From assembly GCA_018667855.1 (NCBI GenBank), contig JABIRL010000346.1:1-46435 (forward strand): DNA of 46,435 bases, read 5' to 3'. Origin of the DNA: Rhodospirillaceae bacterium. Its GTDB lineage: Bacteria > Pseudomonadota > Alphaproteobacteria > GCA-2731375. How positions within the stretch are numbered: the stretch's first letter is position 1; each line of letters opens with the position of its first letter. Shown one piece after another: positions 1 through 46,435 of this stretch. The position numbers and the translations under genes were made by a program. The notes beneath the pieces are model-generated. The model made no database searches, had not been told where the DNA came from, and saw only the letters and a list, made by a program, of their open reading frames with translations.

Positions 1-31
1 CCCCGCCCTGTTTATTTTTAGGGGTAGGGTA

Positions 32-1117
32 ATGGCAATCGATGATTGGTTTTCCGCCAGTTATGGCGAGGCGAGGTCTAAATTCCTGGCGGCGGCAAAG
101 ACGGCGGGGGCCATGGTGCAATCCTATGACCACCCCCTGAAGGGTCCCGACGGAGGCGATCTGGCCATGGATCTGGCCTATCTGGGCCCGGCCGATGCCG
201 AGCGGGTCGTGGTGGCTTCATCCGCCACCCATGGGGTTGAAGGGTTCTGCGGTTCGGGCTGTCAGATCGGGTTTCTGGAAAGCGGTCTGCACAATGAACT
301 GCCCCCTGGTCTGGCCGTCATGCATGTGCATGCCCATAATCCCCATGGCTTTGCCCATGAACGTCGCGTGACGGAAGAAAATATCGATTTGAACCGCAAT
401 TTTATCGATTTCTCGGCGCCTTTGCCCGATAACCCGGCTTATGAAGAGGTACACCCCTGGCTGGTGCCCGATGACTGGGATGGCCCGGCGCGGCAGGCCG
501 CCGATGCGGCCATCGAAACCTATATCGAGAAGAACGGTATGTTCGCCTTCCAGGCGGCCGTGAGTATCGGCCAGCACCACCACGCGGACGGTTTGTTTTT
601 TGGCGGGCAGGCGCCGTCCTGGTCCCGGCGGACAATTGAGGCCCTGGCGGGCGAGCATCTGATGCAGCGCAGCCATGTCGCCTTGATCGATTTTCATACC
701 GGTCTGGGGCCGCGGGGGCATGGCGAGCTGATTTCGGTTGATGTGCCGGGCGGGGCGGAGCATCTGCGGACGGTTGCCTGGTATGGCGACGAAGTCGCGA
801 CGCCGGCCTCGGGCGACAGTGTCTCGGCCGATGTTCAGGGTACGATCGAGGTCGGCTATCATGCCATGTTGCAAAATACCGAAAGCACAACCATTGCCAT
901 AGAATTCGGCACCTTGCCGTCGGATCAGGTGCTGCAGGCCCTGCGCGCCGATAATTGGTTGTATCTGCGCGGCGATGTGGCTTCGCCGGATGGCCAGAGC
1001 ATCAAACGGGATGTCCGTGCCGCCTTTTATGGCGAGGATAGCGCGTGGAACAAGGATGTCTGGGAGCGGGGCCTGGAAATCGCGCGGGCGACTATTCGGG
1101 GCTTGGCGGACAGTTGA
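32..1117 (+). CDS. DUF2817 / M14-like zinc hydrolase, copy 1
   Basis: This 361-aa cytoplasmic protein has the layout of DUF2817 proteins, which are related to M14 zinc carboxypeptidases. The visible metal-site residues are His67 and Glu70 in HGVEG, then His222 in DFHTGLG, with a candidate catalytic acid Glu291 in IEFGT. An NPHGFAH...DLNRNFIDF block lies at about residues 103-127. No signal peptide is seen. The ATG is preceded by a GGGGTAGGG purine run. The next gene is a paralogue that begins on this gene's stop codon, so the two are probably co-translated. Peptidase or amidase chemistry is the family expectation; the substrate is unknown. Family call is firm, function is not. Confidence 0.88.
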   Translation: MAIDDWFSASYGEARSKFLAAAKTAGAMVQSYDHPLKGPDGGDLAMDLAYLGPADAERVVVASSATHGVEGFCGSGCQIGFLESGLHNELPPGLAVMHVHAHNPHGFAHERRVTEENIDLNRNFIDFSAPLPDNPAYEEVHPWLVPDDWDGPARQAADAAIETYIEKNGMFAFQAAVSIGQHHHADGLFFGGQAPSWSRRTIEALAGEHLMQRSHVALIDFHTGLGPRGHGELISVDVPGGAEHLRTVAWYGDEVATPASGDSVSADVQGTIEVGYHAMLQNTESTTIAIEFGTLPSDQVLQALRADNWLYLRGDVASPDGQSIKRDVRAAFYGEDSAWNKDVWERGLEIARATIRGLADS

Positions 1118-2175
1118 GCAATTTCCGCCCCGACTATGCCGCCTGCCGGGAGTATTTCCTTGAACTCGCGAAGGCTTCCAAGGGCACGTTGCGGCGTGCC
1201 CATAATCCCACGCCGGGACCCGACGGTCTGGCGCTGAGTACGGATTTTCTCCGCCTCGGCCCGGAAGATGCGGAGCATGCTCTGATCATGGTCTCGGGCA
1301 CCCATGGGGCGGAGGGGTTCGCCGGTTCCGCCATTCAATGCGCCTGGCTGGCTGCCGCCCCAAAACTGCCGGACAATTTGGCCGTAGTACTGGTGCATGG
1401 ATTGAATGCCTTCGGCTTTGCCCATCTGCGCCGGGTCAATGAAAACAACGTGGACCTGAACCGCAACTTCATCGATCACGAGGACGAACATCCCCATAAC
1501 GAAGGTTATGCGAAAATCGGCGAGGCCATGGCGGCCACCGCCCTTGACGGGCCGGCACGGGAGGCGGCTGACAAGGAACTGGTCCGCCTGAAAAAGGAAA
1601 TGGGTCAATTCAACGTCATGCGCGCGATTGGCGGACAGTATGATGCGCCGGAGGGCATGTTTTATGGCGGCCGGGTACCGGTCTGGTCGAACCGCGCCCT
1701 GCGGGAATATCTTCCGGAACTGCTGCCGAACGTGAAGCTGGCGGCTTATGTGGATATCCACACGGGCCTTGGGCCATCGGGCTATGGCAGCCCCATGTGC
1801 TACCACCGCAAGGAAACGCCTGAATACGATCTGGCCCGGCAATGGTGGGGCAAGGATATGACCGCCGCCGCCGCCAAGATCAACCACGGCAAAACCGGCC
1901 ACGGCGCCATGGAGGCCCTGGCGCCCTCCCAGGTAATTTGCCTGACGCTTGAATTCGGCACCTTGGTGTTTGACGACGTCCTTGCCGCGTTGCGGGACGA
2001 ACACGCCTTTTGGTGGCACGGCGCTGGGCGTGACGGCGGGGCGGTTAAATCGGCCTTCCGCGAGGCCTTTCGCCGTGATGATCGGGATTGGGAAAACCAG
2101 GTCGTCGAACGCGGCCTGCAGATCGCCGAGTTGTCAATGCGGGGCCTTTTGGATTGGTCAATAAGCGGCGATTAG
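1114..2175 (+). CDS. DUF2817 / M14-like zinc hydrolase, copy 2
   Basis: This second DUF2817 protein has 353 aa if it starts at the TTG at 1114, which overlaps the upstream TGA as TTGA. An upstream in-frame ATG at 1045 would add 23 residues encoded inside the first gene, and these do not resemble the family. Counting from the TTG, the metal-site residues are His64 and Glu67 (HGAEG), His216 (DIHTGLG), and candidate catalytic Glu280 (LEFGT). All four match copy 1, so both copies look active. The rare start and the overlap suggest translational coupling. It is a tandem duplicate that has diverged considerably. The substrate is unknown. Confidence 0.87.
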   Translation: MSNFRPDYAACREYFLELAKASKGTLRRAHNPTPGPDGLALSTDFLRLGPEDAEHALIMVSGTHGAEGFAGSAIQCAWLAAAPKLPDNLAVVLVHGLNAFGFAHLRRVNENNVDLNRNFIDHEDEHPHNEGYAKIGEAMAATALDGPAREAADKELVRLKKEMGQFNVMRAIGGQYDAPEGMFYGGRVPVWSNRALREYLPELLPNVKLAAYVDIHTGLGPSGYGSPMCYHRKETPEYDLARQWWGKDMTAAAAKINHGKTGHGAMEALAPSQVICLTLEFGTLVFDDVLAALRDEHAFWWHGAGRDGGAVKSAFREAFRRDDRDWENQVVERGLQIAELSMRGLLDWSISGD

Positions 2176-2195
2176 TTTCATTTGTAATAATCCTG

Positions 2196-2210
2196 TTAAC
2201 GTGAAATTAG
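2196..2210 (+). promoter_or_regulatory. CtrA-like site upstream of GGDEF gene
   Basis: TTAA, seven bases, then TTAG. This is one mismatch from the alphaproteobacterial CtrA consensus TTAA-N7-TTAA and lies 72 bases before the proposed ATG of the diguanylate cyclase gene. It is a single match in a short AT-rich leader, so chance is possible. Confidence 0.3.
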
Positions 2211-2281
2211 CTTCTTATCCTCATAAATGGATAAGCCGAAAGGCAGGCACGGCGGAAGACGACAGGGAACAGAGGCCAAAC

Positions 2282-3166
2282 ATGACATCTGGAGACCACG
2301 TTGACATGGTCCAGCAGGTACCGGGTAACGAGAATTCGGAAGAGTTTGATCCCTCGGGCCATGTTATCGCCGCCAGCGAAGAGATCGTCGAATCTGTTGG
2401 ACAGATTGAGGATGTGTTGCAATCGGCCAATGTTGACGCAGCTGCCTACAGCGATGCGCTGTCCGCATTCAGCGACAAGATCCTGGCCGATGGTGGCAAG
2501 GAAGCGCAGGCCCTGATTGCGCAAATGGTACGGCAAACCCAGGAAATGCAGGAGCAGAACAATTTGCTCCGCAGTCAGTTGGCACAATCGTCCGGTAAAA
2601 TCGAAGAGTTGCGCGGTAATCTGGAAAAGGTTCAGCATGAAGCCACGACAGATGCCCTAACCGGTATCGGCAATCGCAAATTTTTCGATATCAAGTTGCG
2701 TGAGATGACCGAGAAGTCGGAACGGGAAGGCGGAGCCGTCGCCCTGTTGATGTTCGATGTGGACCATTTCAAGGCCTTCAACGACAATCATGGCCATCTG
2801 GTTGGCGATCATGTTTTGCGCCTGGTTGCCAGTACATTGAAGGATAGTGTCAAGGGCCGCGACGTCGTTGCCCGTTATGGCGGCGAGGAGTTCGCGATCA
2901 TCCTGTCCGGCGCCGATCTGAGAAATGCCTTCAAGGTTGCAGACGATATCCGCAAATCGGTGGCGCAGCGGCGGATTATCCGAAAAAGTTCAGGTGAGGT
3001 TTTCGCAAAGGTCACAATATCCGCTGGTGTGGCGCTTTACCGTCCTGGTGAAGCCTTGGACGATCTTATCGAACGTAGCGATGCGGCGCTCTACAGGGCC
3101 AAGGATGCCGGCCGTAACCAGGTACTGCCGGAAGCCGAACTGGACGCTATCGCAGTCAATCAATAA
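2282..3166 (+). CDS. Diguanylate cyclase (GGDEF)
   Basis: The protein makes c-di-GMP from two GTP. It has 294 aa from the ATG at 2282, which follows AGAGG; a GTG at 2201 would add 27 low-complexity residues. Residues 1-115 are acidic and then glutamine-rich, probably a coiled coil for dimerisation. The GGDEF domain runs from about 120 to 285 with TDALTGIGNR, FDVDHFKAFND and the active-site GGEEF at 200-204. The product-inhibition I-site (RxxD) reads K191-G-R-D194, so the key arginine is replaced by lysine and feedback may be weak. No membrane segment or sensor domain is seen. It could respond through the N-terminal coil or through expression level. Confidence 0.92.
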   Translation: MTSGDHVDMVQQVPGNENSEEFDPSGHVIAASEEIVESVGQIEDVLQSANVDAAAYSDALSAFSDKILADGGKEAQALIAQMVRQTQEMQEQNNLLRSQLAQSSGKIEELRGNLEKVQHEATTDALTGIGNRKFFDIKLREMTEKSEREGGAVALLMFDVDHFKAFNDNHGHLVGDHVLRLVASTLKDSVKGRDVVARYGGEEFAIILSGADLRNAFKVADDIRKSVAQRRIIRKSSGEVFAKVTISAGVALYRPGEALDDLIERSDAALYRAKDAGRNQVLPEAELDAIAVNQ

Positions 3167-3173
3167 GCAGCTT

Positions 3174-4016
3174 CTAGAGACTGGTGACGGTGCCCCGTAC
3201 CGTTGTGCGCAGGAAGATACGGCGCTGATCGGTAGGGTAATCCCGCGGGCCGCGATGCCAGGCACAGCGGTTCTCCCAAACCAGGGTATCGCCCAGTTGC
3301 CAGGCATGCTCCCATTGAAATTCGGGTCGCGAACCCCACTCGAAAATCTCATCAAGCAGTTCATCGCTGTCCGTCCGCGCCATGCCGACGACAGCGACCG
3401 TATGATAGGGATTGACGTAGACCGATTTGCGCCCGGTTTCGGGATGGGTCCGCACCACGGGGTGCACCACGTTGGGCACCGATTTGTCCGCCTCGTCCAG
3501 CACCTCGACACTCCAGCCGTGACGGCCGCCATAGCGGAATTCTGCCTCAAGGCCATCAATCCTATTCCGAAGCGCAGGGGGCATGGTCTCATAGGCCAGA
3601 TACATATTGGCGAATTTCGTGTTGCCGCCGCGATCGGGCAGGGCGAGGGGGTGAAGCAATGTGCATTTTGCCGGTACCGCGTCATATGCCAGGTCCGAAT
3701 GCCAGGCCAGCGCACCACGTTCCGCACCTGCCTTGTCATAGCTGCCGTCGGCATTCACGTTGGTCATATAGACGATTTCAGGATGCTCGGGGTGGCGATA
3801 GCGTTTGGTGACATGGGGCTGCAGTTCCCCGAAATTTCGAGCGAAGTCTGAAAACTGTTCTGCTTCCAAGGGCTGATCCCTGAATACTAAGACCAAATGT
3901 TCCCTGAATGCGTTCGCGACGTCATCGAATTCGGATTCTTCGAGGGGTTGGCTCGGATCCAGTCCGACAACTTCCGCACCAAGTCTATCGCTGAGTTTCC
4001 GTACCTCGACGCCCAT
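3174..4016 (-). CDS. TauD/TfdA-family 2-oxoglutarate dioxygenase
   Basis: This 280-aa Fe(II)/2-oxoglutarate dioxygenase carries the facial triad as His106 and Asp108 (WHSD) and His254 (AWHRGP), with arginines near 266-270 placed to bind 2-oxoglutarate. Length and order match the TauD/TfdA family, whose members hydroxylate taurine, aryloxyacetates, alkyl sulfates and other small acids. The substrate cannot be read from sequence. It lies tail to tail with the GGDEF gene, only 7 bases apart, and 24 bases downstream of the VWA gene on the same strand. It may be the last gene of the run that starts at the acyl-CoA dehydrogenase, but that is inference. Confidence 0.88.
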   Translation of the reverse strand: MGVEVRKLSDRLGAEVVGLDPSQPLEESEFDDVANAFREHLVLVFRDQPLEAEQFSDFARNFGELQPHVTKRYRHPEHPEIVYMTNVNADGSYDKAGAERGALAWHSDLAYDAVPAKCTLLHPLALPDRGGNTKFANMYLAYETMPPALRNRIDGLEAEFRYGGRHGWSVEVLDEADKSVPNVVHPVVRTHPETGRKSVYVNPYHTVAVVGMARTDSDELLDEIFEWGSRPEFQWEHAWQLGDTLVWENRCAWHRGPRDYPTDQRRIFLRTTVRGTVTSL

Positions 4017-4040
4017 TTGCCCATTGTCCCCTTGTGATGA

Positions 4041-5429
4041 TCAGGACCGCGCGTAGCTTTTTAGAATATCGTCGATCACCCGTTCCAGATGCATCACGGT
4101 ACTGCATGTCTTGGCCACGTGACAGAAGGGGCGATAGCGGGGCATTTCGCTGTCACCGGTGCCCCAGAAGGTTTCCGGTTCCGGGTTCAGCCAGATGACA
4201 CTGCGTGATCGGTCGTGCATGCGGCGCATGATGTCGATGCGGGGATCGGTGAAGTTGGAACGGCCATCGCCCAGAATGATTATGGTCGTATTGCGATCCA
4301 GGTCGTCCATGAAGCCCTCTTCATAATCGTCGAGGGCCTGGCCGTAGTCGGTAGAGCGGAAGCCGATGGCGTTCATGATCTCGGGGATCGCCTGTTCCAC
4401 ATCATTATTATTCAGGATGTCGCCGACGCTGATCAATCGATCGGAGAAGGCGAAGGCTTCCAGTTGCGCGATCACCTCGTGCAGGGAATAGAGGAACAGC
4501 AGCAGGAAACGGGCGGCGGCGGCAACGGATTTGGAAACGTCGCATATGACAACGATCTTGGGCCGTTCGATTTTTGTCTGTTTCCAGAACACATGAAACG
4601 GAATGCCGTCATGAGGCATGTTGTGCCGCATGGTGCGGCGGATATCCAGCTGGCCCCGCTTGGTGTGCCGGCGTTGACGGGCATAGCGGGTGGCCAGTTT
4701 CTTGGCCATGCGGCGGACGATTTTGTGCATGCGGTCGAAATCCCGGTGCTCCAGGTTCGACATCTTGGTTTCCATGAGGAACTCTTCGCGCAGGTTCTCG
4801 CCATTGGCGCGGGCGTAAAGCTCGTATTGCCGCTCCACATAGGCCCGGGTCTCGTCCAGCAGGTAACGCCGGCCCTGTTCCAGCCGGTTGGCCAGATCTG
4901 ACGCGCCAGTCTCGTCATCGTCACCCTCGCCGCTGCGCCGCAACTGGGCGATTAGCCGTTCCAGATCCCGCAGGCCCATGTCGTCCAGAATGCGCCGGGT
5001 GAAATAGCCTCGCTGGGTAAAAAACCGGATTTCGGTGGCGCCGACCCGGTTGGCTGACTGCTCCATGGCCGCCGATAGCTCGTTGCCATCGGCATCCAGG
5101 ATCATCTCGGCCAGGGGGACATTTTCCATTTGCTCGGCGAAGGCTTCATCGCCTTCGGCGCTTTCGGGCGGTTGGCTGCTTTCGCCATCCTCCCCCTCGT
5201 CATTGGTGTCAAATTCATCCCGTTGGAAAAACATCTCGAAGACATCGTCGAAACTGGCGACCTCTTCCGGTGTCTTGGCCAAGGCGACACAGAGGGCGTC
5301 CTTAAAGAACTGCCGATCGCTATAGCCCACCAACTCCACGGTTTGATGGGCATCTATGCTTTCCGCCGGCGATACACGGATATCGGCAGCGCGCAGCGCG
5401 CGGAGGAAGTTTTCAAGAGGTCGTTGCAT
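4041..5429 (-). CDS. VWA domain protein, CoxE-like (MoxR partner)
   Basis: The 462-aa protein has an N-terminal helical region, an acidic low-complexity stretch (about 72-100), a basic segment (about 235-265) and a C-terminal von Willebrand A domain. The MIDAS metal site is Asp297-x-Ser299-x-Ser301 (DVSKS), followed by GDGRSN. This matches CoxE-like proteins, which work with MoxR AAA+ ATPases in metallo-enzyme or complex maturation. Its start overlaps the MoxR gene end by 17 bases, so the two are translationally linked. No carbon monoxide dehydrogenase genes are nearby, so the client is unknown. The adjacent dioxygenase and dehydrogenase are only candidates by proximity. Confidence 0.9.
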   Translation of the reverse strand: MQRPLENFLRALRAADIRVSPAESIDAHQTVELVGYSDRQFFKDALCVALAKTPEEVASFDDVFEMFFQRDEFDTNDEGEDGESSQPPESAEGDEAFAEQMENVPLAEMILDADGNELSAAMEQSANRVGATEIRFFTQRGYFTRRILDDMGLRDLERLIAQLRRSGEGDDDETGASDLANRLEQGRRYLLDETRAYVERQYELYARANGENLREEFLMETKMSNLEHRDFDRMHKIVRRMAKKLATRYARQRRHTKRGQLDIRRTMRHNMPHDGIPFHVFWKQTKIERPKIVVICDVSKSVAAAARFLLLFLYSLHEVIAQLEAFAFSDRLISVGDILNNNDVEQAIPEIMNAIGFRSTDYGQALDDYEEGFMDDLDRNTTIIILGDGRSNFTDPRIDIMRRMHDRSRSVIWLNPEPETFWGTGDSEMPRYRPFCHVAKTCSTVMHLERVIDDILKSYARS

Positions 5430-6393
5430 TGGGTGTCACATAGCCCCGGTCGCCATACTGCCGGGCCTTGCGGGTGATCTCGGCGATTTGCGGCCGCACG
5501 GCGTGGATGTCCTGTTCGAATTTCAACAATACATTCAAGGTGTCGTGGACCAGAGCGGGCGTCAGATCATCGGCATGCAGCAAAAGCAGCACCCGGGCCC
5601 AATCCAGTGTTTCCGAAATAGAAGGCAGCTTTTTTAGGTCCTGTTCGCGGAGCATCTGTACGAAGGCAACCAGCTTGCGGCGCAGCTTTTCCTCGATGTT
5701 CGGGACCCGCGCGGCAACGATCCGTTCTTCCAACTTGGCATCGGGCAGGGGGATATAGAGATGCAGGCAGCGTCGTTTCAAGGCATCGCCCATTTCCCGC
5801 ATGTTATTGGAGGTCAGGAATACCAATGGCGGTACGGTCGAGGTGATGGTGCCGATTTCCGGGATGGTGACCTGGAAGGCCGAGAGGATTTCCAGCAGGA
5901 AGGCCTCGAACTCCTCGTCCGATTTGTCGATTTCGTCGATCAACAGGACCGCGCCGCGTTCCTGACGCAGGGCTTTCAACAATGGCCGCGGCTCAAGAAA
6001 TTCTTCCGAGAAGAACATGTCCCCGAAACCATGCAGCTTTTCCATGGCGCCTTCCAGGGTTGGCGTATCGCCCAGCACGTCACCCATCTTGTCCTTCAGG
6101 ATCTGGGTGTAGAGCAGTTGTTTGCCGTATTTCCATTCATACAGCGCCTTGGATTCATCCAGCCCCTCGTAGCATTGCATGCGGATTAGCGGCAGGCCCA
6201 GCCAGGCGGCGGAGGCCAGGGCCAGCTCGGTCTTGCCGACGCCGGCGGAGCCTTCCACCAAAATCGGCTTGGTCAGGTTTTCCGCGATGAAGATCGCCGT
6301 GGCGATTTGTTGCGAGGTGATGTAGCCCTGTTCGCCCAGACCGGCGACAATTGTGTCCACATTTTCGAATTTGGCGGCGTTTGGATCGGTCAT
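5413..6393 (-). CDS. MoxR-type AAA+ ATPase
   Basis: This 326-aa AAA+ ATPase of the MoxR group probably acts as a chaperone that remodels a protein complex with its VWA partner. Walker A is GSAGVGKT at residues 48-55 and Walker B is VLLIDEID at about 149-156. A sensor-1 FLTSNN follows, then the C-terminal lid helices. The open frame extends upstream to 6576, but those extra residues are low in order and would overlap the acyl-CoA dehydrogenase gene. The ATG at 6393 (MTDPNAAKF) is therefore chosen. It lies 53 bases downstream of that dehydrogenase on the same strand and overlaps the VWA gene by 17 bases. Confidence 0.92.
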   Translation of the reverse strand: MTDPNAAKFENVDTIVAGLGEQGYITSQQIATAIFIAENLTKPILVEGSAGVGKTELALASAAWLGLPLIRMQCYEGLDESKALYEWKYGKQLLYTQILKDKMGDVLGDTPTLEGAMEKLHGFGDMFFSEEFLEPRPLLKALRQERGAVLLIDEIDKSDEEFEAFLLEILSAFQVTIPEIGTITSTVPPLVFLTSNNMREMGDALKRRCLHLYIPLPDAKLEERIVAARVPNIEEKLRRKLVAFVQMLREQDLKKLPSISETLDWARVLLLLHADDLTPALVHDTLNVLLKFEQDIHAVRPQIAEITRKARQYGDRGYVTPNATTS

Positions 6394-6446
6394 GGGTCTC
6401 TTTTCACTGACAAGAACTAACTGACAAAAACTATTTAAACTGCTCT

Positions 6447-7574
6447 TCAAACTGCTTTCAAATGAGCCTGGCCGCGCTTTCGTGCCTGAAGGTCCCGTGC
6501 GTAGGCCGCGATGCCTTGAGACTTCACCAGATCCCGATTGGCGGTCGCCAGAGCATCCGAGACCTCTATATCCCACGTGTTGATGAATGCCTCAACCTCC
6601 CGCTCCACATATTTACCACTTTGCCGCGCTGCCGCAGCCAGGGATGACAGGGTGTCGTCGATGTCATCGCGGCCGCTATCCAGCAATTCCGCCGCCCGCC
6701 AGGCCATGGCCGACAGCGCCTCGGGCATGGCGGCCAGCTTGCCCAGGGCCAGTTCCATATCCTCGGTTACCTCTCGCCTGGCCGCTGCCTGGCACAGCAG
6801 GCGAAAGCGGTGGCGCATGGCGCCGGCCGTTTTCGCCGCCGACAGGGCATCCTCGACCCGGCGCATGGGCAAGGATATGGCGTTGAACGCATCCCCCAGG
6901 GCACCTAGTCGGTTCGCCGCCGGAATTCGGCAATTTGTCAGTTTCAGGCCGCAGTGGGGAGAGGGGCGCATGAAGTCGATTTCCACGCCGTCCGTGATCG
7001 CGACCCCGTCGGCGGCTTTCGGCACCAGGAACGAGGTGAACTGACGCCGGCCGTCGATTTCGTCAGTGATCGCCAGGACCAGGAATAAATCCGCCAGCGG
7101 GCCATTGGTCAGATAGGCCTTTTCACCGTTTAGAATGACGTCGTCGCCATCAGCTAACGCGCGGGTCGACAGTTTCTTCGGATGGGCGCCGGCGCCGGGT
7201 TCAGAGATCGCCATGCAGACCGTATGCCGGCCCGCCGCCATGCCGGGCAGGTAAAGTTTCTTCTGCGCGTCAGTGCCTTGGCCAAGAATATGCAGGCGGC
7301 CATTCAATGCCTGGGACATCCACGAAATGGCCACGCCCTGGCAGCCGCCGGCATCCGCCAGCGTTTCCAGGGTTATGGCCATGGCGCGATAATCGCCGCC
7401 CCGGCCGCCGAATTCTTCCGGCAGGGCGATGGCCATCAGGCCGGCGTCGGCCATTGCCGTCCAAAGGTCGGCGGGGAATTCGTGCTGCTGGCTCAAGCCG
7501 TCCCGCGTCGCTATATTTTTCTGCGCGAAATCCGAAATTTCCGCCCGCAAAACCTCATGATCAAACCCGGTCAT
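6447..7574 (-). CDS. Acyl-CoA dehydrogenase family protein
   Basis: This 375-aa flavoprotein has the three-part acyl-CoA dehydrogenase fold: an N-terminal helical domain, a middle beta domain (AISEPGAGAHP near 125, LNGEKAYLTNG near 150) and a C-terminal helical domain. It would oxidise an acyl-CoA at the alpha-beta bond, passing electrons through ETF. The C-terminal half is less typical than in the neighbouring divergent dehydrogenase, so the acyl substrate cannot be given. The ATG follows AGAGGAACGTC. It is divergent from the second dehydrogenase with only 56 bases between starts, which points to a shared promoter region. MoxR and VWA genes follow downstream. Confidence 0.88.
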   Translation of the reverse strand: MTGFDHEVLRAEISDFAQKNIATRDGLSQQHEFPADLWTAMADAGLMAIALPEEFGGRGGDYRAMAITLETLADAGGCQGVAISWMSQALNGRLHILGQGTDAQKKLYLPGMAAGRHTVCMAISEPGAGAHPKKLSTRALADGDDVILNGEKAYLTNGPLADLFLVLAITDEIDGRRQFTSFLVPKAADGVAITDGVEIDFMRPSPHCGLKLTNCRIPAANRLGALGDAFNAISLPMRRVEDALSAAKTAGAMRHRFRLLCQAAARREVTEDMELALGKLAAMPEALSAMAWRAAELLDSGRDDIDDTLSSLAAAARQSGKYVEREVEAFINTWDIEVSDALATANRDLVKSQGIAAYARDLQARKRGQAHLKAV

Positions 7575-7630
7575 GACGTTCCTCTCATACTTCGTCTATA
7601 CTGGCCCTAATCATACCTGGGAGAGAGCAA

Positions 7631-8836
7631 ATGTTCGAGTTTACCGACCGCAGCAAGGATTATCTGGAACGCGTGCAGGCCTTCATGGACCGCCATGTCT
7701 ATCCGGCGGAAGAAACATACGAGGCCCAAACCGCCGCGCCTGAAACCCAATGGAACGGCTTTCCCCCCATCCTGCAGGAATTAAAAGCCAAGGCCAAGGC
7801 CGAGGGCCTGTGGAACATGTTTATCCACGATGATCGGTTCGGTCCGGGCCTGTCGAATTTCGAATTCGCTCCGATCATGGAAATCCTGGGACGATCCAAC
7901 ATGGCGCCGGAGGTCTTCAATTGCGCTGCCCCGGACGTGGGGAATATGGAAGTGCTGGCCCAGTTCGGCAACGAGGCGCAGCAGGAACGTTGGCTGACGC
8001 CATTGTTGAACGGCGAGACGCGATCCGTCTTTTGCATGACCGAGCCCAATGTCGCCTCATCCGATGCCACGAATATCGAAACCTCGATCGACCGGGACGG
8101 TGATGAATATGTCATCAACGGGCGCAAATGGTGGAGCAGCGGGATCGGTCATCCGGCCTGCGAGGTCGCCATCGTCATGGGCAAGAACGATCCAAATGCC
8201 GAACGCCACAAACAGCAGTCGATGATCCTGGTGCCCGTCAACACGCCGGGGCTGGAGGTGGTGCGCATGCTGCCCGTATTCGGCTACGAACATGCCCCCC
8301 ACGGCCATGGCGAGGTGGTCTTCAAGGATGTGCGGGTGCCGGCCGGCAATATGCTGCTGGGCGAGGGCCGCGGCTTTGAAATCGCCCAAGGCAGGCTTGG
8401 CCCAGGGCGTATCCATCACTGCATGCGTCTGATCGGCAAGGCGGAGCGGGCGTTGGAGGCCATGATGCGCCGGGCCAAGGCGCGGGTGGCCTTCGGTAAA
8501 TCCCTTGCCGAGCGTGACACCGTACGCGCCGATATCGCCAATTCCCGCTGCGAGATCGACCAGGCCCGCCTGTTGGTGCTGCATGCCGCATGGAAAATGG
8601 ATCAGGAAGGCAACAAGGCCGCTCGCAAACAAATCGCCATGATCAAGGTGGTGGTGCCTCTGATGGCGGCCGGTGTCATCGATCGGGCCATCCAAATCCA
8701 TGGCGGCGGCGGCGTCTCCAATGACTTTGGCCTGGCTCATATGTATTCCGAAGCGCGTTACCTGCGCATCGGTGATGGCCCCGACGAGGTGCATCGCGAG
8801 GCGATCGCCAAGCTGGAATTGCGTTCGGTAAACTAG
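7631..8836 (+). CDS. Acyl-CoA dehydrogenase (ACAD10/11-like)
   Basis: The 401-aa protein is a full-length acyl-CoA dehydrogenase. [14 protein letters not shown] near residue 136 is the FAD/substrate loop, and the C-terminal block near 375-395 ([15 protein letters not shown]) is typical of the ACAD10/11-like group. That group acts on long or branched acyl-CoAs, but specificity is not certain here. The ATG at 7631 has a strong GGGAGAG site. It faces away from the other dehydrogenase and ends 15 bases before the convergent VOC gene. No terminator is visible in that gap. Confidence 0.92.
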
Positions 8837-8851
8837 TTCACGGCCCTTACG

Positions 8852-9310
8852 TTACGGCGCCATGTTCTTTTTTCTGAGTTCCGCCAGGGCGTCTTCGGTT
8901 TTGCTCAGATGGGAAAGCCCCATGCCTTTCAGCACGTGATCGGCCTTCGAGAACTGAATGTTCACATAGGTGGTGATCTCGACCCGGTTGCCCCAGGGAT
9001 CGAGGAAATCCATAAATCGGCCGTCCAGGAAGGTAATACCCATGTCTTCCAGGGCGCGGCGGGCCAAAATTTTGTCGTCGACGGCAATGCCAAAATGTCG
9101 GCGCTCGTCGGGGCCTTGATTGCGGCCCAGACAAAAATTAACAAACTGATCGCCGAAGTATATGAAGGCGGCGGTTTCGTTTCGGCTGTGAAGTTCAAAA
9201 TCGATGAAGCCGCCATAAAATTCCAGCGCTTGGTCGATATCGCCAACCTCAAGCGCGATATGGTTGATGCCGACGGCCCGGGCCTTTTTGCCAATATTGT
9301 TGGTTGTCAT
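8852..9310 (-). CDS. VOC-fold (glyoxalase-like) protein
   Basis: This 152-aa protein has one vicinal-oxygen-chelate domain. Candidate metal ligands are His17 (INHIAL), His72 (RRHFGIAV) and Glu111 (WGNRVEI), spaced as in glyoxalase, dioxygenase and epimerase members. A 35-residue C-terminal helical tail is outside the core. The domain would work as a homodimer. The ATG has a GGGGAGACAAGC leader. The reaction cannot be chosen between isomerase, lyase and oxygenase. It lies 35 bases downstream of the exonuclease gene on the same strand. Confidence 0.8.
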   Translation of the reverse strand: MTTNNIGKKARAVGINHIALEVGDIDQALEFYGGFIDFELHSRNETAAFIYFGDQFVNFCLGRNQGPDERRHFGIAVDDKILARRALEDMGITFLDGRFMDFLDPWGNRVEITTYVNIQFSKADHVLKGMGLSHLSKTEDALAELRKKNMAP

Positions 9311-9345
9311 GCTTGTCTCCCCAAAAGACGTGCTGCAGTCCCCGT

Positions 9346-9939
9346 CTACAACGAATTTCCACCCTTCAATTCCGCCAGCAACTTAGCGAGAAGATTGCCA
9401 TAGCCGCGCGCGTCATCAATGGCGCGATGGCTGTGGTCATTGTTGCCCAGCCATTCGGCCGGGTAGCGCCCGGGAAAACACTCCCAAATGGGCCAACCCA
9501 GATAGGCCGAGGCAAGGGAGCGAATGCAAATCCCGCTGGAATAGAACAAAGGACTGTCGTCCCGGGGCGCTTGTGTCAGTTTCCGGCCCGCGAACCTGCG
9601 CAAATAATAATTAATCCAGATGCCATCGAAGGCGATGGGATGGGCGGCAAACACCGGCCGACCCGGCAGCGCGAGGACCCAGGCGACAAATTCATTGATG
9701 ACCATTTCGGCGGAGCGTGGATTTTCCGTGGCGGCGGCATAGGCCTCCGGATGCCTTTCGAACCAGGCGATGGTGCCGGCGTCGGTCACGGCATCGGGCA
9801 ATGGTGCTAGCACGGCCTCGAACGTGTCGAGCTCCTGCCCCTCCTGGGTGATCGCCACGGAGGCGAAGGAAAGCATGGAGTTCTTACCGGGATTTGGTCC
9901 ATCGGCTTCGATATCGGTGACGACATAGGTAGGCTGCAT
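9346..9939 (-). CDS. DEDDh 3'-5' exonuclease
   Basis: The 197-aa protein has the full acidic set of a DEDDh exonuclease: Asp9 and Glu11 (TDIEADG), Asp105 (AFDG), and His171 with Asp176 (HRAIDDA). These bind two metals and hydrolyse nucleic acid from the 3' end, as in DnaQ, RNase T and oligoribonuclease-like proteins. It lacks polymerase or DNA-clamp extensions, so it is a free-standing nuclease. DNA versus RNA preference cannot be told. The ATG is preceded by GAGGAG. It is followed on the same strand by the VOC gene. Confidence 0.85.
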   Translation of the reverse strand: MQPTYVVTDIEADGPNPGKNSMLSFASVAITQEGQELDTFEAVLAPLPDAVTDAGTIAWFERHPEAYAAATENPRSAEMVINEFVAWVLALPGRPVFAAHPIAFDGIWINYYLRRFAGRKLTQAPRDDSPLFYSSGICIRSLASAYLGWPIWECFPGRYPAEWLGNNDHSHRAIDDARGYGNLLAKLLAELKGGNSL

Positions 9940-10304
9940 GGAAAATATCTCCTCATGGGCCCTGCTTACACGGCAATGCCGCCGACGTCACCACTTCGCG
10001 CAATCGATTGACCGGAATCTACTTTGCCACCACCATGGTCGAGAGCGTCCTGGTTGCTCTCACGACCTGGATTGACAACTCCGAAGACCCCAAAGCGTGC
10101 GAAGAATGGCCAAGGCCCTTGGGAAATCCTAAATATTTCATATTTCCGAGCCATTTTAATAAATTTGGCGGCAAATATTTGTAAATTTTTTACCTAAATC
10201 CTTCATCATCAGTCTGTGCTGCGGGAAAGAGGTGCGCCAAATGATGATGGTCGGCCGGCGACAAGCTTTCACGCTCATGGCGGGACGACGGGAATTGAGT
10301 ACAA
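9940..10304. other. Gene-free stretch upstream of the receiver gene
   Basis: There is no convincing gene here. A 62-codon frame on the minus strand (9966-10154) lacks a ribosome site and family features. The last 150 bases are AT-rich near 10135-10200 and probably hold the promoters of the exonuclease (minus) and receiver (plus) genes. No hairpin or clear operator was found. Confidence 0.5.
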
Positions 10305-11294
10305 ATGACGGAACATGAGGACTTCACTGAAGACCAATCTCAGGGCGCTACCGGGACACCGGGCGGGACGGTTGTAAGTTTGGATACTCTAACTAAAGAT
10401 AACGAAGAGGCTGCGGGCGGGTCCGGCAAAGAGGTCGATTTGCCCCCTCTGCATGTTCTGGTCGCTGAAGACTACGGCCTCAACCAGAAGGTCATCAGTG
10501 TCATGCTGGGCGATATGGGGCATCGTATCAGCATCGCCAACAATGGGCAGGAAGCCGTCTCGGCGGTGCTGCGCGGACATTACGATGTGATCCTGATGGA
10601 CGTACATATGCCGGTGATGGACGGCAAAACAGCGACGCGCCGCATTCGCGCACTGCCGCGACCCGAAGGCGATATCCCGATAATTGCCCTGACCGCAGAT
10701 GCTTCCCTGGAGCAAAAGGATGAGTGCCTGGCGGCCGGGATGGATGACTATCTGACCAAGCCGATCATCCTGCCGGATCTGTTGCGGGCCATGGCGGAAA
10801 GCCTGGTGCGCGCGGATGTGTCGAAAAAGGAAAGGGCCGCTCCTGGGGCCGCTCCGGAGGCCGTTGCGAATTCCGATTCAGGATTGGCGGTCAAGGCCGT
10901 GCCGGTTCCTATCGTCGATTCAAGTGTTCTGGTTGAATTCGCCTCAATGGTGGGCTGGGATACGGTTGCCAATCTGTTCGATACCCTGGCGAAAGATTTC
11001 GTTGAACACCGTAAAATCATTACCCGGGCCGCCGAAAATCATGAAATCGAGGTGTTGCGGCGTCAGACCCAGGCCCTGAACGGTGCCCTGGGCCAATTCG
11101 GCGCGACCAAGGCGCAGGAGACCGCCCACGTTATCGAGACCTTGTGCAAAGCAGGTTACAGCGATAATGCCCTTGATCTGATCCCGCAGTTCTTGCAATT
11201 GGGTCAGGATTCCATTGTCGAGCTGCATCAGTTTCTGATCAACATGGCGCCGTCTTACAGCGCCACCGCACCGTCGCCGTCGCTGTCCATATAA
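10305..11294 (+). CDS. Receiver domain protein with degenerate Hpt-like tail
   Basis: This 329-aa signalling protein begins with a 45-residue acidic linker. A CheY-like receiver follows at about 48-165, with phospho-acceptor Asp99 (ILMDVHMP) and conserved Lys152 (LTKPI). A linker runs to about 205. The C-terminal helical domain, about 210-310, resembles a histidine phosphotransfer domain. However, the motif AHxLKG reads T255-Q256-A-L-N259-G, so the phosphorylated histidine is glutamine. The tail probably binds a partner or dimerises rather than passing phosphate. It has no DNA-binding domain. No cognate kinase is adjacent; the nearest histidine kinase is 27 kb away. Confidence 0.85.
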   Translation: MTEHEDFTEDQSQGATGTPGGTVVSLDTLTKDNEEAAGGSGKEVDLPPLHVLVAEDYGLNQKVISVMLGDMGHRISIANNGQEAVSAVLRGHYDVILMDVHMPVMDGKTATRRIRALPRPEGDIPIIALTADASLEQKDECLAAGMDDYLTKPIILPDLLRAMAESLVRADVSKKERAAPGAAPEAVANSDSGLAVKAVPVPIVDSSVLVEFASMVGWDTVANLFDTLAKDFVEHRKIITRAAENHEIEVLRRQTQALNGALGQFGATKAQETAHVIETLCKAGYSDNALDLIPQFLQLGQDSIVELHQFLINMAPSYSATAPSPSLSI

Positions 11295-11312
11295 TACCTC
11301 CCGAATAAGATA

Positions 11313-11334
11313 ATAGCGGGGTTTGGGCCCCTAT
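11313..11334 (+). terminator. Weak hairpin after receiver gene
   Basis: GGGG (11318-11321) pairs with CCCC (11328-11331) across a six-base loop, extended by ATA/TAT outside a two-base bulge. There is no T-run after it. It is placed like a terminator but is marginal. Confidence 0.3.
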
Positions 11335-11401
11335 TCACTGTTGCCGCCGCGGCGAAACCGTTACACTAGCTCCTTCAACCCCTTGGAACCTGGAGCGGCC
11401 C

Positions 11402-12481
11402 GTGAGCAAAAAGAACTATTCAATTGCATTGATCCCCGGTGACGGCATCGGCCATGAAGTGGTGCCGGCGGCGGCTGCAGTATTGGAAAAGGTCGGGACG
11501 AAATTCGGGTTTACCTTTGATTGGACCGAGTTCGATTGGAGTTGCGAGCGTTATACCAAGCTCGGGACGATGATGCCTGAAGACGCCACGGAGCAACTGG
11601 CTGCCTTCGACGGTATTTTCCTAGGCGCCGTGGGCTATCCCGGCGTGGCCGATCATATTTCGCTGTGGGGCTTGTTAATTCCGATCCGCCGGGCCTTTGA
11701 TCAATATGCCAACGTACGGCCGTTAAAGCTGTTTGAGGGCGTGGTGAGCCCACTGGCCGGGCGTGGACCGGGCGACATCGATATGGTCATCGTGCGTGAG
11801 AACGCCGAGGGCGAATATTCCCAGATGGGCGGGCGCATCTATGAAGGCACCGAACGGGAAACCGTGATCCAGGAGGCGGTGTTCACTCGTTATGGGGTGG
11901 ACCGTATCCTCCGACATGCGTTCGAGCTGGCAACCAAGCGCGCGGCCGAGCGCGGCAGACAGGGCCGGGTTACCTCCGCCACCAAATCCAACGGCATTAT
12001 CCATACCATGCCGTACTGGGACGAACGGTTCGAGGCCATGGCGGCGGACTATCCCGATATCGAAACCGACCAGTTTCACATTGATATCCTATCGGCGCAT
12101 TTCGTCCAGCATCCCGACTGGTTCGATGTGGTAGTCGGCTCAAATCTGTTTGGCGATATACTTTCTGATCTGGGCGCCGCGGTGGTTGGCGGCATGGGGC
12201 TAGCCCCCGCCGCGAACTTGAATCCCGCCGGCGGGCATCCCTCCATGTTCGAACCGGTGCACGGCTCGGCCCCCGATATCGCGGGTAAGGCTATCGCCAA
12301 TCCCATTGCGCAGATCTGGACCGGCGCCATGATGCTGGAGCACCTGGGCGAGGGCGCTGCGGCCCGCAATATAGAAGATGCTATCGCGGCCGTTTTGGCC
12401 GATGGCTCCGTCCGAACCCCTGATTTGGGTGGTCAGGCGGATACGGGGACCTTGGCCCAAGCCATCGCCGATGCGCTGTAG
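11402..12481 (+). CDS. Tartrate/D-malate dehydrogenase-type beta-hydroxyacid decarboxylating dehydrogenase
   Basis: The 359-aa protein belongs to the isocitrate/isopropylmalate dehydrogenase fold, which oxidatively decarboxylates 2-hydroxy acids with NAD(P). It has IPGDGIGHEV at 11-20, the VRENAEGEYS loop near 137, the metal-site segment VGSNLFGDILSDLGAA near 247, and EPVHGSAPDIAGK near 282. The internal loop and length fit the tartrate/D-malate (DmlA/TtuC-like) branch better than LeuB, because the WGLLIPIRRAFDQYANVRP segment is of that type. The start is GTG with GGAG seven bases ahead. LeuC and LeuD are not nearby, supporting a catabolic role. The exact substrate is not assured. Confidence 0.87.
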   Translation: MSKKNYSIALIPGDGIGHEVVPAAAAVLEKVGTKFGFTFDWTEFDWSCERYTKLGTMMPEDATEQLAAFDGIFLGAVGYPGVADHISLWGLLIPIRRAFDQYANVRPLKLFEGVVSPLAGRGPGDIDMVIVRENAEGEYSQMGGRIYEGTERETVIQEAVFTRYGVDRILRHAFELATKRAAERGRQGRVTSATKSNGIIHTMPYWDERFEAMAADYPDIETDQFHIDILSAHFVQHPDWFDVVVGSNLFGDILSDLGAAVVGGMGLAPAANLNPAGGHPSMFEPVHGSAPDIAGKAIANPIAQIWTGAMMLEHLGEGAAARNIEDAIAAVLADGSVRTPDLGGQADTGTLAQAIADAL

Positions 12482-12612
12482 TCGGCGAAGGAACGCCAGC
12501 TTGTCCTGCTCGCGACCATGATTTCGTTCCGAATACTTTACATTTATAATTTGTTTAATACTTCTTGTTAACCTCACCATTGGAAGCAGGTTTTATTGAT
12601 CTGTGAGGGAAC

Positions 12613-14880
12613 GTGAGTACACTACCTGTGTTAAATGTACCGCGTGGCGCTGGGGACCTATTAGTCGATTTGCCGTCACGTGTGTTGATTATTCAGTTCG
12701 GAAATGAACATGAATCCCGGCTGAACGAATTACTCCGGCAATGCTATGGCGAAGCCGGTGAATTCATATGGTTTGATGCCGGCGACGACGCTGTGATTGA
12801 ACTGGCGGTCGGCACCTACGACCTGGCCATATTTCTCGATACGGAATTAGGTAATCAAGGCTTGGCGTCCATACATCAAGCCAGCACGGTCAACACCAAG
12901 ATACCTCTTATATTGATCACTCACGCCGCCTCTCCCGCCTTTGAGGCGGAGATCATGGAGAATGGCACGGCTGAATGCATCGCCTTGGAAAATTTGTCGC
13001 CAAACGTGCTGCGGCGGATTTTCCGCTATGCCGGCACCCGCAAATTGGCCGAGAGAACCCTACGGGATAGCAATGACGAACTGATCCGCGGTATTTTGCA
13101 ACAGCGCGAAGCCAAGGAAGACGCCGAAGCGCAAAGCCGGGCCAACGCCAAATTGGCGGCCGACCTGGCCGAGGCCAAGGCGGATTTGGAGATTGCCCTG
13201 CTGTCCGCCAAGGATAGCGAACAGCGCTTTCGTCGTCTGGCCGAACATAGCCCCATCGGCATATGGCTGCAGGGCCCGGATGATCGCACGATCTTCCTCA
13301 ATCCCACGGCGGCCGAAATTCTGGAAATCACGGAACACGACGACCAGATGGCGGCGACCCTGGAAAATCTGGTTCTGCCCTCTGAACGGGCGCACCTGAA
13401 AGCACCGCGGGCGGCCTGGCACAATGGCGAAGCGCGGGAGCTGGAATGCACGATCGTGGGGGCTGTTTCGGGCGAGGAAAAGCACCTGTTTGTTTCCGGC
13501 GCCCCCCTCTCGCGCAACGGCGATCAGGACGGCAGCGTATTGTTGAGTCTGATGGATATCTCGGAGCGGAAGAAATCCGACGCCATCATCGAGCACCTGG
13601 CCCATCATGACAGCCTGACCGGGTTGCCCAACCGGACCCTGTTCCAGGATCGTCTGAAACAGGCCCTGGCCCTGGGGCAACGTACCGGTAAACAGATCGC
13701 CCTGCTGTTTCTGGATCTGGATCATTTCAAGGATATCAACGACACCATGGGCCATCCCGCCGGCGATCAGCTGCTGCGGACGGCGTCCGAGCGGCTGTTG
13801 AAATGCACCCGGTTGACGGACACGGTGGCGCGCCTGGGTGGTGATGAATTCGCCATTATCTGCACGGATCTGGATGACGGCGGCATGGTATTGACCCTGG
13901 CCCAGCGGATCAACGAGGCGATCGCCGAGCCATTTTTGATCGAGGGGGAGCGGATCCATATTTCCGCCTCCATCGGTATCTCGCTCTATCCCAACGATGC
14001 TGATCAGGCCGAACGGTTGATCAAGTTCGCCGACATGGCGCTTTATCATGCCAAGGCCGAGGGGCGGAACTGCTATCACTTCTTTGACATCGGCATGGAT
14101 GAAGAGGTGCGTCGGCGCAAGGCCTTGGAAGAGGATTTGCGCCAGGCCATCAGGGATGAGGATTTCACCCTGTTGTATCAGCCGCAATTGCGCCTTGGCG
14201 ACGGCCATGTCTATGGCGCCGAGGCCCTGGTTCGTTGGATCCATCCGAGCCGGGGCATGGTGCCGCCCAATGATTTTATTCCACTGGCGGAAAACACCGG
14301 CTTGATCCACGACATCGGCCATATGGTGCTGCGCATGGCCTGCCGCCAGGCCCGGGAATGGATGGATGCGGGCCACCCGCCCATTCGCATGGCGGTGAAC
14401 CTCTCGGCGGTCGAATTCATGGCCAATGACCTATTGCCGCGGGTCAAGGGCGTGCTGGACGAAACCGGACTGCCTGCCCGGCAGTTGGAGTTGGAGATTA
14501 CCGAAAGCGCGGTAATGGCGGATATGGACAAGGCCATCGCCGCAATGCACGATTTGCGCAACATCGGCGTCAGCCTGGCCATCGATGATTTCGGTACGGG
14601 TTTCTCCTCGCTGGCATATTTGAAAAAATTCCCCGTTCAGGCCCTGAAGATCGACCGCTCCTTCGTGCAGGAAATTCTCGATAACCCGGAAGACGCCGCC
14701 ATCGCCTCCGCCATCATCAGCCTGGGCCATAGCCTTGATCTGGACGTTATCGCGGAAGGCGTGGAAGACGCCGAACAGGCCGAGCACCTACGCCTGGCCG
14801 GTTGCGGCAATGCCCAAGGCTACCATTTCGGCAGGCCGGCCCCGGCCGCCGAGTTCTTCGCCAAGCAGGCGGCCGAATAA
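12613..14880 (+). CDS. Pseudo-receiver / PAS / GGDEF / EAL protein
   Basis: This 755-aa c-di-GMP enzyme has four parts. Residues about 22-145 look like a receiver: Asp76 sits at the phospho-site, but the acidic pocket after strand 1 (LIIQFGNE) and the conserved lysine are lost. A charged coiled coil follows at 145-200, then a PAS domain at about 205-320. The GGDEF domain has an intact GGDEF at 409-413. The EAL domain has EAL at 537-539, then ITES, DDFGTG and LKIDRSF, so the phosphodiesterase site is complete. Both synthesis and breakdown are possible. The start is GTG after GAGGGAAC. A strong hairpin follows. Confidence 0.92.
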   Translation: MSTLPVLNVPRGAGDLLVDLPSRVLIIQFGNEHESRLNELLRQCYGEAGEFIWFDAGDDAVIELAVGTYDLAIFLDTELGNQGLASIHQASTVNTKIPLILITHAASPAFEAEIMENGTAECIALENLSPNVLRRIFRYAGTRKLAERTLRDSNDELIRGILQQREAKEDAEAQSRANAKLAADLAEAKADLEIALLSAKDSEQRFRRLAEHSPIGIWLQGPDDRTIFLNPTAAEILEITEHDDQMAATLENLVLPSERAHLKAPRAAWHNGEARELECTIVGAVSGEEKHLFVSGAPLSRNGDQDGSVLLSLMDISERKKSDAIIEHLAHHDSLTGLPNRTLFQDRLKQALALGQRTGKQIALLFLDLDHFKDINDTMGHPAGDQLLRTASERLLKCTRLTDTVARLGGDEFAIICTDLDDGGMVLTLAQRINEAIAEPFLIEGERIHISASIGISLYPNDADQAERLIKFADMALYHAKAEGRNCYHFFDIGMDEEVRRRKALEEDLRQAIRDEDFTLLYQPQLRLGDGHVYGAEALVRWIHPSRGMVPPNDFIPLAENTGLIHDIGHMVLRMACRQAREWMDAGHPPIRMAVNLSAVEFMANDLLPRVKGVLDETGLPARQLELEITESAVMADMDKAIAAMHDLRNIGVSLAIDDFGTGFSSLAYLKKFPVQALKIDRSFVQEILDNPEDAAIASAIISLGHSLDLDVIAEGVEDAEQAEHLRLAGCGNAQGYHFGRPAPAAEFFAKQAAE

Positions 14881-14902
14881 AACGCCGCCGGGCCAAAAGA
14901 AA

Positions 14903-14929
14903 GAGGCCGGGCAATAGTCGCCCGGCCTC
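14903..14929 (+). terminator. Terminator hairpin after GGDEF/EAL gene
   Basis: A ten-base GC-rich stem, GAGGCCGGGC paired with GCCCGGCCTC, encloses a seven-base loop AATAGTC. It starts 23 bases after the stop codon. There is no U-tract directly after it, so termination may be partial or bidirectional, serving also the convergent secreted-protein gene. Confidence 0.7.
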
Positions 14930-15001
14930 CCTCGTTCAAACTGCAAAAATTTGAGATCAAATTTGTGCAGATAATTTGATCTACTCTAACGTTTCGGCAA
15001 T

Positions 15002-15736
15002 TTATTTTCCGACCATCTTGATGGGCATCAACGGGCTGCCGGCGAAACTGAGATCTTTCGCATAGGCCGCCCATATCAACTTGGTCGGTTTGAACTTCGC
15101 CAGCGCATGACCCGCATCAACCATGATGTCGGCCGATACCGGTGCCGCACCGCAGATGGTCGCCGTAAAGGTATATTGCGTGACCATCAATTTACCGGCC
15201 GGATCAGGCAGGCTGGGGTAGTTCAGGGACCCCGCCGCCGGGCCGCATTTGGGGCCATCGGCCAGTTTGATGGCGGCCTTGACGATCTGCGTGCCGCCCA
15301 CGGTAGTGGCGCCGGAGATATCGGCGCCGCTTTTCGTCAAATTCGTGGCGCCCTGAACTTCCATATTGCCGGCTTTTTTCAGCTTGTCCGGTCCGTTGCT
15401 GGTGGCGGCCCACAGGATATAACGGGCTTTGCCGCCGGTGATCGAGTCGTGGCCATTCACATCGGCCCAGACATAGAACCGCGAATAGGCCGGCGTGGCC
15501 GCACTGCCTTTCGAGGGGTAGATGTTCAAGCCGCCGGTGATGCCCTCGGTCGGCTCCAACCCCTTCGGCAGGGCGGCGCGCACGGCCGCACCATCCAGGG
15601 TGATGCCGATCATCAAATGCTGATTGCCGCCAACCACATACGGCCCGCTGCCTGCATGGGCCGTGCTCAGCGCCAGCAGGGCCGCGATGACGGAACCGAA
15701 AAGCAGTTTCGGGATAGCACACAACTTCATTTTCAT
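15002..15736 (-). CDS. Secreted protein, possibly acetoacetate-decarboxylase-like fold
   Basis: The 244-aa protein starts with a Sec signal peptide (Lys-rich start, hydrophobic core to about residue 25, cleavage likely after AHA at about 28). The mature part contains LPKGLEPTEGITGG and YSRFYVWADVNGHDS blocks that recall acetoacetate-decarboxylase-superfamily proteins. A catalytic lysine in the expected place cannot be confirmed, so this is a weak resemblance. Cys residues near 165 and 196 could form a disulfide in the periplasm. The ATG has GGGGAGAG ahead. A 57-aa gene and a LysE exporter lie upstream on the same strand. Confidence 0.7.
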   Translation of the reverse strand: MKMKLCAIPKLLFGSVIAALLALSTAHAGSGPYVVGGNQHLMIGITLDGAAVRAALPKGLEPTEGITGGLNIYPSKGSAATPAYSRFYVWADVNGHDSITGGKARYILWAATSNGPDKLKKAGNMEVQGATNLTKSGADISGATTVGGTQIVKAAIKLADGPKCGPAAGSLNYPSLPDPAGKLMVTQYTFTATICGAAPVSADIMVDAGHALAKFKPTKLIWAAYAKDLSFAGSPLMPIKMVGK

Positions 15737-15832
15737 TTTTCTCTCCCCAATGGATTATTTTTGTTTCGCGGCGTGATCTAATCATCATTGTGGCCTGTTG
15801 TCGAACGAGCAGGATTTTGCCGGATTTCAATA

Positions 15833-16006
15833 TCAGTGTTCCGGATCGTCCTTTTTGCTTGCCTCACCCGTCCCATCATCGGGGCCCGGTTCCTCCTTCG
15901 CCTCCATCGCGGTGCTGATGGCCGGGAAATGCGTCGGGCGGTGCATCGCGGCGTTCAGGAACGCGGATTTAAGTTTCGAAAGAATACCGGAAATGTTGAA
16001 AAGCAT
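15833..16006 (-). CDS. Small acidic-tailed protein (57 aa), unrecognised
   Basis: This short frame lies between the LysE and secreted-protein genes on their strand. The ATG at 16006 has a near-perfect GGAGG seven bases ahead, the main reason to accept it. The product begins with a short amphipathic helix (MLFNISGILSKLKSAF) and ends with a Glu/Asp/Lys-rich tail. No cysteine pair, no full membrane span and no known domain is seen. It could be a membrane-surface peptide or a partner of either neighbour. It may be expressed with the LysE gene, which ends 41 bases upstream. Opposite-strand frames here look like shadows. Confidence 0.5.
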   Translation of the reverse strand: MLFNISGILSKLKSAFLNAAMHRPTHFPAISTAMEAKEEPGPDDGTGEASKKDDPEH

Positions 16007-16047
16007 GATCCTTCCTCCAACCGTGGCAATTCACTGTAACTACGTGG

Positions 16048-16680
16048 CTATTGCCGCCGACCGGTCAGCGCCGCGTTCACCCCCAGGCCCACATAAAGGC
16101 TGCCGATCACATATCGCGGCCACGGCCCCTGCATGAGACGCCCGCCAACCCAATGGCGCAGGCCGCCGGCCAGGACGGCATAGGCGCTGTCGGTCAGGAA
16201 CGCCAAGCCAACGTAGATCAGCCCCAGCAACAGAATTTGCCGCGGCACCTCGCCCTGGGCCGGTTCAATGAACTGCGGCAGGAAGGCGAGAAAGAACACC
16301 GCGATCTTTGGGTTGAAAACACTGACGATCACCCCGTCCATGAAAAGCCGGTACAGGGACAGCGGCGTCGCGGTCGCCGCGCCGACCACGGCGTTGCGGT
16401 TCAAAAAGGTGCTTATTCCCAAATAGATCAGATACCCCGCACCCAATAGTTTGACGATGCCAAACGCCGTCGCCGAGGTGAGCAGAATGGCCGACAGCCC
16501 AACGGTCGCGGCGGCCACATGCACCAGGGCGCCGACCGACAGCCCGATGACAGAGGCCAAACCGGCCCGATACCCCTGCGCCACACTCCGCGCCACCACA
16601 TACAAAACCCCGGGCCCCGGTATCACCAGCACCACAAGCGCCGCCGCCATGAACCCCAACAACAACGCGCCACCCGGCAT
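16048..16680 (-). CDS. LysE/RhtB-family amino-acid exporter
   Basis: The 210-aa inner-membrane protein has five to six hydrophobic helices and the family signature near its start (VVLVIPGPGVLYVVARSV). A later FNPKIAVFFLAFLPQF block near 126 is also typical. LysE/RhtB members export basic or neutral amino acids or related metabolites; the substrate is unknown. The frame opens at 16710, but the ATG at 16680 has AGGAGGGG six bases ahead and gives the usual family start, so it is used. The secreted-protein gene and the 57-aa frame follow on the same strand. Confidence 0.9.
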   Translation of the reverse strand: MPGGALLLGFMAAALVVLVIPGPGVLYVVARSVAQGYRAGLASVIGLSVGALVHVAAATVGLSAILLTSATAFGIVKLLGAGYLIYLGISTFLNRNAVVGAATATPLSLYRLFMDGVIVSVFNPKIAVFFLAFLPQFIEPAQGEVPRQILLLGLIYVGLAFLTDSAYAVLAGGLRHWVGGRLMQGPWPRYVIGSLYVGLGVNAALTGRRQ

Positions 16681-16848
16681 AACAACCCCTCCTACGACAA
16701 ACGCGCCCACCGTTCAGACCGTACCATTCCGGTCATGGAACGACGGTCAACGGAAAAAATTGTACCGGATTGCGGCCATAATTTGTTAACGGTCACCAAA
16801 ATCCAGGCTGGTGCGTGAGAGTTACTTTACCAACAGCCAAAAAAAACC

Positions 16849-17499
16849 TTAGAATCGGCCCAAATTATAGATCCTATTCTTTGGCAATATTAAATTATGT
16901 TCTCTTGCATATCCGTCCAGCAAAAAATAAATGCTATTGTAGTCACTTTCAGATTCCATCGCAGACCACTTTGAATACAGAATTTTTTCATCTCCATCCT
17001 TTAGATACGGTGACAATATTCTTACGTGCTGCTGGAAACTTGAAATAATAGAATGTTCAATATAATCTTGAAGGTATATCGAAATATAAAGTACAAAATA
17101 AATTGTCATAAAAGAAATAAAAAATACACGTGGAATTTTTGGCTTTTTTGTAAATATAGGGTCTAATTTAGCCATAATTTTACTTTTTGTCGTTTTTTCT
17201 GATTCGCTATCAATGATGACTGGGTATTTTATTTTAATTATTTTCATTCCGAAAATATAAGTTATTCCGATCATTAAAAATGTGATTGCAAAATGAAGAA
17301 GTAGTGAATGATCTATAGTTACAAGTAATGCAGATTCAGAAAATATTTCGTCGATATATAGTTGGCTTAAGAATTTTTATACTTGAAAAAAAACAATTGC
17401 AATCCAACTAATGGCTGGATCCAAAAAATAAATAAACATGGCGCTGGCCACGATACTACAAATGATAGCGGTAGCATGTTTTCGAAGGATTTCAAGCAT
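16849..17499 (-). pseudogene. Broken membrane-protein gene with internal TAA
   Basis: One reading frame runs from the ATG at 17499 to the stop at 16849 (217 codons) and is interrupted only by a TAA at 17377-17379, codon 41. Read through, it gives a protein with about three membrane helices: one at 10-38 ending in FFQV before the stop, one at about 62-85, and one at about 128-150 (FFISFMTIYFVLYISIYL). A soluble C-terminal part of about 65 residues follows. Downstream of the stop an ATG at 17274 could restart a 141-aa piece. Base composition is much lower in GC than the neighbours, indicating recent transfer. No family is assigned. A sequencing error at the stop is possible. Confidence 0.65.
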
Positions 17500-17532
17500 C
17501 TTCGCCCACCTGACTCGGGTGTGTTCAGCGTA

Positions 17533-17724
17533 TTATAATTCAAAATCTATCGTTATGTAAGAATCTCGAGTAGTGCATTTTCGAAATTCCTGCTTTTCCA
17601 TTGGTAGCATGGTGATTAGCAACTGATAGAAGGATACATGATCCTCGTCTCGTTGGTTGCGATATGATCGTTCATATTCGTTGCATACCTGTAAGTTCAG
17701 AATAAATTTGAATTTTGTCGTCAA
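17533..17724 (-). CDS. Small hypothetical protein (63 aa) in AT-rich island
   Basis: A 63-codon frame with a TTG start sits 33 bases upstream of the broken membrane gene, on the same strand and with the same low GC. The product is charged, with two Cys and no membrane span. There is no convincing ribosome site, and in-frame stops lie immediately upstream, so no longer start exists. It may be the first gene of a transferred pair, a remnant, or not a gene. Confidence 0.3.
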   Translation of the reverse strand: MTTKFKFILNLQVCNEYERSYRNQRDEDHVSFYQLLITMLPMEKQEFRKCTTRDSYITIDFEL

Positions 17725-17771
17725 TGATCATCATTCTGACCATAAGAAATCGCATCGGCCGATTATGGTTT

Positions 17772-19352
17772 CTAAATCGGTGAAATCGGCCGCACTCTCG
17801 GCGGGTGTTTGCTGGGCCGCCTTGGCGCGCAGCGTTCGAAGGTGTTGATCAAATACTGCCGCGTCTGCCTGGGGTCGATGACTTCGTCGATGCCGAAGCC
17901 TTCTGCGGCGCGTTGGGCGCCGAGTTGGCTCTTGAAAATGTCGATGATTTCCTGGCGGCGGGCGGCGGGGTCTTCGGCGGCTTCGTAGTCTCGGCGGTAG
18001 GCGACGTCGACGGAGCCTTCGACGCTCATGGCGCAGATTTCGGCGGTGGGCCAGGCGAAGCAGGCGTTGTTGTCGAAGGCCTTGCCGCCGCCCATGGCGT
18101 AGTAGCCGCCGCCGTAGCCCTTGCGCAAAACGATCGAGACGCGGGGTACCGTGGCCAGGCCCATTTCGTACATCAGCCGGCCGGAGCGGCGGCCCAGGCC
18201 GGCTTTTTCGGCCTCGGAACCGATGGCGAAACCGGGCACGTCGATCATCATCACCAGGGGCAGACCGAAAGCATCGCACAGCGCGATGAAGTGGGAGGCT
18301 TTTTCGCAGGCCTTCACATCCAGCATGCCGGCCAGGTACTTGGCCTGATTGGCCACGAAACCAACGGGGCGTCCGTTCAGCCGGGCAAATGACGTTACCA
18401 TGTTGCGGGCATAGGAGGGCTTTTTCTCGAACACGCTGCCCTTGTCGGCGATCAGTTCGATGATCCGCCGCACGTCGTAGGATTTGCGCGGGCTGGCGGG
18501 AATAATCTCCAGCAATTCTTCTTCTGATCTATCAACAGGATCGTTTATCTTGTTGATCGGAAGGGGTTGTTGCGCATTCGACGGCAGGTAGCTGAGGAAG
18601 CGTTTGACGGCCGCCAAAGCCTGGTCCTCGTTGTCCACCGCCAGGTCCGAGATACCGTTGCGGGAGGTCTGGGCCTGGGCGCCGCCCAGATCTTCCTTGG
18701 AGATATCTTCCCCCAGGCCCGCCTTGACCAGGGCCGGGCCGGCCATGCCCATGGTGGATTGTCCCTTTATCATGACCACGAAATCGGCCAGGGAAGCATA
18801 GTTGGTGGGCCCGGCGAAACCCTGGCCCAGCATGGCCATGGCCTGGGGCACCCAGCCGCAATTGCGCGCGAACATCTGGAAGACTGCGTTGGCGGAGGCG
18901 AAATGGCGGCTGTCCTGGCCGTCCTGAATGCGGTGGCCGCCCCCTTCCAGCAATCCCACCAAGGGCATGCCGTTGTCGGTGGCGATGGTGATGGCCCGGT
19001 TGCCCTTGGCCGCGCCGTGGCTGCCGGTGCTGCCGCCCAGAACAGTGTAATCATGCGACATGACCGAAACCGGGCGACCGTCGATCAGGCCGGTGCCGGT
19101 CACCAGGCCATCGGCGGGGGCCACCAGACCCTTGTTGAAGCCCGTGTCGCGCAGGGGTTCCACCAGGGATCCGACCTCCTGAAAGCTGCCATCGTCACAG
19201 ATCTTGGTGATGCGTTCCCGGGCGGTGTATTTGCCATGGTCATGCTGCCGGGCCACGGCCTCCGGCCGCCCCTCGTCCAGAACGGCGGCGCGGGCAGCCT
19301 CGATCTTGTCCAACAAGGCGCGGCCGTCGCTGGCTTCACCATCTCTACTCAT
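17772..19352 (-). CDS. Acyl-CoA carboxylase carboxyltransferase subunit
   Basis: The 526-aa protein is the beta (carboxyltransferase) subunit of a propionyl-, methylcrotonyl- or acetyl-CoA-type carboxylase. It transfers carboxyl from biotin to an acyl-CoA. Both crotonase-fold halves are present: TARERITKICDDGSF near 43, DYTVLGGSTG near 100, and in the C half MIDVPGFAIGSEAEK near 368 and RKGYGGGYYAMGG near 408. Length fits the family. The biotin carboxylase and biotin carrier subunit that it needs are not in the window. An AT-rich island begins just past its stop. A CoA-transferase gene lies upstream on the same strand. Confidence 0.93.
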   Translation of the reverse strand: MSRDGEASDGRALLDKIEAARAAVLDEGRPEAVARQHDHGKYTARERITKICDDGSFQEVGSLVEPLRDTGFNKGLVAPADGLVTGTGLIDGRPVSVMSHDYTVLGGSTGSHGAAKGNRAITIATDNGMPLVGLLEGGGHRIQDGQDSRHFASANAVFQMFARNCGWVPQAMAMLGQGFAGPTNYASLADFVVMIKGQSTMGMAGPALVKAGLGEDISKEDLGGAQAQTSRNGISDLAVDNEDQALAAVKRFLSYLPSNAQQPLPINKINDPVDRSEEELLEIIPASPRKSYDVRRIIELIADKGSVFEKKPSYARNMVTSFARLNGRPVGFVANQAKYLAGMLDVKACEKASHFIALCDAFGLPLVMMIDVPGFAIGSEAEKAGLGRRSGRLMYEMGLATVPRVSIVLRKGYGGGYYAMGGGKAFDNNACFAWPTAEICAMSVEGSVDVAYRRDYEAAEDPAARRQEIIDIFKSQLGAQRAAEGFGIDEVIDPRQTRQYLINTFERCAPRRPSKHPPRVRPISPI

Positions 19353-19372
19353 GTGTTAGTCCCCAATGCACG

Positions 19373-19442
19373 GTCATTCCCGCGAACGCAGGAATCCGTG
19401 CCCGCGGCCTCTGGAATGGACTCCGGCTTCCGCGGGAGTGAC
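19373..19442. repeat. REP-like palindromic element
   Basis: A 70-base imperfect palindrome begins GTCATTCCCGCG and ends CGCGGGAGTGAC, with a second CGCGAACG/GGCTTCCG arm inside. This is the form of the 'ATTCCCGCG' interspersed repeats of proteobacteria. It lies between two genes on the same strand, where it could form stable RNA hairpins. Confidence 0.75.
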
Positions 19443-19462
19443 AAAAAGTTCGCGGGCCGCTC

Positions 19463-20629
19463 CTAGCCCTCGTACGGCGCGGTCTGAACCACGGCGCCGT
19501 TGGCGACCAGGGCGGAGATTTCGTCTTTCGAGAAACCCCATTCCGACAGGCCGACTTCCGTATCCTGGCCCAGGGAGGGCGGCGGGCCCTGTACGGCCGC
19601 CTCGGTACGGGAAAACTTCGGCGCCGGACCGGGCTGCGTCACGCCCATGACCTCGACAAAACTATCGCGGGCGACGTTTTGCGGATGGCTCGGTGCTTCG
19701 GTCATGGACAGCACGGGCGCAAAGCAAATGTCCGAACCCTCCATGATCTCGCACCATTCATCCCGGGTCTTGGTCTTGAAGACGCCTTTGTAGGTCTCGA
19801 TCACATCGGGCCAGGTCTCCCGGTCCATCTGCGCCGGCAGGTTCATCTTGTCCATGCCGGTTTTTTGCATCAGTTCGTCATAGAACTTCGGCTCGATGGA
19901 ACCGATGGAGACATGCTTGCCGTCCTTGGTCTCGTAAGTGCCATAGAACGGTGCGCCGGTATCCAGGATGTTGGTGCCGCGTTCATCGGACCAAAAGCCC
20001 GAGCCGTGCATGCCATAGATGGGCAGCATCAGATAGGCCGAGCCTTCAAGCATCGAGGTATCCACCACCTGGCCCTTGCCGGAGCGCTGCGCCTCCCACA
20101 ACGCGGCCATGACGCCGAAGGCCAGGAACATGGCCCCGCCGCCGAAATCTCCGGTCAGGTTCAGGGGCGGCACCGGGCCGCTGTCCTTGGTGCCGCAGGA
20201 ATACAGCACACCCGAAAGGGCGATATAGTTGATGTCGTGGCCGGCGGCATGGCTGACCGGGCCATCCTGGCCCCAGCCAGTCATGCGGCCATAGACGATC
20301 TTTTCATTGCGGGCCAGGCAGACATCCGGGCCCAGGCCCAGCCGTTCGGCGACGCCGGGGCGGAAACCTTCCACAATAGCATCCGCTTGTTCCACCAGGC
20401 GCAGCACGGCTTCTACGCCTTCGGGGTTTTTCAGATCAACCGAGATGGACTTGCGCCCGCGCCCCAAAACGTCAAAGGCCGGGTTCTTGCCGGAAATCCC
20501 CAGGCCCGAGGGCGCCGTGCGGTCAACCCTGATAACCTGCGCGCCCATGTCGGACAGTAAAGTGGAGCAAAAAGGTACCGGTCCGATACCCGCCAATTCA
20601 ACGATCTTCATACCTGCCAAGGGGCCCAT
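19463..20629 (-). CDS. CaiB/BaiF CoA-transferase, alpha-methylacyl-CoA racemase-like
   Basis: This 388-aa class III CoA-transferase-family protein most resembles alpha-methylacyl-CoA racemases. The catalytic pair expected for that branch is visible as His131 (AGHDINYIALSG) and Asp161 (LTGDFGGG). The N-terminal DMGAQVIRVDR block is typical. A racemase would interconvert (R)- and (S)-2-methylacyl-CoA, feeding the stereospecific acyl-CoA dehydrogenases; CoA transfer is the alternative. The ATG at 20629 has GGAG seven bases ahead, and is preferred over the TTG two codons upstream. The carboxyltransferase gene follows after a REP-like repeat. Confidence 0.9.
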   Translation of the reverse strand: MGPLAGMKIVELAGIGPVPFCSTLLSDMGAQVIRVDRTAPSGLGISGKNPAFDVLGRGRKSISVDLKNPEGVEAVLRLVEQADAIVEGFRPGVAERLGLGPDVCLARNEKIVYGRMTGWGQDGPVSHAAGHDINYIALSGVLYSCGTKDSGPVPPLNLTGDFGGGAMFLAFGVMAALWEAQRSGKGQVVDTSMLEGSAYLMLPIYGMHGSGFWSDERGTNILDTGAPFYGTYETKDGKHVSIGSIEPKFYDELMQKTGMDKMNLPAQMDRETWPDVIETYKGVFKTKTRDEWCEIMEGSDICFAPVLSMTEAPSHPQNVARDSFVEVMGVTQPGPAPKFSRTEAAVQGPPPSLGQDTEVGLSEWGFSKDEISALVANGAVVQTAPYEG

Positions 20630-20719
20630 GGCCAATCTCCTCTATCTCACCATTATCAATGTTTCCTCGACAATAGCGGAAGCGGTGGCGCGGGCATATC
20701 CCCGGATCGAGCTTATTTG

Positions 20720-21268
20720 CTACCAATCGGTAATACCCAGTACCCGTGGCGCGGCGGCGGACAGATCCAGCAGCAGATAGGCGGGAGCGGCGATATCATG
20801 GTTGCAGCGGCGCAGGTTGCGCACTTCGGCCCAGGCGCACATCTGCATCTCGGAGCGTAGGGACGGCGGGGTCAGGGCCGCCAGACCGCGCCGCAACCGG
20901 CCCGGAAAGCCACCCGTCTCTTCGGATGGTTCCGGTCCCAGATAGATTACCAGGTGTTGGTCCTTGGCCGGCAGGCGCAGCATGGCGCAACTGCCCGCTG
21001 CTTCCTGCAAAAGAGGCCGGGCCAGACGCTGGGGCAGGCCGCCGAATTCGACTAAATACAGCGTCAACAGAACCTTGGCCGCGCCCAGGCGGCTTAACAA
21101 TGATTGCAGCTCGTCCAGCAGATTGTGATCCGCCGTCAGCATCCCGCCCTGGCGCTTGAATAATGTCTGCTCCAATTCGGGCAGATCCGGGTGCCGGAGG
21201 TCCAGGGGTTCGCGCAGGTCGGTGCCCGCGAATTTGAATTTCCGATCGTGATGTGTGTCATGTTCCAA
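20720..21268 (-). CDS. Unrecognised soluble protein
   Basis: I do not recognise this gene. From the TTG at 21268, which follows GAGGG, it gives 182 aa; a TTG at 21340 or ATG at 21307 would lengthen it, the former adding a CPCC segment. It is soluble, leucine-rich in the middle (about 50-90), ending in a hydrophobic strand and short tail. It has the look of a small single-domain PAS or sensor-like protein, as seen in other orphan genes of this group, but no motif proves it. It lies alone upstream of the CoA-transferase, 90 bases away. Confidence 0.6.
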   Translation of the reverse strand: MEHDTHHDRKFKFAGTDLREPLDLRHPDLPELEQTLFKRQGGMLTADHNLLDELQSLLSRLGAAKVLLTLYLVEFGGLPQRLARPLLQEAAGSCAMLRLPAKDQHLVIYLGPEPSEETGGFPGRLRRGLAALTPPSLRSEMQMCAWAEVRNLRRCNHDIAAPAYLLLDLSAAAPRVLGITDW

Positions 21269-21393
21269 GTTGTGTGCCCTCAACAAGTTCGCCGACGCAG
21301 GCAACATTAGGCGCCGACAACAAGGGCATTGGGTGGGCAAAACTGTGACAATTTCAGGGCATTTTTCCCTGCAAGTGTTGTTTTTGCCTGTTT

Positions 21394-22083
21394 TCAGACG
21401 TTTTTAGAATCTGCTCCCAACTCGGCCATTGCCTCGTCGGTGGAGATGACGCGGCCAAACAGGCGCTGGAAGTTCGTGATCGTGGCGTCGTGCAGATCCT
21501 CATGCGTGGTGGCGCAGGCATCCTCGATCAGGGTGACGCCATAGCCACGGTCGGCGGCTTCCCGCGCTGTGGTATCGACGCACATGTTGGTGGAGACCCC
21601 GCCCATATACAGCTGGTCCCGCCCCATGGAGCGCAGCAGATGATCGATACCGGTGGAGGCGAAGGCCCCAATGGTGGTCTTGTTGATCACGCTTTCACCG
21701 TCATGGGGTTTAAGCTCGTCGATAATCTCGTGCTCCCTGCTGCCTTCGAAATTATCCAGGGCCCGGAACATATTGATCATATGGGGCGGGGCGTCGGAAC
21801 AATCCGCCTTGTCCGCACCCACGGTCAGGTAGATCACCGCCCCCTTGGCCTTGCGGAAGCGGTCCAGCAGCCGTTTCATATTGGGCACCACCAGAGCCTC
21901 GATACGGGCAAAACGATAGCCGCCCACATTCGAACCCTCGGCTGCCAGACGCCGGCCCAGGGCGCCGTCACGGTGCCCGGTGGCGTATTGCATATCAACC
22001 ACGATCAGCGCCGCGCGGCTGAAGTCCGGCGCCCGCTCGGTCATGAAAGCCTGGATGTAGTCATTGTCCGGAGTGGTGGGCAT
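21394..22083 (-). CDS. Isochorismatase-family cysteine hydrolase
   Basis: The 229-aa enzyme has the family's catalytic triad: Asp30 (VVDMQYATG), Lys135 (VINKTTIGAF) and Cys168 (STNMCVDTT). Members hydrolyse amides or related bonds, such as N-carbamoyl compounds, nicotinamide or isochorismate; the substrate is not readable. The ATG at 22083 follows AAGG and gives the usual family start; an ATG at 22098 is also possible. It lies 16 bases after an SDR gene on the same strand, so the two look like an operon in which the SDR comes first. Confidence 0.9.
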   Translation of the reverse strand: MPTTPDNDYIQAFMTERAPDFSRAALIVVDMQYATGHRDGALGRRLAAEGSNVGGYRFARIEALVVPNMKRLLDRFRKAKGAVIYLTVGADKADCSDAPPHMINMFRALDNFEGSREHEIIDELKPHDGESVINKTTIGAFASTGIDHLLRSMGRDQLYMGGVSTNMCVDTTAREAADRGYGVTLIEDACATTHEDLHDATITNFQRLFGRVISTDEAMAELGADSKNV

Positions 22084-22099
22084 GGTCGTACCTTTCAAA

Positions 22100-22840
22100 T
22101 TATTTCGCGGTATAGCCGCCGTCGACGCAAATCACCTGGCCGGTGATGAATGATGCCGCATCGGACAGCAGGAACAGATTGGTGTTGGCGATTTCTTCCG
22201 GTTCGCCGAAACGGCCCATGGGAATGCCGTTCAAAAGAAAATCGCGCCGTTCGGGGATGGAGCGGGTTTCCGCCGTCATATCCGTGTTCACGGGGCCGGG
22301 GCCGACGGCGTTGATGCGCACATTGTCGGCGCCCAGTTCCAGGGCCATTGAACGTACCAGGCCGTTGATGCCGGATTTCGATGCCGCATAGGCCGCCGCG
22401 CGGGGGTGACCGACCAGGCCGATTTGGCTGGAAATCATCACGATGGCGCCTTTGCCCTCAACCTTCATATGGCGGGCGGCGGCGCGGGCCAGGTTGAAGC
22501 AACCGGTCAGATTGGTGCCGATCACATCCTGCCAGACCTGATCGGAGGTTTCCGTGGCGGTTGAAAGCGCGATGATCCCGGCGCAGGCCAAGGCGCCGTC
22601 CAGACCGCCGAAACGGCCGATTGTCGTGGCCATTGCCCCGTCCAGCGCGGCCGCGTCGGTGACATCGAGATCAAAGATATCGTCGGTATCAAGATGCCGC
22701 GCCAACAGCCGGCGCTGTTCGTCGCCACGCACCGTACCCGCGACCTTTGCGCCCAGGGCAACCGCGCCAATGACGGAGGCCAGCCCGATGCCCGAGCCGG
22801 CGCCCGTGACGAACAGGCGGTATCCGGTTAGATCAATCAT
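22100..22840 (-). CDS. Short-chain dehydrogenase/reductase (classical, intact)
   Basis: This 246-aa classical SDR has cofactor motif TGAGSGIG at 12-19, ACAG near 86, and catalytic Ser138, Tyr151 and Lys155 (YAASK). It also has the C-terminal GPGPVNTDM and GQVICVDGGY blocks. It would reduce or oxidise a keto or hydroxy substrate with NAD(P). It is first in a probable operon with the isochorismatase-family hydrolase. Its start lies 124 bases from a divergent, catalytically degenerate SDR. The shared gap holds both promoters. The substrate is unknown. Confidence 0.9.
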   Translation of the reverse strand: MIDLTGYRLFVTGAGSGIGLASVIGAVALGAKVAGTVRGDEQRRLLARHLDTDDIFDLDVTDAAALDGAMATTIGRFGGLDGALACAGIIALSTATETSDQVWQDVIGTNLTGCFNLARAAARHMKVEGKGAIVMISSQIGLVGHPRAAAYAASKSGINGLVRSMALELGADNVRINAVGPGPVNTDMTAETRSIPERRDFLLNGIPMGRFGEPEEIANTNLFLLSDAASFITGQVICVDGGYTAK

Positions 22841-22964
22841 CCATAGCGCGCCATTTTGCCAAGTCCATGCTTGTTATTATGGGCGGCACTATACACGTCT
22901 TTCAAGATGTGAACCGGCGCGATAATGTCGGGCGGTTTTGGAATTTTGCTGATGGAGATTGAAC

Positions 22965-23723
22965 ATGGATTTACAATTGGCGGGCCGGGTCGCCCTGGTG
23001 ACCGGCGCCAGTATCGGTTTGGGCGCCTCCATCGCGGAACATCTGGCGGCGGAAGGCTGCCGGCTGGCGCTATTGGCCCGACGCTCGGATCTGCTGGAAG
23101 CCGTGGCCAACGCCATCGCGGGGCAGGGCCATGAACGTCCCGTGGTCATCGTCGAAGACGTGACAACGGACGGCATGGCGGATCGGGTGGCGTCGGTCAT
23201 AGAAGGTCGGTTTGGCCAGTTGGATATCCTGATCAACAACGCCGGTGGCTCCCGACCCATGCCCGGCTTGGGATCCGAGGCGGAGTGGGACGAGGCCATG
23301 GCGCTGAATTTCACCGCCGGCCGGCGTCTGGCCCATGCCTTCGTACCCGGCATGCGAACCCGCAAATTCGGCCGTATCATCAACCTAACCGGCGCGGACG
23401 AGCCCCACGGCATGAATGCCGCCGTGCCACCCAACGGCGCCGTGCATATCTGGGCCAAGGCGTTGTCGCGCGAGGTGGGCGGCGATGGCGTCACCGTGAA
23501 CTGCATCCCCCCCGGCCGCATCCATTCCGAACAGATCGACGAACGCCTGATGCCGACCGAGGCAGTTCAACGCGCCTGGGTCGAAGCCAATTGCCCGGCC
23601 GGCTACATCGGCGAACCGGAGGACCTTAGCGTCCTGGTTGCCTTCCTAAGTTCGCCCAAGGCCCGCTATATCAACGGCCAGGTCATCCACGTGGACGGCG
23701 GCGCGCGGTTCTACGCCCACTAG
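22965..23723 (+). CDS. SDR-like protein with degenerate active site
   Basis: The 252-aa SDR-fold protein keeps the nucleotide motif TGASIGLG at 13-20, NNAG near 91 and the C-terminal GQVIHVDGG. The catalytic Tyr and Lys are missing: the usual YxxxK aligns with Ala153 and Asn157 (AVPPN). This recalls the BKR-like SDR subgroup that does not match the catalytic tetrad. It may bind cofactor and substrate without normal hydride chemistry, or use another acid. The ATG at 22965 has GGAG seven bases ahead. It is divergent from an intact SDR. Palindromic repeats follow its stop. Confidence 0.87.
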   Translation: MDLQLAGRVALVTGASIGLGASIAEHLAAEGCRLALLARRSDLLEAVANAIAGQGHERPVVIVEDVTTDGMADRVASVIEGRFGQLDILINNAGGSRPMPGLGSEAEWDEAMALNFTAGRRLAHAFVPGMRTRKFGRIINLTGADEPHGMNAAVPPNGAVHIWAKALSREVGGDGVTVNCIPPGRIHSEQIDERLMPTEAVQRAWVEANCPAGYIGEPEDLSVLVAFLSSPKARYINGQVIHVDGGARFYAH

Positions 23724-23760
23724 CGCATGTCGCGTTCAATTGAACGCGCAGCCATGCGCT
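23722..23760. repeat. Palindromic element, CGCGTTCAATTGAACGCG core
   Basis: The inner 18 bases (23731-23748) form a perfect palindrome. Outer arms AGCGCATG and CATGCGCT (23722-23729, 23753-23760) are also inverted. It overlaps the stop codon of the SDR-like gene and could form a long hairpin, followed by AAAACTTTTAA. Confidence 0.75.
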
Positions 23761-23773
23761 AAAACTTTTAAGA

Positions 23774-23815
23774 TAGAGCAACTTATCCGCGGTCAATTGA
23801 CTGCGGGTTGCTCTA
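23774..23815. repeat. Palindromic TAGAGCAAC element
   Basis: Arms TAGAGCAAC (23774-23782) and GTTGCTCTA (23807-23815) enclose an inner near-palindrome CCGCGGTCAATTGACTGCGG. The outer arm recurs as TAGAGCAATT near 34603 and, as TAGAGCATTTC, near 34677. It lies between convergent genes and may act as a two-way terminator. Confidence 0.75.
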
Positions 23816-23858
23816 GTTGTGGCACCCGACGGGGCCGTTCACCGGTTTGTGTTCCGGC

Positions 23859-25178
23859 TCAATCGAACTGACTCAAATGATCCCGCTGGGTTTTGCCGGC
23901 GTAATCCGTACGGAACAGATCGCGCCGTTGCAACTCGGGCACTACCAGATCAACGAATTCCTCGATGGCGCCAGGGCAATGGATGGGTGAGAGCATGAAG
24001 CCGTCGCCGCCCGCCGTGGCCATGAAGGCTTCCATCTGATCGGCTATTGAAGCGGGGGTGCCGACGAACTGTGGCAGGCCGACACTTTGGCCGTGGCGGG
24101 CGGCCACCTCGGCCACGGTCATGGCCTCGCCGGAGGTTTTGCGGTAACGGGTTTTCAGGCGTTGCAGTTCCGGTTCTTCCCGGCCCGCCATGTCCTCGTC
24201 AGGATCCAGTTTGGACAGATCGAAATCTAAATGGGCCGACAGGATCGCCATGCCGCCGTCCAGGGGTACCAGTGAATTGTGCAATTCCTGGCGCTCCAAC
24301 GCCTCCGCCTCCGAGGCGCCGATGATCGGCTGCATGCCGAACAGGATTTTGCACGCCTCGGGCTTGCGGTCGAAATCCGCCATGCGGCCTTTCACAGCGG
24401 CGAAGTAGTTGGCGGCATCCTCCGCGCGGGGCTGAATGGCGAAGATGGCATCGGAATAGCGGGCGGCGAAATCGATCCCCTTGGGCGAGGTGCCGGCCTG
24501 CAGGATCGCCGGGCCGATCTGGGGCGAACGAACGACATTCAAGGGCCCGCGGGAGCTGAAGTGTTTGCCCTTGTGTTCAATGCGCCGGATCTTGGCCGTA
24601 TCGGCGAAGACGGCGCCTTCGCGGTCCATCACCACGGCGTCTTCGTCCCAGCTGTGCCACAGCTTCTGGCAGACCTCCATGAATTCCTCGGCCCGTTCGT
24701 AACGTGAATCGGCATCCTGGCGGACCTCACCGAAATTGGCGGCCTGGTTATGGTTCAGGGATGTGACCACGTTCCAAGCGGCCCGGCCCCCGGTCAGATG
24801 ATCACGCGAGGCCCACAGCCGGGCGGCATAGAACGGATGGTGGTGGCTGACCGACATGGTCGCGCCCAGGCCGATATGGCTGGTCACCGCGCCCATCCAG
24901 GACAGCAGCGGAATGGGGTCATGTTCGGGCGCCTGGGCGGCATAACGTAGGGCCGGCTCCAAACTGCCGCGAAAGGTATCGGAGATGTAGTTCAGGTCCG
25001 CGAAGAAGACCATATCGAACTTGCCCCGCTCGCATACTTTGGCGATGTGCTGGTAAAGTTCAGGTTGGGTCCAGTCATAGTTCGCCGCCGCCGTTTCCGG
25101 GTGCCGCCACATGGCCAGACTGTGATAGCTGGGCCCGTGCACCAGAAATTGGGCCAGATGCATTTTCTTCGCTGCCAT
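23859..25178 (-). CDS. LLM-class monooxygenase, NtaA/SnaA/DszA-like
   Basis: The 439-aa protein belongs to the long luciferase-like branch (NtaA/SnaA/DszA), which uses reduced FMN from a separate reductase to oxygenate small substrates such as chelators, alkyl sulfonates or sulfones. It shows HGPSYHSLAMWRHP near 14, LTGGRAAWNVVTS near 125 and the C-terminal half of a TIM barrel. The length is typical for that branch, unlike the shorter LLM genes at 32-36 kb. No flavin reductase is adjacent. The ATG has GAGGCGG ahead. It faces the SDR-like gene across the palindromic repeats. Confidence 0.9.
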   Translation of the reverse strand: MAAKKMHLAQFLVHGPSYHSLAMWRHPETAAANYDWTQPELYQHIAKVCERGKFDMVFFADLNYISDTFRGSLEPALRYAAQAPEHDPIPLLSWMGAVTSHIGLGATMSVSHHHPFYAARLWASRDHLTGGRAAWNVVTSLNHNQAANFGEVRQDADSRYERAEEFMEVCQKLWHSWDEDAVVMDREGAVFADTAKIRRIEHKGKHFSSRGPLNVVRSPQIGPAILQAGTSPKGIDFAARYSDAIFAIQPRAEDAANYFAAVKGRMADFDRKPEACKILFGMQPIIGASEAEALERQELHNSLVPLDGGMAILSAHLDFDLSKLDPDEDMAGREEPELQRLKTRYRKTSGEAMTVAEVAARHGQSVGLPQFVGTPASIADQMEAFMATAGGDGFMLSPIHCPGAIEEFVDLVVPELQRRDLFRTDYAGKTQRDHLSQFD

Positions 25179-25292
25179 TGATCCGCCTCATGGCTTGACG
25201 CTGTTACAAACTTGTCTAATGCTGGGCTATTGTCGCCGTCCTGTCCATGGGCTATAGCGGCGGTGAAGAATGCAGCGATAGGGGTCAGTCAC

Positions 25293-25616
25293 GTGAGTGC
25301 GAAGGCAACCATATTTCAACCAGCCAAAGGCGTCATGCAATCCGGGCGCGGCAAGATCAATGTCTGGCGTCTGGAATTCGATCTATCGGCCCCGCGCGGG
25401 ATTGAACCCCTGATGGGCTGGACCTCGGCCACCGATATGCGCCAGGAAGTCGCCATGAATTTCCCTTCGCGCGAAGCCGCGATCGCCTATTGCGACCGCA
25501 ACGATATTGAATACCGGGTGCGGGAGCCGAAACAACGCAAGGTCTGGGTCCGCACCTACGCCGACAATTTCGGCCCCACCACCGTGCGCGGCCCCGGCAC
25601 GGAACCGATTTCATAA
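25293..25616 (+). CDS. Complex I accessory subunit (NDUFS4-type)
   Basis: The 107-aa protein matches the ETC complex I subunit conserved region (NDUFS4-type), a peripheral subunit of NADH dehydrogenase on the matrix or cytoplasmic side. The signs are [14 protein letters not shown] near 7, [13 protein letters not shown] near 43, [12 protein letters not shown] near 61 and NFGP near the C-end. The GTG start at 25293 gives the usual alphaproteobacterial N-terminus and is chosen over an ATG at 25212. It lies next to a tRNA and away from nuo genes, as is common in alphaproteobacteria. Confidence 0.9.
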
Positions 25617-25624
25617 GGCCATGG

Positions 25625-25701
25625 GCGCCCGTAGCTCAGCTGGATAGAGCACCGGATTTCTAATCCGGATGTCGCAGGTTCGAGTCCTGCCGGGCGCGCC
25701 A
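25625..25701 (+). tRNA. tRNA-Arg (anticodon UCU)
   Basis: The full cloverleaf can be drawn. Acceptor GCGCCCG pairs with CGGGCGC; the D-arm GCTC pairs with GAGC. The anticodon stem CCGGA/TCCGG holds loop TTTCTAA with anticodon TCT at 25659-25661. The T-arm GCAGG/CCTGC holds TTCGAGT. Discriminator G and an encoded CCA complete 77 bases. It reads AGA codons. The 3' end lies near a 20-base repeat, so it may have been an integration target. Confidence 0.97.
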
Positions 25702-25720
25702 TACTAACGTTGTGTCCGAC

Positions 25721-25742
25721 CCGGAGACATGGGTAACAGATT
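25721..25742 (+). repeat. Direct repeat, left copy
   Basis: CCGGAGACATGGGTAACAGA shares 18 of 20 bases with 26575-26594, in the same orientation. The motif recalls ends of IS481-type elements (from memory, not tested). It brackets the PAS_5 gene with the right copy. Confidence 0.6.
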
Positions 25743-25843
25743 GTACCGCAAACATGTTGCAGCACGACAATTGGCGTCGAGAATACGGCACTTGGTTTTG
25801 ATGCCTCGCGATTCCGCCAATATGTTCTCTGTTTGGTGCCACG

Positions 25844-26443
25844 TCAGGAGGTGCTGTCGTCGTCCAATTGGATTTCCCTCGCCTTGGGAACCATGCCAAT
25901 TAGAATGCGCTCTATGGCACCGTTCTCGCCTGCCATTGGCAGCACCAGGCGACACAGCCGCGTGACACTGGAGAATTCTGGCACTGCGTCATTCTCCGAA
26001 AATGATGCCCGCCGCAATAGGCAGACCGTCCGATAATACGGCAAGAAAAATTCACTGGCTCGGTCCGGTAAATCGGAAATTAGCTTGCCCGTCAAGTCTG
26101 TGTGGATGGCTGCCGCGAGCTTGGTGCCGTACAATCGATAGCGAAAGTCGGAACAATCATCATTCGGTTCGAGAATGAACGTCTCGCCGATGGCGTCGCG
26201 AAACGCGAACGGATCGATTTCCGACGCAGCCGGCAGATCGTCGTTCCTTCGGCACTTAAGCCAGAAATTCAAGAGCGTGAGATGGGTCGTGAGTTGAAAC
26301 CATTCCTCGACACATTCATCAATCGCAAACGATGCGCAGGCCATGTTCATGAGCCCACAGGCAGTTGGGTCCGGCAAGTTTATTCTTAGCGGATCGTTGG
26401 CGTTGTTGGGTCCGCCAAAATATCTGAACACGGGCGGGTTCAT
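25844..26443 (-). CDS. PAS_5-type domain protein
   Basis: This 199-aa protein fits the PAS_5 family (single PAS domains common as orphans in alphaproteobacteria). The diagnostic pieces are LLNFWLKCRRNDDLPAASEIDPF near 57-80, FRYRLYGTKLAA near 101, LTGKLISDLP near 116 and a C-terminal LVLPMAGENGAIERILIGM strand. A ligand and partner are unknown, and no output domain is attached. About 45 residues precede the core. It lies between a pair of 20-base direct repeats, 142 bases from the tRNA 3' end. A second PAS_5 gene is at 39.7 kb. Confidence 0.85.
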   Translation of the reverse strand: MNPPVFRYFGGPNNANDPLRINLPDPTACGLMNMACASFAIDECVEEWFQLTTHLTLLNFWLKCRRNDDLPAASEIDPFAFRDAIGETFILEPNDDCSDFRYRLYGTKLAAAIHTDLTGKLISDLPDRASEFFLPYYRTVCLLRRASFSENDAVPEFSSVTRLCRLVLPMAGENGAIERILIGMVPKAREIQLDDDSTS

Positions 26444-26574
26444 TCGATCATTCCCGGATCACCAGTTCGTTAGAGCACTTCCTTCAACGATATCACAATC
26501 CAAAGCAGACGGAAGGAACCGAACTCGAATATTCGAATGCTTGGAAATTGGAATGAATTTGAAACCTTTACATA

Positions 26575-26597
26575 CCGGAGACATAGGTAACGGGATT
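26575..26597 (+). repeat. Direct repeat, right copy
   Basis: CCGGAGACATAGGTAACGGG matches the left copy at 25721 in 18 of 20 bases. About 830 bases, holding the PAS_5 gene, lie between the copies. The flanks also look like the tail of a degraded mobile element: a short opposite-strand frame here has no family features. Confidence 0.6.
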
Positions 26598-26683
26598 AAC
26601 CCAATCCACTTTTGAAGACCGTGGGCTGGCTCGTACGTCAAAATCCGTCATTTTATATGGCGAGCTGACGGGCCAGCAATATC

Positions 26684-27457
26684 CTACCAGGTTTCCATCC
26701 AGGGCCGCAGGATCACTTCGAAGGTCCAGGTTGATCGGTGCTGTTTGTGCAGGTGCAGGTAGGTGGCCGCGATATGGTCCGGGTTTGCCAGATTATCGTC
26801 CACATCCGCGCCGGCGCGGCGATGTTTGCGGGTTCCGTCTTCTTGGGTCCAGCCGATTGCCGCGTCGATGGGAACATGGGCGATGTGGATGCCCTGCGGC
26901 ATGAGTTCACGGGCCATACTTTGTGCCAACCCGGCCTTGGCATGGCATGCCATGGCGAAGGCGCCGCTGTTGGGATAGCCCTTCATTGCGGCGCTGGCAT
27001 TGGTGAAGATGATCGTGCCTCTATGTCCATTGTCGTCCGGCTGCCGCGCCAGCATCTGTTTCGCCGCCTGCTGGGCCACGAGGAATGCGCTATAGGCGCC
27101 GTTTCTTATGGTTTGCAGAACAATGTCGGCATCCGCTTCCGTGATGCCCTTGCGGAATATCTCGCTGACCCGACCATCAATGTTGTGCACGACCAGCTTC
27201 GGCACGCCAATAGTTTCGGCGACGGTGGCAAACAGATTGGTCACGGATGAAGGGTCGGCGGCGTCGCAGCTGTAACAGGCAACATCATGGGTGCTCGCGA
27301 GGTCTTGCAACACCGGCTTTTCGATATTTCGCGCGGCAACCGCGACCGACAATCCCTCTTGTGCAAAAAGCCTGGCGCAACTGGCGCTGATGCCCGGTCC
27401 GCCGCCGATAATGAGTGCCACGTCCCGCTCGTTCGTATTGGTTTCCGCCTCGACCAT
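26684..27457 (-). CDS. SDR-fold protein with degenerate active site (second)
   Basis: The 257-aa SDR-like protein has a glycine motif GGGPGIS at 18-24 and a C-terminal half of SDR type. In the active-site helix, FAMAC (167-171) aligns with FAAAK/YxxxK, so the usual Tyr is Phe and the usual Lys is Cys. Ser155 remains (NASAA). This resembles a subgroup of SDRs lacking a full tetrad (LAQSMAREL, GIHIAHVPIDAAI). It may be a binding protein or use other residues. It is divergent from the methyltransferase gene. The last residues are untypically Trp-rich (PWMETW). Confidence 0.86.
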   Translation of the reverse strand: MVEAETNTNERDVALIIGGGPGISASCARLFAQEGLSVAVAARNIEKPVLQDLASTHDVACYSCDAADPSSVTNLFATVAETIGVPKLVVHNIDGRVSEIFRKGITEADADIVLQTIRNGAYSAFLVAQQAAKQMLARQPDDNGHRGTIIFTNASAAMKGYPNSGAFAMACHAKAGLAQSMARELMPQGIHIAHVPIDAAIGWTQEDGTRKHRRAGADVDDNLANPDHIAATYLHLHKQHRSTWTFEVILRPWMETW

Positions 27458-27650
27458 TTCCTATCTCCCTTGTTCCCGGTTCGCTGGGTGCCCGTCCTGC
27501 ATGCCCATCCCGCATGACATGGAGACTAGCGACACGAACCGCGTGAATCCATGGGGGAAGCGGCGCGGCTTTGTTTCCGGTTTATGGAAAAGCGGTTGTC
27601 GGCAAATGGATGCAGGGTTTAGACTTTCTTGCCACAAAGGGGATCAAGCT

Positions 27651-28811
27651 ATGCAAAATCAACAAACGCACGAACTTCTGCCGAACCAGAGTCACAACGA
27701 GCGGGCCCGCCAGGCCTTTGCGCAGAGCTTGAAACTGCATCTGGCTTCGAAAGTTGTTCAGGGCAACCGGGAAGTCTATGAAAGCCGGGTCCGCCCGGAT
27801 TTTGAGCGGGAGCAGGGCCGGCAGCCGTCGGATCGTCACGAGGTAGCGGCTGGCATGCGCCAGGAGCCCTATTACCAGCTTTGGGGCGCGTTGCAGCGCA
27901 CCAGCCAGGAGATCAGCTGGAATTCAGTGATGGAAAGCGTTGAGCGGCAGATGCCCCAATTGGCGGAACGCGCCCAGCCGCCTGCGAACCCGATCGGTTC
28001 TCTGACCCTTGATGGGCAAATTGAACAACCACTGTATCTGTCCGCAATGGACATCCACTGCATGCCCGGTGGTTATGCCGGCGAACGCATGGCGGATGAT
28101 GTCAGCGCTGGTGCGCTCTATGACCGCGGCGTCTATCTCTACGCCATGGGCGGTTTCGGCGCCGACAACGGCGCCATGGGCCGCACCACGATCGATGTCT
28201 TTCAACAGCTGTTTCCGGACCAGGCGCCCAAACGTATCCTTGATCTTGGCTGCACCGTCGGGCATGCGACACTGCCGTGGGCCGAGGCCTATCCGGGCGC
28301 GGAAGTGCACGCCATCGATGTCTCGGCGCCCGTGCTGCGTTACGGCCATGCCCGGGCCGAGGCCATGGGGGTGGAAGTGCAATTCCGTCAGGCCAATGCC
28401 GAGGCCCTGCCGTACGAGGATGCCAGCTTTGATCTGATCGTCTCGCACATCCTGCTGCATGAGACCTCAGCCAAGGCGATCCGTAATATCATGGCGGAAT
28501 GTCACCGTGTCCTGAAACCCGGTGGCGTGACCTTGCATGTGGATCTGTCACTTTATGAGGGCATGGATCCGTTCGAGGCCTTCATGCTCGACTGGGACAC
28601 CCGCCATAATAATGAGCCTTTTTGGACCACGTTCCGGGAAATGGACCCTAAGGCCTTGATGACAGAGGCCGGGTTCAGCGCCGAAAGGGTGGTTTCCGCG
28701 CACATCTCGCGGACCGGCCTGGCGGCGCATGTGTTTTCGGACAATCGTGATTCCGGCGGGCGGAAGAATTGGCAATGCATCGGTGCCTCCAAACCGGACG
28801 CGGCGGAATGA
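27651..28811 (+). CDS. Class I SAM-dependent methyltransferase
   Basis: The 386-aa protein has a large N-terminal region (about 1-195, unassigned, helical) and a C-terminal Rossmann methyltransferase domain. SAM motif I is ILDLGCTVGHAT near 206, with AIDVS at its second strand, NAEALPYEDASFDLIVS as motif II-III and HRVLKPGGVTLHVD after. The frame is open from 27291, but the ATG at 27651 with AGGGG ahead gives a sensible start. Its stop overlaps the next gene as ATGA, so the 111-aa partner is translationally coupled. The acceptor is unknown; a small molecule is more likely than a protein. Confidence 0.88.
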   Translation: MQNQQTHELLPNQSHNERARQAFAQSLKLHLASKVVQGNREVYESRVRPDFEREQGRQPSDRHEVAAGMRQEPYYQLWGALQRTSQEISWNSVMESVERQMPQLAERAQPPANPIGSLTLDGQIEQPLYLSAMDIHCMPGGYAGERMADDVSAGALYDRGVYLYAMGGFGADNGAMGRTTIDVFQQLFPDQAPKRILDLGCTVGHATLPWAEAYPGAEVHAIDVSAPVLRYGHARAEAMGVEVQFRQANAEALPYEDASFDLIVSHILLHETSAKAIRNIMAECHRVLKPGGVTLHVDLSLYEGMDPFEAFMLDWDTRHNNEPFWTTFREMDPKALMTEAGFSAERVVSAHISRTGLAAHVFSDNRDSGGRKNWQCIGASKPDAAE

Positions 28812-29143
28812 GTGCGAAGGCCAAGGGCAAGCGGCCACAATTCACCGACAATCCGCAAACTGATAGTTTGGTCTCGATTGTGATGGCATTGGCCGGCGAA
28901 GTCGCGGTGCTGCACGAGCGCCAGGATACGATGGAAAGGCTTTTGGCCCGTTCCGGCGCCATGGATGCGACGGAGATTGAAGCTTACGAGCCGGACGAGG
29001 CGGCGCAGGAGGCGCGAGAGGCGTGGCGCGCGGCCTTCCTTGATCGTGTGCTGTGGATTGTTCGCGCCAGCCTTGACGAGGACGCGGCGGGCGAAACACC
29101 GGAAAGCTACGCGGAGGTCGTGGCGGCCCTGTCGCGCCAGTAG
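28808..29143 (+). CDS. Small protein coupled to the methyltransferase
   Basis: This 111-aa acidic soluble protein starts at an ATG that overlaps the methyltransferase stop by four bases (ATGA). It is helical throughout, with a Lys-rich start (MSAKAKGKRPQF), then a heptad-like stretch (VMALAGEVAVLHERQDTMERLL) and an Asp/Glu-rich half. No known domain. The strict overlap suggests it binds or regulates the methyltransferase. It ends 54 bases before a TauD-type gene on the same strand. Confidence 0.75.
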   Translation: MSAKAKGKRPQFTDNPQTDSLVSIVMALAGEVAVLHERQDTMERLLARSGAMDATEIEAYEPDEAAQEAREAWRAAFLDRVLWIVRASLDEDAAGETPESYAEVVAALSRQ

Positions 29144-29197
29144 ATGCCGTTCCGCGCGGTTGTAGTCGAATATTGTTTGTAGTTGGAAAAACATCCC

Positions 29198-30055
29198 ATG
29201 ACATTGACCGTCTCGCCCGTGACCTCTGAATTTTGTGCCCGGGTTTCGGGTGTTGATATTAACCAGCCGCTTGATGACGCCACATTTGCGATAATCCGCG
29301 CCGCTTTCGATGAGCACCTGGTCCTGATTTTTTCCGATCAGCCCATGACCGACGAACAGCAGATAATGTTCAGCGAACGGTTCGGGCCCTTGGAGGGCAC
29401 GCGCGGCGTTAATCCCGGCTCCGGCACGCCATTCGCGCGCCAGTCCAATCTGGATATCAACTCCGGCGCGGTCATTCCGGCCGACGACCGGCGCATGTTC
29501 TACCAAAAAGCCAATATGTTCTGGCACGCCGACAGCTCGTTCAAGAAGGTCCCATCGTTATGCTCCGTCCTGACTGCGCGCATCGTGCCGCCGGAGGGCG
29601 GGGCGACTGAATTCGCCTCCACCCGGGCGGCGTATGCCTCGCTCAGCGAAGCCGAAAAGGCGGAGTTCGAGGAATTGGTGATCGAGCATGATTTCGCCCA
29701 TTCCCGCGGTTTGGCCGGCTTTACCTTCACGGCGGCGGAACTGGCGAATATCAACCCGGCGCGGCACAGGTTGGTGCGCACCAACAAGGCAAATGGTTTG
29801 AAATCGGTCATGATCGGGGTCCACGCCAAATGCGTGGTCGGTTGGCCGGAAGATGAAAGCCGCGCCTTGTTGGATGATCTGCTGGCGCGGGCGACCCGAG
29901 CGGAAAATACCTACCGCCATGAATGGCGGGCGGGCGATGTCATCGTATGGGATAATCAGGCCGCCGTTCATCGTGCGACCGAATTCGATACGACCCATCA
30001 TCAACGCTTGATGCAGCGCACGACGATTTCCAGCGGTATTCCAGTCGCAACCTGA
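29198..30055 (+). CDS. TauD/TfdA-family 2-oxoglutarate dioxygenase (second)
   Basis: The 285-aa enzyme keeps the iron triad His110, Asp112 (FWHADSSF) and His258 (AAVHRATEF), with Arg270/Arg274 (HQRLMQRTT) for 2-oxoglutarate. It shares the TauD/TfdA layout with the protein at 3.2-4.0 kb but is not a recent duplicate. It would hydroxylate a small organic acid or sulfonate. The ATG at 29198 is preferred over a TTG at 29183. It follows the methyltransferase and small-protein pair on the same strand at 54 bases, so one transcript is possible. Confidence 0.9.
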   Translation: MTLTVSPVTSEFCARVSGVDINQPLDDATFAIIRAAFDEHLVLIFSDQPMTDEQQIMFSERFGPLEGTRGVNPGSGTPFARQSNLDINSGAVIPADDRRMFYQKANMFWHADSSFKKVPSLCSVLTARIVPPEGGATEFASTRAAYASLSEAEKAEFEELVIEHDFAHSRGLAGFTFTAAELANINPARHRLVRTNKANGLKSVMIGVHAKCVVGWPEDESRALLDDLLARATRAENTYRHEWRAGDVIVWDNQAAVHRATEFDTTHHQRLMQRTTISSGIPVAT

Positions 30056-30228
30056 AGATATCATTCGGGCGCATCAGTCCCTCCGATATTCAGCCCATCG
30101 GCGGCCGCTGTGGCAATGCTGGTCGAGGTAAAAACCGCCTGCATGGCGTGTGGAATTGCTATTTCAACGGTGTTGCAAGCCAAGTACGATTACCATGAAC
30201 AGGCAGGCTATTTGGGAAATATCGGCGC

Positions 30229-31041
30229 GTGGCAACAATTGCGGAACTTGGACCCAGGATCGGGGTCGGGCGAACGGCGGAAGTGTTCGCCCTTGGCGAT
30301 GACCGCATCGTCAAGCTGTTCTATCCCAACATCGACGAGAGGTTTATCCAAAATGAAGCCCGCGCCGGTGAATTGGTCTCGAAGGCGGGGCTGCCCGTTC
30401 CGGGCTTTCATGGATCCATGGAATTCGACGGCCGGGCCGGTATCGTTCTCGAACGGCTGAGGGGCGAAACCATATTGCAGTTGCTGCGCCGGCGACCCTG
30501 GGAAATCTTGCAGTTGATGCGTCAATTCGCGTCCCTGCACCGCGAATTGCATCAATGCGAAATTCCGGAATTGAGGCCGTATCGCGACGTCCTCGCAATG
30601 CAAATTCAGAATGCGCCCGGCTTGGCCGAGGCTGACAAGAACCGATTGCACGATCATCTACAAGATCTGCCCCTGGACCGGCAAATGGTCTGCCATGGCG
30701 ATTTTCATCCCGATAACATCATGCTGACCAGCCGGGGGCCGGTTGTGATCGACTGGATGGCGGCCTGTTCAGGTGAGCCGGCCGCAGACGTTGCCCGCAC
30801 GGTTTTGCTGTTGAGTATTGGCACACCAACCGAAATGGACGTGGTGGCGCGAATGATGATTACAGTCATGCGGCGTTTGGTACTCAATCGCTACAAGGCG
30901 TATTATTTCCGGGATAGTGATTTGGCCCGGTCCCGGGTGATGGACTGGCTGCCCGTCATCGCCGCCGCCCGATTGGTCGAAGGGATCGAGAACGAGACCG
31001 AGCAATTGCTGACCCTGACAGGCCTCCAAACAAATTCATGA
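30229..31041 (+). CDS. APH-fold phosphotransferase
   Basis: The 270-aa kinase-fold protein has Lys29 and Glu43 in the N lobe and a full catalytic set in the C lobe: HGDFHPDN at 156-163 (Asp158 and Asn163) and VIDW with Asp175. This is the aminoglycoside phosphotransferase/choline-kinase family pattern, so it should transfer phosphate from ATP to a small hydroxyl or amine. The substrate is unknown. The start is GTG. It ends 13 bases before an ANKH-like membrane exporter, with which it is very probably co-transcribed. Confidence 0.9.
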   Translation: MATIAELGPRIGVGRTAEVFALGDDRIVKLFYPNIDERFIQNEARAGELVSKAGLPVPGFHGSMEFDGRAGIVLERLRGETILQLLRRRPWEILQLMRQFASLHRELHQCEIPELRPYRDVLAMQIQNAPGLAEADKNRLHDHLQDLPLDRQMVCHGDFHPDNIMLTSRGPVVIDWMAACSGEPAADVARTVLLLSIGTPTEMDVVARMMITVMRRLVLNRYKAYYFRDSDLARSRVMDWLPVIAAARLVEGIENETEQLLTLTGLQTNS

Positions 31042-31054
31042 ACAACCGAATTCA

Positions 31055-32368
31055 ATGACCGACAAAGTAACATTGGGTACGGCCTATCGGTTCTTCGTGC
31101 CGCTTATCTTCATGACCGAACTGAACATGATCTCGAAGTCGGTCATCAACGCGGCATTGGCCCGTACACCGGATCAAAATGTCACGCTGGCCGCCTTTCA
31201 CGTCGCTTTCACGCTTTATTTCGCACTTTCCAGCAGCACCGAGGTCTGTGCCGTACTATCGCTGTCTTATCTGAAAACCAAACGGGCCCTTGGCCGCCTG
31301 GTACGCTTCATGGCCGTCATCGTCGCCATTCCCTGGCTCGTGGCACAGGTCATCGCCTTTACAGCGTTGGGTGATTGGGTGTTCGGTGGTTTGTTCGGGG
31401 CCAGTGACGCGGTGGTAATACAGGCCAAATCGACGATATTCCTGCTGTCCCTGAGTGCGCCCATTTTGATCACACGGTCGATCTGCTTCGGCCTGATCCT
31501 GATGCATCAACGGACCATATTCATTACTTACGCCACCTGTGTACGCCTCGCCTCGTTGGCGGTGTCCCTGGTATTTCTGCCAAAATTTCTCGAAGGTGCC
31601 GCCGTCGGCGCTGCCGCGTTGGTGACCTGCATGGCCTTGGAAACGGTAGTGGTTCTGGTCTTCGCGCGCGGCATCTTTAGAGCGCTGCCAACTGGTGGCG
31701 AGCCGGGAGCGGAGGTGCCGCCGACATTCTTACAGCAGTGGCGATTTTCATGGCCGCTGATGATGAACACTTCGGCCGAGATGGGTGTGGTGACGGTGAT
31801 CAGTATTTTTCTCGGCCTGTCAGCAAACCCGGATCTGGCCTTGGCGGCATTCAGTATTATTTATGGTTTGGTCAGCCTGTTGATGAGCCCCATGCGAAAC
31901 CTGCTGTCGACGGCGCAGACGCTGGTGAAGACCGTGGCCGATCGCCGTCCCGTGCATATCTTCACCCTGCATTTGATTGGATTTTTTGGCTTGATCGGTT
32001 TCGTCATTTTTCACACGCCCCTTGAAGACCTGGTCCTGGTTGAGGCCATGGGCCTGAAACCGGAACTCAGGGATTATTGCGCACCGGCCCTGAAACTTGC
32101 TTTCCTGATGTCGGCGGCTTGGGCCTATTCGGCGCTGTACCGCGGTCTTTTGGCGGGTGCCCGGAATACCACCATGTTGGCTGTAAGCGGCCTGTCCAGG
32201 ATTGCCGTGGCGGCGTTGATAGCAAGCACCACATTGGTGTTCCTATCAATCAATGGCGCCGTCATCGGCCTGGTCGGCTGGGTGGCGGGATACGTGGTGG
32301 AGGCGGGTTTGCTGGCACTGCAGCTTCGGCGCCTGGATGCGCGGCGTCAGCGCGGCGGCGGCGATTGA
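31055..32368 (+). CDS. ANKH/MATE-like membrane transporter
   Basis: The 437-aa inner-membrane protein has about 12 hydrophobic helices. The overall pattern, with INAALARTPDQNVTLAAF near 27-48, recalls progressive-ankylosis (ANKH) and other multidrug/oligosaccharidyl-lipid (MOP) superfamily carriers. ANKH in animals moves pyrophosphate or ATP/citrate; bacterial relatives are barely studied, and this link is a recollection, not a search. The start follows the phosphotransferase gene by 13 bases, which points to a coupled phosphorylate-and-export, or import, function. It ends with a basic tail. A convergent LLM gene starts its stop 62 bases away. Confidence 0.75.
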   Translation: MTDKVTLGTAYRFFVPLIFMTELNMISKSVINAALARTPDQNVTLAAFHVAFTLYFALSSSTEVCAVLSLSYLKTKRALGRLVRFMAVIVAIPWLVAQVIAFTALGDWVFGGLFGASDAVVIQAKSTIFLLSLSAPILITRSICFGLILMHQRTIFITYATCVRLASLAVSLVFLPKFLEGAAVGAAALVTCMALETVVVLVFARGIFRALPTGGEPGAEVPPTFLQQWRFSWPLMMNTSAEMGVVTVISIFLGLSANPDLALAAFSIIYGLVSLLMSPMRNLLSTAQTLVKTVADRRPVHIFTLHLIGFFGLIGFVIFHTPLEDLVLVEAMGLKPELRDYCAPALKLAFLMSAAWAYSALYRGLLAGARNTTMLAVSGLSRIAVAALIASTTLVFLSINGAVIGLVGWVAGYVVEAGLLALQLRRLDARRQRGGGD

Positions 32369-32430
32369 AATTCATGATGGCGTCAGCATGGTTTTGCCGA
32401 TGGGGCCGATAGATTTGTAGATAGCTGCTT

Positions 32431-33444
32431 TCACGACGCCGCATCCTTAAGGCGCGGCGCCACTTCCGTCGCGAAACGCTCCAACGAGCCATTGACGGCG
32501 TCCGGTCTCAAGCCTGGCGGGACGGCCCAGGTGACCAGGTCTGTGATGCGGTTTTGCTTGATGAATTCGCTCAACTCGGCGACGCAATGGTCGACATTAC
32601 CGACCACCCAATTCTGGCTGATACGCACTTTGTCCTGATCCGGCGGGGCGCCGCGGCCGGCGTCTTTGAAGGCTTGGGCATAATATTCCATGCGGAAACG
32701 CTCGGCCGCCCGGATCGCCGGCCAATCCCTTTCCTTGTCGTCGGTCACGAAGCAGGGTTTGATAATACCCACCCGATAGTCGTCCGGGTTGCGGCCACTG
32801 GATTTCAGCTCGTCGAGCCAGACTTGAATGGTCGTCTCGTACGGCCCCTGAGGCAGAAGGTGGGCATCGAAACGCGCCGCCCGCAAGGCGCCGTTCTTGG
32901 ATGATGCCGCGACCCACAGCGGCGGGCCGCCCGGCTGCACGTAATCCGGCTTGATGATAACGTTTTTCGCGCTATAGCGCTTGCCGGTGAAACTGAAGCG
33001 CTCGCCACGGAAACATCGGGTCAGGATTTCCAGACTTTCATCCGTGCGCGAGACACGTTGTTTGACCGACAGACCGTAACCATTGAAATCCTGCGGGACA
33101 TAACCAAGACCGACGCCCAGTTCGACTCGGCCGCAGCTCAGATTATCCAGCACCGCCAGATCCTCGGCCAGCCGGACAGGTTGATAGAGTGGCAGGATCG
33201 AGATGTCGGAGGAAAAGGAGACCTTCTTTGTTCGGGCCGCCATGGCGCTGGCCACGGGAATCCAAGATGGCAGATAGCCGTCATCGACGAAATGATGCTC
33301 GGTGAACCAGATCAGATCCAGGCCCAGGCCGTCCAGCCAGACCGCCTGCTCCATGATCTCGGCATACAGGCCCTGATTATCGATGCCGGACTGGGGCGGA
33401 TTGCGAAAATCATAGACCACCCCGATACGCAGATTTGGCTTCAT
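32431..33444 (-). CDS. LLM-class flavin oxidoreductase, luciferase-like
   Basis: This 337-aa TIM-barrel protein belongs to the bacterial luciferase-like (LLM) monooxygenase/F420 reductase class. It has IGVVYDFRNPPQSG at the start, LIWFTEHHFVDDGY near 45, and LGVGLGYVPQDF near 115. The open frame extends to 33477, but the ATG at 33444 with GGGAG ahead is the better start. It would use FMNH2 or F420H2; the substrate is unknown. It is divergent from a second LLM gene with about 135 bases between starts. Confidence 0.9.
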   Translation of the reverse strand: MKPNLRIGVVYDFRNPPQSGIDNQGLYAEIMEQAVWLDGLGLDLIWFTEHHFVDDGYLPSWIPVASAMAARTKKVSFSSDISILPLYQPVRLAEDLAVLDNLSCGRVELGVGLGYVPQDFNGYGLSVKQRVSRTDESLEILTRCFRGERFSFTGKRYSAKNVIIKPDYVQPGGPPLWVAASSKNGALRAARFDAHLLPQGPYETTIQVWLDELKSSGRNPDDYRVGIIKPCFVTDDKERDWPAIRAAERFRMEYYAQAFKDAGRGAPPDQDKVRISQNWVVGNVDHCVAELSEFIKQNRITDLVTWAVPPGLRPDAVNGSLERFATEVAPRLKDAAS

Positions 33445-33579
33445 GACCCTTACTCCCATTCGATGACGAATATCCAACGTGGGATTATGAATATGGACTG
33501 GTTGTTTGGATACCTGAATTCGGACTTTGCCAGCTATAATGGCTCTCCGCCCCCGGTCAACCGTTGGAGAGCCCCTGCC

Positions 33580-34605
33580 ATGAAAGCCCGTTTTGGCATC
33601 ATTGATGTCCCGCGTAGTATCGAGTCCGCGATCGAAAATGCCAAACTGGCCGAGAGCGTCGGGTTCGATTGGGTTGGGATCGCGGATTCACAATCGTTGT
33701 TTCGTGAATTGTTCGTGACCTTGGGCGTGGTCGGACAAGCCACCGAACGGGTGATGATCGGCCCGTCCGTGACCAATCCCCTGACGCGCCACCCGGCCGT
33801 GATGGCAAGTGCGGCGGCCAGCGTGCAGGAAATTACCGGCGGCCGTGCCATGCTGGGCATCGGGACGGGTGACAGTGCGATCTATAATTTGAATGAACGT
33901 CCCGGTGGCCTGAAGGGTTTGCGGGAATATATTCTTACCCTGCGGGCTCTCCTGAACGGCGCCACTACGGAATTCGCGGGCCGCGAGATCCATACCAAAT
34001 GGGTAGCCGCGCAGGCCGATAACCCGGTGCCGATCTATATTTCCGCCGAAGGGCCCAAGACCCTGGAACTGGCGGGGGAGGTCGCCGATGGCGTGATCTG
34101 CGGCATGGGCGTTTCCGCCGATGTCGTGCAGCTAACATTGGATCATATCGCCAGGGGCGCCGAGCGGGCCGGACGGTCAATTGACGATATCGATATCTGG
34201 GCCATGACCAGGGTCAATGTGGGCACGGATCGTGCGGCGCTGATTGACGAAATACGCATGGAATTGGCCTCCACCGCCCATCATGCGTTCCGTTTTACCC
34301 AGGAAGGCAAGCTGGTGCCACCGGAATTCGCCGAGGCCATTCGCCAGGTCCAGTCGGGATATCGCCCCGCCAATCATGAAGATCTGGGTGAATCACCGAA
34401 CGCCGGCTTGATGAACGATCCGGCCTTGCTTGCCTACATGACCGAGCGTTTTGCCGTCATCGGCACAGCGGATGAATGCGTGACGCGTATCCAATCCATC
34501 CGCGCCGCCGGAATACACCAGTTTCTGTTCACCGGCTTCGTTGAGGCGCGTACAGCCTTGATTGAAACTCTCGGTAAATCGGTCTTCCCAAGGTGCCGGA
34601 ACTAG
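33580..34605 (+). CDS. LLM-class flavin/F420-dependent oxidoreductase
   Basis: This 341-aa LLM-fold protein has a GFDWVGIADSQS block near 27-40, GPSVTNPLTRHPAVMA near 62, GGRAMLGIGTGDSA near 90 and PVPIYISAEGPKTLELAG near 150. The pattern is closest to F420-dependent or methylene-H4MPT-reductase-like members, so the cofactor may be F420 rather than FMN. The frame is open much farther upstream, but the ATG at 33580 with GGAGAG eight bases ahead is clear. Palindromic repeats follow its stop, facing the epimerase-like gene. Confidence 0.9.
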   Translation: MKARFGIIDVPRSIESAIENAKLAESVGFDWVGIADSQSLFRELFVTLGVVGQATERVMIGPSVTNPLTRHPAVMASAAASVQEITGGRAMLGIGTGDSAIYNLNERPGGLKGLREYILTLRALLNGATTEFAGREIHTKWVAAQADNPVPIYISAEGPKTLELAGEVADGVICGMGVSADVVQLTLDHIARGAERAGRSIDDIDIWAMTRVNVGTDRAALIDEIRMELASTAHHAFRFTQEGKLVPPEFAEAIRQVQSGYRPANHEDLGESPNAGLMNDPALLAYMTERFAVIGTADECVTRIQSIRAAGIHQFLFTGFVEARTALIETLGKSVFPRCRN

Positions 34606-34665
34606 AGCAATTCCGTTCCAATGTGAATCGCGTAGCGATACTAAATGATTGGAAAAATTGCTCTA
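34603..34665. repeat. Palindromic TAGAGCAATT element
   Basis: TAGAGCAATTCCGTTCCAAT (34603-34622) is inverted at ATTGGAAAAATTGCTCTA (34648-34665). An inner ATCGC/GCGAT hairpin lies at 34627-34639. The outer arm matches the element at 23774. It overlaps the LLM stop codon. Confidence 0.75.
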
Positions 34666-34676
34666 TTCTTAAAGAT

Positions 34677-34704
34677 TAGAGCATTTCTATTCGGAAATGC
34701 TCTA
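34677..34704. repeat. Palindromic TAGAGCATTTC hairpin
   Basis: An 11-base stem TAGAGCATTTC/GAAATGCTCTA encloses a six-base loop. It overlaps the stop codon of the epimerase-like gene. With the neighbour it makes a double hairpin between convergent genes, as at 23.7 kb. Confidence 0.75.
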
Positions 34705-35112
34705 GGAGTGATCAGCCGGCAATTCGGCCAGTTCGATCAGGATATCGCCGGTGGATGCCGGATCTAGAAAGGCAATGCGGCTGCCGCCGTGACCGGATTT
34801 TGGTGTTTCATCCAACAGCTTCACGCCCTTGGCCCGCATCTCATCCAAGGCGGCGTCGATATCCTCGACCTCGAAACACAGGTGGAAAAGGCTTTGCCCC
34901 CGCTCTGCGACCCAGTCGGCAACAGGCGACGTGGTGCCGCCGGCCTGCAATAGCTCGACAAAGGTCTCACCCACCGGATACATGGCCAGCTTGGTATCGC
35001 CGATGGTCTCCTCGTAGTCCAATTCGAGTCCCAGGGTATTCTCCAGCATGGTCATGGACTCGGCCATGTTGTGCACCGCGATGGCGACATGCTCTATTCG
35101 TTTGATTTTCAT
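34702..35112 (-). CDS. mce: Methylmalonyl-CoA epimerase-type VOC protein
   Basis: The 136-aa protein closely follows methylmalonyl-CoA epimerase, which interconverts (R)- and (S)-methylmalonyl-CoA in propionate breakdown. Candidate metal ligands are His8 (IEHVAIAV), His77 (LFHLCFEV) and Glu127 (ILIELAEL), and the GETFVELLQ and SPVADWVAERGQ blocks fit that family. The ATG at 35112 is used; a GTG at 35118 is a close alternative. Methylmalonyl-CoA mutase is not in the window. The enclosing genes are LLM and nitroreductase types, so a related VOC function cannot be excluded. Confidence 0.82.
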   Translation of the reverse strand: MKIKRIEHVAIAVHNMAESMTMLENTLGLELDYEETIGDTKLAMYPVGETFVELLQAGGTTSPVADWVAERGQSLFHLCFEVEDIDAALDEMRAKGVKLLDETPKSGHGGSRIAFLDPASTGDILIELAELPADHS

Positions 35113-35156
35113 TGCCACGAAATCCTTCAAAATTTGTGCCCGCGCCTATTCAACGG

Positions 35157-36221
35157 TCACCACGACTTAAGAACCGGCAGCACCTCCTTGGCGAATAGTT
35201 CGAGGCCCCGTACCGACACGTCATAAGGCGTGCCGCCAAAGCGGAAGGCAATGTTCAATTCGAAATCGCCGACCAGCTTGCGCCGCTCTTCCAGGCCGCG
35301 CAGGATCCTGTCCGGCGTGCCCCAGCTGGCCGCCTGCATGAAGCCGGCCACCGCGCCCTCGGCGCCGCTTTCGCGGGCGATTTCAGCCTTTTGCTGATAG
35401 GCATCGTAGCCCTTGACCGTCTTGAAATGCTCGCCCAGGAATTCGTAGTGATAAAAATTGCTCTCGACGAATTTGCCCTGATACTTTTTGGCCTCTTCCT
35501 CAGTTTTGGCAAGGTCGGTGCCGCAGACGCAGAATTCGGTCAGCATGATGGTCGGTGGTTCGGTACCGTGATACTTGCGATGCAGCTCGCGTCCATGTTC
35601 GATGACTGGCACCCGCATCTCCCACGGCCGGTCGGCGAACATGACGTGGTGGGCGCCCAGCTTGGCGGCGGAATCAACTGAATCCTCGCTCGATGCCACG
35701 GCGTAAATGCGCCCGTCGAAAGAATGTTGCGGCTTTGGCCGGATTTCGGTACGGGGTTGTTTGTAGAATTCTCCGTCGCCCTCGATGAAGCCGGTCTTGA
35801 GCGCATTGATGATCATTGGGGCAGCTTCGTCGAAGCGTCCTCGTGACTCGTCCATGGCAATGCGAAAAGCTTCAAATTCCCGTCTCGCCAATCCGCGTCC
35901 CATGCCGAAGCGAAGACGTCCCTTGCTCAACATATCCAACACGGCGGCATTTTCGGCCACCCGCAGGGGATCATGCCAGGGCAGGATGACGGCCGCGGTA
36001 CCCACATCAATGTCGGGACAAATCGCGGTCAGATAGGTCATCAGATTGATATTGTCGGGCACGAAGGAGTAGTCATTGAAGTGATGCTCGGCCGACCATA
36101 GGCAGTCAAAGCCGGAATCCGCCGCTAAACGGGCCAACCCGATTTCCTCCTCCCACACATGGGCATCAGGGCAGTCGTCCCAGCCATACGAGGCAAAGAC
36201 CATCATCATACCGACATCCAT
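35157..36221 (-). CDS. LLM-class luciferase-like monooxygenase
   Basis: The 354-aa protein is a luciferase-like flavoprotein with CLWSAEHHFNDYSF near 40, RLRFGMGRGLARREF near 101 and a long C half typical of LuxA-type monooxygenases. It would oxygenate a small substrate with FMNH2. The ATG has AAGGAG ahead. It lies 44 bases before the epimerase-like gene on the same strand and 36 bases after the nitroreductase gene, so all three may be one operon. The nitroreductase could supply reduced flavin. Confidence 0.9.
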   Translation of the reverse strand: MDVGMMMVFASYGWDDCPDAHVWEEEIGLARLAADSGFDCLWSAEHHFNDYSFVPDNINLMTYLTAICPDIDVGTAAVILPWHDPLRVAENAAVLDMLSKGRLRFGMGRGLARREFEAFRIAMDESRGRFDEAAPMIINALKTGFIEGDGEFYKQPRTEIRPKPQHSFDGRIYAVASSEDSVDSAAKLGAHHVMFADRPWEMRVPVIEHGRELHRKYHGTEPPTIMLTEFCVCGTDLAKTEEEAKKYQGKFVESNFYHYEFLGEHFKTVKGYDAYQQKAEIARESGAEGAVAGFMQAASWGTPDRILRGLEERRKLVGDFELNIAFRFGGTPYDVSVRGLELFAKEVLPVLKSW

Positions 36222-36257
36222 CAGGCGTCTCCTTTTTCCAGTTTTCTTCGGCGGGCG

Positions 36258-36905
36258 CTATTTCCAGGGGGGGGACTGGCCCCAGCGATCCCATGAGGTC
36301 GTGGCGCTGGTCGGCATCCGGCTGGTTGGTCCGAACTTGCCGCGCGGATAGCCGATGGGAATACAGCAATGAAAGACCTTGTCCGCCGGCACCTCGAACA
36401 TGGCGTTGACCCGGTCCATGACCTCCGGATGCAAGGTGGTCAGCACGGTGCCAAGGCCCAGGGCGCGGGCCGCCAGCAACAAATTCTGCACGCCGGGGAA
36501 GGTCGAGGACGCGGCCACCCCGGAGGTTTCCGAATAGGCCAGGATCACCGCCGGGGCATTGACCATTTCATCCGCCAGCAGGGCGGGCATGCGGTAGACG
36601 GAATCCTCCGGAATATCAGCCTTGGAGGTCCAGCCGTAAGCATCCCGGCGTTTCGCCCACCATGCCTCGAAATACAGCTTTCCGAATGCTGTGATGGCTT
36701 CGCGGTCGCGAATGACCAGATACCGTGCCGGTTGCAGATTGCCGCCGTTCGGGGCTTTGGAAGCGGCATCCAAAATGATCTGTATCTGCGCATCCGAGAC
36801 CGGACGATCCGGATCCAACCGGCGCATGGCGCGGTGGCTGAACATCGCTTCGCCGATCGGCATCGTCAGTTCCGCGGGCGGGTCGAGGCGGACCATATCC
36901 ATCAT
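36258..36905 (-). CDS. Nitroreductase-family flavoprotein
   Basis: This 215-aa FMN oxidoreductase has the nitroreductase pattern FSHRAMRRLDPDRP near 24, SKAPNGGNLQPARYLVI near 47 and LLAARALGLGTVLT near 145. It transfers hydride from NAD(P)H to nitro compounds, quinones or free flavin. The ATG at 36905 with AAGGA ahead is used rather than the frame's first Met at 36935. It lies first in a same-strand run with an LLM monooxygenase (36 bases away) and the epimerase-like gene. Supplying FMNH2 to the LLM enzyme is plausible. Confidence 0.9.
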   Translation of the reverse strand: MMDMVRLDPPAELTMPIGEAMFSHRAMRRLDPDRPVSDAQIQIILDAASKAPNGGNLQPARYLVIRDREAITAFGKLYFEAWWAKRRDAYGWTSKADIPEDSVYRMPALLADEMVNAPAVILAYSETSGVAASSTFPGVQNLLLAARALGLGTVLTTLHPEVMDRVNAMFEVPADKVFHCCIPIGYPRGKFGPTSRMPTSATTSWDRWGQSPPWK

Positions 36906-37033
36906 GTTCTTCCTTGCGGTTTTAACAGGCGCCATTCAGGCGCAACAAAGTAATCGCCGCTCTGACCGTCACACCATAAGTCGGGTTAGGGCCGGCGCCG
37001 AAGTTTTATTCCAAAAAAATATCCGGGTCGTGG

Positions 37034-37330
37034 TTAGCCTGGATCGGCAATGTCGTAATAGGTGACCTTGGGCGGTTCCGCCACTAATCCGCCCAATGCA
37101 TCCAGATCACCGCGTTCCTGGCGCCAGCCCATATAGGCTTGATGGTCTTCCTTGGTATCCCAAATTTCATAGACGACGATGTGGTCCGAGTCGTCCTGGT
37201 TGACCACCATTTCGATCTTTTGCGCACCTTGCCGCGCCCGCGTGTCGCCGAGCATGCCTTTTAACGCGCCAACAAGTTCGCCGCCCTTGCCCGGTTGCGT
37301 CTTTAATTCCAATGTGACTGCAATCGCCAT
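37034..37330 (-). CDS. Antibiotic biosynthesis monooxygenase (ABM) domain protein
   Basis: The 98-aa protein is a single ABM domain (ferredoxin-like, dimer), with VTLELKTQPGKGGEL at the start, VVYEIWDTKEDHQAYM near 51 and a C-terminal PPKVTYYDI strand. Members are cofactor-free oxygenases or act in quinone and aldehyde chemistry. The ATG at 37330 has GGGGAGAG ahead and is used instead of an ATG at 37390. It is 128 bases upstream of the nitroreductase on the same strand. Confidence 0.88.
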   Translation of the reverse strand: MAIAVTLELKTQPGKGGELVGALKGMLGDTRARQGAQKIEMVVNQDDSDHIVVYEIWDTKEDHQAYMGWRQERGDLDALGGLVAEPPKVTYYDIADPG

Positions 37331-37711
37331 GAAGTCTCTCCCCGATGTGTTTGCGTGATATTTTACGACCCGCGAGGCCGACATTTTCATATTAACTTTT
37401 GAAACGCACCTGATCCTACCAAAAACTGGACATCAGAGAAGCGATTTCCTTGTCAAGGTCGGCGTACGCATATCAATTGCCGCGCGCCATCGCTTGCGGA
37501 TGGGCATCATTTAACGCGTTTGTGAGTTCTCTGCAGTTGTGATCCCAAACTGGCTTGCCAGTGTGTTGTCAATATGCTGCACTCTGTTGTTGCTTTTTGA
37601 ATATTTCTCGAAGTTTTTGGTATGCGCGTCATGTGGTCCCGTGAGGCTGGAATCGTTGTGAATGTTAACCGCGTACCCTGAAATCGCCCTTTGGCATGGC
37701 GGGAAGCAGAT
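37331..37711. other. Gene-free stretch between ABM and histidine kinase genes
   Basis: About 380 bases without a convincing gene. Short opposite-strand frames lack ribosome sites. The region should hold both divergent promoters, but I could not fix -35/-10 boxes. A TTAACC half-site near 37665 is too incomplete to call as CtrA. Confidence 0.5.
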
Positions 37712-38857
37712 ATGAGTGGCAACGGATCGGAACAAAATCATCAAATCGCGGCACAGGAACTCATGCTGTCTTCCGCGATCGAAGCGGTTGAGGATGCCTA
37801 TCTCTGCTTTGACGACAGCCTGGAAGTATTGGCTGTTAATGCCGCCGCGCAAAGCCTTTTCGGATACACGGCCGGCGAATTGATCGGTCGTAATGCGGGC
37901 GATTTAATCCGTCCGGTCGCTGACGGCGGCGAGAAGGAGATGATCGACAATCTATTTTCTTACTCCGACTGGAAGTCGGCAAAGGCCGACTGGCGGGATG
38001 TGAATGTAACGACCAAAGATGGTTCAACACTTCGCGTCGCGGTTACCTCGGTCAATTCTTCCAGCAATGGTGTTAGTGTTGCGACCGCCTTGTTTCGCCT
38101 GATTTCCGATGATGGTGAAGTCGTGACCATGGGCAGCCAAACCTTCGAAGGCGCCCATTCCATCCGAAACAGATTTCTATCTTCCATGAGCCATGAACTA
38201 CGGACGCCGTTGAATGCCGTCATAGGCTTTTCCGACATTATCGGACGGGAAGTGCTTGGCCCGGCGACGCCCGCGGAATACGCGGAATATGCGAGGGATA
38301 TTAACGGCGCGGCCATGCACATGTTGGATTTGATCAGGGATATCCTGGAGTATACTCAGATTGAGCGGAGCCAGCGTTCGATGGAAATTACGCCGGTCGA
38401 TATTGCCGCCGCGATCCGTTTTTCCGCCGGCATGGCAAGGCCGATTGCAGAAAAAGCCAATGTCTCGATGCAGCTTTCTGATTTGGATGAACCTATTCTT
38501 ATTCAGGCCGATGAACGGGCTGTTCGCCAGATTATTTTAAATTTGGTCACGAATGCGATCCGATACAATAAGGACGGCGGGACCGTCCGGATCACCTCTC
38601 GGCAGGAAGCCGGTAGAGGCGCCCTGGATGTGGAAGACACCGGCATTGGTATCAAGACTGGTGATATCGACAGGATATTCGAACCATTTACGACGCTGCA
38701 GGAAAGACCATACAGTTCCCAAGACGGCGGCGTTGGATTAGGACTTACGATCGTGAGGCGATTGGCCGATGCCATGGACGCCGACATTACCATTCGCTCT
38801 ATCCCGGACCAAGGGACCATGATGACGGTCACTTTTCCCCTGGCCCAGTCGGGCTGA
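37712..38857 (+). CDS. PAS sensor histidine kinase, soluble
   Basis: This 381-aa histidine kinase lacks membrane segments, so it senses a cytoplasmic signal. It has a PAS domain at about 18-135. The HisKA helix has phospho-acceptor His161 (SMSHELRTPLNAVIGF). The HATPase domain has N-box Asn281 (LVTNAIRYN), G1 DTGIGI near 309 and G2 GVGLGLTIVRR near 340. All are intact. No response regulator is adjacent, so it is an orphan kinase. The ATG at 37712 is chosen over the one at 37691. A GNAT-like gene follows after 200 bases. Confidence 0.92.
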   Translation: MSGNGSEQNHQIAAQELMLSSAIEAVEDAYLCFDDSLEVLAVNAAAQSLFGYTAGELIGRNAGDLIRPVADGGEKEMIDNLFSYSDWKSAKADWRDVNVTTKDGSTLRVAVTSVNSSSNGVSVATALFRLISDDGEVVTMGSQTFEGAHSIRNRFLSSMSHELRTPLNAVIGFSDIIGREVLGPATPAEYAEYARDINGAAMHMLDLIRDILEYTQIERSQRSMEITPVDIAAAIRFSAGMARPIAEKANVSMQLSDLDEPILIQADERAVRQIILNLVTNAIRYNKDGGTVRITSRQEAGRGALDVEDTGIGIKTGDIDRIFEPFTTLQERPYSSQDGGVGLGLTIVRRLADAMDADITIRSIPDQGTMMTVTFPLAQSG

Positions 38858-39060
38858 TAGACCATAAGGCGATAACTCAGCCGCCGGTGCCGCGAAATAC
38901 GGGCCGGCCGGAAAAATTATCTGCGTTTGCGATACAGATGTTGTCCCGATGCCGTGCCGTTGATCAGCTGAAGCGATGATCAAGATGAGAAATTATTCAC
39001 AAAACGGGAACTGCGGTCGTCGTTATTTCGAATGTCTTCATCTATCCGGAGGGTCATGAA

Positions 39061-39927
39061 ATGAACTACGCCTTGAATATCGAAAACCGGTTGGATTTCG
39101 CCGAAGAGGCCAGGCAATTGCTTGAACAATCGGGCTATGAGTTGCGGATCAATCCATTCATGTCGCAATGGGCAACGGCGGCCGCTGAATTCCCGGGGAA
39201 AAAAGTCCTGAACCCGGAATTCGATCCGAAACTCATAAATCTTAATCCGGCGAATAGCTTCTGGCTGGAGCTGAATTGCGGGGAGACGATTGCGAGTTTC
39301 GCCATGCGGGATCTTGGCGCGGAAAACCTTTGCGATTTAATCAGCACATACGCCCTGTGGGGAGGTGGTCCGGGCCCCCTACAAGTTGAAAACCGGGACC
39401 GGCTGCCGACAGGCAATCTGACGCTTGAAGGCGCGTGCTGGATTCATCCCGCGCACCGAGGCCTGGGTCTACCATGGCTGCTGCCCAGGATCGCGCGGGC
39501 GCTGGCATTACAACGGACGTGGGCCCCCAGTTCATTCGTGGGGAATATCGTCAACCGGCCGTTGGCTGACGGCAAGCAGCTGGCACTGGAAAAATATGGT
39601 TGCCAGCGGCTATTCAAAATCGCGGATAATTTTTGCTACCCGTTTCTGCCCGTCCAGCCGCTTTATCTCACTGTCTCGGATCGCGACTATGTCATCGACC
39701 AGCTATCAAATTCGGCGCGGTGTCTCCGGCAATATGCCGATCAAAAGGTGGGTAGAGACTTCGTTGCTTTTATTCGAGAGGGGCAAAAGCAGCCGACGAA
39801 AACTCGACGGCGCGCCGTTGGCGGTATGTTCGATACGTTGGTAGGAGGGGCTGCTGAAATAGGCGGCCGTCGACCAATCAACGATCACGGCTTCACCAAA
39901 AATAGGGTCGTAAAAATCGGTCGGTGA
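39061..39927 (+). CDS. GNAT-like protein with antisense-overlap tail
   Basis: The 288-aa frame has a GNAT-like stretch LTLEGACWIHPAHRGLGLPW near 120, matching the acetyl-CoA loop of acyltransferases, but the fold is otherwise loosely matched. The N-terminal 215 residues are unique. The last 73 residues (216-288) are encoded on the opposite strand of a convergent PAS_5 gene and are Arg/Gly-rich, as shadows usually are. The true protein may have lost its stop, or may use it as a real tail. It lies 203 bases after the histidine kinase. Role unknown; confidence in the acyltransferase call is low. Confidence 0.6.
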   Translation: MNYALNIENRLDFAEEARQLLEQSGYELRINPFMSQWATAAAEFPGKKVLNPEFDPKLINLNPANSFWLELNCGETIASFAMRDLGAENLCDLISTYALWGGGPGPLQVENRDRLPTGNLTLEGACWIHPAHRGLGLPWLLPRIARALALQRTWAPSSFVGNIVNRPLADGKQLALEKYGCQRLFKIADNFCYPFLPVQPLYLTVSDRDYVIDQLSNSARCLRQYADQKVGRDFVAFIREGQKQPTKTRRRAVGGMFDTLVGGAAEIGGRRPINDHGFTKNRVVKIGR

Positions 39928-40239
39928 TCGGCCTGTGTTATCGCCCAGGTTCTCGAATGCGTGTCGTCCGCAGTGGACAAGCTGTGAACGTTCCGGCGCG
40001 TCTCTATTGAACCGTGCGAGGTGAATTTGATCCAGATCCAGCCCGCCCGCCTCAAGACCCGGCCAATCCACTTCCGCGGATGGCAGCTGATTGCCAGTGG
40101 TATGCCAAAGCCACCATGAGAACAACTGCCCCAAAGGTCCGTCCGAGCGCATCAAATCAACATCGAGTTTTTGGCGACTGACATAATCGGCGCCGGTCCA
40201 CTTAGACGCAATTTCAAGAATTCGGTCCGATGGGCTCAT
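39706..40239 (-). CDS. PAS_5-type domain protein (second)
   Basis: The 177-aa protein has the same PAS_5 pattern as the gene at 25.8 kb. LVHCGRHAFENLGDNTGRSP lies near 87, FGEAVIVDWSTAAY near 113 and a C-terminal LLLPLSNKSNEVSTHLLIGI strand near 150. The N-terminal 40 residues include the DVDLMRSD and LWHTTGN pieces usual for the family. The last 222 coding bases are shared, antisense, with the GNAT-like frame. No output domain is attached. An AT-rich gap precedes it. Confidence 0.85.
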   Translation of the reverse strand: MSPSDRILEIASKWTGADYVSRQKLDVDLMRSDGPLGQLFSWWLWHTTGNQLPSAEVDWPGLEAGGLDLDQIHLARFNRDAPERSQLVHCGRHAFENLGDNTGRSPTDFYDPIFGEAVIVDWSTAAYFSSPSYQRIEHTANGAPSSFRRLLLPLSNKSNEVSTHLLIGILPETPRRI

Positions 40240-40532
40240 TTAGACAACTCAATCGACAGGTTCAGAGATTTTTCAATATTCAAGCAAATCAGCAAATTGC
40301 TTCGTATTCTTTACCTCGCGAGAGATCAAGAATTGTTCGTTGATCACAAAGTTTTGGCATGCCTGTATGTTTTCTGTGTCCTTGTCGGCAGTCATGCCAG
40401 ATTTTCCAGAATCAATACGCACAAAGTATAGAATAATTAGCGAACGGTTCCGCCAAATATTTTTGTTTCAACCTATCGGCCATGGGTCGTCGCGGGAGGG
40501 ATCCCGGTCCATGGGAATTTATTTTATTGCCG
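40240..40532. other. AT-rich gene-free stretch before the BVMO stop
   Basis: No real gene is seen. A plus-strand frame at 40171-40431 begins inside the PAS_5 gene and has no family features. The stretch is lower in GC than the neighbours and probably holds the PAS_5 promoter and the end of the oxygenase transcript. Confidence 0.45.
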
Positions 40533-42158
40533 CTATTCGGCGGCCGCGACCCGATCGGTGCCGGGAAGGAAGTCAAATCCCTTGTAGCCATCCGCGACGA
40601 CGTCATCACAGATTTTTCGATAGGTGCCCGCTCCGCCCACGTAAGGCATGAAGATGCGCGGCTTTCCCGGAATATTGGCGCCCATGTACCAGGATGCGGC
40701 TTTCGGAAACAACGTTCGGTGGGCGACCACGTTGACATGTTCGACCCACTCATCCTGCGCGGGAAGGGTCGGCGCAATGGTCGCCAGGCCGTCCGCGCGC
40801 ATATGTTCCAAGCAATCGGTCACCCAATCGACATGCTGTTCGATCGAGACCATCATGTTGGTCAGAACCGAGGGGCTGCCCGGCCCGGTGATCATGAACA
40901 GGTTCGGAAAGGCTTCGGTCATCAGACCGAGATAGGTGCGCGGACCGGCCTGCCATTTGTCGCGCAGGGTGGCGCCGCCCAAGCCTTGAATGTCGATCTT
41001 GAACAGGGTGCCGGTCATGGCATCGAAGCCGGTGGCGAAAACGATGGCGTCGAAATCAAAAGAACGGCCGGTGGTCGCGAGGCCATTCGGGGTGATCCTG
41101 TCAATCGGGGTATCGTTGAGATCCACCAGGGCGACGTTGTCGCGATTGAAGGTCTCGAAATATCCGGAATCAATGCAGATGCGTTTGGTGCCGATGGGAT
41201 AACCCTTAGCGGCCAGCAGTTCAGCTACCTGAGGGTCCTTAACGATGGTGCGGATTTTATCGCGGACGAATTCCGCCGCTGTTTCGTTGACGCTCTCGTC
41301 GACCAGCATGTCCCGGTAGGACCCCAAAAGGGCACTGCCGCCCCGGTCCCAGCGTTCTTCATAAGCGGTGGCGCGTTCGTCATCCGCCGCACCTATGCCC
41401 GAGATATTGCGGAATTCACCCAGCGCGCCTTTCGGCGTATGGCGCTGCTCTTCACGGAGTGCCGCATAATTGTCTTTCCACGAATTGGCATAGTCCTCGG
41501 TCATGGGGCCGTTGCGGGAGGGCAGGGAATAATTCGGCGTGCGTTGAAAAACGGTGACATGTTCCGCCTGTTCCGCCAGCACCGGAATGGCCTGAATGGC
41601 GGATGAGCCGGTTCCGATAACGGCGATGCGCTTGCCTGTGAAATCAATCTCTTCATGGGGCCAATTGCCGGTGTGGTAGGTCGTCCCCCGATAATCGGCC
41701 AGACCCTCGAATTCCGGCGTCTGTGCGGCCGATATGCAGCCCGTCGCCATGACACAGAATTGCGCGGAAAGGCTTTCACCCTTGTCGGTCGTGACTGTCC
41801 AGCGCTGGGATTCCTCGTTGAAATGGGCCGCGGTCACGGTGGTGGAGAATTCGATCCCCCGCCGAAGATCGAACCGGTCGGCGACATGATTGGCATATTC
41901 AAGGATTTCCGGTTGTGCCGAAAACCGCTCGCTCCAATCCCATTCCTGCTGCAGCTCTTCCGAAAAAGAATAGGAATACTGCATGCTTTCCACATCGCAC
42001 CGGGCACCGGGATAACGGTTCCAATACCAAGTCCCGCCCACATCATCGCCTGCCTCAAACACACGAACTGAATATCCCAGGCCGCGTAGCCGGTGGAGAA
42101 GATACAGCCCCGAAAATCCGGCACCGACAATGACAACATCGCAATTCTGGGTATTCAT
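40533..42158 (-). CDS. Baeyer-Villiger-type flavin monooxygenase
   Basis: The 541-aa flavoprotein has GAGFSG at 12-17 for FAD and a Baeyer-Villiger fingerprint FxGxxxHxxxWP-type (YRGTTYHTGNWP near 162). A second GTGSSA motif near 180 binds NADPH. It would insert oxygen next to a carbonyl, turning a ketone into an ester or lactone. The ATG at 42158 is used; an upstream frame to 42386 is not credible. The GGAGG site is ten bases ahead. It is divergent from the OsmC gene, with 207 bases between starts. Confidence 0.93.
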   Translation of the reverse strand: MNTQNCDVVIVGAGFSGLYLLHRLRGLGYSVRVFEAGDDVGGTWYWNRYPGARCDVESMQYSYSFSEELQQEWDWSERFSAQPEILEYANHVADRFDLRRGIEFSTTVTAAHFNEESQRWTVTTDKGESLSAQFCVMATGCISAAQTPEFEGLADYRGTTYHTGNWPHEEIDFTGKRIAVIGTGSSAIQAIPVLAEQAEHVTVFQRTPNYSLPSRNGPMTEDYANSWKDNYAALREEQRHTPKGALGEFRNISGIGAADDERATAYEERWDRGGSALLGSYRDMLVDESVNETAAEFVRDKIRTIVKDPQVAELLAAKGYPIGTKRICIDSGYFETFNRDNVALVDLNDTPIDRITPNGLATTGRSFDFDAIVFATGFDAMTGTLFKIDIQGLGGATLRDKWQAGPRTYLGLMTEAFPNLFMITGPGSPSVLTNMMVSIEQHVDWVTDCLEHMRADGLATIAPTLPAQDEWVEHVNVVAHRTLFPKAASWYMGANIPGKPRIFMPYVGGAGTYRKICDDVVADGYKGFDFLPGTDRVAAAE

Positions 42159-42365
42159 TTCGCTCGATCCTCCTGACGGTACGGCGCCGCATGTTTGATG
42201 CGTTTCGCCGATCAAAGATGAATTTATGTGTTGAGAGAAACAATTGAAACCTTTTTCCCGAAACACGGAAGCAAAATTGATGCATTGGCCCCCCAGTTTA
42301 GAGGCACTGGAAACAACAACACCAGCAACCGAAATCAAAACATCAAATCCAAAGGGGATAAGACA
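42159..42365 (+). promoter_or_regulatory. Divergent promoter region and A/C-rich OsmC leader
   Basis: The 207 bases separate two divergent starts. From about 42305 to 42358 the plus strand is rich in A and C with few T, as in an unstructured leader that helps ribosome entry. An AAGGGG site precedes the OsmC ATG. No operator palindrome or riboswitch was recognised. Confidence 0.45.
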
Positions 42366-42941
42366 ATGAGCCAAACCACCACACAAACAGCCACCACGGA
42401 AGTCAACAATGGCGTCAACGTAGAGGCGTTGCTAGGCGCCCGCGAAGCCTTGGACGCGGCGCCCGAGGCGGCGCAGTTCAAATGGCGCACCACTTGTGAA
42501 TGGGTCAACGGCACGCACAGCCGCTCGACCATCAGCAGCTTTTTCGGCCTCGGGGCGGAACAATCCCGTGATCGAACATTTTCAGTGGAATCCGATCATC
42601 CGGAAGTTTTCGCGGCCGAAGACAATGCGGCGACACCGGTGGAGATCGTACTGTCAGGGCTGGCCAGCTGTCTGACTGCCGGCGTGGCGGCGGTAGGCCA
42701 GCACCGGGGTATCCAACTGCATTCGGTCAAGGCAACGGTCGAGGGCGATATGGACATTCAGGGCATTCTTGGCATCGATGACGAGGTCCGCAACGGCTTC
42801 GGTACCATTCGGGTGCATTTCGAGATCGATGCGGATGCGACCGACGACGAAATCAAGGCGCTTGTGGCGCAGTCGCAAAAGCGCTCGGCGGTGTTCGATA
42901 TCATCACCAATCCCACCAATGTGGTCGTAACGGCTAACTAA
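42366..42941 (+). CDS. OsmC-family protein, single-cysteine type
   Basis: This 191-aa OsmC-fold protein has the first conserved cysteine as Cys102 (LSGLASCLTAG), and a second Cys at 44. The usual resolving cysteine of Ohr/OsmC peroxidases is absent: the segment reads RSAVFDIITNPTNV near the C-end. It therefore belongs to the broader OsmC-like branch, which may act on acyl or thiol substrates rather than as a classical peroxidase. The ATG has AAGGGG. The FAD oxidoreductase gene follows after 46 bases on the same strand, so an operon is likely. Confidence 0.88.
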   Translation: MSQTTTQTATTEVNNGVNVEALLGAREALDAAPEAAQFKWRTTCEWVNGTHSRSTISSFFGLGAEQSRDRTFSVESDHPEVFAAEDNAATPVEIVLSGLASCLTAGVAAVGQHRGIQLHSVKATVEGDMDIQGILGIDDEVRNGFGTIRVHFEIDADATDDEIKALVAQSQKRSAVFDIITNPTNVVVTAN

Positions 42942-42987
42942 GCCGACAAGACGCTTTACAACAAAACGCTTTAGAGGAGCGCGTGTC

Positions 42988-44229
42988 ATGAAACGCACCA
43001 CGACGGTTATTATCGGCGCCGGGCAATCCGGGCTCGCCTTCTCCAAGCAACTCGCCGACCGCTCGATCGACCATGTGTTGATCGAGCGGGGTGAGGTCGC
43101 CAATTCCTGGCGCAAGGAGCGATGGGACTCCCTTCGTCTGTTGACGCCAAACTGGCAAAGCCGTCTTCCCGCCTACGCCTATGACGGCAACGACCCGGAC
43201 GGCTACATGAATATGGCGGAGGTCATCCGGTTTCTACAGGGTTACGCCGATTTTACCGGCGCCCCGGTGGAGACCGATACGAATGTGATAGCTGTCCGCG
43301 CATCGGACGGTGGTTATGTGGTTACGACGGACCGTGGTGTCTGGCGATGCACCAGTGTGGTGCTGGCGACGGGCGCCTGCAACGTGGCGACCGTGCCCAA
43401 GACCGCTCGGAACTTGCCGGATAACATTAAAAGCATAACGCCCATGGATTATCGCGGTCCCGATCAATTGGACGACGGCGGCGTGATGGTGGTCGGCGCT
43501 TCGGCCACCGGCGTGCAGCTGGCGCGGGAAATCCAAGCCTCCGGCCGGCAAGTAACCTTGTCGGTTGGTGAACATGTTCGCGTGCCGCGCCTTTATCGCG
43601 GTCGGGATATCAAATGGTGGATGGATACCACCGGCATGATGGATCTGCGCTATGACGAAGTTGATGACATCAGGCGCGCCCGCCGTCTGCCCTCTCTGCA
43701 ACTCGTCGGTACGCCTGAACATATAACTCTCGATCTCAATGCCCTGCGTGGAGCGGGTGCTGGGATCGTCGGCAGATTAGCCGGGCTGGGGAATACCAAG
43801 GTTCAGTTCTCAGGCTCCCTTGCCAATCAATGTGCCCTGGCGGATCTGAAAATGAACCGCCTGCTGGACACGATTGATGAATGGATCACCGCTAATGGTA
43901 TGGAGCGGGACTTCGGGGCGGGATATCGATTTGCGGCGACGCGACTTGATCCCGAACCGTGTTTGGCACTGGATTTGGCCGACAGGGGTATCAAAACTGT
44001 CCTGTGGGCGACCGGTTACCGGCCGGATTATTCCTGGCTCGAGGTCCCCGTGTTCGATCGCAAAGGCCGCGTACGCCACGACGGCGGCGTGGTGGACGCC
44101 CCCGGCATGTACCTGATGGGGCTGCCGTTCCTACGCCGTCGCAAGTCATCCTTTATCGACGGTGTCGGAGATGATGCCCGCGACCTCGCCGATCATTTGT
44201 GCACCCGGCTGCACAGCGCAGCCGCGTGA
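42988..44229 (+). CDS. FAD/NAD(P)-binding oxidoreductase, FMO-like
   Basis: The 413-aa flavoprotein has FAD motif GAGQSG at 10-15, a second dinucleotide motif VGASATG near 170 and an ATGYRPDYSWL block near 338. It lacks the Baeyer-Villiger fingerprint and is FMO/thioredoxin-reductase-like. It may hydroxylate or reduce a small substrate. The ATG has GAGGAG ahead. The next gene starts on its stop (TGATG) or 15 bases later, so the two are coupled. It lies 46 bases after the OsmC gene. Confidence 0.9.
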   Translation: MKRTTTVIIGAGQSGLAFSKQLADRSIDHVLIERGEVANSWRKERWDSLRLLTPNWQSRLPAYAYDGNDPDGYMNMAEVIRFLQGYADFTGAPVETDTNVIAVRASDGGYVVTTDRGVWRCTSVVLATGACNVATVPKTARNLPDNIKSITPMDYRGPDQLDDGGVMVVGASATGVQLAREIQASGRQVTLSVGEHVRVPRLYRGRDIKWWMDTTGMMDLRYDEVDDIRRARRLPSLQLVGTPEHITLDLNALRGAGAGIVGRLAGLGNTKVQFSGSLANQCALADLKMNRLLDTIDEWITANGMERDFGAGYRFAATRLDPEPCLALDLADRGIKTVLWATGYRPDYSWLEVPVFDRKGRVRHDGGVVDAPGMYLMGLPFLRRRKSSFIDGVGDDARDLADHLCTRLHSAAA

Positions 44230-44243
44230 TGAAGGAAAATACC

Positions 44244-45416
44244 ATGCGAAATGCCCAAAATTACCAACCCCGATACGATGTGGTGGTCGTCGGTGCCCGC
44301 TGCGCCGGTGCCTCCACGGCGATGTTGCTGGCCCGGGCCGGTGCGAAAGTACTTATGGTCGATCGGCAAAAATACGGCTCCGATGTGGTTTCGACCCACG
44401 CCCTGATGCGAGCCGGTGTCATCCAATTGTCCCGGTGGGGCCTGTTGTCGAAACTAATGGCCACGGGTACCCCGCCGGTGCGACGTACGGCCTTCCACTA
44501 TGGCGATGAGGCGGTCCACATCGATGTCAGGCCAGAGCACGGCGTGGATTTTCTCTGCGCCCCCCGACGTACCGCATTGGACAGCGTCCTGGTTGATGGG
44601 GCACGGGAGGCGGGTGTCGAAGTACGACATGGCGTCACGGTGACGGACCTGCAATTTGGTTTGGATAGCCGCGTCACTGGCGTTCATCTGAAAAATGCCG
44701 ATGGTGAGATGGAAACAATTCGGGCCGGTATCGTGATCGGCGCCGACGGCCGCCAATCAATGATCGCCCGGCGGGTTGGCGCCCATACCTACACCAGGGG
44801 CACGGACAGTTCAGGCTATGTCTATGGTTACTTCGAAAATTTGGTGGACGACGGCTTTCATTGGTATTTCGAAAAGAACGTTGCCGCCGGTGTCATCCCC
44901 ACCAATGGCAAGCACCATTGTGTATTCGTCGGCGTCCATTGCGATCAGTTCGCCGGGACGTTCCGACGGGATCTGGAGGGCGGCTTCCTGAAGACGGCGG
45001 CGGCCAATTCACCGGAGCTCCGAGAGACTCTGGACACAGCTGATCTGGTTGGACGGCTGCGCGGCTTTTCGGGCGGTGTCGGACATATCAGGCAGTCCCA
45101 CGGTCCCGGCTGGGCCCTTGTCGGCGATGCGGGTTACTTCAAGGATCCCCTGACGGCCCATGGCATGACTGATGCCTTTCGGGATGCGGAACTGTTGTCC
45201 CGCGCGGTTCTGGATGGGCGAAGCCTGGCGTTTGCCCATTACCAGGAAGAGCGCGATGTCATATCAAAATCGTTCTTCGAGGTGACCAACGACATTGCGG
45301 CTTTTTCGTGGACCATGGACGAGATCAAGGACCATCATGGCCGTCTAAGTCATGCCATGAAGGTGGAAGCAAGCCATGTCGCTGCATTTTCGCCCATAAC
45401 AAATCTTGCCGCGTAA
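44244..45416 (+). CDS. FAD-dependent monooxygenase, GGR/aromatic-hydroxylase-like
   Basis: This 390-aa flavoprotein has FAD motif GARCAG at 17-22, a DG motif (IGADGRQS near 171) and GDAGYFKDPLTAHG near 294. This is the pattern of PHBH-type hydroxylases and geranylgeranyl reductase-like proteins. The halogenase WxWxIP motif is not seen. It would hydroxylate or dehydrogenate an organic substrate. The ATG at 44244 with AAGGA is used; the ATG at 44229 that overlaps the upstream stop is close. It is followed after 17 bases by the MaoC-like gene. Confidence 0.9.
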   Translation: MRNAQNYQPRYDVVVVGARCAGASTAMLLARAGAKVLMVDRQKYGSDVVSTHALMRAGVIQLSRWGLLSKLMATGTPPVRRTAFHYGDEAVHIDVRPEHGVDFLCAPRRTALDSVLVDGAREAGVEVRHGVTVTDLQFGLDSRVTGVHLKNADGEMETIRAGIVIGADGRQSMIARRVGAHTYTRGTDSSGYVYGYFENLVDDGFHWYFEKNVAAGVIPTNGKHHCVFVGVHCDQFAGTFRRDLEGGFLKTAAANSPELRETLDTADLVGRLRGFSGGVGHIRQSHGPGWALVGDAGYFKDPLTAHGMTDAFRDAELLSRAVLDGRSLAFAHYQEERDVISKSFFEVTNDIAAFSWTMDEIKDHHGRLSHAMKVEASHVAAFSPITNLAA

Positions 45417-45433
45417 TAGGAGATAGAACGACC

Positions 45434-45889
45434 ATGACGGATACACTTTGGGCCCGGACCATCGCCGGGCAGCCGGAACAGGGCGCAACCGCGAGCCGCG
45501 CCCGCACGACAAGCATGCGGGATGTGGAAATGTTTACCGAGATGACCGGTGATAGAAACCCCATTCACTACGACAAGGCCTTGGCCGAGGCGTCCCCGTT
45601 CGGCGGCTTGATCGTACAGGGCGGCGTGACCACCGGATTGCTCAATGCGGTGGTGGCCGAGGATTTGCCGGGGCCCGGCACGGTGTTTCTTGAAACCCAT
45701 TGGAACTTCGTCAAAGCCGTCGCGGTCGGCGAGAGCATTACCGCGACCGTCACAATTGTTGAGGTGCGCGATGACAAGCCGATCTGCAAGCTTGAAACGA
45801 CCGTGCGCAATGACAACGGCGAAGACTGCGTCGTGGGAACCGCCACGACTTATACGATGCCCCTCCGTGAGGTCGATGATTGCGCCTGA
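45434..45889 (+). CDS. MaoC-like (R)-specific hydratase
   Basis: The 151-aa hot-dog-fold protein has the hydratase catalytic motif TGDRNPIHYD, with Asp40, Asn42 and His45, followed by PFGGLIVQGGVTTGLLNAV. It would add or remove water from an enoyl-CoA in a beta-oxidation-like route. The ATG has GGAGATAG ahead. It follows the flavin monooxygenase by 17 bases. The truncated-haemoglobin gene starts 99 bases later, so it may have its own promoter. Confidence 0.93.
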   Translation: MTDTLWARTIAGQPEQGATASRARTTSMRDVEMFTEMTGDRNPIHYDKALAEASPFGGLIVQGGVTTGLLNAVVAEDLPGPGTVFLETHWNFVKAVAVGESITATVTIVEVRDDKPICKLETTVRNDNGEDCVVGTATTYTMPLREVDDCA

Positions 45890-45988
45890 TAATCGTTCCA
45901 ACCTCCTTAATGATTTGTTTAATCCCAATTGATAATTGAATAACGGCGCGTCAGTCGGAGGCGTGGGTTTTCAATTGGGGGATTGAGT

Positions 45989-46411
45989 ATGGCGGAAACA
46001 TTATTTGATGAGCTTGGCGGCATGCAGGGGATAGAACGGGTACACCGCATATTCTATGACAAGCTGCTGATGCATCCGTGGCTCAAAGGATTCTTCGACG
46101 GCGTGCCGCGTCCGCATTTGGAATCACAACAGACCGAATTCATGGCCGGCCTGTTCGGTGGTCCGAAAGTCTATGGTGGCCGGCCGCCGGCAACGGCACA
46201 CGTGCATATGTTCATCACCGAGGAAGTTTTTTTCACGCGCCATATCCTGTTGGAAGAAGCGCTGGACGAAGCCCGTGTGCGCGAGGATCTAAAGGAGCGT
46301 TGGCTGGATGCCGACATGGGCATGAAGCGAGCGCTTGTAAAGGACGATATTTCGGAATGCGAAGGCCGTTACAAGAACGAGCCCATTATCGCCATCGAAA
46401 AGCCTAGGTAG
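45989..46411 (+). CDS. Group 1 truncated haemoglobin
   Basis: The 140-aa globin matches the truncated haemoglobin family: LFDELGGMQGIERVHRIFYDKL at the start, LESQQTEFMAGLFGG in the distal helix, and proximal His71 (ATAHVHMFITEEVF). Length fits the group 1 (HbN-like) class with a longer C-terminal tail. It would bind O2 or NO, supplying oxygen to the nearby oxygenases or removing NO. The ATG at 45989 has a GGGGG run ahead; a TTG at 45983 is less likely. It is last in the same-strand run with the OsmC, FAD and MaoC genes. Confidence 0.9.
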   Translation: MAETLFDELGGMQGIERVHRIFYDKLLMHPWLKGFFDGVPRPHLESQQTEFMAGLFGGPKVYGGRPPATAHVHMFITEEVFFTRHILLEEALDEARVREDLKERWLDADMGMKRALVKDDISECEGRYKNEPIIAIEKPR

Positions 46412-46435
46412 CCAGTCTACAGGTTTTCTTATTCC

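Follow-up and report, generated by a model that had tools for sequence, protein, structure and literature searches.

An OsmC-flavoprotein operon and an operator-like element shared with a globin-cyclase signalling module in a Rhodospirillaceae bacterium

Class B flavin monooxygenases (FMO/BVMO) carry the fingerprint FxGxxxHxxx(Y/W), type I BVMOs the form FxGxxxHxxxW(P/D), flavin-dependent halogenases the motif WxWxIP, and (R)-specific enoyl-CoA hydratases of the MaoC type an Asp-His dyad within GDxNPxH. The MSMEG_0569 family of flavin-dependent oxidoreductases (TIGR04046) belongs to a seven-gene nitrilase-linked cluster. Ohr/OsmC thiol peroxidases work with two catalytic Cys residues. In C. 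glutamicum Ohr, Ser in place of either Cys is reported to be damaging (PMC4486171). Among cyclases, soluble guanylate cyclase joins haem sensor, HNOBA and cyclase in one protein. Leishmania HemAC-Lm is named as a haem-coupled cyclase (PMC12755159). In searches of open-licence papers, no title or abstract opening described an OsmC-FMO pair or a two-gene gas-sensing cyclase.

The window analyzed here is an entire contig (C251 of genome G000) of 46435 bases, and the view ends at the globin. The following features were assigned, with gene starts over-extended in the ORF-based lists:

42161..40533, minus strand: divergent BVMO-type flavoprotein (ORFs, Pfam), a neighbour outside the conserved set
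42237..42284, plus strand: operator-like element, with GAAAC-N4-GAAAC at +0/+9, a degenerate repeat GGAAGC at about +30 and TGATGCA at +41
42294..42302, plus strand: possible -10 region CAGTTTAGA, matching the place of tA.a in a 36-site consensus; putative promoter role
42360..42941, plus strand: OsmC-family protein (PF02566, 67.5 bits, cut-off 27.5)
42988..44229, plus strand: FMO/CzcO-like flavoprotein, the OsmC partner (PF13738, 81.1 bits; two dinucleotide-binding motifs)
44244..45416, plus strand: FAD_binding_3 flavoprotein of monooxygenase/halogenase fold (Pfam, 83.6 bits), the FAD enzyme
45434..45889, plus strand: MaoC hot-dog protein (PF01575, 71.5 bits)
45989..46411, plus strand: truncated globin, 140-aa subtype (Bac_globin, 47.0 bits); operon membership uncertain

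OsmC, the FMO-like protein, FAD_binding_3, MaoC and the globin are separated by 46, 14, 17 and 99 bases, and the spacer between the BVMO and OsmC is 198 bases. ORFs and Pfam confirmed the gene calls, the gaps and the divergent BVMO of the original prediction.

Eighty related loci were collected by FAD-enzyme similarity. The neighbourhood listing left out shadow-strand ORF clusters, and order counts were made by tblastn instead; the label 'TPR-TransReg' in those listings, which refers partly to ORFs overlapping OsmC on the opposite strand, was disregarded. OsmC, FMO and FAD enzyme stand in the same order on one strand in 71 of the 80 loci, and the gaps have medians of 63 and 15 bases. Because of the kinship among these loci, counts made on them are non-independent. 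Because the order is retained so widely, it is beyond chance. MaoC lies immediately 3' of the FAD enzyme in 32/80. The proposal that OsmC, two flavoproteins and MaoC form one unit, for which a gene-order search had been suggested, is borne out by this conservation. Scattering in close relatives, which would have spoken against it, was not seen where the unit exists, and all four genes stand in the same order at the same-genus loci L034 and L035. The unit is missing from several other genomes of the genus, and its spread over phyla is patchy. A survey of the class, in which six candidates per genome were scored for the FAD enzyme and likewise for the FMO, found the FAD enzyme adjoining the OsmC-FMO pair at E 1e-60 only in the window genome and G159, with a 42% match in G107 on another contig. 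Since it is rarely beside the pair in this survey, the FAD enzyme was rejected as a core member and is treated as an extension. Judged by gene order, OsmC-FMO-FAD(-MaoC) is a widely conserved operon.

The core of the operon is the OsmC-FMO pair. A close OsmC (at least 64%) and a close FMO (at least 47%) occur in the identical 14 of 289 class genomes and are adjacent in all 14. In 22 further class genomes, in which the best FMO relative reaches 34-40%, there was no OsmC match at E 1e-30, and these relatives are possibly true TIGR04046 family members. The divergence of OsmC correlates with that of the FMO (r 0.77), and none of 500 permutations gave a value as high. Going by these patterns, the two genes appear to form an obligate pair. 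The OsmC protein has the OsmC domain of Ohr/OsmC thiol peroxidases and one invariant Cys (C104, conserved in 73/73 aligned sequences) in common with them. It differs in that C104 is the sole conserved Cys, and the presumed place of the second OsmC/Ohr Cys is occupied by S176, conserved in at least 93% of the aligned sequences. With Ser there instead of Cys, this OsmC would not be expected to follow the established two-Cys cycle.

For the FMO-like protein, the best-scoring named NCBIfam model is the MSMEG_0569 family flavin-dependent oxidoreductase (TIGR04046), matched over nearly the full length, but the score of 347.2 bits is below the cut-off of 498.35; on this score the protein was not counted in that family, and a place in its nitrilase cluster was judged unlikely. 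No nitrilases were seen among the neighbours that were scanned, those of the window and of a selection of loci, and the partner of the window protein, in contrast to the MSMEG_0569 family, is OsmC. The FMO/BVMO fingerprint is absent from it, the region reading YRGPDQLDDGGVMVVGASATG, and likewise from seven relatives. The FAD enzyme shares its fold with flavin halogenases and monooxygenases (FasV, Bmp2, PltA, PqsL), the top Foldseek match being 8zop (FasV; TM 0.85, 22% identity). It differs from the flavin-dependent halogenases by the missing WxWxIP, which is absent from its 43-sequence consensus. In MaoC, at least 93% of 31 sequences share D40, N42, P43 and H45, and the Asp-His dyad is present. 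The structure searches yielded folds, not substrates.

The gap between the BVMO and OsmC holds an operator-like element, GAAAC-N4-GAAAC...TGAAAC. In the window genome, the exact 14-mer was found only before OsmC and at C20:43402, where it stands before a response regulator gene; a one-mismatch copy 1.16 kb from the latter precedes a globin-cyclase pair. Matches on C137 and C286 (13-base word, one mismatch) lie inside coding frames or have no extension and were counted as chance. The 80 loci (1.40 Mb) contain 34 sites with at most one mismatch, where 30 shuffled words gave 0.1 on average, and among sites with at most two mismatches TGAAAC appears at +40/41 in 39/57, compared with 131/24000 random positions. 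The closest labelled gene 3' of the element is OsmC in 16 of the 80 loci, a histidine kinase in 12 and an abhydrolase preceding globin and cyclase in seven; as the element precedes OsmC in only these 16, other regulators would act elsewhere. Eighteen of the 57 sites have no labelled gene downstream, which counts against a shared regulon. A site is present at every locus that has both globin and cyclase (16/16), and the 56 loci without a site all lack that pair. The histidine kinase in two genomes from another family has a divergent element, which faces a 310-358 aa protein and an OsmC of a different kind (37-39% to that of the cluster). The window globin gene has no operator of its own within two mismatches. 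As in OmpR/PhoB-type regulons, the direct-repeat element precedes both target genes and the regulator gene, and binding of an OmpR-type regulator to it is putative.

On contig C20, the module consists of histidine kinase, OmpR-type regulator, truncated globin and nucleotide cyclase, and the same element is common to the operon and this module in the window genome and some relatives. In Novosphingobium pentaromativorans US6-1, a cultivated relative, the parts all lie side by side. Several genomes count against a shared regulon: the same-genus genome G009 has the module and no OsmC-FMO operon; G007 (84% complete) has the element, and the regulator was not found; G681 and G111 have the regulator (partial in G111) and no site with at most one mismatch; G206, G041 and G055 have 1, 1 and 5 one-mismatch sites and no regulator at E 1e-60. 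A cyclase above 285 bits occurs in 4/14 pair-bearing class genomes versus 11/275 others, which also speaks against a shared regulon. The module resembles haem-coupled cyclases such as soluble guanylate cyclase and HemAC-Lm in that the globin gene adjoins a class III cyclase gene, and differs in that globin and cyclase are separate genes and not parts of one protein. The window genome's own cyclase has no PAS match; the family member L096 has one. A weak HNOBA-like coil scores 17.7 bits in L150 and 22.9 bits in L096, both below the Pfam cut-off of 23.4. The specificity residues of the cyclase look adenylate-type. The 140-aa window globin is of a different subtype from the cyclase-linked globin of relatives, and at L126 a 62% relative of it adjoins another OsmC-FMO pair. 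The earlier suggestion of a globin tied to the operon held for the link. In relatives, the conserved partners of the globin are a two-component system and a nucleotide cyclase, which for those globins suggests sensing rather than O2 supply. Against such sensing, one paper states that truncated haemoglobins such as cyanoglobin have no oxygen signalling (PMC11218638).

The gene order, the OsmC-FMO pairing and the shared element with its genomic positions are direct observations on the DNA. On balance we favour a regulated oxidative stress or detoxification operon, which would be switched by a distant two-component system within a small regulon with possible haem input. OsmC, the FMO-like protein, the FAD enzyme and MaoC would be a single operon serving a series of oxidative reactions, probably protective ones. 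It would be switched on by a hybrid histidine kinase, rich in PAS domains, and an OmpR-type response regulator, whose genes lie in another part of the genome. The regulator may bind four GAAAC-like half-sites before OsmC; the same element stands before its own gene and before the truncated globin-nucleotide cyclase pair, and, being common to all three, would place the operon in a small regulon. Its input is possibly haem-based (O2 or NO), and its output would be a cyclic nucleotide, probably cAMP. The FMO-like protein and the single-Cys OsmC would act jointly on the first substrate, which the FAD enzyme would oxygenate further, and MaoC may add or remove water.

A possible, though less probable, reading is a catabolic or biosynthetic pathway for one small N- or S-containing molecule (nitro, N-oxide, thiol), with OsmC as an accessory and no stress response. 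It is consistent with OsmC-FMO loci that lack the FAD enzyme and adjoin a nitroreductase (L119, L122) or an NMO/FabK-like enzyme (L128), with an AurF-like protein (below the Pfam cut-off) 3' of the element in G004, with a CysK-like/glutaredoxin fusion and a PLP decarboxylase that recur in Rhodobacterales-type loci and Novosphingobium, and with TRAP transporter genes in a few loci. However, no neighbour is constant, OsmC-FMO being the constant core, and the operon of this bacterium is connected through the shared element with a signalling module, not with a substrate-specific regulator. An unlikely reading is that of a transferable four-gene cassette, with the element only marking a broad response-regulator regulon and having no special meaning for the operon; the patchy spread, the minority of loci with the element before OsmC and the regulator without the operon in G009 would fit, but the sites are few (2 exact and 6 with at most one mismatch in the 5.3 Mb window genome; none for the reversed pattern as control), and this operon has one of the two exact sites.

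The divergent gene carries the type I BVMO fingerprint as YRGTTYHTGNWP, with Y for F, and the six genes are adjacent in the window. Nevertheless, a BVMO diverges from OsmC in 0/80 loci and was not found beside the operon in L034 or L035; a 27% BVMO match occurs in two of the 80 loci, its distance to the FAD enzyme being 2.1 and 5.5 kb. Contig ends explain few of these absences, because 68 of the 76 loci with an OsmC match (76/80) hold at least 1800 bases upstream of OsmC. A 62% paralogue of the BVMO lies on another contig of the window genome. By gene context, the BVMO is a neighbour and not a part of the operon. The original pathway proposal, with ketone or terpenoid oxidation by the BVMO, later steps by the flavoproteins and MaoC, and O2 supply by the globin, is highly improbable and not favoured as a reading of the operon, the FMO-like protein also lacking the fingerprint and the scanned neighbours giving no terpenoid pointer. 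The earlier interpretation as a whole is partly supported, in its four-gene unit and its globin link.

Several other ideas were dropped. A selenoprotein OsmC, considered from a TGA in the L009 match, was rejected, as the TGA lies in an out-of-frame N-terminal tail and not at Cys. A riboswitch in the OsmC leader was likewise rejected, as Rfam matched nothing in 35000-46435 up to E 1. An arsenic link was set aside: an ars operon adjoins a Novosphingobium locus, yet the other annotated loci examined list no ars genes. UbiE-like methyltransferases match ArsM models, far below the cut-off. A link to NO through NnrR was also rejected: the NnrR regulon as described lists FAD oxidoreductases and a truncated haemoglobin of group III, with other motifs and no OsmC (PMC6710368).

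Beyond the favoured reading of a regulated stress or detoxification operon, a more far-reaching proposal, which we consider doubtful, is that the two-component system and a split gas receptor constitute a new O2- or NO-responsive regulon of Alphaproteobacteria, in which the truncated globin would act in trans on the class III cyclase and the effector would be new chemistry by the obligate pair of single-Cys OsmC and FMO-like protein. Should the globin act on the separately encoded cyclase, the module would be a two-gene version of the gas-sensing cyclases. The shared element offers a direct, testable handle on when the OsmC-FMO pair is used in this group, and the pair itself, which has no assigned function and stays together across several phyla, offers enzymology a clear target.

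The original prediction placed six genes in this part of the window, with gaps of 46, 14, 17 and 99 bases, and both the positions and the gaps were borne out. The window spans one entire contig of a genome of 5.3 Mb (371 contigs, 94.2% complete). Relatives were found using the FAD_binding_3-type gene product (FAD enzyme) as the query over genome contigs, and the best 80 of 142 loci were kept. The proposed gene-order search found OsmC, the FMO-like gene (FMO) and the FAD enzyme consecutive on one strand in 71/80 loci, counted within set gap limits, and MaoC directly 3' of the FAD enzyme in 32/80. Median gaps were 63 bases (OsmC-FMO), 15 (FMO-FAD enzyme) and 15.5 (FAD enzyme-MaoC). An ORF-based list of 81 loci, including the window, gave all four genes in order in 28 and the first three in 37; these counts are lower because genes clustering apart are missed. 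Loci with the triad are titled, among others, as Alphaproteobacteria, Anaeromyxobacter isolates and a Streptosporangiaceae isolate; further ones belong to MAGs labeled Acidobacteria, Gemmatimonadetes, Actinomycetota and Anaerolineae, labels that are possibly wrong. Loci L034 and L035 come from same-genus MAGs (Rhodospirillaceae bacterium and Alphaproteobacteria bacterium). Elsewhere in the window, luciferase-like monooxygenase, nitroreductase and ABM-domain genes lie in tandem at 35157-37333 on the reverse strand, and GC is 0.479 at 16001-18000 compared with 0.54-0.63 in the remaining 2-kb steps.

The OsmC-FMO pair was analyzed in 289 genomes sampled evenly from the class. An FMO relative was detected at E 1e-40 in 36 genomes: 14 had 47–100% identity (at least 391.6 bits), and the best match in the other 22 was 34–40% (at most 283.1 bits). 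OsmC at 64% identity or more was present in exactly the 14 genomes with a close FMO, just upstream of it on the same strand in all 14, with 20–83 bases between the matches in 13 genomes and 378 in the other. Two more genomes carried a 35–36% OsmC and no FMO match at E 1e-40. At E 1e-60, the window's genome and G159 were the sole ones in which the FAD enzyme adjoined the pair. Over 68 loci, the identities of OsmC and FMO were correlated (r 0.77), as were those of OsmC-FAD (r 0.44) and FMO-FAD (r 0.66), with 0/500 permutations in each case. On these sequence comparisons, the OsmC-FMO pair is the predicted core of the operon.

Four OsmC-FMO loci (L120, L124, L127, L130) carry an additional OsmC (about 30%) and a neighbor of ~275 aa; the neighbors in L120, L127 and L130, the three scanned, are UbiE-like methyltransferases. 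In a plasmid collection, an FMO relative below 60% identity occurs in 603 records, 459 of them Klebsiella; on Klebsiella plasmid L139 it adjoins RidA-like and ArgE-like genes, and the annotation lists no OsmC. In PMC6039565, the open frames MSMEG_0567-0569 carry nitrilase-like and flavin oxidoreductase domains.

One OsmC Cys is invariant (73/73), with Ser at the second position, and this Cys is also found in remote OsmC copies (G192, G271, Novosphingobium, Leptospirillum and L127). Both dinucleotide-binding motifs are retained in the FMO-like protein, which lacks the FMO/BVMO fingerprint; the nearest structures to its model (pLDDT 88.1) are DiatB and small bacterial FMOs. The FAD enzyme model (pLDDT 92.7) is nearest to FasV, Bmp2 and further halogenase-fold enzymes, and MaoC keeps the GDxNPxH motif.

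The divergent BVMO (40533-42161, reverse strand), proposed as a pathway member, did not hold its place. Any match at E 1e-20 was found in just 2/80 loci, at 27% identity and with the FAD enzyme 2.1 and 5.5 kb away, and at least 1800 bases upstream of OsmC were present in 68 of the 76 loci with an OsmC match. A paralogue, 62% identical, lies on contig C304 of the same genome. The BVMO is a bystander of the operon.

Comparison of upstream regions revealed a common word, part of an operator-like element; its consensus, built from the 36 of 71 sites with modal spacing, has GAAAC at +0/+9, GACA near +31, TGAAACA at +41 and tA.a at +57. The 80 loci contain 8 exact sites, 34 at ≤1 mismatch and 57 at ≤2; 30 shuffled words gave a mean of 0.1 (maximum 1) and 2.5 (maximum 9) at the latter two thresholds. 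The +40/41 half-site accompanies 39/57 sites versus 131/24000 random positions. The nearest labeled gene 3' of the 57 sites was OsmC in 16, a histidine kinase in 13 (over 12 loci, at least one site appearing intragenic), an abhydrolase in 7, PALP-Grx in 2 and FMO in 1; 18 had none of the labeled genes downstream. Six copies of the 14-mer word at ≤1 mismatch, and none of the reversed pattern, occur in the window's genome, the exact ones only at the OsmC operon and C20:43402. Copies of the element in this genome are as follows.

Window 42237-42250: copy 109 bases upstream of the OsmC start
C20:43402: exact copy between a 1282-aa hybrid kinase (several PAS) and a 239-aa OmpR-type regulator
C20:44566: one-mismatch copy upstream of genes for a truncated globin (119 aa) and a cyclase (370 aa)
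C81:4276 (L149:4276-4691): extended copy upstream of a 98-aa protein

The 98-aa protein has no Pfam match and a signal-peptide-like start by eye, so it is possibly exported. The C55 and C143 copies lack the +40/41 half-site and fall inside a reading frame or at its end. G004 and G009 share the order kinase-site-regulator-site-globin-cyclase with the window's genome; the G004 module has an extra gene upstream of the globin, and G009 lacks the OsmC operon although the module is present. At L196:7948-8862 (G004), an AurF-like N-oxygenase match, below cut-off, lies between the element and the globin.

On plasmid pLA3 of Novosphingobium, the genes run OsmC-FMO-FAD-globin-cyclase-kinase-regulator-PLP enzyme-decarboxylase. 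A site at ≤2 mismatches was present in 24/80 loci; globin and cyclase occurred in 16 of these and in 0/56 loci without a site, the globin directly 5' of the cyclase in 15/16. The regulator was sought in 35 genomes, 25 of which were also scanned for the 14-mer. It was found at 52% or more in 15/25 (partial in G111), and 13 of these had a site at ≤1 mismatch, the exceptions being G681 and G111. Four of the other 10 also had such a site (G007, G206, G041, G055); of these four, G007 alone (84% complete) had exact copies. The class-genome searches gave no close OsmC or FMO in G192 and G271; in both, a divergent element at the kinase faces a protein without a Pfam match and a different OsmC. The element is missing from most OsmC loci, and other regulators lie near many of them (TPR-winged helix, LuxR-abhydrolase, AAA ATPase). 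A CysK-like protein with a fused glutaredoxin domain (L114:15330-18289; also L056, L058, L096, L098; both domains confirmed in L099 and L114) adjoins a PLP decarboxylase in several loci, and 17/80 loci contain a member of its cluster.

The C20 cyclase has a Guanylate_cyc match and an HNOBA match below cut-off; PAS had no match in it and is present in family member L096. A cyclase match above 285 bits occurs in 4/14 pair-bearing class genomes versus 11/275 others, a higher share among pair-bearers. Truncated globin directly followed by class III cyclase occurs at L150:6693-8207, L114:11227-12637, L183 and L196, some copies having PAS and a weak HNOBA-like coil; genomes of the class that have no OsmC operon show this arrangement too. 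The globin-cyclase pair is possibly a split gas-sensing cyclase. According to PMC11218638, oxygen signaling is not a function of truncated hemoglobins such as cyanoglobin. The window globin (45989-46411; 140-aa subtype) is distinct from the 119-aa cyclase partner and is a putative operon member; it is 62% identical to the globin of L126, which adjoins an OsmC-FMO pair and a Fer2-FAD-NAD reductase.

No description of the operon or the element was found in the open-licence papers searched, among them PMC6039565, PMC1592074, PMC12755159, PMC6710368 and PMC11218638, and the operon is apparently unstudied. It is real and widely conserved, and its regulation is now open to testing.
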